Below, one piece after another: positions 1 through 64,000 of a stretch of DNA of 64,000 nucleotides (its first letter is position 1; each line of letters opens with the position of its first letter). Location of the stretch: the NCBI RefSeq assembly GCF_014647375.1, contig NZ_BMPB01000001.1:1-64000 (forward strand). Reading direction: 5' to 3'. Origin of the DNA: Parabacteroides faecis (lineage in GTDB: Bacteria > Bacteroidota > Bacteroidia > Bacteroidales > Tannerellaceae). The translations under genes and the position numbers were made by a program. Under the pieces are notes generated by a model. It worked only from the letters and a program-made list of their open reading frames with translations, made no database searches and had not been told where the DNA came from.

Positions 1-112
1 TGTTAGCAAAGTTAATACTTTATTTGTTTGCTTTGCTGACACAGTTTAAATTACAGCCTCCGAAACCGAAATAAAAACGGGGCAATGGGATAAGAGTTCA
101 ATCTTCATCATC
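1..112. other. Window edge, non-coding
   Basis: No gene is visible here. An imperfect hairpin (arms about 1-11 and 31-41, based on TTAGCAAAG and CTTTGCTGA) lies downstream of the minus-strand operon. It may be a terminator or part of one, but the flanking sequence is cut off. Confidence 0.3.
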
Positions 113-682
113 TCACTCAATAATCAGATCAAACCATATGTACTCTTTCATATCGAACACGTTATGCCATTCCTTCGGTGACCGTTTAGCATTACGGACA
201 TCACAATAGCTGCCGCCCTGCCTTAACTCACCGTCAACCATAGTCTCATATAAAGCACCACTCGTATATCCGATAAGAGGGATTGTATCCTTAGAGAAAT
301 AAGGGACAGCAGAATATGTTTCCAATAAGATACTGTGTAAGACATCCTCCACTTCCACTCTTTCCTCTACTATTTTTTCCCCTTCAATAGTAAAACGTAC
401 TTCGTGTGCATGAAGCGGTTCGGCTTCAATACGAATCGACAACACCGTATCCTCAATCACAAAGGGTTGCCCATTTAATATTTTATAGGAAACAACCCCA
501 TCCCTGTAGTGTGCCATCCGAATATTATACGCCAGTCCTTGTAATTCGCCGGATAACTTTATTTTTTGAATACTTGCCGGAGATTCTGTCTCTTCATAAT
601 GAAGACGAACCGGAAACGATTGTTTGTTGTCACAACCAATCATTAACAGAAATAATACGATCAATTGAAAATATTTTACCAT
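113..682 (-). CDS. Hypothetical lipoprotein, last gene of the BlaI/M56 operon
   Basis: A protein of 189 residues with a short hydrophobic leader and an SPII lipobox ending at Cys17 (LLMIGC), so it is probably a membrane-anchored periplasmic or surface lipoprotein. I do not recognise a family for the rest, which reads as mixed beta-rich sequence. Its start lies one base beyond the stop of the upstream beta-propeller gene, so the two are almost certainly co-transcribed and probably translationally coupled. It closes an eight-gene minus-strand run that begins with a BlaI-type repressor. The function is unknown; a role in the same envelope process as its neighbours is inference from position only. 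Confidence 0.8.
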   Translation of the reverse strand: MVKYFQLIVLFLLMIGCDNKQSFPVRLHYEETESPASIQKIKLSGELQGLAYNIRMAHYRDGVVSYKILNGQPFVIEDTVLSIRIEAEPLHAHEVRFTIEGEKIVEERVEVEDVLHSILLETYSAVPYFSKDTIPLIGYTSGALYETMVDGELRQGGSYCDVRNAKRSPKEWHNVFDMKEYIWFDLIIE

Positions 683-683
683 C

Positions 684-1880
684 TCACTTCAAATAAACAA
701 TCATCAATACCGGATTATCATCCTCCTTCAGATTTTTCAATTGTTCATATTCAAGAATAGAAGGATCTTCTTCCGCCAATTCCAGTACTTCGGATGCTTC
801 CAGATAATAAAGCAATACATCATCTGCAATGCGCGTTTCCGGATAAAAAGGTAAACTGCCTTGCATATCATTCTTGATCCGGTTGTTTTTCACCTTATAG
901 CAAGTTCTTTTCTTCTTATCATACAGAGCCAGACGAGGCGACTCATCTTTGTTAGTAACATCCCAGGAGGTATAGGGGAGAAACACCCATTGGGAAGTTT
1001 CGTGGAAATCCGGCCGCAGATAAGCTTGTGCAGGCTCAGAATAGGCTTGCCAGTTTCCCTCCAAAAGCTCAAAACGTCTTTCTTTCGGTATCTTATACTT
1101 TCCCAAATCGAGAATGTAGCGAGGCTGAAGTTGCTCCGAAGTAACCGTAAAGACCGTATCATTATAATATTCTTTACAACAGGCTTCTTCCTTAAAAGAA
1201 TAAACATAACGGTCATAGCGTCCCCACAAATAATAATTCAACCCATTGGCAATCGTAAACTGATCGTATTGAGGGAAAGTTTTCAATGTCTCCCCCTGCC
1301 GGTTAACCAAGACAAGCCGGTCTTTCTTCTGACCTGTATTATTATAGAAGTAGCCGACATACGTACTATCTCCCAACAAGGTAAACTGCCAGCAGAAAGG
1401 CATTTTAGACTCCCCTGCATAGTTGCCGTCTACTGTATAGGTAAGAATCCTTCCATTATCCATTATATAAATCTGTTTCAGTCTGTCGTTAGCCGCTATA
1501 AATCGGATTATGCTATATTCACCTGGTCCTTGCCCCCGTTTGACTACCGAGCGGACAAACTTACCGTCATCTGTAAATTGCAATAGCCCTTCGCTGCACG
1601 GAATGAACAGATTATGATCCACCATCTGTATCATTCCTTGAGATACTTTGGCCACCAAACATTCGGGTTTCGTTTCCAACGGAACAATCTTTACCTTTTC
1701 GGCAATTTCACTCAACAAGACTTCCTGCTCCGTCTCAATACCTTTCACAAAAGAAATCGTTACCGGATATCCCGGATCAAAGACTGTTTCCGAAAGGGCT
1801 TCTTCACCGGATTTCTTTCCTCCACAAGCCGCCAGGAGCAGACTGGCAGAAAATATAAAAGATATATAGATCTTATTCAT
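684..1880 (-). CDS. Six-bladed beta-propeller lipoprotein (DUF5128-type)
   Basis: Start chosen at the ATG at 1880 because it opens directly into a lipoprotein leader (lipobox LLLAAC, Cys19) and leaves a 25-bp gap to the upstream gene; a longer reading would add 28 residues and overlap that gene. About 398 residues. Near the N-terminus is the family-typical KIVPLET segment, followed by blades with the recurrent pattern FTDDGKFVRSVVKRGQGPGE. This matches the Bacteroidetes six-bladed beta-propeller family, whose members are exported and of unknown biochemical role. It is the second such gene in the operon (the other is at 3158-4333); the two share architecture but not a lipobox. Confidence 0.85.
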   Translation of the reverse strand: MNKIYISFIFSASLLLAACGGKKSGEEALSETVFDPGYPVTISFVKGIETEQEVLLSEIAEKVKIVPLETKPECLVAKVSQGMIQMVDHNLFIPCSEGLLQFTDDGKFVRSVVKRGQGPGEYSIIRFIAANDRLKQIYIMDNGRILTYTVDGNYAGESKMPFCWQFTLLGDSTYVGYFYNNTGQKKDRLVLVNRQGETLKTFPQYDQFTIANGLNYYLWGRYDRYVYSFKEEACCKEYYNDTVFTVTSEQLQPRYILDLGKYKIPKERRFELLEGNWQAYSEPAQAYLRPDFHETSQWVFLPYTSWDVTNKDESPRLALYDKKKRTCYKVKNNRIKNDMQGSLPFYPETRIADDVLLYYLEASEVLELAEEDPSILEYEQLKNLKEDDNPVLMIVYLK

Positions 1881-1905
1881 AACCGTATCTGATTGATTAT
1901 CCCGC

Positions 1906-3147
1906 TTATTTCGATAGTAATTCATTGATAATGCCAATAATCTCCTCGTCCGTTGTATCTGCACTATACCCCTGTATGACTTTTCTGATTATCCGCTGAC
2001 CATCGAGGATGAAAAAGAAAGGGACTGCCCTTCTGGTTTGAAAAGCCTCGACGACATCATCGTTGGCAGCTAAAAAAGTATACCCTATTTTATGCCTGCC
2101 GACATAATTCTGAAGGGCATGTCCTTTCCGCACCCATGTTTCTATGGCAACCACTTCGACATCTTCCGTATTATAATCCTTTTTCAACTTATTCAGAAAA
2201 GGGATGGATGCCATGCACGGTCCACAACCGATTCCCGTCAACTGAATGACCAACACTTTGCTTTTGTCATAATCAGACAACGAGACTGTCTTCTCATTAG
2301 CGTCTTTCAATGCCCAATCCGGAGCTTTCTTACCAACGAGATCCGACTTTCGCGTCGTATCCCTCACTTCCCCATATCGCCTAATCTCATAACCTTCCGG
2401 GAAATAGCTGAACAGGTCGAAATCGGAAATCGAGATCTTGTTTAGTTCCGCATCCACACAGTCTGAAGAAGAAATGCTATGCGACATTTCCCGCCGATAT
2501 TTATAAGGTAAGTCATCTGATTTACCGATCCATAGCTCATAGACAGAAGTAGGATCTCCAAAATCGAACGGAGGCTTGGGAATATAATAAGCCTTTCCGA
2601 AGAACTCGACCTGCCTGTCTTCATGGATAACCAGTTTCAAATAACGGTAATCGTCGAACTCTTTCAAATCGGTCGAGATACTATCGGTCGTCTCCAGGAT
2701 ATAGTTAACAATACTTTTGGTATAATTAAAAAACGGAGGTGATACGAGTCTGAATGGCAAATCCCTATGCGTAAAATCATCGATCATGATCCCTTTCTTG
2801 TCATGATAGGTGGTTACATTCACTTCACCATTATAGCCAAATTCGAAACGGGTAGTGTCCGTTCCTTTCAATATAACGAAACTACTTCCGATAGTAGTAT
2901 CTTTCGGATTTGTATATTCTTTACAGAATAGACGCTCTGCCACTACCGGAATGGTATCACCCGGTTCCCACGCCTTCACATCTTCATAATAAGTTGCCGA
3001 ACTTACCTCATCCAGTTTTTCCAACACCTTTTTCAGGTACTCCGCCGTACCCGTGTCCAGCTTTTTCTTTTGCCCCATGCAGGGAATACAAAAGATAAGA
3101 GCGAGCAGTAATATACTCGTCATCCGAATCTGTTTACCCATATTCAT
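1906..3147 (-). CDS. TlpA-like thioredoxin-fold protein with unknown N-terminal domain
   Basis: A protein of 413 residues with a signal peptide ending near the IPCMGQ segment. The first roughly 260 residues have no family I recognise. The C-terminal roughly 140 residues are an AhpC/TSA-TlpA thioredoxin fold: GKKAPDW, then SLSDYDKSKVLVIQ, then the redox motif CGPC in GIGCGPCMASIPFL, then a cis-Pro region (RAVPFFFILDG). The Trp usually found before CxxC is replaced by Gly. The family is periplasmic and acts in thiol-disulfide exchange, which is the likely role. It sits between two beta-propeller genes, 10 bp after the upstream one. Its leader peptide closely resembles those of the two genes upstream. 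Confidence 0.87.
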   Translation of the reverse strand: MNMGKQIRMTSILLLALIFCIPCMGQKKKLDTGTAEYLKKVLEKLDEVSSATYYEDVKAWEPGDTIPVVAERLFCKEYTNPKDTTIGSSFVILKGTDTTRFEFGYNGEVNVTTYHDKKGIMIDDFTHRDLPFRLVSPPFFNYTKSIVNYILETTDSISTDLKEFDDYRYLKLVIHEDRQVEFFGKAYYIPKPPFDFGDPTSVYELWIGKSDDLPYKYRREMSHSISSSDCVDAELNKISISDFDLFSYFPEGYEIRRYGEVRDTTRKSDLVGKKAPDWALKDANEKTVSLSDYDKSKVLVIQLTGIGCGPCMASIPFLNKLKKDYNTEDVEVVAIETWVRKGHALQNYVGRHKIGYTFLAANDDVVEAFQTRRAVPFFFILDGQRIIRKVIQGYSADTTDEEIIGIINELLSK

Positions 3148-3157
3148 ATTGTTCTTC

Positions 3158-4333
3158 TTATTTCAATTGAGCGACTACCAACACCTGATTATCATCTTCT
3201 ACCAGATCAGGCAGGAGTTTTTCCAGAGAGCCTTTGGCATCAGCTGGTTTTACTTTCTCCAGAAGAATGGAGGCTGACAACACGGCAATCATCTTATTAT
3301 TCCTGATAAAACGGGGAAAGATAGCACAACCGCCTTCCATATCCTCGGTAAAGCCATCCCATTGGGCTTTCGGGGAACGGACACGGCAAAGGGTTCCATT
3401 TTCTTTGTCATACCAGGCAAAACGACGTTCATTTTCCTGAGCATACTCGATTCCCATTCCATGATCCGTCTCCACGATATTGAAGAAATTGAACTTCTTC
3501 TCAGCAGCTTTATTGGGGAGGTTGGTTCCCGTATTCGCTTTCTTGTCAACAACGATGACGGCATCACTCTCGCCCGACAATTTCTCATATTGGGAAAGAT
3601 CCAGTTTATAAACCGGGATTCTTTTCTTCCCTTCCAAACGAAAGATGGTCGTCTCCAAAGGATTCTTATAATAAGTACTTCCCTGATGGTCGTAGAGAAT
3701 GCCATACGTGAAGATAATTCCCGGATAACGGATTCCCTCTTCCGGTCTGAAGTGGAAGCTATACAATTCCTTTCCTTTGGTATTATATACGAACAGTTCT
3801 TTTCCCCTTTTATCCTTCGAGTAGAGGTATTCATTGGTTACTCCGAACAGATTACCGGTTTTATCCCTATAAGTAGTCATCGAGCCGCGTTGTGTCTCAA
3901 TATCATACAAATATTTACCGTCAAAAGAATAAACCAGTACCTTTCCTTTTCTGAAATCGGACATAAAGATCTGCTTCGCATCTTCATCGTAAGTGACAGC
4001 CATGATGGACTGGGTATATTCCCCCGGACCTTCCCCCGCCTTTCCTATCTTACGGACAAATTTACCTTCCGGCGTAAACTGGAACAGATTAACATAATCG
4101 CAGACAAACAGATAATCAGCAGTAAAGGTCACATCCAGAATATCTTTATCCAGCAATGACTCCGTAGTCGTTTCCAACGGGATGTATCTCACACCGGAGG
4201 CTACATCACTCAAGTTTAGCTCTTTCTGCTTATTTACACCATCCGCAAAAGCGATATTCTTTTGTGCCATAAGCGGCATATAGAATGCCAATACGAGCAA
4301 CCATACTCCTGTGATTCTGATACTTTTTCCCAT
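3158..4333 (-). CDS. Six-bladed beta-propeller protein (DUF5128-type)
   Basis: 391 residues. The Sec leader ends around PLMAQ, with no lipobox Cys, so the product is probably a soluble periplasmic protein. The mature part carries GVRYIPLET, then the blade pattern FTPEGKFVRKIGKAGEGPGE, then YSFDGKYLYDI, as in the six-bladed beta-propeller family and as in the homologous gene at 684-1880. It is 10 bp upstream of the TlpA-like gene and 54 bp downstream of a TPR gene, within the same minus-strand operon. No enzymatic motif is visible; a protein-binding or scaffold role is inference. Confidence 0.85.
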   Translation of the reverse strand: MGKSIRITGVWLLVLAFYMPLMAQKNIAFADGVNKQKELNLSDVASGVRYIPLETTTESLLDKDILDVTFTADYLFVCDYVNLFQFTPEGKFVRKIGKAGEGPGEYTQSIMAVTYDEDAKQIFMSDFRKGKVLVYSFDGKYLYDIETQRGSMTTYRDKTGNLFGVTNEYLYSKDKRGKELFVYNTKGKELYSFHFRPEEGIRYPGIIFTYGILYDHQGSTYYKNPLETTIFRLEGKKRIPVYKLDLSQYEKLSGESDAVIVVDKKANTGTNLPNKAAEKKFNFFNIVETDHGMGIEYAQENERRFAWYDKENGTLCRVRSPKAQWDGFTEDMEGGCAIFPRFIRNNKMIAVLSASILLEKVKPADAKGSLEKLLPDLVEDDNQVLVVAQLK

Positions 4334-4387
4334 ATCCGTACTGATTTAATGATTAATACCGTATGATTCCGGTTTTGCCATCCATTC

Positions 4388-5920
4388 CTATTTGACGGCT
4401 TTCCCTTCTATTTTAATTTCTTTCGCCGAATCTCTGGCAGCTATTTCCTTCTGATGTTTTTTCTCGTATTCTTTCATAGCTGCTTTCATTTGTTCACGAC
4501 GTTTCTTCTCCTGGTCTGAAGGCTCCGGAAGCTGATTGATCAACCCCTGCAGGTCAGCCATAGACAGTTTGCTCTTCCTTCCGTCAGGAGCCAGCATGGT
4601 CAACTCTTTCATATCCCGGAAGAAAGCCTCCTTGTATAAATCTTCCAGGAAATAACGGAAGCCGAACAGGTTTTCTTTCGGTTCATTTTTCTTCATCAAT
4701 TCAGTCATATAGATATATTTGCTGAAAAGAGCTTTCTGCAACCGCTTCTCATCATCAAACATCTCCGAATCCCTTAGCCAGTAATGTTTATTGATCTCAT
4801 ACAACAGGTTCAGCTGTGTCGGATCCTTTTTCCAGGCTTCATAATACACCTTTTCAGCTTCATTGAAACGGCCGTCCCGCTCCAGAGCACTCCCCCTGAA
4901 AGTCGCCAGTAAATTGACAAAAAACTTCTTCGGCTTCATACATTCTTCCGCCCTGTCGAACAATTCATAGGCCCGTTGCCGGTCATAAGTCTTACCCAAT
5001 GTACCTCCGTACAACAGAATCGTTTCCACATCCGTCGAATCGATCCCGAAAGCGAGTTCCAAAGGTTCCACCGCATCCAGTGCATGACCGGACATATAAC
5101 GGGAAGCACCGGCATATTTCAGATTGATAAAAGAAGAATCGCCCTCTGCCAGCAGATTGCTGTAAACGGTATCTGCCTTCAGATAGTTTTTTGTCATATA
5201 TAAGGCCATTCCCTGGCTCTGCCGTATCTGCCGGTTATCCGGGTTATAAAACAAAGCGGTATCACAGACTTGCAATGCCCCTTTTCCATCTCCTTGCCAA
5301 AGCAAGGCATTGATCAGCGAAGAAGCGACACGGATATTCTCAGGATTGATTTCCATGGCACGGGCATATAATTCCAAAGCGATCAACATGTTCATACCGC
5401 CTTTTTTCATATGACAGTCGGCCAGACCCGCCAGAATGGTGGGATTATCACTCTCATAAGAAGTAAGCGTACGATAGTAGTCCATCGCTTTATCATAATC
5501 CCCAAGTTGATAGTGAAGGCGTGCCAACTGATTGTTTGCATAAAAGTTGAGGCTGTCTGCTTCCAGCACCTTTCCGTAACAACGTTCCGCTTCTGCAATC
5601 TTACCATAATTAATAGCAGCACGGGCAAGTGCATTCAACGCATCCACATTTGTTGTATCCATCGACAGACAATGTTGAAAACACCGGTATGCTTCCTTAT
5701 ACCGGAACATGCCCTCATACGCCTGTCCGATAGCCGACATGGTTGCATAACTCGCAGAATCTGCCGCTGTCAGGCTATCTACACGGGTAAGTACTTCCGG
5801 AAATTGTTTTCTGTTCACCAACTCTTGCAAGGAAAGTTCCTGAGCCTGTAATGTAAAGATACAAAAGGTAAGGGTAAATAACAACGTACCTACCATCCTG
5901 ATCAACTTAGTCATATCCAT
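4388..5920 (-). CDS. Exported TPR-repeat protein
   Basis: 510 residues: signal peptide (ending near TLQAQ), then about eight tetratricopeptide repeats between residues 35 and 340 with typical spacing (for example AIGQAYEGMFRYKEAYRCF and ARLHYQLGDYDKAMDYY), and a charged, Lys/Glu-rich C-terminal tail. TPR arrays mediate protein-protein contacts; the partner is unknown. It is a clear tandem paralogue of the next gene upstream (5930-7495), sharing LQELVN, FPEV and MSAIGQAYEGM. The leader peptide, however, resembles those of the downstream TlpA-like and beta-propeller genes, not that of its paralogue. There are 9 bp to the upstream gene. Confidence 0.88.
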   Translation of the reverse strand: MDMTKLIRMVGTLLFTLTFCIFTLQAQELSLQELVNRKQFPEVLTRVDSLTAADSASYATMSAIGQAYEGMFRYKEAYRCFQHCLSMDTTNVDALNALARAAINYGKIAEAERCYGKVLEADSLNFYANNQLARLHYQLGDYDKAMDYYRTLTSYESDNPTILAGLADCHMKKGGMNMLIALELYARAMEINPENIRVASSLINALLWQGDGKGALQVCDTALFYNPDNRQIRQSQGMALYMTKNYLKADTVYSNLLAEGDSSFINLKYAGASRYMSGHALDAVEPLELAFGIDSTDVETILLYGGTLGKTYDRQRAYELFDRAEECMKPKKFFVNLLATFRGSALERDGRFNEAEKVYYEAWKKDPTQLNLLYEINKHYWLRDSEMFDDEKRLQKALFSKYIYMTELMKKNEPKENLFGFRYFLEDLYKEAFFRDMKELTMLAPDGRKSKLSMADLQGLINQLPEPSDQEKKRREQMKAAMKEYEKKHQKEIAARDSAKEIKIEGKAVK

Positions 5921-5929
5921 TCTATTTTA

Positions 5930-7495
5930 TTATTCCGACTTCTTTTCTTTCGATCCTTGTTCTTCAGCAGATTTCTGAGCCGCCCGCATTCCTGCTTTAA
6001 AAGCTTCGGAGTTCTCATCGATAGGCTCCAGCTTGGGATTCACCGCTTTCTTTCTCTGTTTGAAGTTTTTTTCCATCTGCTCCTGAAGTTTCTTTTCAGC
6101 TTCTGGAGTTTCGGGCAAGCGGTCGATGATAGACTTCAGTTCATCCACCGACAGTTTGCTTCTTTTTCCATCCGGAGCAATCAATCTCAACTCTTCTTTC
6201 TTTTGGAAGAAAGCATCTTCATACATATATTGTAATAAAGGACGGTATACATGGAATCCTTTCAACGTCTTTCCGGTCAGGAAACATTCTTTCAGGAAGG
6301 TGACCTTGATAAATAAAGCACGATCCCTTTCCTCTTCCGCATCTTCATAACTCGGTCCCCAGTTTGAAAACTTCTGCTCGATACGGAACAACAGGTCCAA
6401 ACGGTCCTTATTGGCAAGCCATTCTTTATACAACAGTTTCTCGGCCTCTCGCGGCTTGCCGTCTTTCCACAAGGTCTCAGCGCGGGAATTCAGCAACAGA
6501 TTGACCAGAGCCTCGTTCGGTTGCATCAACTGTTCCGCCTTATCGAACAATTGGAAAGCACGTTTACGGTCGTATGTCTTACCCAAAGCGGCACCTAGTA
6601 ACAGAGTCGTTTCCACATCCGTCGTATCTTTCTGGTAAGCCCATTCCAACAGGTCGATCGCATCCATGGCACGCCCTGCCAGATAACGCGAAGCACCCCC
6701 ATATTTCAATGTCAAAAAAGAAGTATCGCTTTCTGCCAGCAGATCGCCATATAAAGTATCGGCTGTGGCATACTGCTTATTCATATAGAATCCCATTGCC
6801 TTACTGCGGCGTAACGATTGATTTCCGGGGTTATAATACAATGCCGTATCGCAGACTGCCAATCCGTCCAGCACATTCGGTCCGCCCAACCGGTACAGGC
6901 AATTTACCAGCGCACTGGCCAGTCCGGCATTTTCACGGTTCACATTATAGGCCTGATAGTAGCAGATCGTAGCTGCCGGTATGGCATTCATCTTCATATA
7001 GCAATCAGCTATATTCCGGTAGATAACAGGATTTATCTTTGTCGTATCCTGATCGCGCAAAACGTTGAACTGTAACACGGCATTCTCGTAATCGCCGACC
7101 TGCGAATATAAGCGGGCCAGCTGATAATTGGCATAAAAGTCAGTACTATCTGTTTCCAGCACTTTCAGAAAACAGTCTTTGGCTACAGATGCTTTTCCCA
7201 GATTCATTGCCACCCGGGCAACGGATGTGAAAGCATCCGCATTTGTCGTATCCATTTGCAGACAATGCTGATAATACAGGTAGGCTTTATCATACTCCAA
7301 CATTCCTTCGTAAGCCTGGCCGATAGCCGACATAGTAACATAATCGGCAGAATCTGCCGGAGTAAGACTATCGGCCCGGGCAATCACTTCGGGAAATTTC
7401 TTCTTATTCACCAGTTCCTGAAGCAATAAACTCTGTGCCTGCCCTATGAAGGGCAGGACACTGAGAAGAAGCAAAACAGTATATTTGTGCATCAT
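5930..7495 (-). CDS. Exported TPR-repeat protein, paralogue
   Basis: 521 residues with a signal peptide (ending near FIGQAQ), a TPR array over roughly residues 35-350, and a Lys/Glu-rich tail. It is a tandem duplicate of the gene at 4388-5920: both open with an LQELVN..K.FPEV segment and keep the same repeat order and a shared LIAPDGK.SKLS / LAPDGRKSKLS motif near the C-terminus. It lies 21 bp behind the M56 peptidase gene, in the same operon. Likely a periplasmic scaffold; no catalytic motif is seen. Confidence 0.88.
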   Translation of the reverse strand: MMHKYTVLLLLSVLPFIGQAQSLLLQELVNKKKFPEVIARADSLTPADSADYVTMSAIGQAYEGMLEYDKAYLYYQHCLQMDTTNADAFTSVARVAMNLGKASVAKDCFLKVLETDSTDFYANYQLARLYSQVGDYENAVLQFNVLRDQDTTKINPVIYRNIADCYMKMNAIPAATICYYQAYNVNRENAGLASALVNCLYRLGGPNVLDGLAVCDTALYYNPGNQSLRRSKAMGFYMNKQYATADTLYGDLLAESDTSFLTLKYGGASRYLAGRAMDAIDLLEWAYQKDTTDVETTLLLGAALGKTYDRKRAFQLFDKAEQLMQPNEALVNLLLNSRAETLWKDGKPREAEKLLYKEWLANKDRLDLLFRIEQKFSNWGPSYEDAEEERDRALFIKVTFLKECFLTGKTLKGFHVYRPLLQYMYEDAFFQKKEELRLIAPDGKRSKLSVDELKSIIDRLPETPEAEKKLQEQMEKNFKQRKKAVNPKLEPIDENSEAFKAGMRAAQKSAEEQGSKEKKSE

Positions 7496-7516
7496 CTACT
7501 CTTATGTATTAAGTAA

Positions 7517-9523
7517 TTACTGCAATCTGAATGTTACAGGCGTCGTATATTTTACTTTTACAGCCTTTCCGCGCTGCATGCCCGGAGTCCACTTAGGCAT
7601 TTGATTGATCACACGTAAAGCCTCTTTATCGAGAGAGGGATCGACTCCCTGGGTCACTTCCGCATCGCTGATACTTCCATCCGGATTGATAATGAACGAA
7701 CAAGTAACACGTCCCTGGATGCCGTTTTGCTGGGCAGCTATCGGATACTGTACTGTTTTTGCAATAAAGCGACTGAGAGCATCCTCTCCACCGGGGAACT
7801 GCGGCATTTTCTCTACCATTACAAATACCTGGTTGGAAGCATCGACCGATTCTGTTGCTTTTTGCTCACCATAACCGACAACAATTATTCCGTTATCATC
7901 CTCCTTCTGATCTCCGCTGGGAGCAGGTTTGTTATTATCATTTCCCTGCAGACGGAAAGTCACCGGAACCGTATATTTAACGGCAACCTCTTTACCACGC
8001 TGGGTTCCCGGTTTCCAGTTAGGCATTTGAGACAGAACCCTGACAGCCTCCTTATCAAGCGACGGATCTACGCCACGAATTACTTCTATATCAGAGATAG
8101 AGCCATCTTTTTCTACTATAAAAGAAGCCGTCACACGCCCCTGGATACCATTTTCCTGAGCGATTACCGGATATTTAACACTCCTTGCCAGGAATTGCAA
8201 CAAAGCACCTTGTCCACCCGGAAATTCCGGCATGACTTCTACTACCGTAAAAACCTGATCCGAAGGATCTCTCGGCTTCTGAGGAGTAGCCGGAACAGTC
8301 GCAGGAACCGGTTGATTCCTTTGTGTACTTCCATCCGAATACAACTGTACCTTCAGGTTACCCAACACATCCTTTACCGATACCTCTTTCGACTTCATTC
8401 CGGGGAAAGAAAAACTAAGGACGGCATCCTTTGTTGTTTCAAGAGCAAAGTTACCTTTGGTATCTGTAATAGTACCGACATTGGTTCCTTTGATTATCAC
8501 TGACGCACCGATTACCGGCGCGTTAAAATCGTCAATCACCTGACCTGTCACTTTCACGTTATCCCCTTGGGTGACTCTCACCTCGGTAGCCTCTTTTACT
8601 TCGGCAACAGCATCGGCAGCTATTTCCTTTGTAATACGGGCAACCGCCTCGATGTTGCTCAGCAGCATCAGAAAGGCTGCCAGGGGAATAAATATCAGGT
8701 ATTTTGTTCTTCCGATCCCGTGAGATCTTTTTTTGTTCATCATACTAATTCTGTTTTTTAGATGTAATACGTTAAAACTATTATATAATGTTGCTGCAGC
8801 CTGATAATGATGGGCAAGTCCTAACAGGTGATACTGATAGCTCTTGCAGTCGTATCCGGATTGGATAACGGTATTGTCTGCCAAATATTCCAGATTATGG
8901 CGTACCTCGCGCTTCAAAAGCCACGCAAAAGGATTCACCCAGCATATGACGGTAATCAGCTCGCAAATCATCACATCTACCGAATGCCATTGGAACACAT
9001 GGGTGCATTCGTGTGTAAGTATCTCATCTATCTCTTTATCCGAATGGCTTTCCGGATGTATGAATATCATTTGGAAGAACGAAAAGGGGCCGGCGGGTTT
9101 ATCCAGTCGGTAAACCTCGACACCGTGAATAATGGTCCGCTTACTGCGGTAAGCCAGCAGCAGGATGCTGGTCAACTGCACAAAGAAGCGGACGAATAAA
9201 AGAGCCACGACACCCCAATAAATATAAGAACTTGCCGAAAGAAGCATATCTTTCCAGTCTGTTTTGACAACTGTTTCGGGAGTGATCGTCACTTCCGGCA
9301 TCATTGCCGAATACATCATGATCACTTCCGTCATCGGCTCCTGTTCCTTCACCCAATCCTGGATATTCAGCAGCGGGTAAAGCAATGCCAGTCCAAAGAA
9401 AGCAAGGAGTGAAACCCGACGCAATTTAAAGAACGTATCTTTGTAAAAGAGCAGACGGTAGAAGGCGTAAAAGAGTACAAAGGCTACATTCACCTTCAAA
9501 AAGTAGGCAAATTCCGGTGTCAT
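7517..9523 (-). CDS. M56/BlaR1-like membrane metallopeptidase with plug-like domain and two TonB C-terminal domains
   Basis: 668 residues. The N-terminal region of about 300 residues has several transmembrane helices and the zinc-peptidase motif HECTH, as in the BlaR1/MecR1 (M56) family. A CarboxypepD_reg-like domain follows (about 320-390; GQVIDDFNAPVIGASVIIKG, TDTKGNF), the same type of domain that opens SusC proteins. Two TonB C-terminal domains come next (about 430-525 and 580-668), each with YPxxAQxNGIQGRV and GVDPSLDKEA. The beta-lactam-sensing transpeptidase domain of true BlaR1 is absent, so the signal is not expected to be penicillin binding. Upstream, 21 bp away, is the BlaI-type repressor. 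Family knowledge predicts that the peptidase inactivates the repressor on stimulus; the TonB domains suggest periplasmic contact with an outer-membrane protein. Confidence 0.9.
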   Translation of the reverse strand: MTPEFAYFLKVNVAFVLFYAFYRLLFYKDTFFKLRRVSLLAFFGLALLYPLLNIQDWVKEQEPMTEVIMMYSAMMPEVTITPETVVKTDWKDMLLSASSYIYWGVVALLFVRFFVQLTSILLLAYRSKRTIIHGVEVYRLDKPAGPFSFFQMIFIHPESHSDKEIDEILTHECTHVFQWHSVDVMICELITVICWVNPFAWLLKREVRHNLEYLADNTVIQSGYDCKSYQYHLLGLAHHYQAAATLYNSFNVLHLKNRISMMNKKRSHGIGRTKYLIFIPLAAFLMLLSNIEAVARITKEIAADAVAEVKEATEVRVTQGDNVKVTGQVIDDFNAPVIGASVIIKGTNVGTITDTKGNFALETTKDAVLSFSFPGMKSKEVSVKDVLGNLKVQLYSDGSTQRNQPVPATVPATPQKPRDPSDQVFTVVEVMPEFPGGQGALLQFLARSVKYPVIAQENGIQGRVTASFIVEKDGSISDIEVIRGVDPSLDKEAVRVLSQMPNWKPGTQRGKEVAVKYTVPVTFRLQGNDNNKPAPSGDQKEDDNGIIVVGYGEQKATESVDASNQVFVMVEKMPQFPGGEDALSRFIAKTVQYPIAAQQNGIQGRVTCSFIINPDGSISDAEVTQGVDPSLDKEALRVINQMPKWTPGMQRGKAVKVKYTTPVTFRLQ

Positions 9524-9544
9524 GGTAATAAGGTGTTTAAAGGT

Positions 9545-9907
9545 TTATTCTTTTCCTTTTTCTATCAGGTCGATGATATCTTTCAGATCATCTGCCGAAA
9601 TCTTCTGATCTTTAGCAAAGAAAGAGACCATTTCCTTGTACGAGTCCTCGAAGTAGTTACGAACAACACCGCTCATAAAAGTACGCTTGTATTCACTTTC
9701 CGGTATCATCGGTGTGTACTCATACGTATTGCCATAGCGTTTGTTCTTTACATACTTCTTACGTTCCAGATTCTTTACAATAGAAGCGAGCGTTGTATAG
9801 GGCGGTTTCGGGTCTGCATATTTCGCCAATATATCTTTAACGAAACAAGGACCAATCTGCCAAATCAAGCGCATTACTTCTTCTTCCTGCATTGTCAATT
9901 TTTCCAT
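9545..9907 (-). CDS. BlaI/MecI-family transcriptional repressor
   Basis: Start placed at the ATG at 9907 (protein MEKLTMQEEEVM), the normal BlaI N-terminus; the reading frame is open for 19 more codons upstream, but that stretch is the promoter/operator. 120 residues: winged helix with EEEVMRLIWQIGPCFVKDI and the recognition segment YTTLASIVKNLERKKYV, then a small C-terminal dimerisation region. BlaI proteins bind as dimers and repress their own operon until cleaved through an M56 partner, which is encoded 21 bp downstream here. First gene of the eight-gene operon. Confidence 0.93.
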   Translation of the reverse strand: MEKLTMQEEEVMRLIWQIGPCFVKDILAKYADPKPPYTTLASIVKNLERKKYVKNKRYGNTYEYTPMIPESEYKRTFMSGVVRNYFEDSYKEMVSFFAKDQKISADDLKDIIDLIEKGKE

Positions 9908-9921
9908 GATTCTTATCAATT

Positions 9922-9966
9922 TACGATTGTATCGCAAATCTACGAAAATATCGTATATCTGCAAAT
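9922..9966 (-). promoter_or_regulatory. Promoter and paired operator-like palindromes of the BlaI operon
   Basis: On the minus strand a -33 TTTG (9962-9965) is followed after 19 bp by a -7 TAGATTTG (9935-9942), matching the Bacteroidetes consensus. Two TACGA-n5-TCGTA-type palindromes overlap it: a perfect one at 9941-9955, inside the -33/-7 spacer, and a one-mismatch copy at 9922-9936, at the -7 element and expected start of transcription. Centre-to-centre spacing is 19 bp. This is the geometry expected of BlaI autorepression; binding is inferred. Confidence 0.7.
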
Positions 9967-10037
9967 AAAAAAGGGATAATAAGTGTTAAAGATCAGTATG
10001 ACCATATATTTATTTTATCCGGCAGGAAAGTTGTTAC

Positions 10038-10121
10038 CGACAGCGTCGGCAAAATAATCGACACTGTCGGCAATATTGTTGACACTGTCGGCAAAGCTTT
10101 CGACACTGTCGACAACAGATT
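10038..10121. repeat. Four copies of a 21-bp tandem repeat
   Basis: Four consecutive 21-bp units based on CGACACTGTCGGCAA plus a 6-base variable end start at 10038, 10059, 10080 and 10101. The region is non-coding by context; the minus frame reads as a PTVSTIL heptad only because 21 is a multiple of three. The GACACTGTC core is nearly self-complementary. Function unknown. Confidence 0.8.
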
Positions 10122-10177
10122 ATGCGGGCAGAAAAACAATACCGGCAGACACCCGGACAAACAGATAGTCGAGGATA

Positions 10178-10390
10178 TTATTTTTTTCCGTTCTCTTCTT
10201 TCCACTTATCCCGCATCTTCATGCGTTTGATCTGCAAATAGCGTAGCAGGAAGATTACGAACAGGGAAACTCCCATCACCGAGAGATACTGTACCCAGTC
10301 CGGATCAGGTTGCTTCCCGGGCCATCCCCATACGCTCATAACAATCAGATAAACAAGCAGGACACCGGTTGTAATATTAATTCTTTTCAT
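10178..10390 (-). CDS. Small two-helix membrane protein
   Basis: 70 residues with two hydrophobic segments (about 7-24 and 36-50) and a positively charged C-terminal tail (QIKRMKMRDKWKEENGKK). No recognised family. It lies between the surface protein gene at 10446-12218 (56 bp upstream) and the 21-bp repeat. Accepted as a gene because of its coherent membrane-protein composition. Function unknown. Confidence 0.6.
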   Translation of the reverse strand: MKRINITTGVLLVYLIVMSVWGWPGKQPDPDWVQYLSVMGVSLFVIFLLRYLQIKRMKMRDKWKEENGKK

Positions 10391-10445
10391 AACGGATTCT
10401 CTTTTTCACTTTTGAACAGGCAAAGATACAAGATAGTTTATTTTT

Positions 10446-12218
10446 TCATTGGGTCAGAACGCATTTGTGTTGGGCACGATAACTATCCGTAACAATATTA
10501 ATTATATAAAAACCTGCAGGCAAAGGCAAAGAAAGGACAGAAGAGCCTGGTGAAACAGAATGATGGTAAACGATACGCCCCATAAAGTCAACGACCTGAA
10601 CCAGGCCACCGACAGAAAGACCGGACAAGTATAACTCTTTTCCTCTTATCATACAGTCCTTCGTTTCTTCCTGCAAGCGGGAAGAATGGACAATAACCCC
10701 GCCTGGTTCCACGCCGGACGAAGACAGCGTATACCCGGTTTTCAGACGGACAGCATTTTCCGATAATACGCCGGAAGTAAGGTCTATCTCCGTGTCAGAC
10801 GAGGCTTTTACAAAGAAAGCGGCGAAAGGGGGAAGAACATAATCACTGCCAATCGGATAGGATTTATAATCCGTTCCGTCATAAAGATAAATATTCCCGT
10901 CCAGTGCGGGATCGGAAGCGATTTGCGACAATGATAATGGAGACGGCAAAGGATTTCCGCAAAGATACCAGCCGTAGTGCGCCTCATCGATATCAACAAC
11001 GGAAGAAACACGAACAGGAATAGTTGACGTTTTGCCAAAGTCAGCAGGAATATTATCAGAACTGACAGAAAAGGTCAACGTATTATCAGACGCAGCGGCA
11101 TCTAAAGAAACCAGATAACCTTTTCCTTTTTCAAAGACAAGTTCATCGGCAGAGACAGCCGGAGAAAGTACCGTCCAGTTACCGGTTGCTTTTTTATTAC
11201 GGGCACGTTTATCACCATCATAAACCTGCACATATAAATAATTGCCTTTTCCGGAAAAACTTCCATCTTTCAGTTGAAAACGCTTATCGATACCTTTTAT
11301 ACTCACATCGAAAGGAAAAGAGAGGAAATACCATTTGCCTTTTTCCGGGAAAGTGTAACAAACAGATAACTGCTTGGTAATAGAGAGTTTACCGACAACC
11401 GCCAGTAGATTGTCAGCAGATGTCAGTGCTTTGTCAGTGTTTGTCAGTGGAAAATCAGTCCGGTAAAGGATAAGCTCATCTGCAACAAGATGCCCTTTCT
11501 CTGTAATATGTAAACTACCACCACTCAGTGATACCTGTTTACATTGTATAACAGAATCAACTTCTACATCACCACCGATCAAAGCGCTTCGATAACGTAA
11601 AGGCGGAAGATGCGACCAACGAAGTGTATCGTTCCAGTTTCCCTGACCTGAAAAAAGAGAGTATTGACAGATCGTTCCGTAGCTGTAAACGCTGTCGATC
11701 TGAAAATAACCGTTTTCAGAAGTACCGCCAGGGTCAGAAGCCAACAATTCAAGATAGTACGGACCATTCTTGAGACCTATAGAATAATGAGTACTTTTAG
11801 AAGGGAAAGGACATAAAGCTCCTCTTTTATTTATACCTAAATTATTACTGAATACAGCGTACAAAGTATCACCCGGAACCAATGAATGAACCGTAACTCC
11901 TACAACCATGTGCACTTCTTCATAACAAGACAGTGAATATTTTTCAAAAGCAACAGAGGAAGACAACGGCATCTTCAACCCCTGCTGACCTTCAGAAACG
12001 GTCGCACCGTTTTTCAGAATATACTTCCAGTTATTACGTTCTGCCTGCGTGAACAACTGCCAGCGGAACGTATCTATCACTGACGGATTAGCATCACTTT
12101 GTACAAAAGTACTCCATGTTTCGGGATTTGTTACCTGTGCCTGGAAAGCGAATGGCACCATTAAACAGAAAAGACCGACAACCATGTGTCGGAACACACG
12201 TAAATGTTTCTTTTTCAT
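10446..12218 (-). CDS. Large exported protein with possible type IX-like C-terminal sorting domain
   Basis: 590 residues with a signal peptide ending around FAFQAQ. The body is beta-rich with no enzymatic motif I recognise. The last roughly 75 residues (GLSVGGLVQVVDFMGRIVYH, then LPLPAGFYIINIVTDSYRAQ) resemble the type-A C-terminal sorting domains of type IX secretion cargo: a short beta-sandwich with L.AG.Y.V...G...... near the end. Whether this strain has a type IX machine cannot be seen here. It is transcribed divergently from hflX; a TATATTTG -7 element on the minus strand lies at 12250-12257. Confidence 0.75.
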   Translation of the reverse strand: MKKKHLRVFRHMVVGLFCLMVPFAFQAQVTNPETWSTFVQSDANPSVIDTFRWQLFTQAERNNWKYILKNGATVSEGQQGLKMPLSSSVAFEKYSLSCYEEVHMVVGVTVHSLVPGDTLYAVFSNNLGINKRGALCPFPSKSTHYSIGLKNGPYYLELLASDPGGTSENGYFQIDSVYSYGTICQYSLFSGQGNWNDTLRWSHLPPLRYRSALIGGDVEVDSVIQCKQVSLSGGSLHITEKGHLVADELILYRTDFPLTNTDKALTSADNLLAVVGKLSITKQLSVCYTFPEKGKWYFLSFPFDVSIKGIDKRFQLKDGSFSGKGNYLYVQVYDGDKRARNKKATGNWTVLSPAVSADELVFEKGKGYLVSLDAAASDNTLTFSVSSDNIPADFGKTSTIPVRVSSVVDIDEAHYGWYLCGNPLPSPLSLSQIASDPALDGNIYLYDGTDYKSYPIGSDYVLPPFAAFFVKASSDTEIDLTSGVLSENAVRLKTGYTLSSSGVEPGGVIVHSSRLQEETKDCMIRGKELYLSGLSVGGLVQVVDFMGRIVYHHSVSPGSSVLSLPLPAGFYIINIVTDSYRAQHKCVLTQ

Positions 12219-12249
12219 AGCTAAACTATTTTGATCGTTATTGTGTTTG

Positions 12250-12284
12250 CAAATATAAAGAAATAATTGAAATGATTATCTTTG
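12250..12284. promoter_or_regulatory. Divergent -7 elements: minus at 12250-12257, plus (hflX) at 12277-12284
   Basis: CAAATATA on the plus strand reads TATATTTG on the minus strand and serves the 10446-12218 gene. TATCTTTG at 12277-12284 faces hflX and ends only four bases before its ATG at 12289, which suggests a leaderless or nearly leaderless hflX transcript. No good -33 TTTG is found at 19-21 bp for either. Confidence 0.55.
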
Positions 12285-12288
12285 CTGC

Positions 12289-13500
12289 ATGAAAGAATTT
12301 ATTATATCAGAAGCACTGACAGAAAAAGCGGTACTCGTTGGTTTGATTACCCCCGAGCAAAACGAACAGAAAGTAAAAGAATATCTGGACGAATTGGCAT
12401 TCCTGGCCGATACGGCCGGGGCTGATGCTGTCAAAAAGTTTTATCAGAAACTGGACTATCCGAATCCCGTCACCTTTGTCGGAACCGGGAAATTACAGGA
12501 GATAAAAGAATACGTGATCGAGAATGAAATCGGACTGGTTATTTTCGACGACGAACTCTCACCTAAACAGCTTCGTAATATTGAGAAAGAACTTCAGGTG
12601 AAAATACTCGACCGTACCAGCCTGATACTCGACATATTCGCCAGCCGCGCCCAGACAGCCAACGCAAAGACGCAGGTCGAACTGGCACAATATAAATATA
12701 TGCTTCCGCGCCTGACCCGTTTGTGGACTCACCTGGAGCGGCAGCGCGGTGGCGTAGGTATGCGAGGACCGGGTGAAACCCAGCTGGAGACCGATAAACG
12801 TATCATCCTGGATAAGATAGCCAAGCTGAAACGTGACCTGGTGGATATCGACAAACAGAAAAGCGTACAGCGAAAGAACCGTGGCAAGATGGTCCGTGTC
12901 GCATTGGTCGGCTATACCAACGTCGGTAAATCTACGCTGATGAACCAACTGAGCAAAAGCGATGTGTTTGCCGAAAACAAACTGTTTGCTACACTCGATA
13001 CCACGGTCAGAAAGGTGATCGTCGATAACCTGCCGTTCCTGTTATCAGACACGGTCGGTTTTATCCGCAAACTGCCCACCGAACTGGTAGAATCGTTCAA
13101 GTCGACACTCGACGAGGTACGTGAAGCCGATCTGTTGGTCCATGTGGTAGATATCTCCCACCCGACTTTTGAAGAACAGATCGAAGTGGTGAACAAGACG
13201 CTGGCCGAGATTGATAAAACAGAGAAGCCTATGATCATGGTATTCAATAAAATCGATGCCTTCACCTTTGTTCCGAAAGATGAAGACGACCTGACTCCGC
13301 GAACACGCGAAAACATCGACCTGGACGAGCTGAAACGTACCTGGATGAATAAGTTACAGGACAACTGCATCTTTATCTCAGCCAAGGAACGGACGAATAT
13401 AGATGCACTGAAAGCATTATTATACGAACGGGTAAAACAGATACATATCACCCGTTTCCCATACAATGATTTCCTCTTCCAGCAATACGACGAGGAATAG
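12289..13500 (+). CDS. hflX: GTPase HflX
   Basis: 403 residues, normal length. The N-terminal HflX domain ends with the family signature RGGVGMRGPGETQLE (about 154-168), followed by a coiled segment and the G domain: G1 GYTNVGKST (about 208-216), a G3 DTVGF, and G4 NKID. HflX is a ribosome-associated GTPase that splits stalled or stress-inactivated ribosomes. The start is the conserved MKEFIISE. It is the first plus-strand gene after a divergent promoter region and is followed 36 bp later by a DUF4954 gene. Confidence 0.96.
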   Translation: MKEFIISEALTEKAVLVGLITPEQNEQKVKEYLDELAFLADTAGADAVKKFYQKLDYPNPVTFVGTGKLQEIKEYVIENEIGLVIFDDELSPKQLRNIEKELQVKILDRTSLILDIFASRAQTANAKTQVELAQYKYMLPRLTRLWTHLERQRGGVGMRGPGETQLETDKRIILDKIAKLKRDLVDIDKQKSVQRKNRGKMVRVALVGYTNVGKSTLMNQLSKSDVFAENKLFATLDTTVRKVIVDNLPFLLSDTVGFIRKLPTELVESFKSTLDEVREADLLVHVVDISHPTFEEQIEVVNKTLAEIDKTEKPMIMVFNKIDAFTFVPKDEDDLTPRTRENIDLDELKRTWMNKLQDNCIFISAKERTNIDALKALLYERVKQIHITRFPYNDFLFQQYDEE

Positions 13501-13536
13501 AGGAATAAGGCAGGAAGAATATAAACAAGTTGACCA

Positions 13537-15537
13537 ATGGAAAAAATCAGAAACCTGCGGCCTGAAGAGATTGCGCTTCTGCAATCTCAGGGTTGCCATG
13601 CAGAAAACTGGGAAAATGTGATAGTCCCGGTTGTTTTCGAGACAAAGTATATATATAATGTACGCTTCTCAGGTACAGTCATCCTGGGAGCTTTTGAAAA
13701 AGAATTTACTTTACCGGGTGGAGTAAGGAAGCATAGCGGACTCAAAAATACGACATTGCACAACTGTATGCTGGGTGATAATGTATTGATCGAGAATACC
13801 CACAATTATATTGCCAACTACCGCATCCAGGACAATTGTTTTATAGAGAATGTCAATGTGATCGTCGTAGACGGGCAAAGTTCATTCGGTAATAACGTAC
13901 TGGTTTCGGTACTGAATGAAACCGGAGGACGCGAGGTGCCTATCTACGACTGGCTTTCGGCTCCGATGGCTTATGTGATCGCACTTTATCGCCACCGCCC
14001 GAAACTGATCGAACGGTTACAGGAATTGATTGCCGGTTACACCCGAAAGATTACTTCCGATTACGGGATAATCGGAGAGAACTCCAAAATAATCAATACC
14101 GGAACGATCCGGAATATCAATATCGGTAAACATGTAACTATAGAGAACTGTACACGCCTGGAGAACGGGACGGTGAACAGTAATGAAAAGGCCCCTGTAT
14201 ATATCGGCGACAGCGTTATCGCCCAGGATTTCATCATCTCGTCAGGTGCGGTAATTGCCGATGCGGCAAAAATCATCCGTTGTTTTATCGGGCAGGCATG
14301 CCACGTAACACATAACTTTTCGGCTCACGATTCCCTGTTGTTCAGTAACTGTTCTTTTGAGAACGGGGAAGCCTGCGCCATCTTTGCCGGTCCGTTCACC
14401 GTATCCATGCATAAAAGCAGCTTGCTGATCGCGGGCATGTATTCATTTCTGAATGCCGGAAGCGGTTCAAACCAGAGCAACCACATGTACAAACTGGGGC
14501 CTATCCACCAGGGTATCGTGGAAAGAGGTTCCAAAACGACCAGCGATTCATACATTCTCTGGCCGGCACGTATCGGCGCATTCTCTTTGGTCATGGGACG
14601 GCATCACCATCATAGCGATACTTCCGACATGCCTTTCTCCTATCTGATCGAGAAAGATGACGAGACTTATCTGGTGCCGGGTGTGAACCTGCGGAGTGTC
14701 GGTACGATCCGCGACGCCCAGAAATGGCCGAAGCGCGACAAGCGGACCGACCCGAACAGACTGGATATGATCAACTACAATCTGTTAAGTCCGTATACCA
14801 TCCAGAAAATGCTAAAGGCTGTCGATATCCTGACTAACCTGCAAACCCTTGTCGGCGAGACTTCGGAAATATATTATTACCAGAATACCCGCATCAAAGG
14901 TTCTTCCCTGCAAAATGCACTGAAGTTCTACAGGATGGCTATCAACAAGTTCCTGGGTAATTCGCTTATCAAGAGACTGGAAGGTACTCAATTCAGCAGC
15001 ATTGAAGAGGTTCGCAGACAACTGGTTCCAACCACCGCCGAAGGAGCCGGAGAATGGGTCGATCTCTCCGGGTTGATCCTGCCCAAAGATCAACTGGACG
15101 GTTTGATTGAGCATATCGAGAACGGCCAAATAAATACGCTGGAGATGGCAGAAGCCTTTTTCCATCTGACGCACCAGTCATACTATGACATGGAGTGGAC
15201 ATGGGCGTACCGGAAGATAGAAGAATATTACGGCATCCGGCTGAACGAAATCACAGCTGAGAAAATCATCGAACTAGTTGAAATATGGAAATCATCCGTT
15301 ATCGGCCTCGACGAACTCCTCTATAAGGATGCTAAAAAGGAATTCTCCCTCACCTCGATGACCGGCTTCGGTGTAGACGGCACCCGCAAAGAAAAAGAAG
15401 AAGACTTCGAAGTCGTGCGCGGAGCATTCGAACAAAACCCATTCGTCACAGCCGTAAAAGAACATATCAGCACCAAGCGGGCACTCGGAGACGAACTGAT
15501 CGGAAGGATGAACCGTATCTGTAACCCGGAAGGATAA
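13537..15537 (+). CDS. DUF4954 family protein, left-handed beta-helix
   Basis: 666 residues. Residues about 60-360 show irregular hexapeptide-repeat (left-handed beta-helix) character of the kind seen in sugar-nucleotide and acyl transferases (for example NTGTIRNINIGKHVTIENC, PVYIGDSVIAQDFIISSGAV). A His-rich loop, GRHHHHSD, lies near residue 352. The last 280 residues are mainly helical. The protein matches the Bacteroidetes DUF4954 family, annotated by similarity to nucleotidyltransferases, but no Rossmann nucleotide-binding signature is visible, so catalytic activity is unproven. Downstream xerD is convergent, 12 bp away. Confidence 0.85.
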   Translation: MEKIRNLRPEEIALLQSQGCHAENWENVIVPVVFETKYIYNVRFSGTVILGAFEKEFTLPGGVRKHSGLKNTTLHNCMLGDNVLIENTHNYIANYRIQDNCFIENVNVIVVDGQSSFGNNVLVSVLNETGGREVPIYDWLSAPMAYVIALYRHRPKLIERLQELIAGYTRKITSDYGIIGENSKIINTGTIRNINIGKHVTIENCTRLENGTVNSNEKAPVYIGDSVIAQDFIISSGAVIADAAKIIRCFIGQACHVTHNFSAHDSLLFSNCSFENGEACAIFAGPFTVSMHKSSLLIAGMYSFLNAGSGSNQSNHMYKLGPIHQGIVERGSKTTSDSYILWPARIGAFSLVMGRHHHHSDTSDMPFSYLIEKDDETYLVPGVNLRSVGTIRDAQKWPKRDKRTDPNRLDMINYNLLSPYTIQKMLKAVDILTNLQTLVGETSEIYYYQNTRIKGSSLQNALKFYRMAINKFLGNSLIKRLEGTQFSSIEEVRRQLVPTTAEGAGEWVDLSGLILPKDQLDGLIEHIENGQINTLEMAEAFFHLTHQSYYDMEWTWAYRKIEEYYGIRLNEITAEKIIELVEIWKSSVIGLDELLYKDAKKEFSLTSMTGFGVDGTRKEKEEDFEVVRGAFEQNPFVTAVKEHISTKRALGDELIGRMNRICNPEG

Positions 15538-15549
15538 ATACAAAAGAAG

Positions 15550-16455
15550 TCATTCCCGGGGACGACTCCGGGGATGATGTTCCAGTATTTCTTTACGCAG
15601 GAACTGCCGGTCGATATGGGTATATATTTCTGTAGTCGTTATCTTTTCATGTCCCAACATGTCCTGGATGGCGCGAAGATTAGCTCCCCCTTCCAACAAA
15701 TGGGTTGCAAAAGAATGTCTGAATGTATGAGGGCTGACATTTTTATGAACCCCCGCCATCTCCGTCTGCTGCTTGATAATATGAAAGACCATGATACGTG
15801 ACAAGGCAGTTCCCCGCCGGCTCAAAAACAGAATATCTTCAAACCCTTTCTTCACTACCATCCCATTACGGTCCAACAGATAGTTCTTTATCTCACGGAT
15901 AGCCGTGTCGGAAATCGGAACCAGCCTCTGCTTGCTTCCTTTCCCTTCCACCTTGATAAATCCTTCATCGAAATAAACATCCGAATAACGTAAGGTGATC
16001 AACTCCGAAACACGTAAGCCGCAACTGTATAAAACCTCCAGCATGGCCCGGTTACGCTGTCCTTCCGGCAGAGAAAGATCGATAGAATCCAGTATATCAT
16101 TTATTTCACTGACTGTCAGCACCTCAGGAAGTTTCAATCCAATCTTCGGCGACTCCAACAATTCCGTCGGATCAACTGTTATATAGTCGTCCAGCAGCAT
16201 GAAACGGTAAAATGACTTTATACCGGATATAATACGGGCTTGCGAACGCGGGTGTATACCGATATCACGCAGTTGGGCAACGAACTGCTGTAAATCCTGA
16301 TAGGTGATATCTGCGTACTCTTTCCCTTCGCTTTCTATAAAACGGGTCAGTTTATCAAGATCAGTCAGGTAAGCATCTATCGAATTGGCAGATAGAGACT
16401 TTTCCAGCCGGAGCCAGGTCTTATATTTGCTGATTATATCTTTTCCTTGTTGCAT
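15550..16455 (-). CDS. xerD: Site-specific tyrosine recombinase XerD
   Basis: 301 residues, the XerC/XerD length. N-terminal SAM-like core-binding domain (about 1-90), then the catalytic domain with the full tetrad: Arg in CGLRVSEL, Lys in VEGKGSKQRLVP, HTFRHSFATHLL (HxxR), LGHEKITTT and the nucleophile Tyr in EIYTHID. The housekeeping role is dimer resolution at dif during division. It is divergent from aroQ. I favour the housekeeping XerD over a phase-variation invertase because of its length, its neighbours and the lack of adjacent inverted repeats. Confidence 0.93.
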   Translation of the reverse strand: MQQGKDIISKYKTWLRLEKSLSANSIDAYLTDLDKLTRFIESEGKEYADITYQDLQQFVAQLRDIGIHPRSQARIISGIKSFYRFMLLDDYITVDPTELLESPKIGLKLPEVLTVSEINDILDSIDLSLPEGQRNRAMLEVLYSCGLRVSELITLRYSDVYFDEGFIKVEGKGSKQRLVPISDTAIREIKNYLLDRNGMVVKKGFEDILFLSRRGTALSRIMVFHIIKQQTEMAGVHKNVSPHTFRHSFATHLLEGGANLRAIQDMLGHEKITTTEIYTHIDRQFLRKEILEHHPRSRPRE

Positions 16456-16493
16456 TGTACACAGGTCATTATGTATGTGTCAAATAAAATCAC

Positions 16494-16501
16494 TACCTTT
16501 G
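16494..16501 (+). promoter_or_regulatory. aroQ promoter -7 element
   Basis: TACCTTTG fits TAnnTTTG and lies 53 bp before the aroQ ATG at 16555. No clear TTTG at 19-21 bp upstream. Its position supports starting aroQ at 16555, since an upstream start at 16447 would precede the promoter. Confidence 0.55.
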
Positions 16502-16554
16502 CCGGATATTTTCAGCCCGTACAAGGTGGTGCAAAGGTAATAAAGTTACAGCAA

Positions 16555-16989
16555 ATGAAGAAGATTCAGATTATTAACGGTCCTAATCTTAACCTGTTGG
16601 GCAAACGTGAGCCAACAGTATACGGTAATGCTTCTTTCGAAGGTTACCTGGACGAGTTACGCGCCCGGTATCCTCAATGCGAAATAGCATACTTTCAGAG
16701 TAATATAGAAGGCGAGATGATAAACAAAATCCATGAAGTGGGTTTTGAATACGATGGTATCATAATGAATGCGGGAGCATATACACATACATCCATCGCA
16801 TTACACGATGCCATAAAATCAGTGACCACCCCGGTAATAGAAGTACATATCTCGAACGTACATGCACGCGAATCGTTCCGTCATGTATCGATGATATCGG
16901 CTGCCTGTAAAGGAGTTATCCTCGGATTCGGTCTGGATTCATACCGGTTAGCGCTCGAAGCGTTTATACAGTCGACGGTTAACAAGTGA
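16555..16989 (+). CDS. aroQ: 3-dehydroquinate dehydratase, type II
   Basis: 144 residues from the ATG at 16555, the usual length of type II dehydroquinases; the frame stays open to 16447 but that would add 36 non-conserved residues. Family motifs are all present: INGPNLNLLGKREPTVYG with the catalytic Tyr, NAGAYTHTSIALHDAI, and EVHISNVHARESFR with the catalytic His. It converts 3-dehydroquinate to 3-dehydroshikimate in the shikimate pathway. The stop codon falls within a dispersed hairpin repeat (16981-17096). Confidence 0.96.
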   Translation: MKKIQIINGPNLNLLGKREPTVYGNASFEGYLDELRARYPQCEIAYFQSNIEGEMINKIHEVGFEYDGIIMNAGAYTHTSIALHDAIKSVTTPVIEVHISNVHARESFRHVSMISAACKGVILGFGLDSYRLALEAFIQSTVNK

Positions 16990-17096
16990 CAGTTGACTCA
17001 AAAAAGCATAAAGAAAAGGTTATTAAAAATTGACGTCCGGCAACGACTGGTTCAGACGGTTAAAAACTGTCAACTGTCACTTGTCAACTGTCAACT
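16981..17096. repeat. Dispersed TTGACAGTTGACA-type hairpin repeat, copy 1
   Basis: The left arm 16981-16997 (AACAAGTGACAGTTGAC) pairs with 17069-17085 at 16 of 17 positions; a further CTTGTCAACTGTCAACT stretch follows to 17096. It overlaps the aroQ stop codon. Related copies occur at 46291-46381 and 49638-49651, always between genes. Confidence 0.7.
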
Positions 17097-17136
17097 ACAA
17101 AAGTGGTAAATAATAGGTTATAATATTTTAAGGTAT

Positions 17137-18588
17137 ATGTTAAAGCATACGAAGATTGTTGCTACTATTTCTGATCAACGTTGTGATGTGGAATTTGTCC
17201 GCTCATTATACAACGCAGGAATGAATGTTGTGCGCCTGAATACGGCTCACATGATGGAAGAAGGTTTGAACCGTGTTGTCACAAACGTACGCGAAGTATC
17301 TGACCGCATCGGTATATTGATGGACACCAAAGGACCGGAAGTCCGTACTACAATGGCCAGCGCGCCAATACCTTTCACAACCGGAGAGACAGTTAAAATA
17401 ATGGGTGACCCGGATAAAGAGACTACCCATGATTGTATATATGTTTCATACAAAAACTTTGTCGGTGACCTGACTATCGGCAGTGATGTCCTGATCGACG
17501 ACGGAGATCTGGAATTGAAGGTGATCGAGAAACACGACGACTACATGGTCTGCGAAGTAGAAAATGATGCTATATTAGGAAGCCGCAAGAGCGTAAATGT
17601 TCCCGGTGTACGCATCAATCTCCCTTCATTGACAGACAAAGACCGCAAGAATATCCTTTGGGCTATTGAGAATGATCTCGATTTCATCGCACATTCTTTC
17701 GTAAGAAATAAACAAGACGTATTGGATATACAACATATCCTCGACGAACATAAAAGTCCGATCAAGATCATTGCCAAGATCGAGAACCAGGAAGGGGTCG
17801 ACAACATCGACGAAATCCTGGAAGTAGCGTATGGTATCATGATCGCTCGTGGTGACCTGGGTATCGAAGTTCCCGCTGAAAAGATTCCGGGAATCCAGCG
17901 CGTACTGATCCGCAAATGCGTGGAAGTGAAAAAGCCGGTGATCGTTGCAACCCAGATGCTTCACTCCATGATCAAGAACCCGCGTCCTACCCGTGCGGAA
18001 GTGACCGACATCGCCAATGCAATCTATTATCGCACAGACGCATTGATGCTTAGCGGCGAAACGGCTTACGGCAAATATCCGCTGGAAGCAGTACAAACCA
18101 TGACAAAGGTTGCCCGTGAAGCAGAAAAGACTAAACTGGCTGCAAACGATATCCGTGTTCCCATCGAAGGAAACGACCTGGATGTTACTTCATTCCTGGC
18201 AAAACAAGCAGTGAAATCGTCCAATAAATTGCATGTAAAAGCAATCATTACTGACAGCCATACCGGACGTACAGCCCGTTACCTGGCTGCATTCCGTGGT
18301 ACATCTACAGTATTTGCTATCTGTTACAACTCACGTGTGACCCGTATGCTTTCTTTGTCATACGGCGTATGGGCTGTTTATCAGCCGTGGGATGACAGTC
18401 GCCGCGGATATTTCTACAGTGCGTTGAACGAACTGATTAAGAGCGGACGTATCACACGCAACGACATGGTTGCTTACCTGAGCGGCAGCTTCGGTGAAGG
18501 CGGAGGCACAACTTTCCTCGAAATCAATAACGTAGGAAAAGTCCTGGATGCAGGAAGTAAATACTCCCTTCCGACCTTTAAAGAATAA
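17137..18588 (+). CDS. pyk: Pyruvate kinase
   Basis: 483 residues, full length. TIM-barrel core with TKIVATISDQ, the substrate-binding stretch MNVVRLNTAHM, MDTKGPEVRT, and the active-site signature IKIIAKIENQEG containing the catalytic Lys. ARGDLGIEVPAEKIP and MLSGETAYGKYP follow, then a C-terminal allosteric domain. It makes pyruvate and ATP from phosphoenolpyruvate and ADP in glycolysis. It follows aroQ, separated by the hairpin repeat, so probably has its own promoter. Confidence 0.97.
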   Translation: MLKHTKIVATISDQRCDVEFVRSLYNAGMNVVRLNTAHMMEEGLNRVVTNVREVSDRIGILMDTKGPEVRTTMASAPIPFTTGETVKIMGDPDKETTHDCIYVSYKNFVGDLTIGSDVLIDDGDLELKVIEKHDDYMVCEVENDAILGSRKSVNVPGVRINLPSLTDKDRKNILWAIENDLDFIAHSFVRNKQDVLDIQHILDEHKSPIKIIAKIENQEGVDNIDEILEVAYGIMIARGDLGIEVPAEKIPGIQRVLIRKCVEVKKPVIVATQMLHSMIKNPRPTRAEVTDIANAIYYRTDALMLSGETAYGKYPLEAVQTMTKVAREAEKTKLAANDIRVPIEGNDLDVTSFLAKQAVKSSNKLHVKAIITDSHTGRTARYLAAFRGTSTVFAICYNSRVTRMLSLSYGVWAVYQPWDDSRRGYFYSALNELIKSGRITRNDMVAYLSGSFGEGGGTTFLEINNVGKVLDAGSKYSLPTFKE

Positions 18589-18684
18589 ATAAAATAAAGC
18601 CGAAAAAGGTGTTGCAAAAGTTCCTTTTGTCTTCCCGGAGCGAATCCGTCATGACAAAGAATTCTTTTGCTACATCTTTTTTTG

Positions 18685-18692
18685 TATATTTG
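18685..18692 (+). promoter_or_regulatory. -7 element upstream of the methyltransferase-rbfA-permease operon
   Basis: TATATTTG, 22 bp upstream of the ATG at 18715. An upstream TTTG (18666-18669) is only 15 bp away, shorter than the usual 19-21. Confidence 0.5.
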
Positions 18693-18714
18693 AGGCATAA
18701 ACATTCTTTATTAA

Positions 18715-19341
18715 ATGACATTAGACGAATACATTCTCTCTCATAGCGACGAAGAAGGTGCATTGTTATCCTCACTGAACCGGGATGCCAATGTAAACTT
18801 GCTGCGTCCGCGTATGTTGTCCGGACATCTGCAGGGACGTATACTGAAAATGTTTTGCCGTATGCTTCGCCCCCGCCGTGTACTGGAGATCGGTACATAT
18901 ACGGGCTATGCCACACTTTGCATGGCTGAAGGGACCGAAGATGACGCTTTAATCCACACGCTGGAGATCAACGACGAGATGGAAGATTTTATTATGAAAT
19001 ACCTCTCCCGCTCTCCTCATAAGGATAAAATAAAATTACATATCGGCAATGCGATGGAGATCATACCGGAACTGGATGAGACATTCGACCTGGTTTTCAT
19101 TGATGCCGACAAACGTTTATATTCCGATTATTACGATCTGGTATTTCCCAAAGTGCGCCCGGGAGGCCTGATTCTGGCGGATAACACCCTGTGGGATGGC
19201 AAAGTTTTGGAAAAACCTCATCCGTCAGATAAACAAACCATCGGGATACTTAGTTTTAATGATAAAATAAAGGAAGACCCCCGGGTGGAGAAAGTGATCC
19301 TTCCGCTTCGTGATGGTCTTACTATGATATGGAAAAAATAA
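18715..19341 (+). CDS. Class I SAM-dependent O-methyltransferase
   Basis: 208 residues. SAM-binding motif LEIGTYTGYATLCMA (about 59-73), acidic metal/SAM residues in DLVFIDADKRLYSDYY, then GGLILADNTLWDGKV as in the catechol/caffeoyl-CoA O-methyltransferase-like family (PF01596 type). The substrate cannot be deduced. First gene of a tight operon with rbfA (12 bp) and a LolC-like permease (12 bp). Confidence 0.9.
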   Translation: MTLDEYILSHSDEEGALLSSLNRDANVNLLRPRMLSGHLQGRILKMFCRMLRPRRVLEIGTYTGYATLCMAEGTEDDALIHTLEINDEMEDFIMKYLSRSPHKDKIKLHIGNAMEIIPELDETFDLVFIDADKRLYSDYYDLVFPKVRPGGLILADNTLWDGKVLEKPHPSDKQTIGILSFNDKIKEDPRVEKVILPLRDGLTMIWKK

Positions 19342-19353
19342 ATTGATAACAAT

Positions 19354-19689
19354 ATGGAAAGTACAAGACTGAATAAGATAGGTCGTCTGATCCAGAAAGA
19401 ATTAGGCGACATTTTCCAGAAACAGACCCAGGCTATGCCGGGTACGCTGATTTCTGTAAGTGCCGTGCGTGTCAGCCCCGATCTGGGTGTTGCCAAAGCC
19501 TACCTGAGCATATTCCCTTCCGAAAAAGGGCAGGAACTGCTTGAAGCGATCCGCACAAACACTAAATCCATCCGTTTCGAATTAGGAAAACGAATAGGGA
19601 AACAGGTCCGCATCATTCCGGAACTGAGTTTCTTCATCGACGACTCGCTGGATTATATTGAAAATATTGACAAACTGTTGCAGAAATAA
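19354..19689 (+). CDS. rbfA: 30S ribosome-binding factor A
   Basis: 111 residues with a single KH-like domain. The N-terminal RLNKIGRLIQKELGDIF and the central SVSAVRVSPDLGVAKAYLSI followed by IRFELGKRIGKQVRIIPEL are characteristic of RbfA. It assists late maturation of the 16S rRNA 5' end and cold adaptation. Middle gene of the operon. Confidence 0.95.
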   Translation: MESTRLNKIGRLIQKELGDIFQKQTQAMPGTLISVSAVRVSPDLGVAKAYLSIFPSEKGQELLEAIRTNTKSIRFELGKRIGKQVRIIPELSFFIDDSLDYIENIDKLLQK

Positions 19690-19701
19690 GAGAATCAAGC
19701 T

Positions 19702-20925
19702 TTGAATGTTCCGTTTTATATAGCCCGGCGGTACCTCTTTTCGAAGAAATCCCACAATGCCATCAATATTATTTCGATGGTATGTGTTTGCGGCGTGGTC
19801 ATTGCCACGATCGCTGTCGTTTGCGCGCTGTCGGTCTTTAACGGATTCAACGACCTGGTGGCAGGAATGTTCAGCAGTTTCGATCCGGAGTTGAAGATAA
19901 GCCCTCGTACCGGTAAAGTATTCGATCCGACTACGGCTGAATTTCAGAAGGTAAAACAATTACCGGATATTGCCTATTTCGGAGAAGTTCTGCAGGATAA
20001 TGCACTGGTTCGTTATCACGACCGACAGGATATAGCCATTATCAAGGGAGTAGATGACAATTTCAGTCATCTGACACAGATCGACAGCATACTGATAGAC
20101 GGTAGTTTTATCCTGAAAGATGAAGTCGCAGATTATGCGACATTGGGCGTCGGACTATCCTCCAAGCTGGGTGCTAAACCGGGATTTGCTTCTCCTCTGG
20201 AAATATATGTCCCCAAACGAGATGAGAAGGTCAATTTATCCAATCCGGCCTCTTCTTTCAACCAGGAATATGCCTATATAGGCGGCGTATTCCTGATTAA
20301 CCAACAGGTATATGACGAGGGATATATGATACTTCCTCTTTCATTGGTACGCCAATTGCTCAAGTATGACAAGGAGGTTAGCTCCATCGAACTGAAACTT
20401 GCAGACGGTGCGGATATATCTTCGGTCAGAAAACAGATAAAAGCTATTTTAGGCGATCAGTTCACCGTACAGGATCGTTATGAACAACAGGAAGCCTCAT
20501 TTAAAATGATGCAGGTGGAAAAATGGATGACATTCCTGATTCTTTCATTTATACTTACTATTGCTTTATTTAACGTGGTAGGCTCCTTGTCCATGCTGAT
20601 GATCGAGAAAAAAGACGATGTGCGTACCCTTCGGAACATGGGTGCCAGCGATAGTCTTATTCGCCGTATATTCTTATTCGAAGGCTGGATGATTTCTGGT
20701 TTCGGGGCATTGATAGGAATTGTGATCGGTTTGGTATTATGTCTTTTACAACAGACATACGGTATTATCAAACTGGGACAGACTGCAGGTGCGTTTATTA
20801 TAGATGCTTATCCCGTACGTGTAATATTTACAGATTTACTTACGGCGTTTATTACGGTAGCGGCCATTGGATTTATGGCCGCCTGGTATCCCGTACATTA
20901 TCTTGGGAAGAAATGGTTTAATTAA
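19702..20925 (+). CDS. ABC transporter permease, LolC/LolE-FtsX type (TTG start)
   Basis: 407 residues. The start is TTG at 19702; the nearby ATG at 19705 is out of frame, and the resulting MNVPFYIARRYLFSKKSHNAI is the expected N-terminus of the family. First transmembrane helix at about 22-44, a MacB-like periplasmic domain, then three helices in a C-terminal FtsX domain (about 275-400). LolC/E moves lipoproteins from the inner membrane to LolA; no ATPase gene is adjacent. The last bases overlap the convergent manC gene by 8 bp. Confidence 0.88.
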   Translation: MNVPFYIARRYLFSKKSHNAINIISMVCVCGVVIATIAVVCALSVFNGFNDLVAGMFSSFDPELKISPRTGKVFDPTTAEFQKVKQLPDIAYFGEVLQDNALVRYHDRQDIAIIKGVDDNFSHLTQIDSILIDGSFILKDEVADYATLGVGLSSKLGAKPGFASPLEIYVPKRDEKVNLSNPASSFNQEYAYIGGVFLINQQVYDEGYMILPLSLVRQLLKYDKEVSSIELKLADGADISSVRKQIKAILGDQFTVQDRYEQQEASFKMMQVEKWMTFLILSFILTIALFNVVGSLSMLMIEKKDDVRTLRNMGASDSLIRRIFLFEGWMISGFGALIGIVIGLVLCLLQQTYGIIKLGQTAGAFIIDAYPVRVIFTDLLTAFITVAAIGFMAAWYPVHYLGKKWFN

Positions 20926-22000
20926 ACTCTTTCCCGTATTTTATCTGCGCATCCGCCACAAACTGCTTGATACGCTGTTCGTCATTTTTCTTACAGATAA
21001 GCAATACATTTCCTGATTCAGCAACGATACAGTCCTCTACTCCCTGGATGACAGCCAGTCTTTTTGAATTACCCACGGCAATCACATTTCCTGAACTTTC
21101 ATAGAGCAATGCATTACTGTTCTTCAATACAGCATTATTGTTTTCATCTTTCGGTGCCAGATCGAACAACGACCCCCAGGTCCCCAGATCAGCCCAACCG
21201 AAATCCGTACACAACATATAAACGTTATCAGCCTTTTCCATGATTCCGTAATCGATAGATATCTTCAGGCAATAAGGGAAATTCTCACGTATAAAGTCAC
21301 GTTCGTTTTCAGTATTGAATTTGTCTTTTCCCAAATCAAAACGAACGGCAATATCAGGAAGATATTTGGCAAATGCATCCAGTATCGCATTTACATTCCA
21401 CAGGAACAGGCCAGAGTTCCAGAAAAACTCTCCACTTTCATAAAAGACTTTTGCCAATTCCAGGTTTGGCTTTTCCGTAAAGGTCTTAACCTTGGTAAAC
21501 TCACCTAACATGGAATCACTGCTTTGAATATAGCCATAACCTGTTTCCGGACGGCTCGGTTTGATACCCAACGTAACCAGTGCGTTATTATTCTTTACAA
21601 AGTCCAACCCTTTCTGAACATCTTTCAGAAAAACATCTTCTTTCAGTATCAGATGATCGGAAGGAGCAACAACGATATTGGCATTCGGATTACATGCTTT
21701 TATATGGTAGGCTGCGTATGCAATACAGGGAGCCGTATTTCTACGAGCCGGTTCCAACAGGATCTGATCTTCCTTCAATTCGGGTAATTGTTCCTTGATC
21801 AGGTCTGCGTAAGTTTCATTCGTTACAATAAAAATATTTTCAATCGGGATGATCTTGGAAAAACGATCGAAAGTCATTTGCAACAGGGAACGTCCGGTTC
21901 CGAAAAAATCAAGAAATTGTTTTGGATAACTTTCTCTGCTAAAAGGCCAGAAGCGACTGCCAATCCCTCCACCCATGATAACGCAATAATTATCTTTCAT
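20918..22000 (-). CDS. manC: Mannose-1-phosphate guanylyltransferase (GDP-mannose pyrophosphorylase)
   Basis: 360 residues. The nucleotidyltransferase signature is at the N-terminus (VIMGGGIGSRFWPFSRESYP, then KQF), followed by VAPSDHLI, ETGYGYI and EKP motifs. Only the pyrophosphorylase domain is present; the phosphomannose isomerase domain of longer ManC/AlgA proteins is missing, as is common in Bacteroidetes. It makes GDP-mannose for surface glycans and fucose synthesis. A TAACTTTG -7 element on the minus strand (22033-22040) lies 32 bp upstream. Confidence 0.94.
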   Translation of the reverse strand: MKDNYCVIMGGGIGSRFWPFSRESYPKQFLDFFGTGRSLLQMTFDRFSKIIPIENIFIVTNETYADLIKEQLPELKEDQILLEPARRNTAPCIAYAAYHIKACNPNANIVVAPSDHLILKEDVFLKDVQKGLDFVKNNNALVTLGIKPSRPETGYGYIQSSDSMLGEFTKVKTFTEKPNLELAKVFYESGEFFWNSGLFLWNVNAILDAFAKYLPDIAVRFDLGKDKFNTENERDFIRENFPYCLKISIDYGIMEKADNVYMLCTDFGWADLGTWGSLFDLAPKDENNNAVLKNSNALLYESSGNVIAVGNSKRLAVIQGVEDCIVAESGNVLLICKKNDEQRIKQFVADAQIKYGKEFN

Positions 22001-22121
22001 GATATACAGGTTGTTTTTTAATTATACTCTTACAAAGTTAACGAAATAATCCGGGATTTATTCTCCTATAAAGTATTATTAGCCTTTCCGTATATATTAT
22101 TTGAAAAAAAAGCGCTGAATG

Positions 22122-22152
22122 CTTGCACAAATAAAAAATATGCGTACCTTTG
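22122..22152 (+). promoter_or_regulatory. tRNA-Leu promoter
   Basis: CTTG at 22122-22125, a 19-bp spacer and TACCTTTG at 22145-22152 give a near-consensus Bacteroidetes promoter 23 bp before the tRNA. Confidence 0.65.
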
Positions 22153-22175
22153 CAACGCATTAGAAAAAAACAAAT

Positions 22176-22259
22176 GCCCAGATGGCGGAATTGGTAGACG
22201 CGCTGGTCTCAAACACCAGTGGATTCACTTCCATGCCGGTTCGATCCCGGCTCTGGGTA
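22176..22259 (+). tRNA. tRNA-Leu (anticodon CAA)
   Basis: The cloverleaf can be folded by eye. The acceptor GCCCAGA pairs with TCTGGGT (one G-U) with discriminator A at 22259. The anticodon stem CTGGT/ACCAG encloses CTCAAAC, giving anticodon CAA. A long class II variable arm and a T-arm GCCGG-TTCGATC-CCGGC are present. CCA is not encoded. Confidence 0.96.
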
Positions 22260-22263
22260 CTCA

Positions 22264-22301
22264 AAAAAAGCCTGATAATCATGATGATTATCAGGCTTTT
22301 T
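22264..22301 (+). terminator. Rho-independent terminator of tRNA-Leu
   Basis: A near-perfect hairpin with arms AAGCCTGATAATCAT and ATTATCAGGCTT is flanked by A-run and T-run, so it could act in both directions. It begins five bases after the tRNA. Confidence 0.85.
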
Positions 22302-22695
22302 AATTCTATAAGGCATAACAAAAGTATGCTGAATAGCCACAACAAGAACAATATATACTTTAATTGTTTGCAGGTCTTTATATTTTAAATAAATTTACTC
22401 TCTTGATTTTTTTCTTTTAGCAGATAAAGAATCCCCTTGTGTTATCTTTGTAGCAAATTGACTTTAATCATGTAAATATTGTCTATTATATTATTAATTG
22501 CATTTGTTGCTTTTACTTGTTATGCGAAAAAGACAGGCTTAAAGATATATTTACTCCTAAAAAAGCATATATGCTGAATAAAACTTGCCTAAGAGACAAA
22601 CTACCGAATATCAAACAAAATGTCTGGTGTTTTTTATTTAATCCCGAGATAATTTATACTTTTGCCACAAGTAACTGTAAACCCAATATAATGTT
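22302..22695. other. AT-rich stretch with two plus-strand -7 elements
   Basis: No convincing gene. TATCTTTG at 22443-22450 and TACTTTTG at 22657-22664 both face the orphan gene at 22696; the second is 31 bp from its ATG. No -33 TTTG at normal spacing is evident. A 74-codon open frame (22517-22741) overlaps the next gene and looks like chance. Confidence 0.5.
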
Positions 22696-23517
22696 ATGTA
22701 CTCAACTCTATTATTCAAGAAAGTTAAAAAGCTCTTGTTAGACAATTGGTATGATAAAGATTGTCCTGATTTAGGTCTGAAGAAAAACAATCACCCCGAT
22801 TGGGGCAATATAAACTTGGAAGACGTAAAAGATTTCCGTAGTCTTTGCCCACTGATTAAAGAACAGTTTTATACCTTTTGTGAAAAAGAAATTTTGGATG
22901 GTAAAATAATAAACCTTGCCCCTATCGAGTTCAAAGAGCATAATATTTACTTTAATACAGAAGTCGAGAAAGGGTATGTATTAATCTCAAAATCAAAAAT
23001 AGAACAAGAAAAAGATCCTACCCCTATAGAGATCGGTGGTTCGGCAACAGCCATTATAAGAGGTTATGCCCATGCAAATTTAGCAGATAACGCATACGGT
23101 TCAGCTTTTGATAATTCAGTCATAAGAGCCTATGCCTATGCGACTATAGAGGCTCATAATAATGCTTCTGTTCATGCATTTGGAAATACTAATATTTCGG
23201 CTTTTGATGAGTCATGCGTGAGGGCAGATAGTGAGTCATGGGTAGAATGTTATCACAATACGTCTGTACGGGCAATGTGCCGTGCAAGAGTCAAAGCAAC
23301 AGGAAACTCTAAACTCGTATTAATGGGAGATGCAGTTGCAGACATATTTGACGAAAGAGTTACTGTAAAAGCCGAAGGAAAGTCTTATTTCACCTCAAAT
23401 TATAAGATCAACTGGCAACTAAAGGAAAGAGCTATCTACCGTAATCTTGACACTAATACTATCTATTGTGCAGACCCAAATACAACATTAATATGTAAGA
23501 AAACGGATTCTCAATAA
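22696..23517 (+). CDS. Orphan protein with an octapeptide beta-solenoid-like repeat
   Basis: 273 residues, no signal peptide, no family recognised. After a Lys-rich N-terminal region, residues about 113-225 are a regular eight-residue repeat of the form x-V-x-A-x-x-x-(A/S/T), running at least nine times (SVIRAYAY, TIEAHNNA, SVHAFGNT, NISAFDES, CVRADSES, WVECYHNT, SVRAMCRA, RVKATGNS). A constant short pitch with inward-pointing small residues suggests a narrow beta-solenoid. The gene is AT-rich compared with its neighbours and sits just behind a tRNA gene, which hints at horizontal acquisition, but no integrase or att repeat is seen. Function unknown. Confidence 0.75.
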   Translation: MYSTLLFKKVKKLLLDNWYDKDCPDLGLKKNNHPDWGNINLEDVKDFRSLCPLIKEQFYTFCEKEILDGKIINLAPIEFKEHNIYFNTEVEKGYVLISKSKIEQEKDPTPIEIGGSATAIIRGYAHANLADNAYGSAFDNSVIRAYAYATIEAHNNASVHAFGNTNISAFDESCVRADSESWVECYHNTSVRAMCRARVKATGNSKLVLMGDAVADIFDERVTVKAEGKSYFTSNYKINWQLKERAIYRNLDTNTIYCADPNTTLICKKTDSQ

Positions 23518-23588
23518 CGGTACTTTTTTCGAGGCAAAAAAGCCAAAAGGATCTAAAATCCTATACCACCGATAGTTAAGCGAGAAAT

Positions 23589-23821
23589 ATGAGTAAAATC
23601 TCCATTACCCAGTGTGAGTTTTATCAAATTGCGCAGTCTCTTGATATATCCATCTATAGATATTGGAATAAATAAATCTTTTCAACTGCTTGGAATTATC
23701 AGAAGAAAGAGAGGATAATGAACGTTTAAGAAAAATACAAGAAGAGGAGCGTATTAAAAATCAATTTTCCATCAGTGTCTTCTTGAATACTGGAATGTGT
23801 GGGATTGCAATAGCTACATAA
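23589..23821 (+). pseudogene. Probable decayed small gene
   Basis: An ATG frame, 23589-23675 (28 codons, ending YRYWNK), is followed in another frame by 23672-23821, ending in a Glu/Lys/Arg-rich coiled stretch (ERLRKIQEEERIKNQ) and a short hydrophobic tail. Together they read like one small protein broken by a frameshift. Alternatively these are two unrelated short open frames. The rest of 23518-23884 shows nothing else. Confidence 0.35.
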
Positions 23822-23884
23822 ACAAATGCCGTCAATACAATCCAGATTAATATCCACTACATACTCATACCGCATCAAACCCCT

Positions 23885-26236
23885 TCACTCATCCTTCAAA
23901 GCCTTTACCGGATTCCCAGATGCGGCTCTGAAACTATGCCAGCTTACAGTCAACAATGTGATACCTAGCACAATAAACAAAGAGAGAATATATGTCCAGA
24001 TGCTAAAATCAGCCCGATAAACAATGCTTTTCATCCATTCGCCGATCAACCACCAGGTAACAGGGGCAGCAATGGCAAATGCGATTCCGATCCATATAAT
24101 AAACTGACTGTTGAGCAACTTCATAATCTGCCATGTGGTCGAACCATTCACTTTCCGTATGCCGATCTCTTTTGTCCGTTGTTCGATAGCATACAATGCC
24201 ATTCCGAAAAGTCCGAAACAGGTAAGCAGGATACTGATAACGGAATACATCATTAATAAGTCGGATAACTCAAAAAGTTTTTTGTTATTGCCTAATACTT
24301 TATTATACAAGCTCTCATGTTCCAAATACTTCCCGGGATATAACTTATTCCATTCTCCATAGATTTGCTTTATTGCAGAAATATTCCCCGGATCGATACG
24401 GACACTTAAGCGAACACCATCCCTGGCATAACTGATGATTCCCTTATCAATAGGCGTTTCAAGACTATTAGATATATTAAGTTTAAAATAATCCTCAACT
24501 ACCCCGGCAATCACATAATCGTCACCGAAAGGAGGACAATCCTTCAACCTGGGTTCATACTCTTTTACAAGACCGCCTACAGGAATCTCTCCATCGGGGA
24601 ACAGACTTTGAGCCCACGTTTGGTTCAGATAGATCGGATGCGGATATCGCTTTACAGCCTCTTTCCAGGGTAAACCTTGCAATAGCTTATACCCCATCAC
24701 TTCCATTATTTCCTCTCCTCCATCTTCAGAAGTATAAGATTCATAACTTCCATCTGCTGCAAAGTCACTGATAGGCCATTCATACGTCTCGTTGCTCAAT
24801 GTCGCAGCCTGTATGCCCGGAATAAGAGAGATATTTTCTTTCAACCGTAGCATGGAAGTCTTATTATCACCCACCGAAAAAGTATAAATATTTTTATAAT
24901 TTTCAGCTTTACCATATAAAAGCGATATCTGCTGCCGTACGGAAAAGTTTCCGATTATCAGGATGAACGAGATCGCAAACTGTGCAACGGCCAATGAAGT
25001 GATGATCCGTCGTCTGGCTTTTCCCCGGTAAAAGTTGTTATACATAGAAATCGACATTTCCGGCAAGCGCCTACTCATATACAAAGCCGGGATACATGCC
25101 AACAGAAGAATAAATCCGAACGTAACCGGCAACATCTGGTTGCTATACAAGAAGTTGACCGGAACCTGAATAGACATGATGCAATTCATTAACCCCAACA
25201 GATCAAACTGTATCAATTGTGCAATCAGAAAACCGAAACCTACGGTCATAAATGTATCGGCAAACAATTGCATACTTAATTGTCCACTTCCTGCTCCCAT
25301 CAACTTTTGCACGTGCATGGAGTATAATTGCTTAAAAACACGGGAAAAACTTAGGTTTATATAATTGAAGCAGGCAATAACCAAGATCAGAATAGCTGAA
25401 AAAAGAGCAATAAACAGTAAAGTCGTATTTGGCTTCTTCAGAGACGATGGGATCGAAACCGTATCAAAACAAGCCTGCCTGATAGTGAGAAACTCATTCT
25501 TAAAATCCCTCCCATCATTTCTTTGAAGGATCAGATTCGCTGTTTTAGCCTGCAAGTCAGGTACAGATACATTATTCTTAAGCAGAAAGAAGTTCAATCC
25601 TGACGAGGGGTTATCAAAAAACAAAGCATCAAAGCCTAAAGCAGCCTGGCTGTTATCCTTTACAACTGCAGAAATGGTAAAAGTCAATAAACCTTTTTCA
25701 TCTCCAAAATCACCAGGTCCGAATAGCATCTGAACTGTTTCTCCTATCGGATCACTCCCTCCGAACAAACGTTTGGAAAAAGATTCTGACAGGATTACCC
25801 GATCCGGACCAAGCTCGGCATCTTTAAAACTCCCCCTTATTATTTCCTGAGGAAAAAACGAAAGAAAAGAACTATCCGACTCTATCACCTTAATGTCTTT
25901 GAAAAAGTTCTCTCCTACCTTACAGTAGCTTACCATGAAGTAAGGATGAATACGACATACTCTATCCAGTTCCGAAACATGTTCGAGTAATTGAGAAGTA
26001 ATATCCTGCGATACAGTATTAAAAGCCGTCATTCCTGCTCCCGAAATGGTCTGTTTAACCACAACCATTTTGTCCTTGTTCGGATTCTCCGACTCTATAT
26101 TATACTCATGAATAACAAAAGCTGCCAACAGATTGGTACAAGCAATACCAACAGCAAGACTGAGGATGGAGATAACAGTAAATGTTTTGTTACGCCACCA
26201 GCTCCGGAAGATTATTTTGAATGAGATATTCTTCAT
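23885..26236 (-). CDS. FtsX/MacB-type ABC transporter permease
   Basis: Start at the ATG at 26236 (MKNISFKIIFRSWWRNK), because the following TFTVISILSLAVGIACT helix is the conserved first transmembrane segment; the frame is open for 40 extra codons upstream without support. About 783 residues: helix, MacB periplasmic core domain, three-helix FtsX domain (about 280-420), a second periplasmic domain, and a final FtsX unit ending ASGNPVKALKDE. The double-FtsX layout is typical of Bacteroidetes permeases with antimicrobial peptide or lipoprotein-type substrates. No ATP-binding gene is adjacent. Divergent from a histidine kinase gene. Confidence 0.9.
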   Translation of the reverse strand: MKNISFKIIFRSWWRNKTFTVISILSLAVGIACTNLLAAFVIHEYNIESENPNKDKMVVVKQTISGAGMTAFNTVSQDITSQLLEHVSELDRVCRIHPYFMVSYCKVGENFFKDIKVIESDSSFLSFFPQEIIRGSFKDAELGPDRVILSESFSKRLFGGSDPIGETVQMLFGPGDFGDEKGLLTFTISAVVKDNSQAALGFDALFFDNPSSGLNFFLLKNNVSVPDLQAKTANLILQRNDGRDFKNEFLTIRQACFDTVSIPSSLKKPNTTLLFIALFSAILILVIACFNYINLSFSRVFKQLYSMHVQKLMGAGSGQLSMQLFADTFMTVGFGFLIAQLIQFDLLGLMNCIMSIQVPVNFLYSNQMLPVTFGFILLLACIPALYMSRRLPEMSISMYNNFYRGKARRRIITSLAVAQFAISFILIIGNFSVRQQISLLYGKAENYKNIYTFSVGDNKTSMLRLKENISLIPGIQAATLSNETYEWPISDFAADGSYESYTSEDGGEEIMEVMGYKLLQGLPWKEAVKRYPHPIYLNQTWAQSLFPDGEIPVGGLVKEYEPRLKDCPPFGDDYVIAGVVEDYFKLNISNSLETPIDKGIISYARDGVRLSVRIDPGNISAIKQIYGEWNKLYPGKYLEHESLYNKVLGNNKKLFELSDLLMMYSVISILLTCFGLFGMALYAIEQRTKEIGIRKVNGSTTWQIMKLLNSQFIIWIGIAFAIAAPVTWWLIGEWMKSIVYRADFSIWTYILSLFIVLGITLLTVSWHSFRAASGNPVKALKDE

Positions 26237-26418
26237 GATACGCTTATTTTTTGCCAAAACTAATCTGTCTCCGCCTGCCTGCCAACAAAAAAACGCTACT
26301 TTACTTGAAGCAGGTCTAAATCGTCTAATTTTTAGACATTTTCCCCAATGGTTCATTTATAAATGACACGTCCGGCTAAAACCTGGAGGCTTTACATTTT
26401 TTGTACAGATTTTAATTA

Positions 26419-26426
26419 TACATTTG
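26419..26426 (+). promoter_or_regulatory. Histidine kinase promoter -7 element
   Basis: TACATTTG lies 11 bp before the chosen ATG at 26438. A TTTG at 26400-26403 is 15 bp upstream, closer than normal. Confidence 0.45.
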
Positions 26427-26437
26427 TAACGAGAAAT

Positions 26438-27442
26438 ATGCTGAATCGCAGACTACACCGGACTATTGTTGGCGGGATAACAGGAATTGTGTTATTCTCG
26501 GTTATAGGAGCATGGCTTTTGGTCAGCCTGACTTCTCTTTTTTTTACTTTTGTCTGTATCTGCATAATTATAGCCCTGGCGATCATGCTGGTGAGGAAAA
26601 TGGAGAAAACCGATCGACAACTGGAAAGCTTCTTCAGCGCAATCAATAATAACGATTTCAATGCTCACTTCACGGAAAAGAATGATGACAAGTTCCTGAA
26701 CAAGTTGTTTCAGGAAATGAACCGGATTATAACGCAATTCGAAAACAATCATACCGAACTGGAAGAACGCCGTTTTTATTACGAGAGTATCATCCGGGTA
26801 TTGACACATGAGATAAGAAATTCCATTACACCGATAGCCTCTTTGTCTGCCGATCTGATCAAATACAGCGATGAATATGGGAAAGAAGGAATGATCGACG
26901 GCCTGCAAACCATCAACCAGCAGGTACAGCAACTGAACACATTTCTGAATGCGTATCACCGGTTAACACATTTACCCGATCCGGTCAAGAGCAAAGTAAA
27001 GATCTGTACTCTGTTCGATAAACTCAACCGATTATTGAACTCGGAACCGGGCAGTGAGAATGTCCGCTATATTTCATCGGAGAATGTAGAGATTCCACTC
27101 GATCCCAATTTGATAACATTGGCATTGATCAACCTGATCCGCAATGCCCTGCAGGCAACGGCAAATAATCCGCAGCCGGAGATCAAGGTTGAAGCAGAAA
27201 AAGGAGCAGCCTGTTCATTCATACAAGTAACCGATAACGGAGATGGTATTCCGCAGGACCGGCTGGATGATATATTCACTCCGTTCTATTCTACCAAGAA
27301 AGAGGGAAGCGGCATAGGACTTCCGTTATCCCGACGCATCATGCAGCTTCACGGCGGAGAACTTACTGTGAACTCGGAACCGGGAGAGAAAACCGTATTT
27401 AGCATGACGTTCCCGGCTCATCTACAAACCAGCTTTTCTTAA
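26438..27442 (+). CDS. Membrane-bound sensor histidine kinase
   Basis: Start at the ATG at 26438 (MLNRRLHRTIVGG), preceded by GAGAAAT and a promoter element; an upstream in-frame ATG exists at 26363. 334 residues: two closely spaced transmembrane helices (about 10-55) with almost no periplasmic loop, a short linker, the H box VLTHEIRNSITPI, N box LINLIRNALQA, and G boxes DNGDGIP and GSGIGLPLSRRI. The form resembles NtrY-like kinases that pair with NtrC-type regulators, but no response regulator is in the window. The short sensor region suggests membrane or cytoplasmic sensing. The 3' end overlaps the convergent methyltransferase gene by 21 bp. Confidence 0.9.
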   Translation: MLNRRLHRTIVGGITGIVLFSVIGAWLLVSLTSLFFTFVCICIIIALAIMLVRKMEKTDRQLESFFSAINNNDFNAHFTEKNDDKFLNKLFQEMNRIITQFENNHTELEERRFYYESIIRVLTHEIRNSITPIASLSADLIKYSDEYGKEGMIDGLQTINQQVQQLNTFLNAYHRLTHLPDPVKSKVKICTLFDKLNRLLNSEPGSENVRYISSENVEIPLDPNLITLALINLIRNALQATANNPQPEIKVEAEKGAACSFIQVTDNGDGIPQDRLDDIFTPFYSTKKEGSGIGLPLSRRIMQLHGGELTVNSEPGEKTVFSMTFPAHLQTSFS

Positions 27443-28204
27443 TATATAAAAGCAACTCGTACTAAAAAAATTCCTTAGATACGGGACAGAAGAAATAAGT
27501 TTACCCAACTTCCTCGGTGATAACCCGAACTTAGTCTCGTAATGCGGATTTATAAAATACAATTGTTGATCGATAATCCGGTACCCGGCCTGTCGCACAA
27601 CGTTACGAAACATTTCAATGGTACATTTCGTTTCCTTGATACTCAATAGTTCTTTTATTGTATCTTCTTTTTCACCACATAGTATCATCAGCCATCGATA
27701 GAGAATCTCAGGAAGTAAATGTATAAAAGGCAAATGTGAAATAATTCTCCCTTCTGCAATCTGCTGATGTCCACCGAACGGCATCTGCCAGGCGGGAAAA
27801 GCGACAAAGAGTATCCCATCAGAGACCAGATAACTTTTCATATCGGACAGGAATTGAGATTTATCCCCGATATGTTCAATCACGTCGTGTATCAGAATAA
27901 GAGGAAAATGTTTTCTCAAGTCTCTTAACTGAAAAATATCAGAGGCTATAAATAGTCCCTTTTGATTCTTTCGGGAGAAGAAAGTCCGGGCCTGCTCGAT
28001 TCGCAAAGTAGCAATATCCACTCCGACAATTTCACAACCCTGTTCGGCAAAAGGGAGCAAATTACCTCCTTCTCCACAACCTACTTCCAGCACTTTATCC
28101 GGAAGATCTCCTATTATTTCTTCTATATACGGAATATAATATTTTTTAGAAGTCCGTGCCTGTTCTTCAAAATAACGCTCACGGTTGATATGTCGTTCCT
28201 GCAT
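27422..28204 (-). CDS. Class I SAM-dependent methyltransferase
   Basis: 260 residues. The SAM motif I is VLEVGCGEGGNLLPFAEQGC, followed by VGVDIA and the post-motif LILIHDVIEHIGDKSQFL, as in the Methyltransf_11/23 group. The remaining C-terminal roughly 100 residues are not diagnostic. The substrate is unknown. It overlaps the convergent histidine kinase by 21 bp at the 3' end, so the two transcripts are complementary there. Confidence 0.85.
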   Translation of the reverse strand: MQERHINRERYFEEQARTSKKYYIPYIEEIIGDLPDKVLEVGCGEGGNLLPFAEQGCEIVGVDIATLRIEQARTFFSRKNQKGLFIASDIFQLRDLRKHFPLILIHDVIEHIGDKSQFLSDMKSYLVSDGILFVAFPAWQMPFGGHQQIAEGRIISHLPFIHLLPEILYRWLMILCGEKEDTIKELLSIKETKCTIEMFRNVVRQAGYRIIDQQLYFINPHYETKFGLSPRKLGKLISSVPYLRNFFSTSCFYILRKAGL

Positions 28205-28292
28205 CTTTTCTGTTTTATTATCTATTAATATGATAATGGTTCAGGGGAAAGACTGCATGCCTAAAACGTTTTTTACTAAGATATCGTTCTTT

Positions 28293-29939
28293 CTACCAAC
28301 TGAAACGCAAGCCGACAGGAACGGTGAATGTCACCGGATGCTCCCTTCGGATAGTACGTAGCCCGCTTCCGTCGGGAATATAATAATTGAGAGTCGGTTC
28401 TACATAGAAACTGATATGAGGTGTAAAATGATATTGTACACCTGCACTGGCATTGACCGACCATTGCAGAGGCACAGCCAATGACTGACGGCTTATGTCG
28501 ATGGGGACACTATCCGTTACATGTGAAGTACGGAGCGTTCCTTTCAACGGAATATCGACCTGGACACCGGCTGTCGAGTAGAACGAGAGCTTCCTGAAAT
28601 GCCCCCAACGATAAGAAACACGAAGGGGAAGACCGATGTAATGGAGCTTTTGCGTTTCCTGGATACGGTAGTCTTCGCCAGTGATAAAATCAGATTTCAG
28701 GAAAGTATATTGTAATCCTGTTTCAAAGCTCCAGCGCTCGTTCAGCTTTTTGTTTACAGAAAGTCCAATGGTTATAGGAGCATCATGGTGCTGATGTTCT
28801 ACAATTTTACCCCGATTCCCCTCAGCGATCTGCATCAGCGTAAGTGAATCGCCTAAAGCTCCTTCCTGATAACGGGTATGCAGATAGGTGTAATAATCTT
28901 CCCATGTGCTTACTTGCTGAGGAAGATCCGGATTTCCTTCACTGCCGGAATGAGGAGTAGCAATCAGTTTGTAGAGATTCTGAGCCAGTTGTGGTCCCAA
29001 CGATCCGGCCAGCATAAACTTCCATTTATTCGACTTCCTACTCTGCCGCATAGAGACAAGCTCTTTTGACGGATACGGACTGAAAACGATCTTACGAGGC
29101 AATTCGTTGATAAATAAAGGCTTTACAGCTGGTCGTACATCCACAGTGATCTCTTCCGGAAACAGCAGGGATGACATCTTTACCGCATGCCCCGACGTCG
29201 GGGCAATAAGCATCTCCGAAAGTTGCGGACGCTCAACCTTACCAGAGAGAACGACCGGTTCCGGAGAATCGATCTGCTTATCTCCTTCCTTTTTGTTTGT
29301 TTCCGCCTGTTGTACCAGGTCCTTAGGTGGCAGTTTTTGCTGTCGTGGCCACCGATACACATATTTGTAGAACAGCGGTACAAGGAGTAGCAACAGTAAA
29401 ACCAGAAGTAAACGATACTCACCGAGCATCTTTTTCAACAAAGATTTCGCGCGATATAATTGTGAAGACGATGAGTGGGGAGCGATATTCAGCAAATCAC
29501 CGATCTCTTTATGGGGTAACCCTTCCAATACCGCCAGTTTAAACACTTTCGAATAACCTTCAGGCAAGTTCTCCACCAACCCCATTATCTGGTCATACGA
29601 TACAAAATCGGCGTCAAAAGAACTTTCCGCCGGTTCATCTTCTTCGGACACCTCTGACAAGGGAATAATGTTTGCTGCATTATTCTGGTTAAGATAACGG
29701 AGAGAAATATTTTTCATAACAACTCCCATCCAACTCTCCAGCCTCTCCGGATCACGCAACGAAACGATAGACGTGAAGATAACAATGAAGCCGTCATGAA
29801 GCAGGTCCTGTGCGATTTGTCTGTCGGACACATAATGGAGGCATATCCCCATCATTTTCCCCGAATAAGTTTTATAGAGTAAGTCCAGCGCCTGCTCATC
29901 ACCCTTTTTGCACAAATCAACCAGCTCCCGTTTATCCAT
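28293..29939 (-). CDS. ECF-type sigma-70 factor fused to a transmembrane helix and an outer-membrane beta-barrel domain
   Basis: A single uninterrupted frame of 548 residues. Residues about 1-90 are sigma-70 region 2 (LDLLYKTYSGKMMGICLHYV, DLLHDGFIVIF). Residues about 125-170 are region 4 with the helix-turn-helix LEGLPHKEIGDLLNIAPHSS. A strongly hydrophobic Leu-rich helix follows at about 175-192, then a proline/charged linker, then from about 305 a beta-barrel-like domain with alternating strands (ISFYVEPTLNYYIP) ending in the aromatic terminus GLRFSW, typical of Bacteroidetes OMP_b-brl_2/PorT-like barrels. Sigma factors act in the cytoplasm and barrels in the outer membrane, so the chain would have to cross the inner membrane and periplasm, or be cut. 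No FecR-type anti-sigma gene is adjacent. Confidence 0.88.
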   Translation of the reverse strand: MDKRELVDLCKKGDEQALDLLYKTYSGKMMGICLHYVSDRQIAQDLLHDGFIVIFTSIVSLRDPERLESWMGVVMKNISLRYLNQNNAANIIPLSEVSEEDEPAESSFDADFVSYDQIMGLVENLPEGYSKVFKLAVLEGLPHKEIGDLLNIAPHSSSSQLYRAKSLLKKMLGEYRLLLVLLLLLLVPLFYKYVYRWPRQQKLPPKDLVQQAETNKKEGDKQIDSPEPVVLSGKVERPQLSEMLIAPTSGHAVKMSSLLFPEEITVDVRPAVKPLFINELPRKIVFSPYPSKELVSMRQSRKSNKWKFMLAGSLGPQLAQNLYKLIATPHSGSEGNPDLPQQVSTWEDYYTYLHTRYQEGALGDSLTLMQIAEGNRGKIVEHQHHDAPITIGLSVNKKLNERWSFETGLQYTFLKSDFITGEDYRIQETQKLHYIGLPLRVSYRWGHFRKLSFYSTAGVQVDIPLKGTLRTSHVTDSVPIDISRQSLAVPLQWSVNASAGVQYHFTPHISFYVEPTLNYYIPDGSGLRTIRREHPVTFTVPVGLRFSW

Positions 29940-30007
29940 GTATTACAGCACTAATATAGTTATGATACACCAACATAGAAAAGACTGCACGGATTTTATC
30001 TTTTTTT

Positions 30008-30015
30008 TATCTTTG
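30008..30015 (+). promoter_or_regulatory. -7 element of the MBL pseudogene
   Basis: TATCTTTG, 25 bp before the ATG at 30041. The pseudogene may therefore still be transcribed. Confidence 0.5.
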
Positions 30016-30040
30016 CACCTACTAACTGAAAGATAAATTT

Positions 30041-30236
30041 ATGCAAAATACAGAATTGATCGTACTGGGAACAGGCAATGCAACCGTTACCCGATGTTAT
30101 AATACCTGCTTTGCCCTGAAACAAAACAACGCTGTTTTACTAGTAGATGCAGGAGGAGGTAACGGCATTCTTTCTCAGTTAAAATTTCTCAGGAAATGTG
30201 TTTGTTCCGGAAGACCTTGAAAAACCTGTATTATGA
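30041..30236 (+). pseudogene. MBL-fold hydrolase remnant with internal deletion
   Basis: The first 48 or so codons encode a clean N-terminus of a metallo-beta-lactamase-fold (RNase Z-like) hydrolase: ELIVLGTGNATVTRCYNTC and LLVDAGGGNGILSQL. The sequence then jumps, in a shifted frame, to FSGNVFVPEDLEKPVL-stop (about 30186-30236), which looks like the C-terminus of the same family. The metal-binding HxHxDH region and most of the gene are gone. In the original frame a stop is reached at 30220 (59 residues). This is most simply an internal deletion plus frameshift. Confidence 0.75.
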
Positions 30237-30244
30237 CAGGTATA

Positions 30245-31543
30245 TCATAACATCGCTTTATTCTTCTTTTCCATAATAAACATAGCCAGTCCTGCCATCT
30301 CCTGTTTGTCGACAACAACATACCCTACTTTCTCATACAGGTATTTTGTATTCGGTGTCTCTTCGCCTGTAAACAACAGATATTTATCACAATGAGGAAC
30401 ATATTTCTCTATCTCACACATCAAAGCGTACCCAATTCCCTGATTCTGATAATCGGGATGCACAATCAGTTTTCCGACATGACAAATATGATCTTTATCC
30501 ATATGGGCACGAACCGAACCGACTATCACTCCTTCGTCTGACAGATATTTCAGGATAATACTTTTTTCATATTCATTCCTCAGTTCATCAATTGTCTGGT
30601 GTAAAGGCGGTAAATCAAAATTATTCATCCATAATGCTACTTCCGTAAAAGCCTTCTTTTGCAAATCTATGATATCCGGCAGGTCTTCCAATGTTACCTT
30701 TTGGATAACACCACCCACAGTCCGAATCTTCGGTTGATACTTAACATCAATAACTAACCCGACTCCAACTTCATGGATAGGAATATGTCGATGGATCTCG
30801 GCTTTTGCAGCAAAAGACACACAATGGCAAGGATATAGCTCTTCGATATGGTTCATTTGGAAATAAGCAATCGTCTGTCGCAACTGTTCCGACACCTCAA
30901 AAAGATGAAAACCTCCGATCACACCGATTATACGCTTTTCATTACAAACAGACTTTGCATATTCTATAATATTACAAATACCGCTATGAGAGCAACCGGT
31001 AATAATAAATAAACCGTTCCCATTGTTATATACCAAGGCTGTATCATCCGCGACAAAGTCTTCCGAACAAGCCGGTCCGTCTACCAAAGTGCCAAAAGAT
31101 TTACGAGGTTCAAAATCATTTAAAGACGGGATCTCACCCAAGAAAGTGATATGATCGCTTATCTTCATCGGTTCGCTCGACAGGGTTAGTCTGAAATTCT
31201 CTCTTAAACCGGCTTCAGATAAGGGAGAACCTATTGAGAGTTCTCCACATTTCCGTTCCTTAAAAGTATCAGGATGTGCTACGATATGTACATTAGTCCC
31301 TATCTCTCCTGACCAGTATTGCAATCCGCGGGTATGATCGTTATGCCCGTGGGAAAAAGTAATGACAGAGACCTGTGTCAGATCGATACCCAACGCTTCC
31401 GCATTACGGATGAAAATATCCGAATAACCTGTATCGAGCAATAAACGGGTTTCGCCATCTTCTATATAATAGCAAACTGCCGGTTCCCCTAAGTAATACT
31501 GATCTATATATGTATTATTATCAACTAATACCGTAAGTTTCAT
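30245..31543 (-). CDS. MBL-fold hydrolase fused to a GNAT acetyltransferase
   Basis: 432 residues. The N-terminal part (about 1-260) is a metallo-beta-lactamase fold with the zinc motif FSHGHNDHTRG, later GCSHSGICN and a CHCVSF His, resembling the 7,8-dihydropterin-6-methyl phosphate synthase-like subgroup. The C-terminal part (about 277-428) is a GNAT domain with acetyl-CoA loop VHPDYQNQGIGYAL and the closing NTKYLYEKVGYVV. The frame is continuous, so this is a genuine fusion. Substrates are unknown. It lies 8 bp from the end of the MBL remnant on the other strand. Confidence 0.87.
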   Translation of the reverse strand: MKLTVLVDNNTYIDQYYLGEPAVCYYIEDGETRLLLDTGYSDIFIRNAEALGIDLTQVSVITFSHGHNDHTRGLQYWSGEIGTNVHIVAHPDTFKERKCGELSIGSPLSEAGLRENFRLTLSSEPMKISDHITFLGEIPSLNDFEPRKSFGTLVDGPACSEDFVADDTALVYNNGNGLFIITGCSHSGICNIIEYAKSVCNEKRIIGVIGGFHLFEVSEQLRQTIAYFQMNHIEELYPCHCVSFAAKAEIHRHIPIHEVGVGLVIDVKYQPKIRTVGGVIQKVTLEDLPDIIDLQKKAFTEVALWMNNFDLPPLHQTIDELRNEYEKSIILKYLSDEGVIVGSVRAHMDKDHICHVGKLIVHPDYQNQGIGYALMCEIEKYVPHCDKYLLFTGEETPNTKYLYEKVGYVVVDKQEMAGLAMFIMEKKNKAML

Positions 31544-31621
31544 ATCTGACCTGATTAGAAATTGATTTTGCAGTCCTAGCGAAAAGTAAAGATATAAATT
31601 AATCGCCAGGCTCCGCTAAAA

Positions 31622-32686
31622 CTATCTTTTATAGAAATCTCTATACCTGCATTCAGCCTTTTCCAGTAACTCCTTATCCAGATCCGGACAGTCGACAAAG
31701 AAAGAAGTTTCACATTTGATATCACCTTTCTTTATCATTTTTTTCCAGTTTCCGACAATCTTTCCGTTATGTAAGATCACAGGATAAAAAGTTCCGTAGT
31801 TATTAAAGGCTTTCGGATGATGCTCTTTATCCATCGCAGCTGTCCGGTCTTTATAACTGATCAGATACTCGTCAAAAGAAGGTAGAAAATGCAGAACCTC
31901 ATTACTCTTGATTCGCTTATCCCAAAGCTGATGAACAAATAACTCCTGTGAAGCAAATTTATCCTTGATCAATTCCGAATCGATAAGTCCGATCGCCTGG
32001 CGTGCCTCCGTCGCCGACAACCCCGACCACCAGATGAAATCATTCAGGCTGGCTGGCGAATGACTACAGAAGTATCTTCTTGCCAATAAAGCAATCGACT
32101 CTTCCCGTGGTAATTCTTTAGCCATAGGAGCACGTTCGGCTAGCAAAGCATAAGTAGCTTTCCCTCCTTTGTCCGCTCCGCTACAGACAATAGCTTCCTG
32201 TTCTGCCCGCGTCAGCAGATATCCTATCCCTTCAGCATCAGAGATAATACCGGAATTTACCATCTCTTCACCCAACTCCTGTTTAGTCAAATGATTATTC
32301 CCTGCCAATACCTTTATAAAATGATCATTCGCTTTGGAATAAAGCTCTTCCGATATATTTATTCCGTTCCCTTTGGCAAACGTATTACATGCCGTTATGA
32401 TCCGCTGCGAAGACAACTTCAACATCCAACGAATATCGTCGGAAGTAACCATATGCCACGTCGGACGCATCACATGGGTACGAAGGATCTCTCCTTTCTG
32501 AAAGGCATCCTCAACAGTCTTCAACGAACCGGATTTCAACCGGACACCAAGTGCCCATCTGACCATTCTATAATCTTGTGCCTGAACAGCTCCCATCCAG
32601 GCAACCAATTCCTTTGGATCCTTAAACTCTGGTTTTACCAATTGCTGGCTCCACAAACGAATGTTTGTTATTCTATTGAGTGGCAT
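31622..32686 (-). CDS. AlkZ/YcaQ-like winged-helix DNA glycosylase family protein
   Basis: 354 residues. Matches the winged-helix DNA-binding (HTH_42, AlkZ-like) family throughout, with three tandem winged-helix regions. The N-terminal AWMGAVQAQDYRM segment contains a QxQ motif, which in characterised AlkZ glycosylases provides the catalytic glutamines for removing alkylated or crosslinked bases. THVMRPTWHMV is a second conserved patch. Repair activity is inferred from family and motif. It probably stands alone: 78 bp from the MBL-GNAT gene and 46 bp from the small Cys protein gene upstream. Confidence 0.85.
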   Translation of the reverse strand: MPLNRITNIRLWSQQLVKPEFKDPKELVAWMGAVQAQDYRMVRWALGVRLKSGSLKTVEDAFQKGEILRTHVMRPTWHMVTSDDIRWMLKLSSQRIITACNTFAKGNGINISEELYSKANDHFIKVLAGNNHLTKQELGEEMVNSGIISDAEGIGYLLTRAEQEAIVCSGADKGGKATYALLAERAPMAKELPREESIALLARRYFCSHSPASLNDFIWWSGLSATEARQAIGLIDSELIKDKFASQELFVHQLWDKRIKSNEVLHFLPSFDEYLISYKDRTAAMDKEHHPKAFNNYGTFYPVILHNGKIVGNWKKMIKKGDIKCETSFFVDCPDLDKELLEKAECRYRDFYKR

Positions 32687-32732
32687 TTCTTTTTTAGTTG
32701 TCTCTTATTATCTAATTCGTTTGTAATCTTAT

Positions 32733-32918
32733 TCAACGGTATTTCGTGAAATTATACTTATCACGTAAAGTTTGTTGCTCTTCAATGTTTAAGGAAGTGA
32801 AATAAGCTTTCCATCCCGGACAAAAATCGATATGCCAACGCCAGAAACGCCCCAGCAGAGATTGTGGCTTTTTATCATGCCTTGCCCTCAAAGGGCATTT
32901 GTTACAGTTATGACTCAT
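32733..32918 (-). CDS. Small cysteine-containing protein
   Basis: 61 residues from the ATG at 32918 (MSHNCNKCPLRARHD). The frame is open further upstream but that part crosses a promoter and terminator. CNKCPLR plus a later FCPGW give three Cys that, with the His residues, could bind a metal; the body contains a WRWHIDF aromatic stretch. A TACTTTTG -7 element on the minus strand at 32943-32950 lies 24 bp upstream. Function unknown. Confidence 0.6.
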   Translation of the reverse strand: MSHNCNKCPLRARHDKKPQSLLGRFWRWHIDFCPGWKAYFTSLNIEEQQTLRDKYNFTKYR

Positions 32919-32952
32919 AATAAGTAATTTTACAGATCTGCACAAAAGTAAT

Positions 32953-32986
32953 AAAAAAACAGCAAGTACCTTCACAGGCACTTGCT
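32953..32986 (-). terminator. Terminator of the PD40 lipoprotein operon
   Basis: On the minus strand the stem AGCAAGT/ACTTGCT (32961-32967 with 32980-32986, inner GCC/GGT pairs) is followed by a run of seven T. It lies just after the stop of the gene at 32998. Confidence 0.8.
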
Positions 32987-32997
32987 ATCACCATCAA

Positions 32998-34464
32998 TTA
33001 TGTTGATACTCTTCTAAAAGAGACCTTCCGGTTCTTACCTTCCTTGATCCGGGATGCGAACCGGTACATATTCATTTTTACTTTCCCTTTGACAAATTCC
33101 GGAATATTATACGACTTGGTAAGGCATGTATAATAATCGGCAGATTCCTGTGGTAAAAGAAACGGTTTCGAAAGGATACCGCCTTCATCGACATGGGCAA
33201 TAAAAGGACGCGTATACAATCCATCCAACCGTCGGCTACTAAATACAACCCACTTACTGTTGGACGACCAGGAATGATAACTATCCGTATCCGGACTGTT
33301 CGCTTCCTCTGTTGAAATCTGTTCGCCTGTTGCCAGATCGAACATACAAAGATCTGCATCTTTATGCCAGATCGGAAATGTTCCGTAAGAGGTAGTCGTA
33401 CAAAGCAGATACTTTCCATCCGGAGAAACGCGGGGGAACAAGATACTTCGCTGTTCTGTTTCCGCATGATAAATCGTATCGACCGCAGATCCGAATATCC
33501 CCCTTTCCGGATCGAACGAAATACGGCAAAGACTGTAACGAAGCTCTTTTAATCCTCCCGGAACCTTCACAGCCGGGGCTGAACAGAAATAAAGAGATTT
33601 CCCATTCGGTGAAAAAGTAGGAAATGTCTCAAAACGATTCTTTGAAAATAAAAGTCCGGTTGTCAGAATCGTCTGTTTTTCCACATCATAGACAACAACA
33701 TCGGAAGCTTTGTCATAAACCTCCGTCCGATGGACCGGATGCGTATCCTGAGTCGTATTGTTAACAGAAAAAGCGATATATTTTCCAGACGGGTGCCATG
33801 ACGGATAAACCAGCGGTGATATAGTATTTTCAGTCTTCGTATCCAATGTCTCTATTTTCTCCCCGTCGATTAACACTGTGCACCCATATTTAGCACGAAT
33901 ATGGAGCAACATTTTATCCGGATCCTGGTTACAGAACGAATGACAGTTCATACAATTACTATCCGTCAGGCGGTTTTCCAGAATAGCCTCTTGTTTGAAA
34001 GAGTTGAGTTCTCGCTGATAGATACCCATACTACCCCACAACTGATAACCCGGATCAATCAAGCGATAAGCAATATACGAATCGATAGGATCTGTCGACA
34101 CATCTATATGAAAAGTACGAAAGGCTTTCCATTTACCCTCGTCTTCCACCAACACAGAGATATCAACCTGTTTTCCTTTGCCCACAGCCAGCAGTTTCTT
34201 CCACTTCTCCTCCGGGATAGAAAGCGATCCATCCGACGTACATACAGAAAATGTATATCCTTCCGTCTGAAAAACCGTACAGACCTTCCCAAATCCCCGG
34301 ACAGAAAAATTAAGCGGAGCCATTGTCGCAGGAATTGTCACATCTACATAATCCGGATAAACGGGTGGTAGCTCATCGATTTGAACGGAAGCGACAGGCG
34401 GCCGATCAGGAGAACATCCTCCTGATAACAATATAGCAAACAGAAAATATAACAATTGTTTCAT
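32998..34464 (-). CDS. PD40/TolB-like beta-propeller lipoprotein with a CxxCH motif
   Basis: 488 residues; lipobox ending at Cys17 (LLSGGC). After an N-terminal beta domain (about 20-135) comes DSNCMNCHSFCN (about residue 170), a CxxCH of the type that binds haem c, then PD40-like blades (YPSWHPSGKYIAFSV, FPTFSPNGKSLYFCS, FPRVSPDGKYLLCT, YHSWSSNSKWVVFSS). Its start overlaps the stop of the DUF6057 gene by four bases, so the two are translationally coupled. Haem attachment is unproven; the motif could instead bind a metal or be incidental. Confidence 0.85.
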   Translation of the reverse strand: MKQLLYFLFAILLSGGCSPDRPPVASVQIDELPPVYPDYVDVTIPATMAPLNFSVRGFGKVCTVFQTEGYTFSVCTSDGSLSIPEEKWKKLLAVGKGKQVDISVLVEDEGKWKAFRTFHIDVSTDPIDSYIAYRLIDPGYQLWGSMGIYQRELNSFKQEAILENRLTDSNCMNCHSFCNQDPDKMLLHIRAKYGCTVLIDGEKIETLDTKTENTISPLVYPSWHPSGKYIAFSVNNTTQDTHPVHRTEVYDKASDVVVYDVEKQTILTTGLLFSKNRFETFPTFSPNGKSLYFCSAPAVKVPGGLKELRYSLCRISFDPERGIFGSAVDTIYHAETEQRSILFPRVSPDGKYLLCTTTSYGTFPIWHKDADLCMFDLATGEQISTEEANSPDTDSYHSWSSNSKWVVFSSRRLDGLYTRPFIAHVDEGGILSKPFLLPQESADYYTCLTKSYNIPEFVKGKVKMNMYRFASRIKEGKNRKVSFRRVST

Positions 34465-36236
34465 TTATCCATTGTATTAAACATATAATAAAACCAGTAA
34501 GTCTTTCCATACTCGGGAGCCAATACTACTGCCGGGTTCTGTCCGAAACGGGTTCCCTCTTTTACTTTCTGCATAAAAGCCAGCGCCTGATTCCTTACTT
34601 TTACACTCACTCCATGTTCCAGCCAGAAATGCAGATCGTCAGGACGACAAATCACAACAGCCTCCTGCTGGCTATCAGTCATTTCAGGCCAGGCCGGAGT
34701 CCTGAAAAGAGATTCCTGCAAAACCATATATGTACCGATATCTTTATTCAGTAACAGGAATGATGTCAGATATTGCAAACCACTTTTATTATCCGGACAA
34801 GCCGGCACAAGATGTGTCAACGTACTGACCGGATCTGTATATAATTCAGGAATAGCAGCCTCAGCCTTCCAACAACGACGCTTTAACCCTAAAACAGGAT
34901 CTTGTTCTACCGCCTGGTCGTTCTGCAGAAAACGACGGTAAGAAGAAGCCCACTCTTTATAATGCCAGGTATTTTCGAGCAGCCGGATATATTTTTCCGC
35001 TACCGGATAAGCTCCTGTTATAATATTTGTTTCCACCAGTCTCTTCAACATCCGTGGATTACCAGAAGGGCGGGAACTGACCAACGCCTCAAAAGCAAAT
35101 TTCTGGGAAGTACTGATAATCCCCATACAATAATACAGATCACTATGTAATTCAGCCGTGAACACCGACTGATCCCAACGTAACATCAATGTCTCTATCC
35201 CTCCCTGCGGATAATCGAATAATCGTTCCGATAATTGTCCCGTCTGCGCTAGTGCCAGATTCAAATTACACATACGCCTTTTTGACAAAACTGTTTGGTC
35301 AAAACCAACTATGATCTTATCCCATTGCCCGGTACGGACATAATAGTCTTGCTGAAACTGGTCGAGAGCATCTATTTTTCCGAAATGGATGACACTTTCA
35401 TAACCTAATAAAAAAATAATCGCCCATTGAAAACCTTCCCACCGACATTTCCCTTTAAAAGATACGGGAGAGTTATACTTTTTCAAAAAAGCAGCCAATA
35501 ACATGGCTGCCGGAAGGGCATACCAGGAATAACAAATTAGTGAATTATGGACTTGCGGATTATAATAAGCATCCGGTAAAAAAGCCATAACGATATTCGG
35601 ACTATATCCTGAATAACAACCGGCAACAGCAGAAATAACTGCAACCGGCAGATAAATGATACAAATATATTTCTTTGTTCCATTGGTCAGAAACTCAAAA
35701 AGAAAAGCGGAAACAGCAAATAAATGAGTAATCGGTCCGGCGATCAGATAAAGGAGAGGTATTATACATAGACCGTAAACAAGTCGGATACGAGGGGATA
35801 AGTTTACATATATCCATAAAAAAAGTAACAAAAACAAATAAGCTATCGTTCCCTGTTCCAGATAGTCGTAATCGAGGTGCATGATCAGCAAAGAGAGCCA
35901 GGGAAGAAAGAAAACAACAGGCAAATCATTCCGAATACTTATTTTTTTCAGAATCAATGAAGAGACTATAGCGACCAAAGTCAGAAGAAAGGCTGTAATA
36001 ACGGGACCTATCCCTATAATAATATAAAACTGTGAAAGAAATTCCGAGAGATAAAGAGCCACACCACCAGCTTGCTTCCATGTTGCAGCAGCATACTGTC
36101 CCGTAAACTGAAACATTTGAAATTGTTCCTTAAAAGGATACAGGAAACGGAATACATAAAATAAGACTATAACTTGCAAAAAGAACAAGATAAATCCGGA
36201 TGTCAGGTTCTTATATTTCATATTGGATAATTTCAT
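34461..36236 (-). CDS. DUF6057-type polytopic membrane protein
   Basis: 591 residues. About ten hydrophobic helices fill residues 10-290 (for example SGFILFFLQVIVLFYVFRFL), followed by a soluble helical region of about 300 residues with TPR-like character. The product resembles the Bacteroidetes DUF6057 family, whose function is unknown. An alternative start at the ATG at 36221 would lose only five residues. It overlaps the downstream PD40 lipoprotein gene by four bases and lies 71 bp after the SusD gene, with a terminator hairpin in between. Confidence 0.8.
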   Translation of the reverse strand: MKLSNMKYKNLTSGFILFFLQVIVLFYVFRFLYPFKEQFQMFQFTGQYAAATWKQAGGVALYLSEFLSQFYIIIGIGPVITAFLLTLVAIVSSLILKKISIRNDLPVVFFLPWLSLLIMHLDYDYLEQGTIAYLFLLLFLWIYVNLSPRIRLVYGLCIIPLLYLIAGPITHLFAVSAFLFEFLTNGTKKYICIIYLPVAVISAVAGCYSGYSPNIVMAFLPDAYYNPQVHNSLICYSWYALPAAMLLAAFLKKYNSPVSFKGKCRWEGFQWAIIFLLGYESVIHFGKIDALDQFQQDYYVRTGQWDKIIVGFDQTVLSKRRMCNLNLALAQTGQLSERLFDYPQGGIETLMLRWDQSVFTAELHSDLYYCMGIISTSQKFAFEALVSSRPSGNPRMLKRLVETNIITGAYPVAEKYIRLLENTWHYKEWASSYRRFLQNDQAVEQDPVLGLKRRCWKAEAAIPELYTDPVSTLTHLVPACPDNKSGLQYLTSFLLLNKDIGTYMVLQESLFRTPAWPEMTDSQQEAVVICRPDDLHFWLEHGVSVKVRNQALAFMQKVKEGTRFGQNPAVVLAPEYGKTYWFYYMFNTMDK

Positions 36237-36252
36237 AATAAGGAAATAATAA

Positions 36253-36285
36253 GAACAGGGGACAGATATGTTCCCATCCCCTGTT
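36253..36285. terminator. Hairpin between SusD and the DUF6057 gene
   Basis: Arms AACAGGGGA (36253-36261) and TCCCCTGTT (36277-36285). The T-run is stronger on the plus strand; on the minus strand it is followed by CTTATTATTT. It probably limits read-through from the SusC/SusD operon into the DUF6057 gene. Confidence 0.6.
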
Positions 36286-36307
36286 TTTATCAGTTAATAA
36301 CGACCTG

Positions 36308-38161
36308 TTATTCCCAGCCCGGATTCTGCTTCAGAAGAGAACCGTAACTAGCAGATAATGTAATCTGGCTTGTCGGAACCGGATAATATAAACGCTTATC
36401 ATTCGTAGTCCATTTACGACCCGCTTCGCTCAGACTTTTCCCTGAATACATGCGGATATAAGTTTTACCATTATATTCGAGTAAATCACGAGCTGTTGCT
36501 CCTTCGAATACTTCAGGTTGATATAATTCTTTTACTTTATCCGTGACACGCATACCCAGATATGTTTTGGGATTTTCAAACAATTTCATCGCATTCCAAC
36601 GCATAATATCGTCATAACGGAAACCTTCTAATGCCAACTCGATACGACGTTCACGACGAATTTCATACAACAGCGGAGTTATTGAATATCCGTAATCAAC
36701 CGGATCCAGATCAGCAACCGGAGAGACAGTCAGATGTTTCATATTAACACGGTCACGCAATTTATTGATCGTTTCATCTAAAACAGCTTGTGTACACTCG
36801 CTCAATTCACATTTTGCTTCAGCGTAAATCAACAGGATTTCGGCATAGCGGAAAACAAACCAATCATAAGAAGAAGTCTTAACAGCATCCTGCTGACTCT
36901 GACTTGCCGAAACCAGTTTAATAGGTGAATAGCCTGTAGATGTACCTGTCAATCCCGGTGCAGAATGAACAGTAGCCCCCGGTTCTTCAGAGCCACTGAA
37001 TTCTTTCTTATCATTGATACCGGAATTTACCACACGCATACCATTACTTTTCACTGTATATGGACGGAACTTACTGTCTATAATCTGATACATACGAGGA
37101 TCGCGATTTGTCATTTCATCATCCAGTGTTTCATCACCTTTATACGCCTGACTGTTTGCAATAGGTAAACCGTCCGTGCAAAGGAACGATTCTGCAAAAT
37201 CTTTAGAAAGACCGGCACCTCCACCACGAGCAAGATTGTGAGTCAATACATCGGTTTCAAAAACACGGGCCAAAATACATTCTTTATTGCTTGCTAAATC
37301 CTCCTGTGTAAACTGGTTGGCATAATACAAAGGATAATTGGCAAACGCAGATTGGTTTGCTCCGGCATCCGACCCTTGTACAATATCATAAAGTCCACTA
37401 TCCATAACCTCTTTAGCGAGAGTTGCTGCTTTTTGCAATAACTCCTGAGATGTAGGCGAAGTCGAAACATTATGATATTTTTTATACGTACCGTAATGCA
37501 AACAAACACGAGCCAAGAATGTACGGGCAGCATCCTTATGTAAAGCACCTACCTCTGCCGCGCTTTTCTCCGGCAGCCATTCGATTGCAAATTCCAGATC
37601 TTCGATAATTTTCCCCAATACCAAGTCACGGTCGTCACGTGCCTTATACAATTCATCGGTATCTGCAGTTGTCAGATCCTTATCATACCAGGGAACATCT
37701 CCAAATGTTTTAATCTTATCAAAATAGTCAAAAGCACGGAAAAAGCGGACTACGGCAACAACCGGATTCACTTCAGATTCAGAAGCATTTACCCGTTGAT
37801 AACGAGTCATAAAATAGTTCAGGTTGCGAATATTATTCCAGTACCATTTTGAATCGAAATTTGCTTCAGAAGGTATAACCCATTCATTAAACAGCCACTG
37901 GTCGGGAGAAGCGGTTAAACGATTGTCACATCTTTCATCAAGAGCCGTTAAATCATCCAGATTTTCAGTTCCGTCTGACCTTAATCCCTTTCCTGTCAAA
38001 TTCATGTAAAAGCCTTTGGCATAATTTTCCAGGTCACTTACCGTATTCCAATAGCTATTATCAGTAATACTGTCTTTAGGATTGAGATCCGTCACGTCAC
38101 AAGCCGTAAATCCTCCCAATAATCCAAGACTTAATCCTAATAAAATATATATAGTTTTCAT
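36308..38161 (-). CDS. SusD/RagB-family nutrient-binding lipoprotein 1
   Basis: 617 residues; lipobox ending at Cys21 (GGFTAC), then the family-typical DLNPKDSITDNSYWNT. SusD-like helical/TPR scaffold, with the C-terminal conserved block IRRERRIELALEGFRYDDIMRW and the closing YPVPTSQI...NPGWE. SusD lipoproteins form the lid of the SusC barrel and capture the substrate at the cell surface. It lies 15 bp behind its SusC partner. The ligand is not deducible. Confidence 0.94.
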   Translation of the reverse strand: MKTIYILLGLSLGLLGGFTACDVTDLNPKDSITDNSYWNTVSDLENYAKGFYMNLTGKGLRSDGTENLDDLTALDERCDNRLTASPDQWLFNEWVIPSEANFDSKWYWNNIRNLNYFMTRYQRVNASESEVNPVVAVVRFFRAFDYFDKIKTFGDVPWYDKDLTTADTDELYKARDDRDLVLGKIIEDLEFAIEWLPEKSAAEVGALHKDAARTFLARVCLHYGTYKKYHNVSTSPTSQELLQKAATLAKEVMDSGLYDIVQGSDAGANQSAFANYPLYYANQFTQEDLASNKECILARVFETDVLTHNLARGGGAGLSKDFAESFLCTDGLPIANSQAYKGDETLDDEMTNRDPRMYQIIDSKFRPYTVKSNGMRVVNSGINDKKEFSGSEEPGATVHSAPGLTGTSTGYSPIKLVSASQSQQDAVKTSSYDWFVFRYAEILLIYAEAKCELSECTQAVLDETINKLRDRVNMKHLTVSPVADLDPVDYGYSITPLLYEIRRERRIELALEGFRYDDIMRWNAMKLFENPKTYLGMRVTDKVKELYQPEVFEGATARDLLEYNGKTYIRMYSGKSLSEAGRKWTTNDKRLYYPVPTSQITLSASYGSLLKQNPGWE

Positions 38162-38176
38162 TGTCTTCTCTTGTTT

Positions 38177-41100
38177 TTACAGTGTTAAATTTAATCCAAT
38201 TGCAACTTTTCTGTTAATCGGGTATGTCAAACCACCCAGAGTCTCAGGGTCGAATGCATCATTCAGCGGAGTGATAGTCAGCAAGTTTTCTCCTGTTACA
38301 TATAACCTCAGACGAGAAATACCCCATTTGGCTGTCAGATTCTTCGGGATTGTATAACCTACCGTCAAATTCTTCAAACGTCCATAAGCTGCACTTTGCA
38401 AATAACGATCGCTTGTCACCCTGTTACCGCCATTTTGCCATCCCGGTCTTGGGAAATAAGCGTTCGTATTCGTCTCAGTCCAATAATCCAAAGCCGGAGT
38501 ATACGGAACATCCCACTGGCTGGTGAAACCCCAGAACTGAGCGCCACTCAGCATATAATCACGCTTTCCTGTTCCTTGCCAGAACATTTCAAAATCAAAA
38601 TTCTTATAATCAAACCCGACAGTAAGACCAAACTGATAACGAGGTGTTTTATTTCCTATAATACTCTTATCACCGGGATTATAGATTGTTTCCTCACCTT
38701 TTGTTATTTTACCATCACCATCCAAATCTTCGTATTTTACATCACCGGCACCCCATTTACCTGCATAAAGCTCACTTTGGTCTGCTGCAGCTGCTTCAGC
38801 ATCCGATTGGAAAAGACCATTTGAATGATACCCCCAGATTTCGCCGATCTTCTGTCCTACATAATACTTACCATCATCATCGCTCTGTGAATAGAAACCA
38901 GCATCATTTCCAGCATATTTGGTAATTGTTGCCTGATAGTCAGATAAAACACCTTTTACCCAATAAGAGAGTCCGTTTTCTAACCGGTCGTTCCAACCTA
39001 AAGAAAGTTCCCATCCAATCGTCTTCATATCAGCAGAATTGCTTTTAGGAACACTCGCTCCCAGCGTTGCGGGTAAAGTTGCTCCTGCTACCAACATATC
39101 TTTCGTATTACGACGGTACCAGTCAAATGATCCGGTCAAACGATTACTTAAAAATGAAGCATCAAAACCAAAGTCCATTTGAGTAACAGTCTCCCAGGTA
39201 AAATCAGAAGCAACAAGTCCCGGAGCTTTTACAATAACGGGTTTGGAACCGTTGATCAAATAATTATAAGATGAATTTGTTCCATAAGTTGCTAAATAAG
39301 GGAAATTGCCCAAATCACCCATAACCTGATTACCTAGTGAACCGTAAGATCCACGAATCTTCATGTCATTCCACCAACCTTTCAACGGTTGCCAGAAGTT
39401 TTCTTCTGAAATACGCCATGCAGCAGAAACAGATGGAAAGAAAGCATAACGATGATCTTTCGCAAACTTGGATGAACCGTCATAACGTCCGTTTACTTCA
39501 AGCAGATAACGTTGTTTATAGTTGTAGTTAAGACGGAAGAAGAAACCATTAATAGCCCAATAGGTATCTTCTGAAGACATACTCTGTTCGCCTGTAGCCA
39601 AATCCAAGTCAGGAATGTCTTCAACAATCAGGTTTGTGCGCTTAGCATTATATTTTTTGTTAGACTTTTTCTCCTGGTTATAACCAGCCATAATTTTGAA
39701 ATTATGCGTATTATCCAAGAATGATTTGGTATATTCTGCAAATGCGTTGAAAGCATAGTAATAATCTTCATTGGTCGTATAATTGGCATAACTCGGCTTT
39801 GTCCAACCATAAAGAGCTTCGGTTCCGGCAACTGCTGTATAATCAGTAAATGTCCGCTGAACCTCTGAAGAATTCTTGCTATATATATTATATGTATAAT
39901 CTGCATTAATAACCAACCCTTCTAACGGAGTAAGCTTCACGGCACCAGTTAACCATATATCGTTGACCTTATATTTCGTATAGCCTCCTAAATCTCCGAC
40001 AGCAGCAGGATTCGTGTTTCCATTCTGCCCGGAGTAGTTATTAACACCCTCATCTTCATAAACATAATCGCCTGAAGTCTGGATACCTAAACCGGAATCA
40101 TTAATAGCAGCCGCACCAGGACTGTAAACCAGTCTGCCGGTATGCCCGAAACGTACAGGCATCAACGGACTTAAGTCATTTTTCAACATACCACCATAAG
40201 CATCAATTCCTGCCGTAGAGTTAGTAATAGGGTGATCCTCCGTAGAATAGTTGTCTGTGATTTTAGCACTTACCTGCAGCCATTTTGTCAATTGCGAAGA
40301 AAGATTCAATGTGGCATTAAATTTCTTGTAACTATCATCAGCAGTTTTCAAAATACCATTCTGGTCTGCAAAACCAACTGAACCATAATACGTGGTTTTT
40401 GAATCTCCACCACTGATATTAACGTTGTATTGTTGTGAAAAGCTTGTTTTGTACAGCTCATTAAACCAGTCTGTGTTACCACAATAAAGCCATCTACTTT
40501 GATCTTGTGATTGATCGAAATATTCCGGATATTTGTAAGAGCCATTCATATAAGCCTTTACGTAATCCAACTGTCCCGGAGTGATCAAAGAACTCATTCC
40601 ACTATTTGCTGCTGCAATATCTCTCATTTCCAAATAATCCAGAGAGTTAATATTATGCATCCTTAATGCCGGACTTTGCCAATAACCGCTTGCAGATACG
40701 GAAATCTGAGGCTTTTGTTCACTCTTACCTTTCTTTGTCGTAATCAGGATAACGCCATAAGCAGCACGAGCGCCATAGATAGCGGCAGATGCAGCATCCT
40801 TTAAAACAGAAATAGAGGCAATATCATCCGGATTAACAAGGTTAGCATCCATTTGGACATTATCTACCAGCACCAGTGGGCTACCGCCATTAATAGAGTT
40901 ATTACCACGAATATTAAAATCAGAGCTACTTCCCGGAGCCCCTCCTTTACTCATCGTTACATTCAAGTTGGGTACAACCCCCTGCAGCCCTTGTCCCACA
41001 TTCGTAATAGGACGGTTTTCCAAAACATCGCCTGCAACCTGCGCTACAGCACCGGTCAAATTCTCTTTTTTCTGTGTGCCGTATCCTACGACCACCACTT

Positions 41101-41458
41101 CCTCCAAAGCTTGTGAGTCTTCCTTTAGTTTTACAGAGACTGAAGGTTGTCCTGTATACGTAATTTCCTGTGTTGCATATCCGATGTATGAAATCTGGAT
41201 AACATCTCCTTTCTTTACATCTTCCAGTACAACCTTACCATCCATGTCGGTCACATTTCCGTTGGTTGTTCCTTTAATAATAACTGAAGCTCCGACCACA
41301 GGGCCGAATGAATCCTCTACCACACATGTGACCTTCCCATTTTGTTGGGCCAGACTTACTGACGGTCTCTCCGGCGTTATATCCGCAGAAACTCCTACGG
41401 GAACAGTTAAAACTCCCGCCAGTAGCATTAGACTTACTAATTTAGTTTTTTTCAACAT
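38177..41458 (-). CDS. SusC/RagA-family TonB-dependent outer-membrane transporter 1
   Basis: About 1093 residues from the ATG at 41458 (MLKKTKLVSLMLLAG, a normal leader); an in-frame ATG at 41482 adds eight residues. Order: signal peptide, CarboxypepD_reg-like domain (about 42-110), TonB-box-like LEEVVVVGYGTQ, plug with the SusC signature IYGARAAYGVILITTKKGK, then the 22-strand barrel ending KVAIGLNLTL. There is no STN domain, so signalling through an anti-sigma factor is not expected; control is more likely by the inverted-repeat-bounded segment upstream (41585-41834). Confidence 0.95.
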   Translation of the reverse strand: MLKKTKLVSLMLLAGVLTVPVGVSADITPERPSVSLAQQNGKVTCVVEDSFGPVVGASVIIKGTTNGNVTDMDGKVVLEDVKKGDVIQISYIGYATQEITYTGQPSVSVKLKEDSQALEEVVVVGYGTQKKENLTGAVAQVAGDVLENRPITNVGQGLQGVVPNLNVTMSKGGAPGSSSDFNIRGNNSINGGSPLVLVDNVQMDANLVNPDDIASISVLKDAASAAIYGARAAYGVILITTKKGKSEQKPQISVSASGYWQSPALRMHNINSLDYLEMRDIAAANSGMSSLITPGQLDYVKAYMNGSYKYPEYFDQSQDQSRWLYCGNTDWFNELYKTSFSQQYNVNISGGDSKTTYYGSVGFADQNGILKTADDSYKKFNATLNLSSQLTKWLQVSAKITDNYSTEDHPITNSTAGIDAYGGMLKNDLSPLMPVRFGHTGRLVYSPGAAAINDSGLGIQTSGDYVYEDEGVNNYSGQNGNTNPAAVGDLGGYTKYKVNDIWLTGAVKLTPLEGLVINADYTYNIYSKNSSEVQRTFTDYTAVAGTEALYGWTKPSYANYTTNEDYYYAFNAFAEYTKSFLDNTHNFKIMAGYNQEKKSNKKYNAKRTNLIVEDIPDLDLATGEQSMSSEDTYWAINGFFFRLNYNYKQRYLLEVNGRYDGSSKFAKDHRYAFFPSVSAAWRISEENFWQPLKGWWNDMKIRGSYGSLGNQVMGDLGNFPYLATYGTNSSYNYLINGSKPVIVKAPGLVASDFTWETVTQMDFGFDASFLSNRLTGSFDWYRRNTKDMLVAGATLPATLGASVPKSNSADMKTIGWELSLGWNDRLENGLSYWVKGVLSDYQATITKYAGNDAGFYSQSDDDGKYYVGQKIGEIWGYHSNGLFQSDAEAAAADQSELYAGKWGAGDVKYEDLDGDGKITKGEETIYNPGDKSIIGNKTPRYQFGLTVGFDYKNFDFEMFWQGTGKRDYMLSGAQFWGFTSQWDVPYTPALDYWTETNTNAYFPRPGWQNGGNRVTSDRYLQSAAYGRLKNLTVGYTIPKNLTAKWGISRLRLYVTGENLLTITPLNDAFDPETLGGLTYPINRKVAIGLNLTL

Positions 41459-41584
41459 AAAGTTATAATTTAAAGAATACATCTTTTATAAAAAGGGCGT
41501 CAGTCCTGCGTATGATCACTTATATTCATTCTCATACTATGAAATTTGGCGTACTTTTTATTCTCATTTGCTTGTTGTTTTTTA

Positions 41585-41834
41585 TCTAGTTCTGAAAGAA
41601 CTCTGTCCCTACATCGACATATTTATATACAGGGTACCAGCTTCATTCCATTGAGCTTATAAATTGTAAGGTATGGTATCAATTTCTTGATTTATTTTTA
41701 GAGTATTCTGCACATACACCTATTCCATTTGTTAAAATTGGACCATGCCACCACATTTTTATATAATTAAATCATGTTTAAGTAAATATTTTAATATATT
41801 TGTCTCGACTAAACAGAGTTCTTTCAGAACTAGA
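41585..41834. promoter_or_regulatory. Candidate invertible promoter upstream of susC 1
   Basis: A perfect 22-bp inverted repeat at 41585-41606 and 41813-41834 encloses 206 bp. Each arm contains the partial palindrome AGTTCT-GAA-AGAACT. Inside, TATATTTG at 41795-41802 on the plus strand matches TAnnTTTG and points away from susC; no TAnnTTTG faces susC. Inversion would place this element at about 41617-41624 pointing to susC, about 160 bp from its start codon. The -33 element is poor. Phase-variable inversion is inferred. Confidence 0.7.
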
Positions 41835-42003
41835 GATATTTTCACAATGCCTCTCATTCCACACAAACATCAACATTCAAGGGGACCATGTAAGTATCAG
41901 TAAAATAGCTTCGGCAAAATATTCTTCCATTATCAAATCGATACTTAAATCAGAATTCAAACATTTTTAACCGTTTCATATTCTCACATTTCCTAATTCT
42001 TGT

Positions 42004-42011
42004 TACTTTTG
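42004..42011 (+). promoter_or_regulatory. ribB promoter -7 element
   Basis: TACTTTTG directly before the FMN riboswitch; no good -33 TTTG at 19-21 bp. Confidence 0.5.
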
Positions 42012-42017
42012 TGGTGA

Positions 42018-42142
42018 GTATTCTTCGGGGCAGGGCGTAATTCCCTACCGGCGGTGACAGTCCGCGACTCCTCTGTATCACAGGGGACTGATCTGGTGTA
42101 ATTCCGGAACCGACAGTTAAAGTCTGGATGAGAGAAGAAGAC
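42018..42142 (+). ncRNA. FMN riboswitch (RFN element)
   Basis: The conserved RFN blocks are readable in order: TTCGGGGCAGGG, AATTCCCTACCGGCGGT, GGGACTGATCTGGTGTAATT, CCGGAACCGACAGTTAAAGT and CTGGATGAGAGAAGA. It binds FMN and lowers expression of riboflavin genes. Downstream, CCCTGTT (42216-42222) can pair with AACAGGG (42254-42260), just before the ribB start, suggesting control of translation. Confidence 0.95.
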
Positions 42143-42267
42143 ATTATAATGTATAATATAATATCTGCCTATATATTTATATATGTAGGAGAATGTTATA
42201 TGTAATACCTTCCAGCCCTGTTGTAATACCTTAATTATAAACAACTACTTAAAAACAGGGTTTGAAA

Positions 42268-42900
42268 ATGAAAACGATCAAAGATTTCGGCATCGATTAC
42301 AAAGCACGTGTAGAAAAAGCAATCAGTTACTTACAGGCAGGCAAGGGAATTCTACTTGTCGATGACGAGAATAGGGAAAATGAAGGCGACATTATTTACT
42401 CCGCAGAAAAAATGACGGTAAAAGATATGGCATTAATGATACGCGAATGCAGTGGTATCGTCTGTCTCTGCCTCACCCCTGAAAAATGCGACTCACTCGG
42501 ATTACGTCAGATGGTAGGAGAGAACACAAGTAAGAATCAGACCGCATTCACCATCTCGATAGAAGCCAGAGAGGGAGTTACCACCGGCGTATCGGCAGCC
42601 GACAGGATACAAACGATCAAAACAGCCATTGCACCTGATGCAAAACCGGAAGACCTGTCACACCCGGGACACGTTTTTCCCCTGCAGGCCAAAGAGAACG
42701 GAGTGCTGGAAAGAAGAGGACATACGGAAGGAAGCGTCGACCTGGTCAAACTTGCCGGATTGGGCGATACAGCCGTTTTATGTGAATTAACCAACGAGGA
42801 CGGAACGATGGCCCGACTTCCCGAAATCATTCGCTTTGCCACATTACATGACATGACGGTCGTATCCGTAGACGATATATGTAAATACAGAACATGCTAG
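42268..42900 (+). CDS. ribB: 3,4-dihydroxy-2-butanone 4-phosphate synthase
   Basis: 210 residues from the ATG at 42268 (a TTG two codons upstream is less likely). Conserved acidic active-site loop [11 protein letters not shown], then [28 protein letters not shown] and MARLPEI. It converts ribulose 5-phosphate into the four-carbon riboflavin precursor and formate. The GTP cyclohydrolase II domain of RibBA fusions is absent. Expression is controlled by the FMN riboswitch upstream; a bidirectional terminator follows. Confidence 0.96.
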
Positions 42901-42915
42901 TCAGACTTAAATGGC

Positions 42916-42960
42916 ATGCAGATGACACGGATCAGACAAGTTAATCCGTGTCATCTGCAT
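42916..42960. terminator. Bidirectional terminator between ribB and the BACON lipoprotein
   Basis: Perfect 17-bp arms (42916-42932 and 42944-42960) around an 11-base loop, followed by ATTTTATTT on the plus strand. It ends four bases from the convergent gene's stop, so it can serve both. Confidence 0.8.
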
Positions 42961-42963
42961 ATT

Positions 42964-44493
42964 TTATTTCCCCGGCATATAAACGAACGAAAACGTATAA
43001 GGGGAATTATCCATATAATTAGCCAAACTAAATTCGACGGGATAAATACCATCTGTTCCTATACGTATAGCTTCTTTATAAGCAGTTACAACCTCTTGAC
43101 CGCCTTTTTCGATTTGTACGTTCTTGTCTTTATCGAAATAAACATAGTAAATATCTGTTACTGAAAGCAGTTCTGTCTCCTGCTGCGATAAAGGTTTATT
43201 TCCCATCAGCTTATCTATAACCGCTTGTACCTCTCCCGGATCTGCATCCGACTCGACAATCAGCAAACCGACCCTGCCGTAAGTAACCGACGAAACATAT
43301 GCCGCTCCTTTTTCCCTATCTGCCTCTTTTAATTCCTCCTGTATCAGTTTTTCAGGAATATCCATATCCAAGCTAAAGAATGTTCGTTTGAAAGAATAAA
43401 TAAGTCCGTACTTCCGGGGCATATCTTTTTCCATATAAGATGCTCCTGACACAAGTTCATCCAGCTTCACACCCAGATTAATCATGCCGATCACATGCAA
43501 TTGCTTATGATTATAAAATGACGATCCTTTTAAACTTTCAATAATAGCTCCACCTTCCCCGTTGGTTATTTGTTCTGCGATCTGCCGGGCAAAAACTTCC
43601 TGTTCCGACAACGAAGGAAGATAGGTTTTCATGACTTCGGAAACGGCCGGTGAAGATGTCGAAACGGTTATCGGATTGTATGTATATCCGGAAAAGCCGG
43701 GTATATATGTATTGGACCGAGCTGTTGGACAAACAAGATTACCCAGGTAGATATCATCTTGTATAGAAGGATTAATAAACAAATAATTAGCCCATCCTTC
43801 CAACTGATTTAATTTTAAATCATACTTCATCCGCTCAAAATGGAAGATAAATAATCCCGGCGATATGGCCATATCACCAAGTCCCTGTTGACTAATCTTC
43901 AACGGCTTATTTTCAGATTCACCCTGAAATACAACAACCGACTCCCTCCCCTCCAAATTACGATTTTCGGCTATGGAAACCGTTATCTCGGTCGATTGAT
44001 CGCCGGAAGAAGGTGTAACAGTGATCCAATCCGGAGCAAAGTACAATTTCCAGGGGCGGTTGGTAGTCAGTTTTACCCGGAAACTGCTAACCAAGCTGCT
44101 TGAATTCAGCATGTAAGTATCCAATTCTATAAAAGGAGCGACCTCATCCAGCCCCAACTGTTCGACCTCCAATGCCTCGCTGGCTTTTCCCCGGATAAAT
44201 AGCAAAGAGGCCTTTCGACGACCATTTTCCGGATTTTCTGCCACCTCTAACGTAATACCGTCCGAATAGTCACCCGACGTTCTGTCCATCGAAATCCAGT
44301 CAGGGACATCCTGTACCTGCCACGGACCGTTGCTTATAAGAGTCAGATACTCATTTCCTCCTTCCTGATTGATAGTCATGGAAGTTTTATCCAGTTTAAG
44401 CGTATCTTTTTCTCTTTCAAGCCCACTACAGGAAATCAGCAAAGTCGTCAGTAAAAGAAAAAGTACTAAATATAAAGGAAGTCTGCGTTTCAT
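42964..44493 (-). CDS. BACON-domain lipoprotein
   Basis: 509 residues from the ATG at 44493 (MKRRLPLYLVLFLLL), which opens a lipoprotein leader with Cys22 (LLISC). Two BACON domains follow (about 31-113 and 117-206), each with the GPW/RPW ... DWI ... SGD pattern. The remaining 300 residues have no family I recognise. BACON domains are surface-exposed and proposed to bind carbohydrate or mucin. Likely an outer-membrane surface lipoprotein, possibly an adhesin or attachment factor; that role is inference. It stands alone, with an SMR pump gene upstream. Confidence 0.83.
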   Translation of the reverse strand: MKRRLPLYLVLFLLLTTLLISCSGLEREKDTLKLDKTSMTINQEGGNEYLTLISNGPWQVQDVPDWISMDRTSGDYSDGITLEVAENPENGRRKASLLFIRGKASEALEVEQLGLDEVAPFIELDTYMLNSSSLVSSFRVKLTTNRPWKLYFAPDWITVTPSSGDQSTEITVSIAENRNLEGRESVVVFQGESENKPLKISQQGLGDMAISPGLFIFHFERMKYDLKLNQLEGWANYLFINPSIQDDIYLGNLVCPTARSNTYIPGFSGYTYNPITVSTSSPAVSEVMKTYLPSLSEQEVFARQIAEQITNGEGGAIIESLKGSSFYNHKQLHVIGMINLGVKLDELVSGASYMEKDMPRKYGLIYSFKRTFFSLDMDIPEKLIQEELKEADREKGAAYVSSVTYGRVGLLIVESDADPGEVQAVIDKLMGNKPLSQQETELLSVTDIYYVYFDKDKNVQIEKGGQEVVTAYKEAIRIGTDGIYPVEFSLANYMDNSPYTFSFVYMPGK

Positions 44494-44567
44494 TATGTAA
44501 AGAATTAATATATCAGATAAATAAACCGCAGCCAAGTTATAAAATATTTCATACAATGTTACATATC

Positions 44568-44900
44568 CTAATGAGAAACCGACTTTGAAAATATATTAAT
44601 GATTATAACCCCGGCTATAATCAGCCCCAGTCCGACCACTGCCGGCAAATCCAGAGACTGTTTGAAAAAGAGGAGTCCGATAAGGGAAATCAGAACAACC
44701 CCTACTCCCGACCAAATCGCGTAAGCAATTCCCACAGGAAGCGTCTTCAGCGTCAATCCCAGAAAATAAAAAGCACAAACATAAGCAATTACCGTGATCA
44801 CCGACGGCACTAGCTTTGTAAATTGAGCAGATGCTTTCAACCCACTTGTTCCTACCACCTCCAGCACTATCGCCAGAAACAGAAAAATAAATTGCTTCAT
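44568..44900 (-). CDS. Small multidrug resistance (SMR) family transporter
   Basis: 110 residues, four transmembrane helices. The essential proton/drug-coupling Glu is in the first helix (AIVLEVVGTSGLKAS), with LPVGIAYAIWSGVGVV and the final helix GLGLIIAGVIIIN typical of EmrE/SugE-like proteins. The family exports cationic compounds or guanidinium. The substrate cannot be fixed from sequence alone. It lies 74 bp upstream of the BACON gene on the same strand. Confidence 0.93.
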   Translation of the reverse strand: MKQFIFLFLAIVLEVVGTSGLKASAQFTKLVPSVITVIAYVCAFYFLGLTLKTLPVGIAYAIWSGVGVVLISLIGLLFFKQSLDLPAVVGLGLIIAGVIIINIFSKSVSH

Positions 44901-45053
44901 AACTTGATATTTCTATTTTGCAGTGCAAAATTAGCAGGTCGGAACCGGATAAAAATTATCCTATGGTAAATTCAACAACAAAGATTATCTAAAGATAGTA
45001 AACATTATGGAACAAAGACCGTACATTTCGACAGCATTTTTCCAATTTATACC

Positions 45054-45061
45054 TATATTTG
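45054..45061 (+). promoter_or_regulatory. -7 element of the DUF418 gene
   Basis: TATATTTG, 34 bp before the ATG at 45096. Confidence 0.5.
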
Positions 45062-45095
45062 CCGTGAATCTATCAATCAATGAAAAACAATCGAT

Positions 45096-46277
45096 ATGCA
45101 AACTCTTTCTAAAATTCCCCGCATCGAGGTGGTAGACGCCCTGCGCGGTTTTGCTGTATTAGCAATTATTCTTGTTCATAATCTGGAACACTTTATCTTC
45201 CCGGTATATCCCGACCCTGCCAGTCAACCGGAATGGCTGAATATCCTGGACGAAGGCGTGTTCAGTGTTACCTTCTCACTTTTTGCGGGGAAAGCGTATG
45301 CTATTTTTTCGTTGCTATTCGGCTTCACATTTTACATTCAATATACCAACCAACAGATAAAAGGGAAAGACTTCGGATACCGTTTCCTCTGGCGCTTGCT
45401 TTTGCTGACCATTTTCGCAACGCTGAACGCAGCCTTTTTCCCGGCAGGAGATGTGTTATTACTATTCTGCGTAGTCGGACTATTCCTCTTCCTCGTCCGC
45501 AAATGGAGCGACAAAGCCGTGCTGATCACTGCGATCATCCTGTTGCTGCAACCTGTCGAATGGTTCCATTACATCGCCAGCCTGTTCAATTCGGAATATA
45601 CCTTACCGAATCTGGGGGTCGGCGATATGTATAAGGAAGTTGCCGAATATACCAAAGAAGGTAATTTCTGGAAATTCATCTGGGGCAATATTACGTTGGG
45701 ACAGAAAGCCAGTTTGTTCTGGGCGATCGGTGCCGGACGCTTCCTGCAAACAGCCGGGTTATTTATGCTGGGATTACTGATCGGCAGAAAGCAACTGTTC
45801 GTTACTTCCGACAACAACACCCGTTTCTGGGTAAAGGCGCTTATCGTCTCTGCGATCCTGTTCTGCCCGCTTTACCAGCTAAAAGTGACGCTGTATGATA
45901 ACAGCGACGCCGTTATGATAAAACAAACAGTCGGTGTCATCCTGGATATGTGGCAGAAATTTGCTTTCACAGCCGTATTGGTTTCCTCTTTCGTCCTGCT
46001 TTATCAGAAAGAATCATTCAAGAAACTGACTTCAGGCTTGCGTTTTTACGGAAAAATGAGTCTGACAAACTATATCTCTCAGTCTATTCTGGGAGCTATC
46101 ATCTATTTCCCGTTCGGATTATACCTGGCTCCTTATTGCGGATACACAGTCAGTCTGCTGATCGGTTTCGTTTTGTTCCTGTTGCAGGTTAGTTTCTGTA
46201 AATGGTGGTTGAAGGGACATAAACAAGGACCACTGGAAGGCATATGGCATAAACTGACCTGGATCAATTACAAATAA
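45096..46277 (+). CDS. DUF418-family membrane protein (YeiB-like)
   Basis: 393 residues with eight to ten hydrophobic helices. It starts with RIEVVDALRGFAVLAIILVH, the heparan-alpha-glucosaminide N-acetyltransferase-like opening shared with DUF418/YeiB proteins, and ends with the DUF418 stretch GKMSLTNYISQSILGAIIYF and a positively charged CKWWLKGHKQGPLE. Family members are inner-membrane proteins, possibly acyltransferase-related. Substrate unknown. Followed by a hairpin repeat. Confidence 0.88.
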   Translation: MQTLSKIPRIEVVDALRGFAVLAIILVHNLEHFIFPVYPDPASQPEWLNILDEGVFSVTFSLFAGKAYAIFSLLFGFTFYIQYTNQQIKGKDFGYRFLWRLLLLTIFATLNAAFFPAGDVLLLFCVVGLFLFLVRKWSDKAVLITAIILLLQPVEWFHYIASLFNSEYTLPNLGVGDMYKEVAEYTKEGNFWKFIWGNITLGQKASLFWAIGAGRFLQTAGLFMLGLLIGRKQLFVTSDNNTRFWVKALIVSAILFCPLYQLKVTLYDNSDAVMIKQTVGVILDMWQKFAFTAVLVSSFVLLYQKESFKKLTSGLRFYGKMSLTNYISQSILGAIIYFPFGLYLAPYCGYTVSLLIGFVLFLLQVSFCKWWLKGHKQGPLEGIWHKLTWINYK

Positions 46278-46290
46278 TATTCATTTCAAA

Positions 46291-46381
46291 AGTTGACAGT
46301 TGACAAATGACAGTTAAACTTCATGCCAGATAAATAAATCTACCGAAAGCCGAAGTAACTATCACTTGTCAACTGTCAACT
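46291..46381. repeat. Dispersed TTGACAGTTGACA-type hairpin repeat, copy 2
   Basis: Left arm 46291-46315 and right arm 46357-46381 are complementary at 23 of 25 positions. It lies between the convergent DUF418 and Rpn genes and is the same repeat family as 16981-17096. It may also act as a bidirectional terminator. Confidence 0.75.
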
Positions 46382-46398
46382 GAAAAATATTTCACATT

Positions 46399-47313
46399 CT
46401 ATAGCTTCTCTATCTCCTCAACCGGCAATCCCGTACATTTTGCAATGTCGGTAATTTTCATACCCATACATTTCATATTGGCAGCTGTCTGGTGTAAGGC
46501 TTCCGCTTTTCCTTCGGCAAGCCCCTCGATCCGGCCTTCCCATTTGGCGGTATCGAGCACGTCGTTCTGGATCATGATCACATTCAGGTGTTCGTCATAC
46601 GCATGACGTTCCTGCGAAGACATCGAATAGTATTTCAGCTTTTCACGTGCTTCACGAAGGCCCGGCGTTGTCGTATCGGGACGGATCGTACCGTCTTTCA
46701 GGTATTTGATCCATTCGTCCAGAGGTGTCGAGGCAACTTTGTCGAACTCGTTTACACGAATCAGGATGTACTCGGGGAAGATCTCAGCCGGCAGGCGGGT
46801 GATGACGGCATCACGGTCACGCATGTTGATTCGCAGACGGTCGCCGGTATGCACACCTGTGAAATGATTCTGCCCATGATAGAAATAATCCGTACCTACA
46901 CCGAGGTCAAAATAAAGGATACTGATGGAGTACACTTTCTTCACTTTCTGATAACCTTCACCCAGCGAGATATGCTCGGTGATGGCTTTGGCTACACCGT
47001 AAAGAATGCGTTCGAGATAATGAACTTCGCGAGTGTTCTGGATTTCAACGATGATAACCTCTCCTTTACTGTTCAAGGCTTTGATATCGACACGATTGAA
47101 TTTGTCGTCGGCACTTTCCTGGTTGCTCTCGCTTTCGAGAATTTCAAGGATACTGACCTCTTCCCGCAGCATGACAGTCAGGAAGCCGTTAAGCACATCG
47201 AAGTTGGCCTTCTGACGCAATAAACGTTTGATGGCCCAATCGAAACGGATATACCGGTCCTGCAATTCTTTTCTTTCATTCTCTGCCATGGCTTTCGGAT
47301 CTGAATTTTTCAT
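46399..47313 (-). CDS. Rpn-type PD-(D/E)XK nuclease / transposase-like protein
   Basis: 304 residues. The N-terminal segment YIRFDWAIKRLLRQKANFDVL and the nuclease core RVDIKALNSKGEVIIVEIQN (Asp ... Glu-x-Gln) match the Rpn/PDDEXK_2 family, which promotes RecA-independent recombination in E. coli and is often labelled transposase. The C-terminal part is helical. No terminal inverted repeats or target duplications flank it, so it is probably a stand-alone gene. A TATCTTTG -7 element on the minus strand (47344-47351) lies 30 bp upstream. Confidence 0.85.
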   Translation of the reverse strand: MKNSDPKAMAENERKELQDRYIRFDWAIKRLLRQKANFDVLNGFLTVMLREEVSILEILESESNQESADDKFNRVDIKALNSKGEVIIVEIQNTREVHYLERILYGVAKAITEHISLGEGYQKVKKVYSISILYFDLGVGTDYFYHGQNHFTGVHTGDRLRINMRDRDAVITRLPAEIFPEYILIRVNEFDKVASTPLDEWIKYLKDGTIRPDTTTPGLREAREKLKYYSMSSQERHAYDEHLNVIMIQNDVLDTAKWEGRIEGLAEGKAEALHQTAANMKCMGMKITDIAKCTGLPVEEIEKL

Positions 47314-47560
47314 AATTAAGTGTTTTATGTGTTACGTAATTCACAAAGATATACATCTTTCATGGATGAATAGACACATTCGGCCCTTTTTTATATCATA
47401 ACGCCTCATCCCACTCATTAAAAAACGCATCCCGTTAGCGGATACCCTACTTCCATTCGAATCTTCCTCTTACTTTTTTATCCGGAAACTATAATCTATT
47501 TTCATGAAAGTAGTTGCTTTTTGTTGCCGGGATGCCCGTCTTAGCCCTTTTCACACCCCC

Positions 47561-47611
47561 ATCCCGACGATGCTCACACCCGGGTGTCGAGGATATTGAG
47601 ACCCGGGTGTC
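47561..47611. repeat. Intergenic CCCGGGTGTC repeat cluster
   Basis: Three imperfect 23-25-bp units begin near 47550, 47574 and 47599. The second contains the palindrome ACACCCGGGTGT (47576-47587) and the third GACCCGGGTGTC (47600-47611). High GC in an AT-rich gap between the Rpn and XRE genes. The rest of 47352-47697 shows no gene. Confidence 0.55.
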
Positions 47612-47697
47612 AAACAACATTAATTATTATATCTCTGACTTTTAACTATATAATCATTCAAGAAAAGACACTGTCTATTCAACTTTCAAAATAGGCA

Positions 47698-47805
47698 ATG
47701 ATAGTCCTATGATAGTTGAATGATAGTTAAAAACGGGAACTATCATAAAATAACAAACTGATTATATATCACTTACACAGAATAATGATAGTATGATAGA
47801 TGATA
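47698..47805. repeat. ATGATAG repeat cluster with 11-bp phasing
   Basis: ATGATAG occurs at 47698, 47709 and 47720, exactly 11 bp apart, then inverted (AACTATCAT at 47738-47746). Further copies are at 47785 and 47793, with a partial at 47800. It lies directly downstream of the XRE gene. The spacing of about one helical turn is typical of cooperative protein binding. Confidence 0.65.
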
Positions 47806-47819
47806 TTACATTTTTCTAT

Positions 47820-48266
47820 TTATTTCTTCTCGTTCAATAACTTCTCTAATAAGGCTACTTTCTCTTTTTCATTAGCCATCATACGTTCGTATAAGGAGGC
47901 GTTCTCTTTGGTAAGTTCGAGAATTTGTTCTACAGGATGAATTTGCCTATTGTCATTTATTTCACCGTTATTACAGCCTATAGCATTATTATTACTTCCA
48001 CTTTCGAATTTATTATTCTCAAAAATTACAGAAATTGGTGCTTCTTCCATATTTTCAATAACTTCCGGTGTAACTTTCAGGATAGCCGCAATTTTATCCA
48101 TATATTCTTTTTTTATTACAGGCTGCTGTTCCAGTCGGGAAACACATTGTTGGTTGACGCCCAATTCATTGGCCAGCGTTTCCTGTTTCATACCCTCATA
48201 CCGACGTATCCTTCTGACATTAACACCCTGATGAACATTCCTATCCTTTACATTTTCCGTATTCAT
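47820..48266 (-). CDS. XRE-family helix-turn-helix regulator
   Basis: 148 residues. HTH at about 15-70: GVNVRRIRRYEGMKQETLAN, then ELGVNQQCVSRLEQQ and AAILKVTPEVIENMEE. A middle Asn/Gly-rich linker (SGSNNNAIGCNNGEINDN) leads to a C-terminal coiled coil (VEQILELTKENASLYERM and onward) likely used for dimerisation. Many such proteins repress their own gene or a neighbour. A TATATTTG -7 element on the minus strand (48293-48300) lies 26 bp upstream. The ATGATAG repeat cluster sits just past the stop and may be its target. Confidence 0.87.
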   Translation of the reverse strand: MNTENVKDRNVHQGVNVRRIRRYEGMKQETLANELGVNQQCVSRLEQQPVIKKEYMDKIAAILKVTPEVIENMEEAPISVIFENNKFESGSNNNAIGCNNGEINDNRQIHPVEQILELTKENASLYERMMANEKEKVALLEKLLNEKK

Positions 48267-48505
48267 ATTATTATCTTATTTTAAGAGTGAAACAAATATA
48301 TGAACAAATCTCCATATTTCGATGAAGATGCAAGGATATAACAGAACGTTCCGCCTTTTTTCTCATTGCATCAAAGAGTAAAACACTCACACTCCGATAG
48401 TATTTTACAAATAAAGCCGCTATAGCCATTCAATATAAGGAACAGGAAAGGGAAATCGTTCTTAGCGCAGAATATAAACAAGACATGCCTGTTTTAATTC
48501 CATTT

Positions 48506-48562
48506 TGTGCAAATGTTTTCGCACACACATTGTAGGATATTAAATATAATCTACTACTTTTG
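48506..48562 (+). promoter_or_regulatory. Promoter and candidate operator of the kdgK-eda-uxaC operon
   Basis: TACTTTTG at 48555-48562 is the -7 element; an ATTG 22 bp upstream is a weak -33. The inverted repeat TGTGC-n10-GCACA (48506-48525) lies just upstream, a form compatible with LacI- or CRP-type operators. Which regulator binds is unknown. The rest of 48301-48505 shows nothing. Confidence 0.5.
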
Positions 48563-48586
48563 CACTGGAATATAAAAGTTTATGCC

Positions 48587-49630
48587 ATGGATAAAAAAGT
48601 AATCACCTTTGGAGAGATAATGCTTAGACTGGCCACACCAGATTATCTCCGTTTCAATCAGACAAATCAACTGAATGCTACCTTCGGAGGTGGCGAAGCA
48701 AACGTTGCCGTATCGTTGGCAAATTATGGAATCGACACTGAGTTCGTTACTCGTTTGCCGAAAAATGATATTGCACGTGCCTGCGTAATGGATTTACGTA
48801 AATATGGTGTCGGAACCTCTCACATCGTTTACGGAGGCGACCGTCTGGGTATCTATTTCCTGGAAACAGGAGCCGTAGCCCGCGCCAGTAAAGTTGTTTA
48901 CGACCGTGCTCATTCTTCTATCGCTGAAATAGAACCGGGAATGATCAACTGGGAAGAAGTACTGAAAGATGCTTCCTGGTTCCACTGGACCGGTATCACT
49001 CCGGCTATCTCACAAGGTGCTGCCGATGCCTGTCTGGAAGCGATTCAGGCTGCCAATAAACTGGGCGTACCTGTATCCTGCGACCTGAACTACCGCAAAA
49101 ATCTCTGGAAATACGGAAAGAAGGCTTCTGAAGTAATGCCCGAACTGGTTGCCGGTTGCGATGTGATCCTGGGCAACGAGGAAGATGCGGAAAAGGTATT
49201 CGGTATCAAGCCGGAAGGTTTCGATGTGGCACAGACTGAAGGCCAGGTGAATGCAGCCGAATTTGAATCGGTATGTACACAACTGATGGCTAAATTCCCA
49301 CGCGCAAAGAAAGTGATCATCACCTTGCGCGGTTCTATCAACGCCAACCACAATACATGGGGAGGCGTTTTATATGCGGATGGTAAACTGTATCAGTCTC
49401 GCCGTTACGATATTACCCACATCGTCGACCGTGTCGGTGGCGGTGACTCTTTCATGGGCGGCCTGATCTACGGTCTGCTTACTTATACGACTGACGACCA
49501 GAAAGCACTCGACTTTGCTGTTGCCGCTTCCTGCCTGAAACATACCATCTACGGCGACTTCAACCAGGTTACCGTCGACGAAGTGGAAAAACTGATGGAA
49601 GGCGACGGGTCAGGACGCGTTTCAAGATAG
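48587..49630 (+). CDS. kdgK: 2-dehydro-3-deoxygluconokinase (KDG kinase)
   Basis: 347 residues from the ATG at 48587 (MDKKVITFGEIMLRL). An upstream in-frame TTG at 48560 lies within the promoter and is rejected. PfkB/ribokinase fold with FGGGEANVAVSLANYG near the N-terminus and the ATP/catalytic signature DRVGGGDSFMGGLIYG with the catalytic Asp. It phosphorylates 2-keto-3-deoxygluconate to KDPG in uronate catabolism, the role supported by eda and uxaC downstream. The gap to eda holds a short TTGACAGTTGACAG repeat. Confidence 0.93.
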   Translation: MDKKVITFGEIMLRLATPDYLRFNQTNQLNATFGGGEANVAVSLANYGIDTEFVTRLPKNDIARACVMDLRKYGVGTSHIVYGGDRLGIYFLETGAVARASKVVYDRAHSSIAEIEPGMINWEEVLKDASWFHWTGITPAISQGAADACLEAIQAANKLGVPVSCDLNYRKNLWKYGKKASEVMPELVAGCDVILGNEEDAEKVFGIKPEGFDVAQTEGQVNAAEFESVCTQLMAKFPRAKKVIITLRGSINANHNTWGGVLYADGKLYQSRRYDITHIVDRVGGGDSFMGGLIYGLLTYTTDDQKALDFAVAASCLKHTIYGDFNQVTVDEVEKLMEGDGSGRVSR

Positions 49631-49637
49631 TTGAAAA

Positions 49638-49651
49638 TTGACAGTTGACAG
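49638..49651. repeat. Partial copy of the TTGACAGTTGACA repeat
   Basis: TTGACAGTTGACAG lies between kdgK and eda, a single arm of the hairpin repeats at 16981-17096 and 46291-46381. Confidence 0.55.
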
Positions 49652-49677
49652 TAATATAATTAAGAATATACATAATT

Positions 49678-50346
49678 ATGGCCAGATTTAATAAATTACA
49701 GGTATTGAATGCGATGATCAGCACCGGCATGGTACCTGTTTACTACAATAGTGATATAGAAACAGCGAAACAAGTAGTGAAAGCTTGTTACGATGGCGGT
49801 GTCCGTGCATTCGAATTTACAAACCGTGGTGATTTTGCGCACGAAGTATTTGCCGAACTGGTAAAATATGCAGCAAAAGAATGTCCGGAAATGATCCTGG
49901 GTATCGGTTCAATCGTCGATCCGGCTACTGCCGCATTGTTCCTGCAACTGGGAGCAAACTTCGTGGTAGGTCCGTTGTTCAATCCGGAAATTGCAAAAGT
50001 ATGTAACCGCCGTCTGGTTCCTTATACTCCAGGATGCGGTTCTGTTTCCGAGATCGGTTTTGCCCAGGAAGTAGGATGCGACCTGTGCAAGGTTTTCCCT
50101 GCCGGAAACGTAGGCGGTCCTTCCTTCGTAAAAAATATGAAAGCGCCGATGCCCTGGTCGCTGATCATGGCAACCGGAGCTGTAGAACCGACAGAAGAGA
50201 ACCTGTCAGGCTGGTTCAAAGCCGGCGTTACCTGTGTAGGTATGGGTTCCAAACTATTCCCGAAAGAAGCGATCGCAGCGAAAGACTGGAAAGCAATCAC
50301 AGACCTTTGTGTCAATGCATTAGAGATCATCAAAAAATACCGTTAA
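49678..50346 (+). CDS. eda: KDPG/KHG aldolase
   Basis: 222 residues, class I aldolase TIM barrel. The catalytic Glu region is RAFEFTNRG, the phosphate-binding region ends [10 protein letters not shown], and the Schiff-base Lys is in [14 protein letters not shown]. It splits KDPG into pyruvate and glyceraldehyde 3-phosphate. It follows kdgK by 47 bp and precedes uxaC by 3 bp, completing the uronate/Entner-Doudoroff lower branch. Confidence 0.95.
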
Positions 50347-50349
50347 GTT

Positions 50350-51753
50350 ATGAAACCATTTCTTGATTCAGATTTCCTGCTACAGACGGAGACAGCACAA
50401 AAGCTGTACCACGAGCATGCAGAGAAAATGCCGATCATCGACTATCACTGTCATTTGATCCCGCAACAAATAGCCGACAATTATCAATTTGCCGACCTGA
50501 CAGAGATTTGGCTGGGCGGAGACCATTACAAATGGCGTGCCATGCGTGCAAACGGTGTTCCCGAAGAATATATTACCGGCAATAAACCGGCTTTTGAGAA
50601 ATTCCAGAAATGGGCAGACACGCTGCAACATGCGATGCGTAACCCGCTTTACCACTGGACTCATCTGGAACTGAGCCGCATATTCGGTGTCGACAAGGTG
50701 TTGAATCCTTCCACGGCACGCGAAATATACGACGAATGTACCGCCAAACTGCAAACCCCGGAATTCCGTGCACAAGCCATCATGGAGCGCATGAATGTAG
50801 AGGTAGTCTGTACGACCGACGATCCGGTCGATTCGCTGGAATATCACAAAGCCATCCGCAACACCTCGTTGAAGACCAAAGTTCTTCCTACCTGGCGTCC
50901 GGATAAAGCGATGGCGATCGACAATACGGTTGCCTACAACGAATATCTTGGTAAACTGGAAGCGGCATCCGACACGACAATCCTTTCTTTCAAGGATCTG
51001 CTGGGTGCTTTGCAGAAACGTCACGATTATTTTGCTGCCGAAGGCTGTCGCGTGTCCGACCACGGTCTGACCACGTTCTATGCCGCACCGTATACGAATG
51101 CCGAAATCGAAGCGATCTTCATGAAAGCACGTATGAACAAAGCTTTAACGGCTGAAGAAGTGGATAAATTCCGTTCTGCCATCCTGTATGAGCTGGCTGT
51201 TATGGATGCAAAAACCGACTGGGTACAGCAGTTCCACATCGGTCCGACGCGCAACAACAATGCCCGTATGTTCAAACTGTTAGGTCCTGATACCGGATAC
51301 GATGCGATCGACGATGCACCGGTTGCGGTTCCGATGATCCATTTCCTGAGCCGCCTGGAAGAAGAAGGAATGTTGGCGAAGTCGATCTTCTACAACCTGA
51401 ATCCGAAAGACAGCGCTGTCATGATGACTACAGCTTACAGCTTCAATGACGGCTCACAACCGGGCAAGATGCAGTATGGTGCAGGCTGGTGGTTCCTCGA
51501 TCAGATACACGGTATGGAAGCTCAGATGAATACACTTTCCGACCTAGGCTTATTGAGCCGCTTTGTCGGCATGTTGACCGATTCACGCAGTTTCCTGTCT
51601 TATCCGCGTCACGAATATTTCCGCCGTATCCTTTGCAATATGCTGGGTAAGGAGGTAGAAAACGGCGAATTGCCTGTTTCTGAAATTCCTTTCATCGGCA
51701 AGATGGTAGAAGATATCAGCTATCAGAATGCGAAAGAGTATTTCGGATTCTAA
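50350..51753 (+). CDS. uxaC: Glucuronate isomerase (uronate isomerase)
   Basis: 467 residues, normal length. The amidohydrolase-like metal motif is at the start (IIDYHCHLIPQQIADN), with CTTDDPVDS, the conserved RNNNARMFKLLGPDTGYD, and LTDSRSFLSYPRHEYFRR near the end. It interconverts glucuronate/fructuronate and galacturonate/tagaturonate. Only three bases separate it from eda, so translation is coupled. UxuA/UxuB or UxaA/B are not in this window. Confidence 0.96.
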   Translation: MKPFLDSDFLLQTETAQKLYHEHAEKMPIIDYHCHLIPQQIADNYQFADLTEIWLGGDHYKWRAMRANGVPEEYITGNKPAFEKFQKWADTLQHAMRNPLYHWTHLELSRIFGVDKVLNPSTAREIYDECTAKLQTPEFRAQAIMERMNVEVVCTTDDPVDSLEYHKAIRNTSLKTKVLPTWRPDKAMAIDNTVAYNEYLGKLEAASDTTILSFKDLLGALQKRHDYFAAEGCRVSDHGLTTFYAAPYTNAEIEAIFMKARMNKALTAEEVDKFRSAILYELAVMDAKTDWVQQFHIGPTRNNNARMFKLLGPDTGYDAIDDAPVAVPMIHFLSRLEEEGMLAKSIFYNLNPKDSAVMMTTAYSFNDGSQPGKMQYGAGWWFLDQIHGMEAQMNTLSDLGLLSRFVGMLTDSRSFLSYPRHEYFRRILCNMLGKEVENGELPVSEIPFIGKMVEDISYQNAKEYFGF

Positions 51754-51763
51754 TACAATAAAA

Positions 51764-51799
51764 GAAGTACGCCAATCGATTATTCTTTTGGCGTACTTC
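51764..51799. terminator. Bidirectional terminator between uxaC and the discoidin lipoprotein
   Basis: Perfect arms GAAGTACGCCAA (51764-51775) and TTGGCGTACTTC (51788-51799), AT-rich on both sides, between two convergent operons. Confidence 0.8.
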
Positions 51800-51828
51800 A
51801 ATACTTAAATTAGTACTATGAAAAACGA

Positions 51829-52956
51829 TCACTTGCCATAAATATACACTTCTGCAATGTTAGTAAAAGGTTCACGGTTACTATCTGGCAAGAGAATTTT
51901 AAGATAACGGCCCTGGCTTGTATCTATGGATCCGGGAATGGGTAATTCCAAACTATCACCATCACCGAACACTCCGGTTACCAACTGAACCCAATCTGTA
52001 GCATTGGCATCCGGACTATTTCCTACATAAATTTCAACACTTTTCGTATCGGTGGTACCGGAACGGCGATAAACTTCTATTTTCGACATTTCTTTCGGTG
52101 ATTCCATATCTATAACAGCCCAATGCGGCAGAGGCGTATCACCATCCGTATAATTGGAGTGCCACCAGGTATCCAGTTTTCCGTCAATGATCGCGTCCTT
52201 TCCACCACCGTCGCTGGCTGTTTCATCGGAAACAGTTACCGTCCAGCCGCTACGGTCGAACTTGTATTCGGCAGGAAAAGCCTCGTCATACTTACTCCAT
52301 GCCGTATAGAAAGTATCGATCGACTCTTCTTCCGGAATGAATAAAGAACGAAACTCAAACTCTTCACCCGCCTTGGCATCCGGACAGAATGTTGTATATT
52401 CTTCCGACGGCATCCGGATAATACTTTCCGTACCATCATTTTTTATGTATCTGACCTCATTGGCCAATAAGCCTTCCGCAGCGGAATACCATTCCACCGA
52501 CGCCCCCTTGTCCGTAAGCGAGATATTTTTTATACGACGGTCCATTAGCGTTGCCAGATAATTCTTACCATAGGAAGTTCCGAAGTCCGTTACAGACAAA
52601 GAACGATGGTCGAAATTATCCACCAGTTGTACTGTGAATGTATATGACTTCTCTTCCATGTTATCCAATACGACCTCGATGCTGTCATAACTTGAATTAA
52701 AGGATACCGGAATAAGCAACGAATCCAATCCGTCGTTCCAATACAGATTCACCGATTTCACGTTCGGAGAATTATATGCCCTGCAAAAAAACAGAATACG
52801 CTCTTTTCCCGCAATAAACGCTATTGAATCCGGTTTAGGAGCATAAATGATCTCTCCGCCTTCAATATATTCTTTATGCACATCCATAAAATCTTCACAG
52901 GAAGTAATCAGGAGAGTGCATGCAATAAATACTAATAAACTATATATTCTTTTCAT
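51829..52956 (-). CDS. DUF4998 lipoprotein with discoidin (F5/8 type C) domain
   Basis: 375 residues; lipobox Cys20 (LLITSC). The N-terminal half (about 25-210) resembles DUF4998. The C-terminal half (about 225-375) is a discoidin-type domain: DAIIDGKLDTWWHSNY, PHWAVIDMESPKEMSKIEVY, GRYLKILLPDS. Such domains bind sugars at the cell surface. It is the last gene of the second SusC/SusD operon and is probably a surface glycan-binding protein. Confidence 0.87.
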   Translation of the reverse strand: MKRIYSLLVFIACTLLITSCEDFMDVHKEYIEGGEIIYAPKPDSIAFIAGKERILFFCRAYNSPNVKSVNLYWNDGLDSLLIPVSFNSSYDSIEVVLDNMEEKSYTFTVQLVDNFDHRSLSVTDFGTSYGKNYLATLMDRRIKNISLTDKGASVEWYSAAEGLLANEVRYIKNDGTESIIRMPSEEYTTFCPDAKAGEEFEFRSLFIPEEESIDTFYTAWSKYDEAFPAEYKFDRSGWTVTVSDETASDGGGKDAIIDGKLDTWWHSNYTDGDTPLPHWAVIDMESPKEMSKIEVYRRSGTTDTKSVEIYVGNSPDANATDWVQLVTGVFGDGDSLELPIPGSIDTSQGRYLKILLPDSNREPFTNIAEVYIYGK

Positions 52957-52983
52957 GGTTTATATATTCCTTTTTAATTTATA

Positions 52984-54171
52984 CTATTCAACCACTTCCC
53001 CATATATATCTACATCAGCGGGGTGACAGAAGGAAGAACCACCCCAAGTATTCAATATACTAATGCGGATATAACGTATCGGTTCCTGTGATAACTCAAA
53101 AGCAAACTCATGCCCTTCTTCAGCAGCTGTAACATCTTCATCCGTTACTGTTCCACTCGGAGATCCGGAAGGTTTGACAATCAGGCAATCCATCACTTTT
53201 TCCCATTCACTCCAGTCACCGCTCTGAGAAGGTGTTCCTGTTCCTTTGAACACATACACCTCGAAATCCAACGGATTTCCCCAGTTATAATACGAATCGG
53301 AATATTTACGCTGGAACATCACGACACGGCTGGGTTTCGCTATACATCCCAGATCGATGGTAAATGCGGCAGGCATGGAATTGGATGCCGAATGGCCGAA
53401 AGTATCATGGTCGTCGTCGATCAGATAGCTGTCCATCCCCTCCCAGTTCGTAAAGCTGGCATCAGATCCCAACTTCATAACGACCATTTTCTTTTTATTC
53501 AGTTTTTCTTCGAAAAGCGGTGTTATCTGACCTTCCGAAGGGAAAATAGTATCGGAAGCGTTGTCAAAGTTATCCCGCATGATCATCCCGAAATAACGAG
53601 GCTCGGCTTTATAGCCGCGCAAGCTATAACGGTTCGAATCAGCTTCCGAAGTCATAATACGCATAGTCTGCATTTGCCCCAGGGAATCCTGTGCAAGAAA
53701 CTCCATCGTCAAGGGAGCTTTGTCTTCATTCCGCCAGTTATATTGGGCACCGCCAAAATCCTGTACGATCGATATTGTCTTGATGGCTTTGCTCAAAGAA
53801 GACTCCAACGGAGTAAAAGTCACTTCCACAGGATCCGACAATTCCTGAGCACGATTGATCACATAAATATTCGCCTTATTCGGGATGGTATCGTTATACC
53901 CTTCTATTTTGATCTTATTCTCATAAAAAGAAGCGACTCTTTCCGTCTCTTTTCCATTCGTAAGCGTATAAACGGCTTTTACAGCCAGGATATCCTCCGA
54001 ATTGGGAATGCGGTAAGAAACGACGGCACCACCGGCTATCGGTTCCACATTTACATCGGTCACCACTCCGGGTTTTCCCAGACTTCCGGTTATAGGTTCC
54101 AGTGTCTTTTCCGAACAAGAGCAAAGCAATAGAACCGAAGTCAGCATACTGAAATAATATTTCGTTTTCAT
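52984..54171 (-). CDS. DUF4959/DUF5000-type lipoprotein
   Basis: 395 residues; lipobox ending at Cys19 (LLLCSC). N-terminal DUF4959-like region (PGVVTDVNVEPIAGGAVVSY), a middle DUF5126-like part, and a C-terminal DUF5000/discoidin-like region (HDTFGHSASNSMPAAFTIDL, then IRYIRISILNTWGG). These proteins are regularly encoded next to SusD and are thought to bind glycans at the surface. 21 bp from SusD upstream, 27 bp to the DUF4998 gene downstream. Confidence 0.88.
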   Translation of the reverse strand: MKTKYYFSMLTSVLLLCSCSEKTLEPITGSLGKPGVVTDVNVEPIAGGAVVSYRIPNSEDILAVKAVYTLTNGKETERVASFYENKIKIEGYNDTIPNKANIYVINRAQELSDPVEVTFTPLESSLSKAIKTISIVQDFGGAQYNWRNEDKAPLTMEFLAQDSLGQMQTMRIMTSEADSNRYSLRGYKAEPRYFGMIMRDNFDNASDTIFPSEGQITPLFEEKLNKKKMVVMKLGSDASFTNWEGMDSYLIDDDHDTFGHSASNSMPAAFTIDLGCIAKPSRVVMFQRKYSDSYYNWGNPLDFEVYVFKGTGTPSQSGDWSEWEKVMDCLIVKPSGSPSGTVTDEDVTAAEEGHEFAFELSQEPIRYIRISILNTWGGSSFCHPADVDIYGEVVE

Positions 54172-54192
54172 AATTCTGTATTACATTATTAA

Positions 54193-56109
54193 TTACCACC
54201 CCGGATTCTGTACCAATTGCGGATTATTCACAATATCAGATTCTGGTATCGGGGCAAAATAGTTTTTATAAGTAAATGACTGCGTATAGACCGTAGTCAA
54301 AGTATAATAATCCACAACCTCTTTGGCATTGACATTCCAACCCTGTATCAGACGGTTCTGCTCTTTCTGGGCTGTTTTCCAGCGGCGGCTGTCCCAATAA
54401 TAAACACCTTCACAAGCCAGTTCGATCTTACGTTCACGCTGGATGATTTCACGCATCCCTGCTTTGGTCGACGGTTTACTAGCCTGGTTCGAATATTTCT
54501 GCCAGCTTTCTACCACCCCTTTCAAACCGGCACGTTCGCGTACCATATCTATATACTTATAAACTTCCGCATCGGGAGCATCTTTCGACTCATTCAAAGC
54601 TTCGGCGCATAGTAAGAGAAGGTCGGCAAAACGCATATCCGGGAAAGCAAAGTTTTCCCAGCTGATATCATTGGCATTACGGAAACTGGAGTTGATCGAA
54701 ACCAGCTTCTTCGGCCAATAACCTGTCGCATTATAATTACCCGGATTGGCTACCGATGAAAATTCACCGAACCGGTTTTTGGGATACAGACATTCTGCAT
54801 CGTCATCCGGCACATTTTTATATGAGTTTCCATACCATTTACCACGGTCAAAACCTAATGTCGAATAAAAACGAGGTTCACGGTCAAAGTTCATAGCCGC
54901 AGTCTGCTCACCCTTCTGGATATAATATTTATGATCCTCGTCTCCGGTCCGTACATTGAAACGGTTCGAATAATCATAATTTTTATCTTCTTCGATAGGT
55001 ACACCGTTCTTGGAATAGAACTGTTCGACCGTTGCCATCGAAACACTCATACGTGTCCCATAACTCAGAGAGGTTGCCTGTTCCAGATAACAAATACACT
55101 GTCCCTGCAGACCGTCATTCAGTGGATAAGAAGAATTTCCCCATACCAGCTCACAATTCCAGCGATCACTTACAGAACCACGCAGAGTCTGCACCAACCG
55201 GGTTTCATCCGAAAGAGTTTTAGTAGCCACATAATCGGAAGTCTGGTATAGACGGATACCGGCACTTTCACAAATATTGACTGCTTCTTTACAAGCCTCC
55301 GCTGCTTTTTGCCAACGTGTCTCATCATACGTCTGATTAAAGAACGGTTCTCCGTTATGATTACGGAAACTGTTGTAATCCGTATTCCCGTTATACAACG
55401 GACTGGCCCAATAGGTCAAAACTTTTGCTTTCAGCATATAAGCTGCCGGACGAGCAAAACGGCCTAATTCACTTGTCTGGTTTTCAATCACCAGAGGAAG
55501 CGGATCGCCTTCTATTACCTCATCCAGTAATTCCAGGATATAGGAAAAGCAATCATCGACTTTTTCACGATATACCCTGACACCTTGCGTCGATTCGTTC
55601 ACCGGTATATTTTCACGCAACGGACAGATCGGTCCGTAATAGGTCAGCAGGTAGAAGTGCATATAGGCTTTGATCAGTTTCACTTCTGCAATCATACGCC
55701 TGATCTCGTACTGGTTCAGATCTTTTACACCGACAATACCTTCCATAAAGGTATTACACTCACGAATACCTGCATACAAAGAACGGATCATGTCGCCTGT
55801 GCCGCCCCAATAATTGATCAAAGCACTGGTCGGACTATCGGTACCCAATCCGAATTTCATACCATTCTCTGTACTTCCTTCTTTATTGAAGATCATTTCC
55901 AGCGATCCGAATATTCCCGGATTTTCATTCCATCCGGCCGACTTAGGCATTCCCCAATAACAGGTAGCCAGATATTGTTCAGCTGTATACCGGTCTGAGA
56001 AAGCATTATCCAATGTCGGAACATTGTCCGGGACAACATCCAGATAGTTACAGGAGGCTATTGAAAAAGCAGTGCATATATATATTAAATATTGATATAT
56101 CGATTTCAT
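54193..56109 (-). CDS. SusD/RagB-family nutrient-binding lipoprotein 2
   Basis: 638 residues; lipobox Cys20 (SIASC) followed by NYLDVVPDNVPTLDNAF. SusD-type helical scaffold; C-terminal block IQRERKIELACEGVYYWDSR and the closing YFAPIPESDIVNNPQLVQNP. It pairs with the SusC gene 18 bp upstream. The ligand is unknown; a uronic-acid-containing glycan is a guess from the neighbouring uxaC operon. Confidence 0.94.
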   Translation of the reverse strand: MKSIYQYLIYICTAFSIASCNYLDVVPDNVPTLDNAFSDRYTAEQYLATCYWGMPKSAGWNENPGIFGSLEMIFNKEGSTENGMKFGLGTDSPTSALINYWGGTGDMIRSLYAGIRECNTFMEGIVGVKDLNQYEIRRMIAEVKLIKAYMHFYLLTYYGPICPLRENIPVNESTQGVRVYREKVDDCFSYILELLDEVIEGDPLPLVIENQTSELGRFARPAAYMLKAKVLTYWASPLYNGNTDYNSFRNHNGEPFFNQTYDETRWQKAAEACKEAVNICESAGIRLYQTSDYVATKTLSDETRLVQTLRGSVSDRWNCELVWGNSSYPLNDGLQGQCICYLEQATSLSYGTRMSVSMATVEQFYSKNGVPIEEDKNYDYSNRFNVRTGDEDHKYYIQKGEQTAAMNFDREPRFYSTLGFDRGKWYGNSYKNVPDDDAECLYPKNRFGEFSSVANPGNYNATGYWPKKLVSINSSFRNANDISWENFAFPDMRFADLLLLCAEALNESKDAPDAEVYKYIDMVRERAGLKGVVESWQKYSNQASKPSTKAGMREIIQRERKIELACEGVYYWDSRRWKTAQKEQNRLIQGWNVNAKEVVDYYTLTTVYTQSFTYKNYFAPIPESDIVNNPQLVQNPGW

Positions 56110-56127
56110 ATTTTCCGTTTTATTAAA

Positions 56128-59100
56128 TTAGAATCCTAAATTAAGTCCCACATTGATCACACGCTGAACAGGATAACCTAATCCGTTACCCGCCATTTCA
56201 GGATCCCATAGTTTGAATTTGCTCCAGCAAAGCAAGTTGGTTCCGCTCACATAAAAACGTAAGTTCTGAACCTTGAACTTCTTCACCAAATCTCTTGGCA
56301 CGGTATAGCCGATTTCAACCGATTTCAACCGGAGGAAAGTAGCATCCTGCATAAACCAGGTACTTGTCTGATTGTTATTTTCAACTGTTTGATTAGCCAG
56401 ACGGGGCCAGAAAGCATAAGGGTTCCTGTTGTTTTCAGACCAATAGCTATTGGCTATCACGTCCAGTACAGCATTTTGTCCCAACAAATTATCCTGATCG
56501 TTATCTCCCGCATCTCCATCCAAGAACGGAGTAATCTTTTTAAGATCCAGCCAGAAAGACTGACGTCCCGATCCCTGGAAAAAGAAAGAAGCATCTACAC
56601 CTTTATAACCTACTGACAGACCGAAACCATAGTTGATCTCCGGCGTCGTCGGATAACCGATAGGCACTTTATCCAATTCCGAGATTTTGCCGTCACCGTT
56701 TACATCACGATATTTGATATCACCGGCCATATATTCACCGAATTGGGTGGGAGAATTCCTTACCTCCTCTTCATCCACAAACAGACGTTCTGCTATATAT
56801 CCCCAGGTTTGGGTCAACGATTTTCCTACTTTCGACAACCAGGGAGTCTCGCTGTAATCCGGCTCTTCCCATTCTACCGCTTCGCTCGTTGCGTAGGTTA
56901 ATGTTCCGCGCCCTGTGATCCATAAATCTTTATTGAAACTCTTCTCATAGTTCAGTTCCATATCCACACCTTTTCCTTTTGCCTTTCCCAAATTAGCCTT
57001 TACATCAGGAATGATACCCATTGTATTCGGAATGATACGGTTCAGCAAAATATTTTCCCGTCGTTCCGTAAAATATTCAATATTAGCCGAAAGTCCGAAT
57101 ACCGTACGCATCTCCGCTCCCACATTCAGCTTATAGGATTTTTCCCATCCGATTTCATCATTGGCATAGCGGTCTACAATAATTCCTCCCGGATTATAAT
57201 TCAATTGAGTACCCCAATTCACATTCCGTTTGTCGCTATTCAAAGTCACTTGCGACAGATAATAGAACCGGTCATTGCCATCCCCAATCTGATCCTGCCC
57301 TGTCAATCCATAAGATGCCTTGAATTTAAACTGATCGAACACATTTTTCAAAGGTTCGAAAAAGCTTTCTTTCGAGAGCATCCAGCCGCCGGCTACAGAA
57401 GGGAAGAACCCCCAACGGTTATTTTTGGAGAAACGTTCCGAACCATTGTATCCAAAAACAAATTCACCGAAATAACGTCCGTCATAATTATAGGCTGCAC
57501 GTCCGGCCAAACCGATATTACGACCTGGTAAAGATAATTGGAGGTTATCGGCTATACCGGTCTTTTTACTTTGCATCGTATAAACCAGCAAGCCATTTAC
57601 TCCATGTTTGTCAAAATTACGGGTGTATTCCGCTGCTCCTTCCAAGTAGAAGTTCGTATTTACATATCTGTTTCCCGGGTTATAATTAATCCACTCCGTA
57701 CCGGTACTCGGATTCAAACGATTCAATTTATACGAACTATCCAGCAGGTTATAAGATGATATGTTATAGAAGAAAGGATCATAAGCACGGTTTACCGAAT
57801 ATTCGGAATAGCGGTCTATATTAATCTTTGCACGGATAGCAAGCCCTTCGGTCAACATATCCAACTTCTGCTTACCCTCGAACTGAACCAGCATCGTATT
57901 CTTACTGTAATCATTATATCCCTTCAAAGCCTGTGCATACGGGTTTACATAATTACCGGCACCATAGTTACCGAATAAGATATGCTTGGAATATGCGTAC
58001 TGTTCATCCGGTTCATAATAAGGTTTGAACAATACGGGATTGGCCATCATCACTTCCTTGTACATGAAAGAACCGCCGCCGATAGGTCCTGTATATTCAT
58101 CGAACGTTCCGCTCATACGCAATACCAACTCCGTCGTTTTTGTCAGGTTGATATTGATATTCGAACGGATCGAATATTTCATCAGGCTGATATTGGAATT
58201 AAAATTATTTCTTTTATCGACTTTCATGTTACCATTGTCTTTCGACACATTGGCAGCCACATAATAACGGGCAACCGTTCCACCACCGCTAAGGCTCAGA
58301 TTGGCACGCTGGTTGGAGATCACATCGTTGAACATGGTATCATACCAGTCCGTTGTCGGGAAGATATCGGGATATAATCCACGTTCGGTCATCGTTATTT
58401 TTTCTTCAGAATATAAAGCCAATCCCAGTGGGTCACGGGTTTTAATCGCTTCATTCTGCATCCGCATATAAGTAACAGGATTGGTCAGGCCGATTTTTTT
58501 GGTCGGAGATGAGAATGAGTTTTCCACACGGGCGTTAATGGTTACTTTTCCTTCTCTACCTTCTTTCGTTGTAACGGAGATTACGCCATTCGCTCCGCGT
58601 GCACCGTATAATGCCGTAGCTGTAGCATCTTTCATGATCGAAAAGCTGGCAATATCATCTGTATTCAAACGGGCCAGGTCATCCGTACTCAATTCAATAC
58701 CGTCGATCAGGATAAGCGGATCTTTCTTTGCCTCAGCACCAAAAGTCGTAATACCACGGATAAAGAAACTGGCGTTATCCTGTCCCGGCTCACCACTTGT
58801 CTGATAGGAGATCAATCCGGCAACACGACCGGCAAAAGCCGTTGTCAGGTTACTGCTCGGGATTTTTAACTCCGTCGGTTTCACTGTCGTAATGGCGGAT
58901 ACCACACTTTCTTTTTTCTGTTTGGCAAAAGCAACGACCGTTACTTCTTCCAGCTCGTCCGCCTTCGATTCCAGTACGACATTCAGGATTTTCTGCCCGG
59001 TATACTTAATTTCCTTGGTTTCCATACCGATATACGAAACAACCAGGGTGCTGTTAAGAGGACAATCATCAAATTCAAAGTTACCATCCATATCGGCAAT

Positions 59101-59382
59101 AACTCCTTTCGTACTGCCTTTTATCTGTACTGTCGCACCAGGTAAAGGCTCTCCCCCCGCATCAGAGATTTTCCCTTTGAACTTTGACGTTTGTTGAACA
59201 TTTGATGCCACAGGGGAGATTTCGGCTTTTAGTTCCCCGGATGGTACCCACGCAATTGTTAATAAAAATACCGGTAATATCCATCCATATGAATATATTC
59301 CCGGCTTTGTGCACTGAATTTTCTGAAACAGATGGCATTTATCGCCATGCATCTTTCGCAATCTAATCATCACACTTACCAA
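56128..59382 (-). CDS. SusC/RagA-family TonB-dependent outer-membrane transporter 2
   Basis: 1084 residues from the first ATG; starts at 59370 or 59352 are also possible because the leader is unusually long before its hydrophobic core. CarboxypepD_reg-like domain (about 67-130), TonB-box-like LEEVTVVAFAKQKK, plug with ATALYGARGANGVISVTTKE, and the barrel ending RVINVGLNLGF. There is no STN domain. First gene of a four-gene operon; upstream is the second inverted-repeat-bounded promoter segment (59447-59675). Confidence 0.94.
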   Translation of the reverse strand: MVSVMIRLRKMHGDKCHLFQKIQCTKPGIYSYGWILPVFLLTIAWVPSGELKAEISPVASNVQQTSKFKGKISDAGGEPLPGATVQIKGSTKGVIADMDGNFEFDDCPLNSTLVVSYIGMETKEIKYTGQKILNVVLESKADELEEVTVVAFAKQKKESVVSAITTVKPTELKIPSSNLTTAFAGRVAGLISYQTSGEPGQDNASFFIRGITTFGAEAKKDPLILIDGIELSTDDLARLNTDDIASFSIMKDATATALYGARGANGVISVTTKEGREGKVTINARVENSFSSPTKKIGLTNPVTYMRMQNEAIKTRDPLGLALYSEEKITMTERGLYPDIFPTTDWYDTMFNDVISNQRANLSLSGGGTVARYYVAANVSKDNGNMKVDKRNNFNSNISLMKYSIRSNININLTKTTELVLRMSGTFDEYTGPIGGGSFMYKEVMMANPVLFKPYYEPDEQYAYSKHILFGNYGAGNYVNPYAQALKGYNDYSKNTMLVQFEGKQKLDMLTEGLAIRAKINIDRYSEYSVNRAYDPFFYNISSYNLLDSSYKLNRLNPSTGTEWINYNPGNRYVNTNFYLEGAAEYTRNFDKHGVNGLLVYTMQSKKTGIADNLQLSLPGRNIGLAGRAAYNYDGRYFGEFVFGYNGSERFSKNNRWGFFPSVAGGWMLSKESFFEPLKNVFDQFKFKASYGLTGQDQIGDGNDRFYYLSQVTLNSDKRNVNWGTQLNYNPGGIIVDRYANDEIGWEKSYKLNVGAEMRTVFGLSANIEYFTERRENILLNRIIPNTMGIIPDVKANLGKAKGKGVDMELNYEKSFNKDLWITGRGTLTYATSEAVEWEEPDYSETPWLSKVGKSLTQTWGYIAERLFVDEEEVRNSPTQFGEYMAGDIKYRDVNGDGKISELDKVPIGYPTTPEINYGFGLSVGYKGVDASFFFQGSGRQSFWLDLKKITPFLDGDAGDNDQDNLLGQNAVLDVIANSYWSENNRNPYAFWPRLANQTVENNNQTSTWFMQDATFLRLKSVEIGYTVPRDLVKKFKVQNLRFYVSGTNLLCWSKFKLWDPEMAGNGLGYPVQRVINVGLNLGF

Positions 59383-59446
59383 TTTAAGGTTAATAAATAA
59401 ATATAGGTCTAAGAATTGTATAATGAATAAATCATTTAATCACCGC

Positions 59447-59675
59447 AGTTCTATGAGAACTATGGCATACAAATAACTGGCTATATATTAGATCAATAAG
59501 TAAAATCAAGGAGTATGTGGAAATATACAAACCCTGTTTATAAGAATGATGACGATAATTTATGGTTAACAAATGTTATATTATTAGCTTACGTTTTGCT
59601 CTAACATTATTTTTTATATAATTTTGTTTTCATAATGTGATAGATTATTTAATATGAAATAGTTCTCATAGAACT
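59447..59675. promoter_or_regulatory. Candidate invertible promoter upstream of susC 2
   Basis: A perfect 17-bp inverted repeat at 59447-59463 and 59659-59675 encloses 195 bp; each arm contains AGTTCT-ATG-AGAACT. Inside, on the plus strand, TTTG (59595-59598), a 20-bp spacer and TAATTTTG (59619-59626) form a full consensus promoter pointing away from susC. Nothing matching TAnnTTTG faces susC. Inversion would turn it toward susC. Confidence 0.75.
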
Positions 59676-59740
59676 AATATTCAGAAAAACGTCCTCTCCT
59701 CCCTTTAAAAATCCATTTCCATAAGAACGATATAAAAACA

Positions 59741-59780
59741 AAAAGAGACTATCTCATTTTTGTTGAGACAGTCTCTTTTT
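59741..59780. terminator. Bidirectional terminator between the invertible segment and the S9 peptidase gene
   Basis: Arms based on AAAAGAGACT and AGTCTCTTTT around a short loop, with A-run before and T-run after. In the present orientation it would stop transcripts from the outward-pointing promoter at 59595-59626. Confidence 0.8.
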
Positions 59781-59824
59781 ACTTAATTCTATTTTATACT
59801 ATCATACAGTAACTTATAGTGCTA

Positions 59825-61789
59825 TTATTTCCCGCTCTCTATTTCATCCAGGAAGCGGAAACATTCATAATAAAATTTCCGGTTATTATCGACACCTTTT
59901 ATACCATGTCCCAACCCTTCGAATTCCACATAGCGGTGAGGGAGGTTCAGATGTGTCAGTTTACGGTCCAGCAAACGCGAACCTTCGATATCCACACGGT
60001 TATCATGATTTCCATGTAACAACAGTAAAGGACCGGTCAGTTTCTCTGCATGATACAAAGGAGAACGGTCAATCAACCGGGCTGCATCCTTCACCGGATC
60101 ACCTGCCTCAAGAGCTGTCCAGTCAGGGATATTGGAATGCATATGTTGGTAAATAATATCACAGAAACCGGCTGTCTCAATTCCAAAACCGAATTTAAAA
60201 GAGGCTTTATTTCCATTTACTTCGCCGGGGAATGTGACCAGACGCATCGTGGCATACCCTCCGTGGCTCATTCCAAAGACTCCGATACGTTCCGCGGGAA
60301 CATCCAGTTTTTTCGAGATATAATCCGCACAATAAATAATATCGATGATCTCGTTTCCACCCAGATCTTTATCATTCATAGCTGCAAAATCACGGCCGAA
60401 ACCTGCACTACCGCGTGGAGAAGGGCTAAGAACCGTAATACCTGCTGCATTGAAAATTTCATATTCCGTATTATATCTGTTCTCACCACCGTAGAAAGAT
60501 TCGATCATAATCAATTCCTTCCCTTTTGGAAGAGGATTCTTCGGCTTATAAAGATAAGCATGCAACATACGTGTTTTTCCGGTAGCCGGATCCACATCGA
60601 AAGTCGGGATAGAAAGACGTTCCACATCCGAGTGAACCAGTTTATCTTTCAGTGCCTCGGGTAAATCGAATACAACAGAGAGCTTCATGCTTTTTTTACC
60701 GACCTCCGCCTTCACAATCTGGAATACTACTGAAGTAGAATTTGCCAGCAGACTTACCTGATCGCCCTGAACCGCACCGATAGACAAAGACAGATCGGAG
60801 GATTGTTTGTATAACATCTTGCCGGTTTTGATATCCATCAACATCAATGATGTTTCTATCGGGTTACTTTGCAAGACGAACAAATATTTCTCATTCTTGA
60901 TCGTTACAAAACGGGCATCTTCTATATCAGATGTAAAATGAGTCACCTGGCTCGCTTTCATCGTCCGGCGGTCAAAACGATACAGGTTCTTATATCCATC
61001 CTGATCGGAGAAGAAGAAACATTCATCACCGGATATCCATTTATCCATTACAGAGGTTCCTGCATAACTACCCGGTTTGGAAGGGTCGGTCAGAACTGTT
61101 GTCTGTTTGGTTTCCGTATCGATATAAATAATATTTGCATAGGTACGGTCGGCATCTTTCAAAGCCAGCAGCATCAAACCTTTTCCGTCCGGTTGCCAGC
61201 TTACATCGCCCCAGGTATAACGAAAATCCGGTTTATCCTGGCAAACCAATTCATCTGCACCGGTCTTCAGGTCGAGAATACGCAATTCATCCAGTCTTTT
61301 TTCATTCTGGGCAAGTCTCGCCACATAAGCGATCTTTGTTTTATCCGGGTTAAAATCCCAGGCATAAATATAAGGTACACTTGTCAGTTTTTCCGGTTTA
61401 GGGGAAAGAAGATTGCTCCGGTAGATATTGATGATCTCCTCGTTGTTCTCATCCCCGATCCAATAGACATTCCCGTCTTTCTCATTATAGACAGGTTGCC
61501 AGCAATTACGTTTAGAGAAGTCGAGATCGACAACATCGGTTGCCTTCGACAAGTCGTTTTCCTTTGTTATATCCAACCACTGCAACTTATTCTGGTTGGA
61601 GGTTTTAAAAAAGAATAACTTCTGCCCGTCATCACTCAATGAAAACTGAGAATAAGGGAAGTCTTCAAAGAAAGGAGCAATGTCCACATTCCTCCCCTGG
61701 AATTTCAATACCAGGTCGGAGGCCTTCTGTTGAGCTGACGAGGCCATACAGGCCATCGTCAGCATCAAAGCTACTATTAGTTTATTCAT
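59825..61789 (-). CDS. S9-family (prolyl oligopeptidase-type) serine peptidase
   Basis: 654 residues with a signal peptide (ends near ASSAQQ). N-terminal beta-propeller (about 45-370; DFNPDKTKIAYVAR, SWQPDGKGLMLLA), then an alpha/beta-hydrolase domain with the nucleophile in GMSHGGYATMR, the Asp in HGNHDNRVDIEG and the His in GLGHGIKGV. The family cleaves peptides, often dipeptidyl or acyl-peptide substrates. It lies 18 bp behind a SusD gene, so this SusC/SusD system may import peptides. Periplasmic location is likely. Confidence 0.92.
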   Translation of the reverse strand: MNKLIVALMLTMACMASSAQQKASDLVLKFQGRNVDIAPFFEDFPYSQFSLSDDGQKLFFFKTSNQNKLQWLDITKENDLSKATDVVDLDFSKRNCWQPVYNEKDGNVYWIGDENNEEIINIYRSNLLSPKPEKLTSVPYIYAWDFNPDKTKIAYVARLAQNEKRLDELRILDLKTGADELVCQDKPDFRYTWGDVSWQPDGKGLMLLALKDADRTYANIIYIDTETKQTTVLTDPSKPGSYAGTSVMDKWISGDECFFFSDQDGYKNLYRFDRRTMKASQVTHFTSDIEDARFVTIKNEKYLFVLQSNPIETSLMLMDIKTGKMLYKQSSDLSLSIGAVQGDQVSLLANSTSVVFQIVKAEVGKKSMKLSVVFDLPEALKDKLVHSDVERLSIPTFDVDPATGKTRMLHAYLYKPKNPLPKGKELIMIESFYGGENRYNTEYEIFNAAGITVLSPSPRGSAGFGRDFAAMNDKDLGGNEIIDIIYCADYISKKLDVPAERIGVFGMSHGGYATMRLVTFPGEVNGNKASFKFGFGIETAGFCDIIYQHMHSNIPDWTALEAGDPVKDAARLIDRSPLYHAEKLTGPLLLLHGNHDNRVDIEGSRLLDRKLTHLNLPHRYVEFEGLGHGIKGVDNNRKFYYECFRFLDEIESGK

Positions 61790-61807
61790 AATAAAAAAGT
61801 GTGTTTA

Positions 61808-63298
61808 CTAATTTCTCCAATATTCATTCTGATCTTCAGCTGTCAGCTTCTTGTTATAAAACATTTCCGTATTCGGTATCGGCAACATGAAGCGCGGGCT
61901 GTTCGCCGGCAGTTCCTTCACGCCGGCCCATTGATCGGGACCGGTACGTTTCAACGGTTTGTGTAAACGTTTCATATCATTCAGAGCGAACCCTTCGCCG
62001 TATAATTCTTTTCTTCTTTCTTTCCAGATATCGTCTAAAGTCGCATCGGTCGGAGTGGCTCCGCGCATTTCCTGCAAAGTATTAAGCACCTTTTTGGCTT
62101 CTGCTGCATTACCGGCCTGCAACTCGGCTTCAGCCTTTATCAAATAGGCTTCTCCGATACGGCAGAAAGGATATTCGGCATCTCCGATATTTGCACGATG
62201 TCCGAATTTACTGATAAAATAGCCATCCTCTTCATAAACATATCCCGGGAATAACTTACGGCTGTCGGTATCTTCAAACATATCACGGAAAGAAGCACTG
62301 GCACGTACCGTACTATATCCTTTCAACATATTGGTCGCCTTACTTTCTACATCTTTCGGATCTATTTTTGCTCCATATTCATATCCCTGGAAATCCGTAC
62401 AGTACCAATAAAAAGAAGGAATGGAAGCATACAGATTACAAGTGTTAGATGTAAAATTGAAAAACCATAACCATTCTTTATTATGATCTTTAAAACCGGC
62501 ACGATATTCCGTTTGCGACATCAGATTTTCACCGGTATAAGAACCGGCAGCAAGGGTTGCATATTTTTCAGCATTCGTATAGTCACCCATATTCAGATAA
62601 GTACGGGCCAACAACAAAGCGACACCTTTCTGATTTACATACTGGGCATCCGTTCCCGTACAATGTTCGTATGCATATGTCAAGTCCGACAGGATTTGTT
62701 GATAGGCTTCTTTTACCGTTGTACGCGGTACGTTTTGTGTTTCATCACTGGAACCCGGTTCGAGACGTAACAGGATTCCCTTCGAATCCGGTTGATCCGT
62801 ATAGGCACGAGCAAACAACTGGGTCAACACCAAAAAGTTATAAGCACGTAAACCGTAGGCCTGGGCAATCATATCCTCTTTCTCCGTACCTTCAGGTTTT
62901 AATGTTTCCGCACTGGCGATAATCGTATTGGCCTGATCGATCGATTTATAAGCAAAGCGCCAGATATAAGCGCAATAGCCGGTCCACCAGGGATCATCTA
63001 CCGGTGTTTGTGCATATTGATAAGAGAAAACAAGCCAGTTATAGGTAGAAAAACCATAAGCGCCGCTGGTCATTGTCAAATCCTCTCCCATCAGGTCAGA
63101 GGTTACCGTAGCCAACGTATGATACCGATAATCTCCCAGTTGGGCATAAGCCCCCATTAATGCGGTCTTTGCTGCGGCTACGTCTGTCATGATCGCGTCA
63201 TCCGATACGGAAGTGGAAGGCTCCTGATCCAACATATCATTTGAACAGGAATAGAATAACGGGAAAGCTATACCGAGCAATATATATTTTATTTTCAT
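61808..63298 (-). CDS. SusD/RagB-family nutrient-binding lipoprotein 3
   Basis: 496 residues, shorter than the other two SusD proteins; lipobox Cys18 (LFYSC) followed by SNDMLDQEPSTSVSDDAI. Conserved TPR-like core and C-terminal IWKERRKELYGEGFALNDMK and FMLPIPNTEM. It lies between the SusC gene upstream (30 bp) and the S9 peptidase downstream (18 bp), forming a SusC-SusD-peptidase operon. Confidence 0.93.
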   Translation of the reverse strand: MKIKYILLGIAFPLFYSCSNDMLDQEPSTSVSDDAIMTDVAAAKTALMGAYAQLGDYRYHTLATVTSDLMGEDLTMTSGAYGFSTYNWLVFSYQYAQTPVDDPWWTGYCAYIWRFAYKSIDQANTIIASAETLKPEGTEKEDMIAQAYGLRAYNFLVLTQLFARAYTDQPDSKGILLRLEPGSSDETQNVPRTTVKEAYQQILSDLTYAYEHCTGTDAQYVNQKGVALLLARTYLNMGDYTNAEKYATLAAGSYTGENLMSQTEYRAGFKDHNKEWLWFFNFTSNTCNLYASIPSFYWYCTDFQGYEYGAKIDPKDVESKATNMLKGYSTVRASASFRDMFEDTDSRKLFPGYVYEEDGYFISKFGHRANIGDAEYPFCRIGEAYLIKAEAELQAGNAAEAKKVLNTLQEMRGATPTDATLDDIWKERRKELYGEGFALNDMKRLHKPLKRTGPDQWAGVKELPANSPRFMLPIPNTEMFYNKKLTAEDQNEYWRN

Positions 63299-63328
63299 AT
63301 TCGATTCTTTTTAATTATTCATTTATAA

Positions 63329-64000
63329 TTAGAAATTCAGATTAAAGCCCATCGTAAATGTTCTGGGAACAGGAATGGCCGTTAATGCATTATATCCGCC
63401 GACTCCGAAAATATCGATATCGGAATATCCTTTCCAATCATCTTTGAACCAGGTGAAGAGATTATCCGCGCTAACGAAAACCCTAGCGCCTCTCAATACA
63501 TTCGATACGGTTCCCAGATTGGAAGGCAATGTATAAGACAGTGTGATATTCTTCAGTTTAATGTTTGTCGCATCATACAGATAACGGGTAGAAACACCGT
63601 CAGAAGAATTTGTATTGTTGTTGACATATTTCGGCACATTCGTAATGGTATTGGTCGGTGTCCAGGCCGACAACTCATCTTTATGCATCTGCGCACCTGC
63701 CTGATTTCCATCATGCATGATTTGTGAATACAGTGCATCGTAAACCATACCGCCCCAGCTATAAGCGAACAACAAAGACAAATCGAAACCTTTATAAGAA
63801 AGATTCGTATTCAAACCTCCATAAAAATCTGGAGTGGCACGTCCTTGTTTTTCATAAGTGGCCTGACTGTACACATTGGTTGTACCACGGTTACCGTTTG
63901 CATCGACTTTCACCCATAACGGATCGCCATTAGCCGGATCGACGCCTACCCATGTCGGCATATAGAATTCATACTGGCTATATCCTTTCGACCAGATTTT
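63329..64000 (-). CDS. SusC/RagA-family TonB-dependent transporter 3, C-terminal part
   Basis: At least 224 residues of the barrel C-terminus; the frame stays open to the window edge, so the 5' end lies outside. The segment YGGLNTNLSYKGFDLSLLFA, the strand DATNIKLKNITLSYTLPSNL, VFVSADNLFTW and the final TFTMGFNLNF are typical of SusC barrel ends. First gene of the SusC-SusD-S9 peptidase operon as far as can be seen. Confidence 0.92.
   Translation of the reverse strand, partial: KIWSKGYSQYEFYMPTWVGVDPANGDPLWVKVDANGNRGTTNVYSQATYEKQGRATPDFYGGLNTNLSYKGFDLSLLFAYSWGGMVYDALYSQIMHDGNQAGAQMHKDELSAWTPTNTITNVPKYVNNNTNSSDGVSTRYLYDATNIKLKNITLSYTLPSNLGTVSNVLRGARVFVSADNLFTWFKDDWKGYSDIDIFGVGGYNALTAIPVPRTFTMGFNLNF

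What the first reader, a model, noticed from the sequence alone, without database searches (positions are those of the whole stretch)
59447..59675. Second invertible-promoter candidate upstream of susC 2, with a full consensus promoter pointing outward
A perfect 17-bp inverted repeat encloses 195 bp holding TTTG-N20-TAATTTTG on the plus strand, directed away from susC and toward a strong terminator at 59741-59780. The arrangement is what an OFF-state phase switch should look like.
Basis: partly seen in the sequence, partly recalled or inferred. Interest (0 to 1): 0.8.

Follow-up and report, generated by a model that had tools for sequence, protein, structure and literature searches.

The report
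Flippable promoter before nutrient-uptake genes
A short stretch of DNA carrying a promoter sits between two mirror-image recombination sites and can probably be flipped to switch a set of outer-membrane nutrient-uptake genes on or off; it is one of about 34 such look-alike candidates in this bacterium's genome, and of a kind already known from related bacteria.

Summary
Window 59447-59675 is bounded by a perfect 17-bp inverted repeat (23 nt at 91%), encloses 195 bp, and carries TTTG-N20-TAATTTTG pointing away from susC toward a hairpin terminator. Each arm holds the site AGTTC-N5-GAACT. It occurs 66 times in the 6.66-Mb genome against 1 for the reversed pattern, in 34 candidate inverted pairs (22 exact), 18 before susC genes and 8 before ECF sigma genes. 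A promoter-like element lies 25-60 nt inside one end in 20 of these 26: 14 point away from the gene (OFF), 5 toward it (ON), 1 has both. One sigma-gene switch lies inverted, relative to its sigma-side flank, against three related species, a sign that the class inverts. The window locus has no such direct proof. The best candidate enzyme of four profiled is a tyrosine recombinase (G000:C3:454683-455870), found in 16 of 18 genomes with paired sites and 26 of 130 without. This is a new member of a known kind: the Bacteroides-type invertible susC promoter.

The parts
59447..59675 (.). invertible segment including both arms (229 bp)
59447..59469 (+). left arm (23 nt, 91% to the right arm; first 17 perfect), holding the site AGTTCTATGAGAACT at 59447-59461
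59653..59675 (-). right arm, holding the site AGTTCTCATAGAACT at 59661-59675, whose core is complementary to that of the left arm
59595..59626 (+). Bacteroides-type promoter TTTG-N20-TAATTTTG, pointing away from susC (OFF)
   Evidence: after an in-silico flip its -7 element would end at 59496 on the - strand, about 119 nt of leader from the assumed start site to the ATG at 59370
59383..59446 (-). gap between the left arm and the susC ORF; no TAnnTTTG element toward susC
59737..59783 (.). hairpin terminator beyond the segment; would stop OFF-state transcription and read-through from the peptidase operon
   Evidence: listed for the - strand; the + strand reading and the role are inferred
56128..59382 (-). 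susC-type TonB-dependent receptor, the switched gene (probable ATG at 59370, inferred)
54193..56109 (-). susD-type lipoprotein, same presumed operon
52984..54171 (-). DUF4959/DUF5126/DUF5000 protein, same presumed operon
51829..52956 (-). DUF4998 + F5/8 type C protein, end of the presumed operon
59825..61789 (-). S9 peptidase beside a susD gene, beyond the terminator; not part of the switch
41588..41831 (.). sister switch of the same class (AGTTCTGAAAGAACT / AGTTCTTTCAGAACT), before susC at 38177-41482; TAnnTTTG at 41795-41802 on +, also OFF

Best explanation
A phase-variation switch. A tyrosine recombinase acting in trans binds the two AGTTC-N5-GAACT sites and exchanges strands across the identical 5-nt cores, flipping the 229-bp segment. 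In the assembled state the promoter fires away from susC into a terminator, so the susC-susD-DUF-DUF operon (51829-59382) is OFF. After the flip the same promoter faces susC with a leader of roughly 120 nt, and the operon is ON. Shown here: the arms, the site class, the promoter direction, and opposite orientations of one sigma-gene switch of this class between species. Inferred: inversion at this locus, the effect on expression, and the recombinase and its strand-exchange chemistry.
For: Perfect 17-bp repeat. 66 sites in the genome against 1 for the reversed pattern. Of 25 exact-site pairs within 2.5 kb, 23 are inverted with complementary cores; the other 2 are a direct repeat inside a triple and two unrelated sites 2.5 kb apart. 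26 of 34 candidate pairs sit upstream of a susC-type (18) or ECF sigma gene (8). 22 TAnnTTTG elements lie 25-60 nt inside an end, in 20 of the 26 loci, against a mean of 1.5 and a maximum of 6 over all 26 in 200 shuffles. States are mixed: 5 ON, 14 OFF, 1 both, 6 none. At the sigma-gene switch L046 the sigma-side flank aligns at 81-82% to within 3 nt of the arm, while the inside aligns in reverse with G019, G024 and G022 (71.6-75.2 bits against 31.9-32.8). The element 33 nt from the edge faces away from sigma in G000 and toward it in all three. No TAnnTTTG faces susC in the gap 59383-59446.
Against: No reads or second strain show this segment flipped. Its -7 element is 49 nt from the edge, not the usual 29-36, and a full consensus arises in 1.6% of shuffles. 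In 18 named loci with SusC homologues (59-75% identity, best segment) no AGTTC pair lies in up to 900 bp before the match (9 of the 18 have less than 900 bp there, some almost none; 4 of the 18 have other inverted repeats of 12 nt or more there). The homologous segment end in G024 has the same orientation. Of 15 cross-species switch comparisons with matching flanks, 3 were inverted, all of the one locus L046, 6 had the same orientation (3 of them among L046's three relatives) and 6 had no match inside. In L046 the other flank next to the arm does not match: the nearest match is about 2.7 kb away. L046 and L115 each carry a second, oppositely facing TAnnTTTG (59 and 48 nt).
Confidence: 0.9

Rival explanations
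1. The two palindromic sites are operators for a dimeric regulator, and the DNA between them does not invert.
For: Each arm contains a dyad (AGTTCT-ATG-AGAACT), the usual shape of an operator.
Against: Operators need no complementary, locus-specific cores, but 23 of 25 exact pairs within 2.5 kb are inverted with complementary cores. The repeat extends beyond the dyad to 23 nt. The L046 segment is found in opposite orientations between species.
Confidence: 0.04
2. A switch of this class that is now frozen: the site pair and promoter are relics, because the invertase is lost or silent or the promoter lies too far from the edge.
For: The promoter sits 49 nt from the edge. None of the recombinase genes found lies next to the switch. 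All 26 states are read from one assembly.
Against: Both arms match the whole 15-nt site. The genome has an uninterrupted recombinase ORF of the candidate family; by eye the R, K, HxxR, H and Y positions are kept in the alignment (motif recalled). Switch states are mixed within the genome.
Confidence: 0.05
3. The segment inverts, but the susC-driving promoter is another sequence in it or in the gap, so the OFF call is wrong. (This overlaps with the best explanation as to inversion; the odds do not add to 1.)
For: The segment is 24% G+C and sigma-70-like matches around it are at chance level (4 found, shuffle mean 4.2). The chosen promoter is not at the usual distance.
Against: It is the only full consensus match. 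The 77 bp from its -7 region through the right arm are 82% identical in the G024 switch. No TAnnTTTG faces susC inside the segment or in the gap.
Confidence: 0.08

Closest known systems
Tsr0667-controlled invertible regions of Bacteroides fragilis (Nakayama-Imaohji 2009; not held, known from passages in PMC4747536 and PMC11852207)
   Same: One trans-acting tyrosine recombinase; inversions at susC/susD clusters and other regions (passages). The consensus as I recall it, about AGTTYYYN4GAACT, resembles the site here; no call checked this.
   Different: Reported for 3 susC/susD clusters plus 9 other regions; here there are 34 candidate loci in one genome, 8 before ECF sigma genes. Orthology of the candidate recombinase to Tsr0667 was not tested.
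Mpi/FinA-type invertible capsule promoters of B. fragilis
   Same: Invertible promoters switching surface-structure operons, served by one global invertase (passages).
   Different: Serine recombinase and mainly capsule targets; the arm sequence is different as I recall it, not checked.
Invertible promoters of gut Bacteroidales found with PhaseFinder (PMC8748976, PMC10939037; passages read)
   Same: Inverted repeats around a TTTG / TANNTTTG promoter; invertible regions near susC/susD.
   Different: Those were called from reads in both orientations, which are not available here. In PMC8748976 all identified resistance-gene cases lie just downstream of an invertase gene; none of the recombinase genes found here is next to the switch.
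Inversion sites reported in Parabacteroides distasonis (PMC5903667, PMC10773633; passages read)
   Same: Numerous inversion sites in a relative.
   Different: The passages give no site sequence, target list or enzyme to compare.

Membership tests
Bacteroidales invertible promoter (phase switch) | promoter of the TTTG / TAnnTTTG type between inverted repeats, upstream of a surface-protein operon | tested here: met
Bacteroidales invertible promoter (phase switch) | both orientations of this segment exist in a population | not testable with these tools
   no reads; opposite orientations seen only for the sister switch L046, between species
Bacteroidales invertible promoter (phase switch) | expression follows orientation | not testable with these tools
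   no transcript data
Tsr0667-type switch | repeats contain the class consensus | tested here: inconclusive
   AGTTC-N5-GAACT present in both arms; the published consensus is recalled only, paper not held
Tsr0667-type switch | inversion by one trans-acting tyrosine recombinase | tested here: inconclusive
   candidate L089 at E <= 1e-60: in 16 of 18 genomes with paired sites and 26 of 130 without (Fisher p 1.5e-8; within the family 2.2e-5; relatedness not corrected); L095 and L098 did worse
Tsr0667-type switch | candidate recombinase orthologous to Tsr0667 | not tested
   no Tsr0667 sequence was fetched
Mpi-type switch | serine recombinase and its arm consensus | not tested
   serine recombinases were not searched for

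The most novel reading that the evidence does not exclude
One tyrosine recombinase serves a genome-wide set of about 34 switches. The outer 5+5 nt of each site are constant, and the 5-nt core acts as a mostly private address (20 distinct cores among 22 exact-pair loci) that changes in both arms together between related switches (GATTA/GATAA and TGTAA/TATAA; TATGA/TATGT). This would keep recombination within a locus. Placing 8 of the switches before ECF sigma genes would turn single flips into regulon-wide changes.
Probability: 0.4. Interest if true: 0.6.

Novelty: new member of a known kind. Interest (0 to 1): 0.42.

Why it matters
Phase-variable susC/susD receptors can decide which nutrients, phages and immune responses a bacterium meets (general knowledge). 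The window locus alone is one more case. The genome-wide set gives a countable candidate switch regulon with one named candidate recombinase, testable with a single gene deletion, and it includes sigma factors as switched genes. The site class is rich in some relatives (31-81 sites in G019, G022, G024, G065, G071 and G075, controls 2-6) and at control level in many others of the 148 genomes, so its gain and loss can be followed.

Tried and rejected
Recombinase in the window (15550-16455) as invertase: it scores as XerD, set aside. The 267-aa recombinase at C1:365538-366335: close relatives (90% and 75%) in only G065 and G075 of the 27 other genomes searched, so not the general enzyme. L095 and L098 as invertase: in 15 and 14 of the 18 paired-site genomes but also in 57 and 38 of the 130 others, and without a match at E <= 1e-60 in G071 and G075, two of the genomes richest in sites. 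Only these three and L089, of the 22 recombinase genes found over the family cut-off, were profiled across genomes, so the enzyme is not settled. L089 is present without paired sites in 26 genomes, and G004 and G060 have pairs without it.

G147 was dropped from the paired-site genomes (19 to 18) because its repeat is direct, not inverted. One listed pair in G075 (C271) has non-complementary cores. The pair pattern spans only 140-200 bp between sites and undercounts: it finds 7 of the 34 in G000; not all of its matches were listed.

Of the 66 sites in G000, 9 have no credible partner (counted by hand). A partner 2.4 kb from the L048 site, with two mismatches and inside an ORF, was dropped. Of the 34 pairs, 22 are exact, 11 have one arm mismatch and 1 (L068) has two; the 12 inexact ones were selected for complementary cores, so only the exact ones test complementarity. 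Eight pairs lack an adjacent susC or sigma target and were left out of the ON/OFF count.

Literature: searches in several cases listed only part of their hits. No listed title or passage that I read gave this site consensus or an invertible promoter before an ECF sigma gene; one search held 82 papers of which 20 were listed and none was opened. Nakayama-Imaohji 2009, Jiang 2019 and Kuwahara 2004 were looked up and are not held; Cerdeno-Tarraga 2005 was not looked up. For the papers cited, passages only were seen.

Full report
Observation. The perfect repeat is 17 nt with 195 bp between, extending to 23 nt at 91%. A repeat this long arose in 1 of 2000 shuffles and a full promoter consensus in 80 of 5000. 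The presumed operon is susC (56128-59382), susD and two DUF proteins, one with an F5/8 type C domain. Beyond the hairpin lie an S9 peptidase and a susD gene, then a 210-aa ORF without a Pfam match.

Site class. Each arm contains AGTTC-N5-GAACT. The window has four exact matches, the two pairs before its two susC genes. The genome (6,663,845 bases, 33 contigs, unnamed) has 66 against 1 for the reversed pattern. The organism is possibly Parabacteroides or a near relative; this is weak, resting on the nearest named SusC matches (75% and 71% in Parabacteroides records, but also 71% in a Maribellus record), while the best match outside G000 among the 39 genus genomes searched is 57%. I fetched the surroundings of all 66 sites. 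They form 34 candidate inverted pairs: 22 exact, 11 with one arm mismatch, 1 with two (counted by hand). Of the 25 exact-exact pairs within 2.5 kb, 23 are inverted with complementary cores. The inexact pairs were picked for complementary cores and do not test it.

Targets and promoter. 26 of the 34 pairs lie 0-315 nt upstream of a susC-size ORF (18; one SusC-type alignment; four also matched Pfam plug domains) or an ECF sigma gene (8 of 8 with sigma regions 2 and 4, region 2 of L056 below Pfam's cut-off). The 5 next genes tested beside sigma genes are all FecR-like. A TAnnTTTG element lies 25-60 nt inside one end in 20 of 26: 14 OFF, 5 ON, 1 both, 6 none. 18 of the 20 have one at 29-36 nt. Shuffles gave a mean of 1.5 such elements over all 26, at most 6, against 22 observed. 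The window locus is OFF with the element at 49 nt, as in L059; its sister at 41588-41831 is OFF at 29 nt.

Direct sign of inversion. Of 15 cross-species comparisons with matching flanks, the three of L046 with G019, G024 and G022 show the inside inverted relative to the sigma-side flank; these three relatives agree among themselves, so this may be a single event. The element 33 nt from the edge faces sigma in the three and away in G000. The far flank of L046 matches only from about 2.7 kb beyond the arm. L119/L120, L121/L122 and L127/L128 had the same orientation. Six comparisons, among them L057 with L119 and L120 (flanks about 80%), had no match inside.

Cores. In L121/L122 and L127/L128 the cores differ between species but remain complementary within each switch. 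The homologous end in G024 (82% over 77 bp) lies before a SusC-like ORF 36% identical over 287 aa, with core TATGT where the window has TATGA, so the segment may have moved between loci. Cores are not wholly private: two are shared between exact-pair loci in G000, and more are shared when the inexact pairs are counted.

Recombinase. G000 has 22 tyrosine-recombinase genes over the family cut-off; by the listed coordinates none is beside an AGTTC switch, the nearest being about 9 kb away. L089 (397 aa; Arm-DNA-bind_5, Phage_int_SAM_5, Phage_integrase) tracks best of four profiled: 16 of 18 genomes with pairs, 26 of 130 without. Relatedness was not corrected; within the family p is 2.2e-5. In G001, G016, G017, G026 and G061 it is present at 75-78% identity without excess sites, which speaks against a simple one-to-one link. 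XerD, at 15550-16455 in the window, is not a candidate.

Verdict. A well-supported OFF-state invertible susC promoter, a new member of a known kind. The larger interest is the genome-wide set, its sigma-gene targets and the candidate enzyme.

Noticed in passing
L066:4740-5310 (G000:C10:57039-57609): The invertible pair lies between two divergent FecR-like genes with susC-size ORFs beyond. Modelled inversion changes the FecR-like ORFs from 222 and 314 aa to 314 and 215 aa, so the promoter-proximal head would pass from one anti-sigma gene to the other.
   Followed up: partly
L075:4221-5887 (G000:C12:219620-221286): A 1667-bp segment holding a FecR-like gene; modelled inversion extends the neighbouring SusC-size ORF from 1011 to 1119 aa, as if the assembled state lacked the gene's start.
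   Followed up: partly
L053 (G000:C3:210107) and L137:2936-3414 (G033:C35): A switch between two divergent ORFs, so that either orientation could drive one of the two: in L137 both match window SusC proteins; in L053 they are 1120 and 1141 aa, only the second tested and SusC-like.
   Followed up: no
G071 and G075: Two other genera of the family have 61 sites in 1.6 Mb and 81 in 3.3 Mb, against 6 and 2 for the control.
   Followed up: partly
L135:2345-2390 (G024:C11): One arm of the G024 switch is embedded in a strong hairpin followed by T's (AAGGCCATAG...CTATGGCCTTTTTT), which looks like a terminator built on the recombination site (by eye).
   Followed up: no
window 48560-51753: PfkB-type kinase, KDPG/KHG aldolase and glucuronate isomerase genes in a row, convergent with the switched operon.
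   Followed up: no
G001, G016, G017, G026, G061: L089 relatives at 75-78% identity without excess AGTTC sites; the recognised site may have shifted in that group.
   Followed up: no
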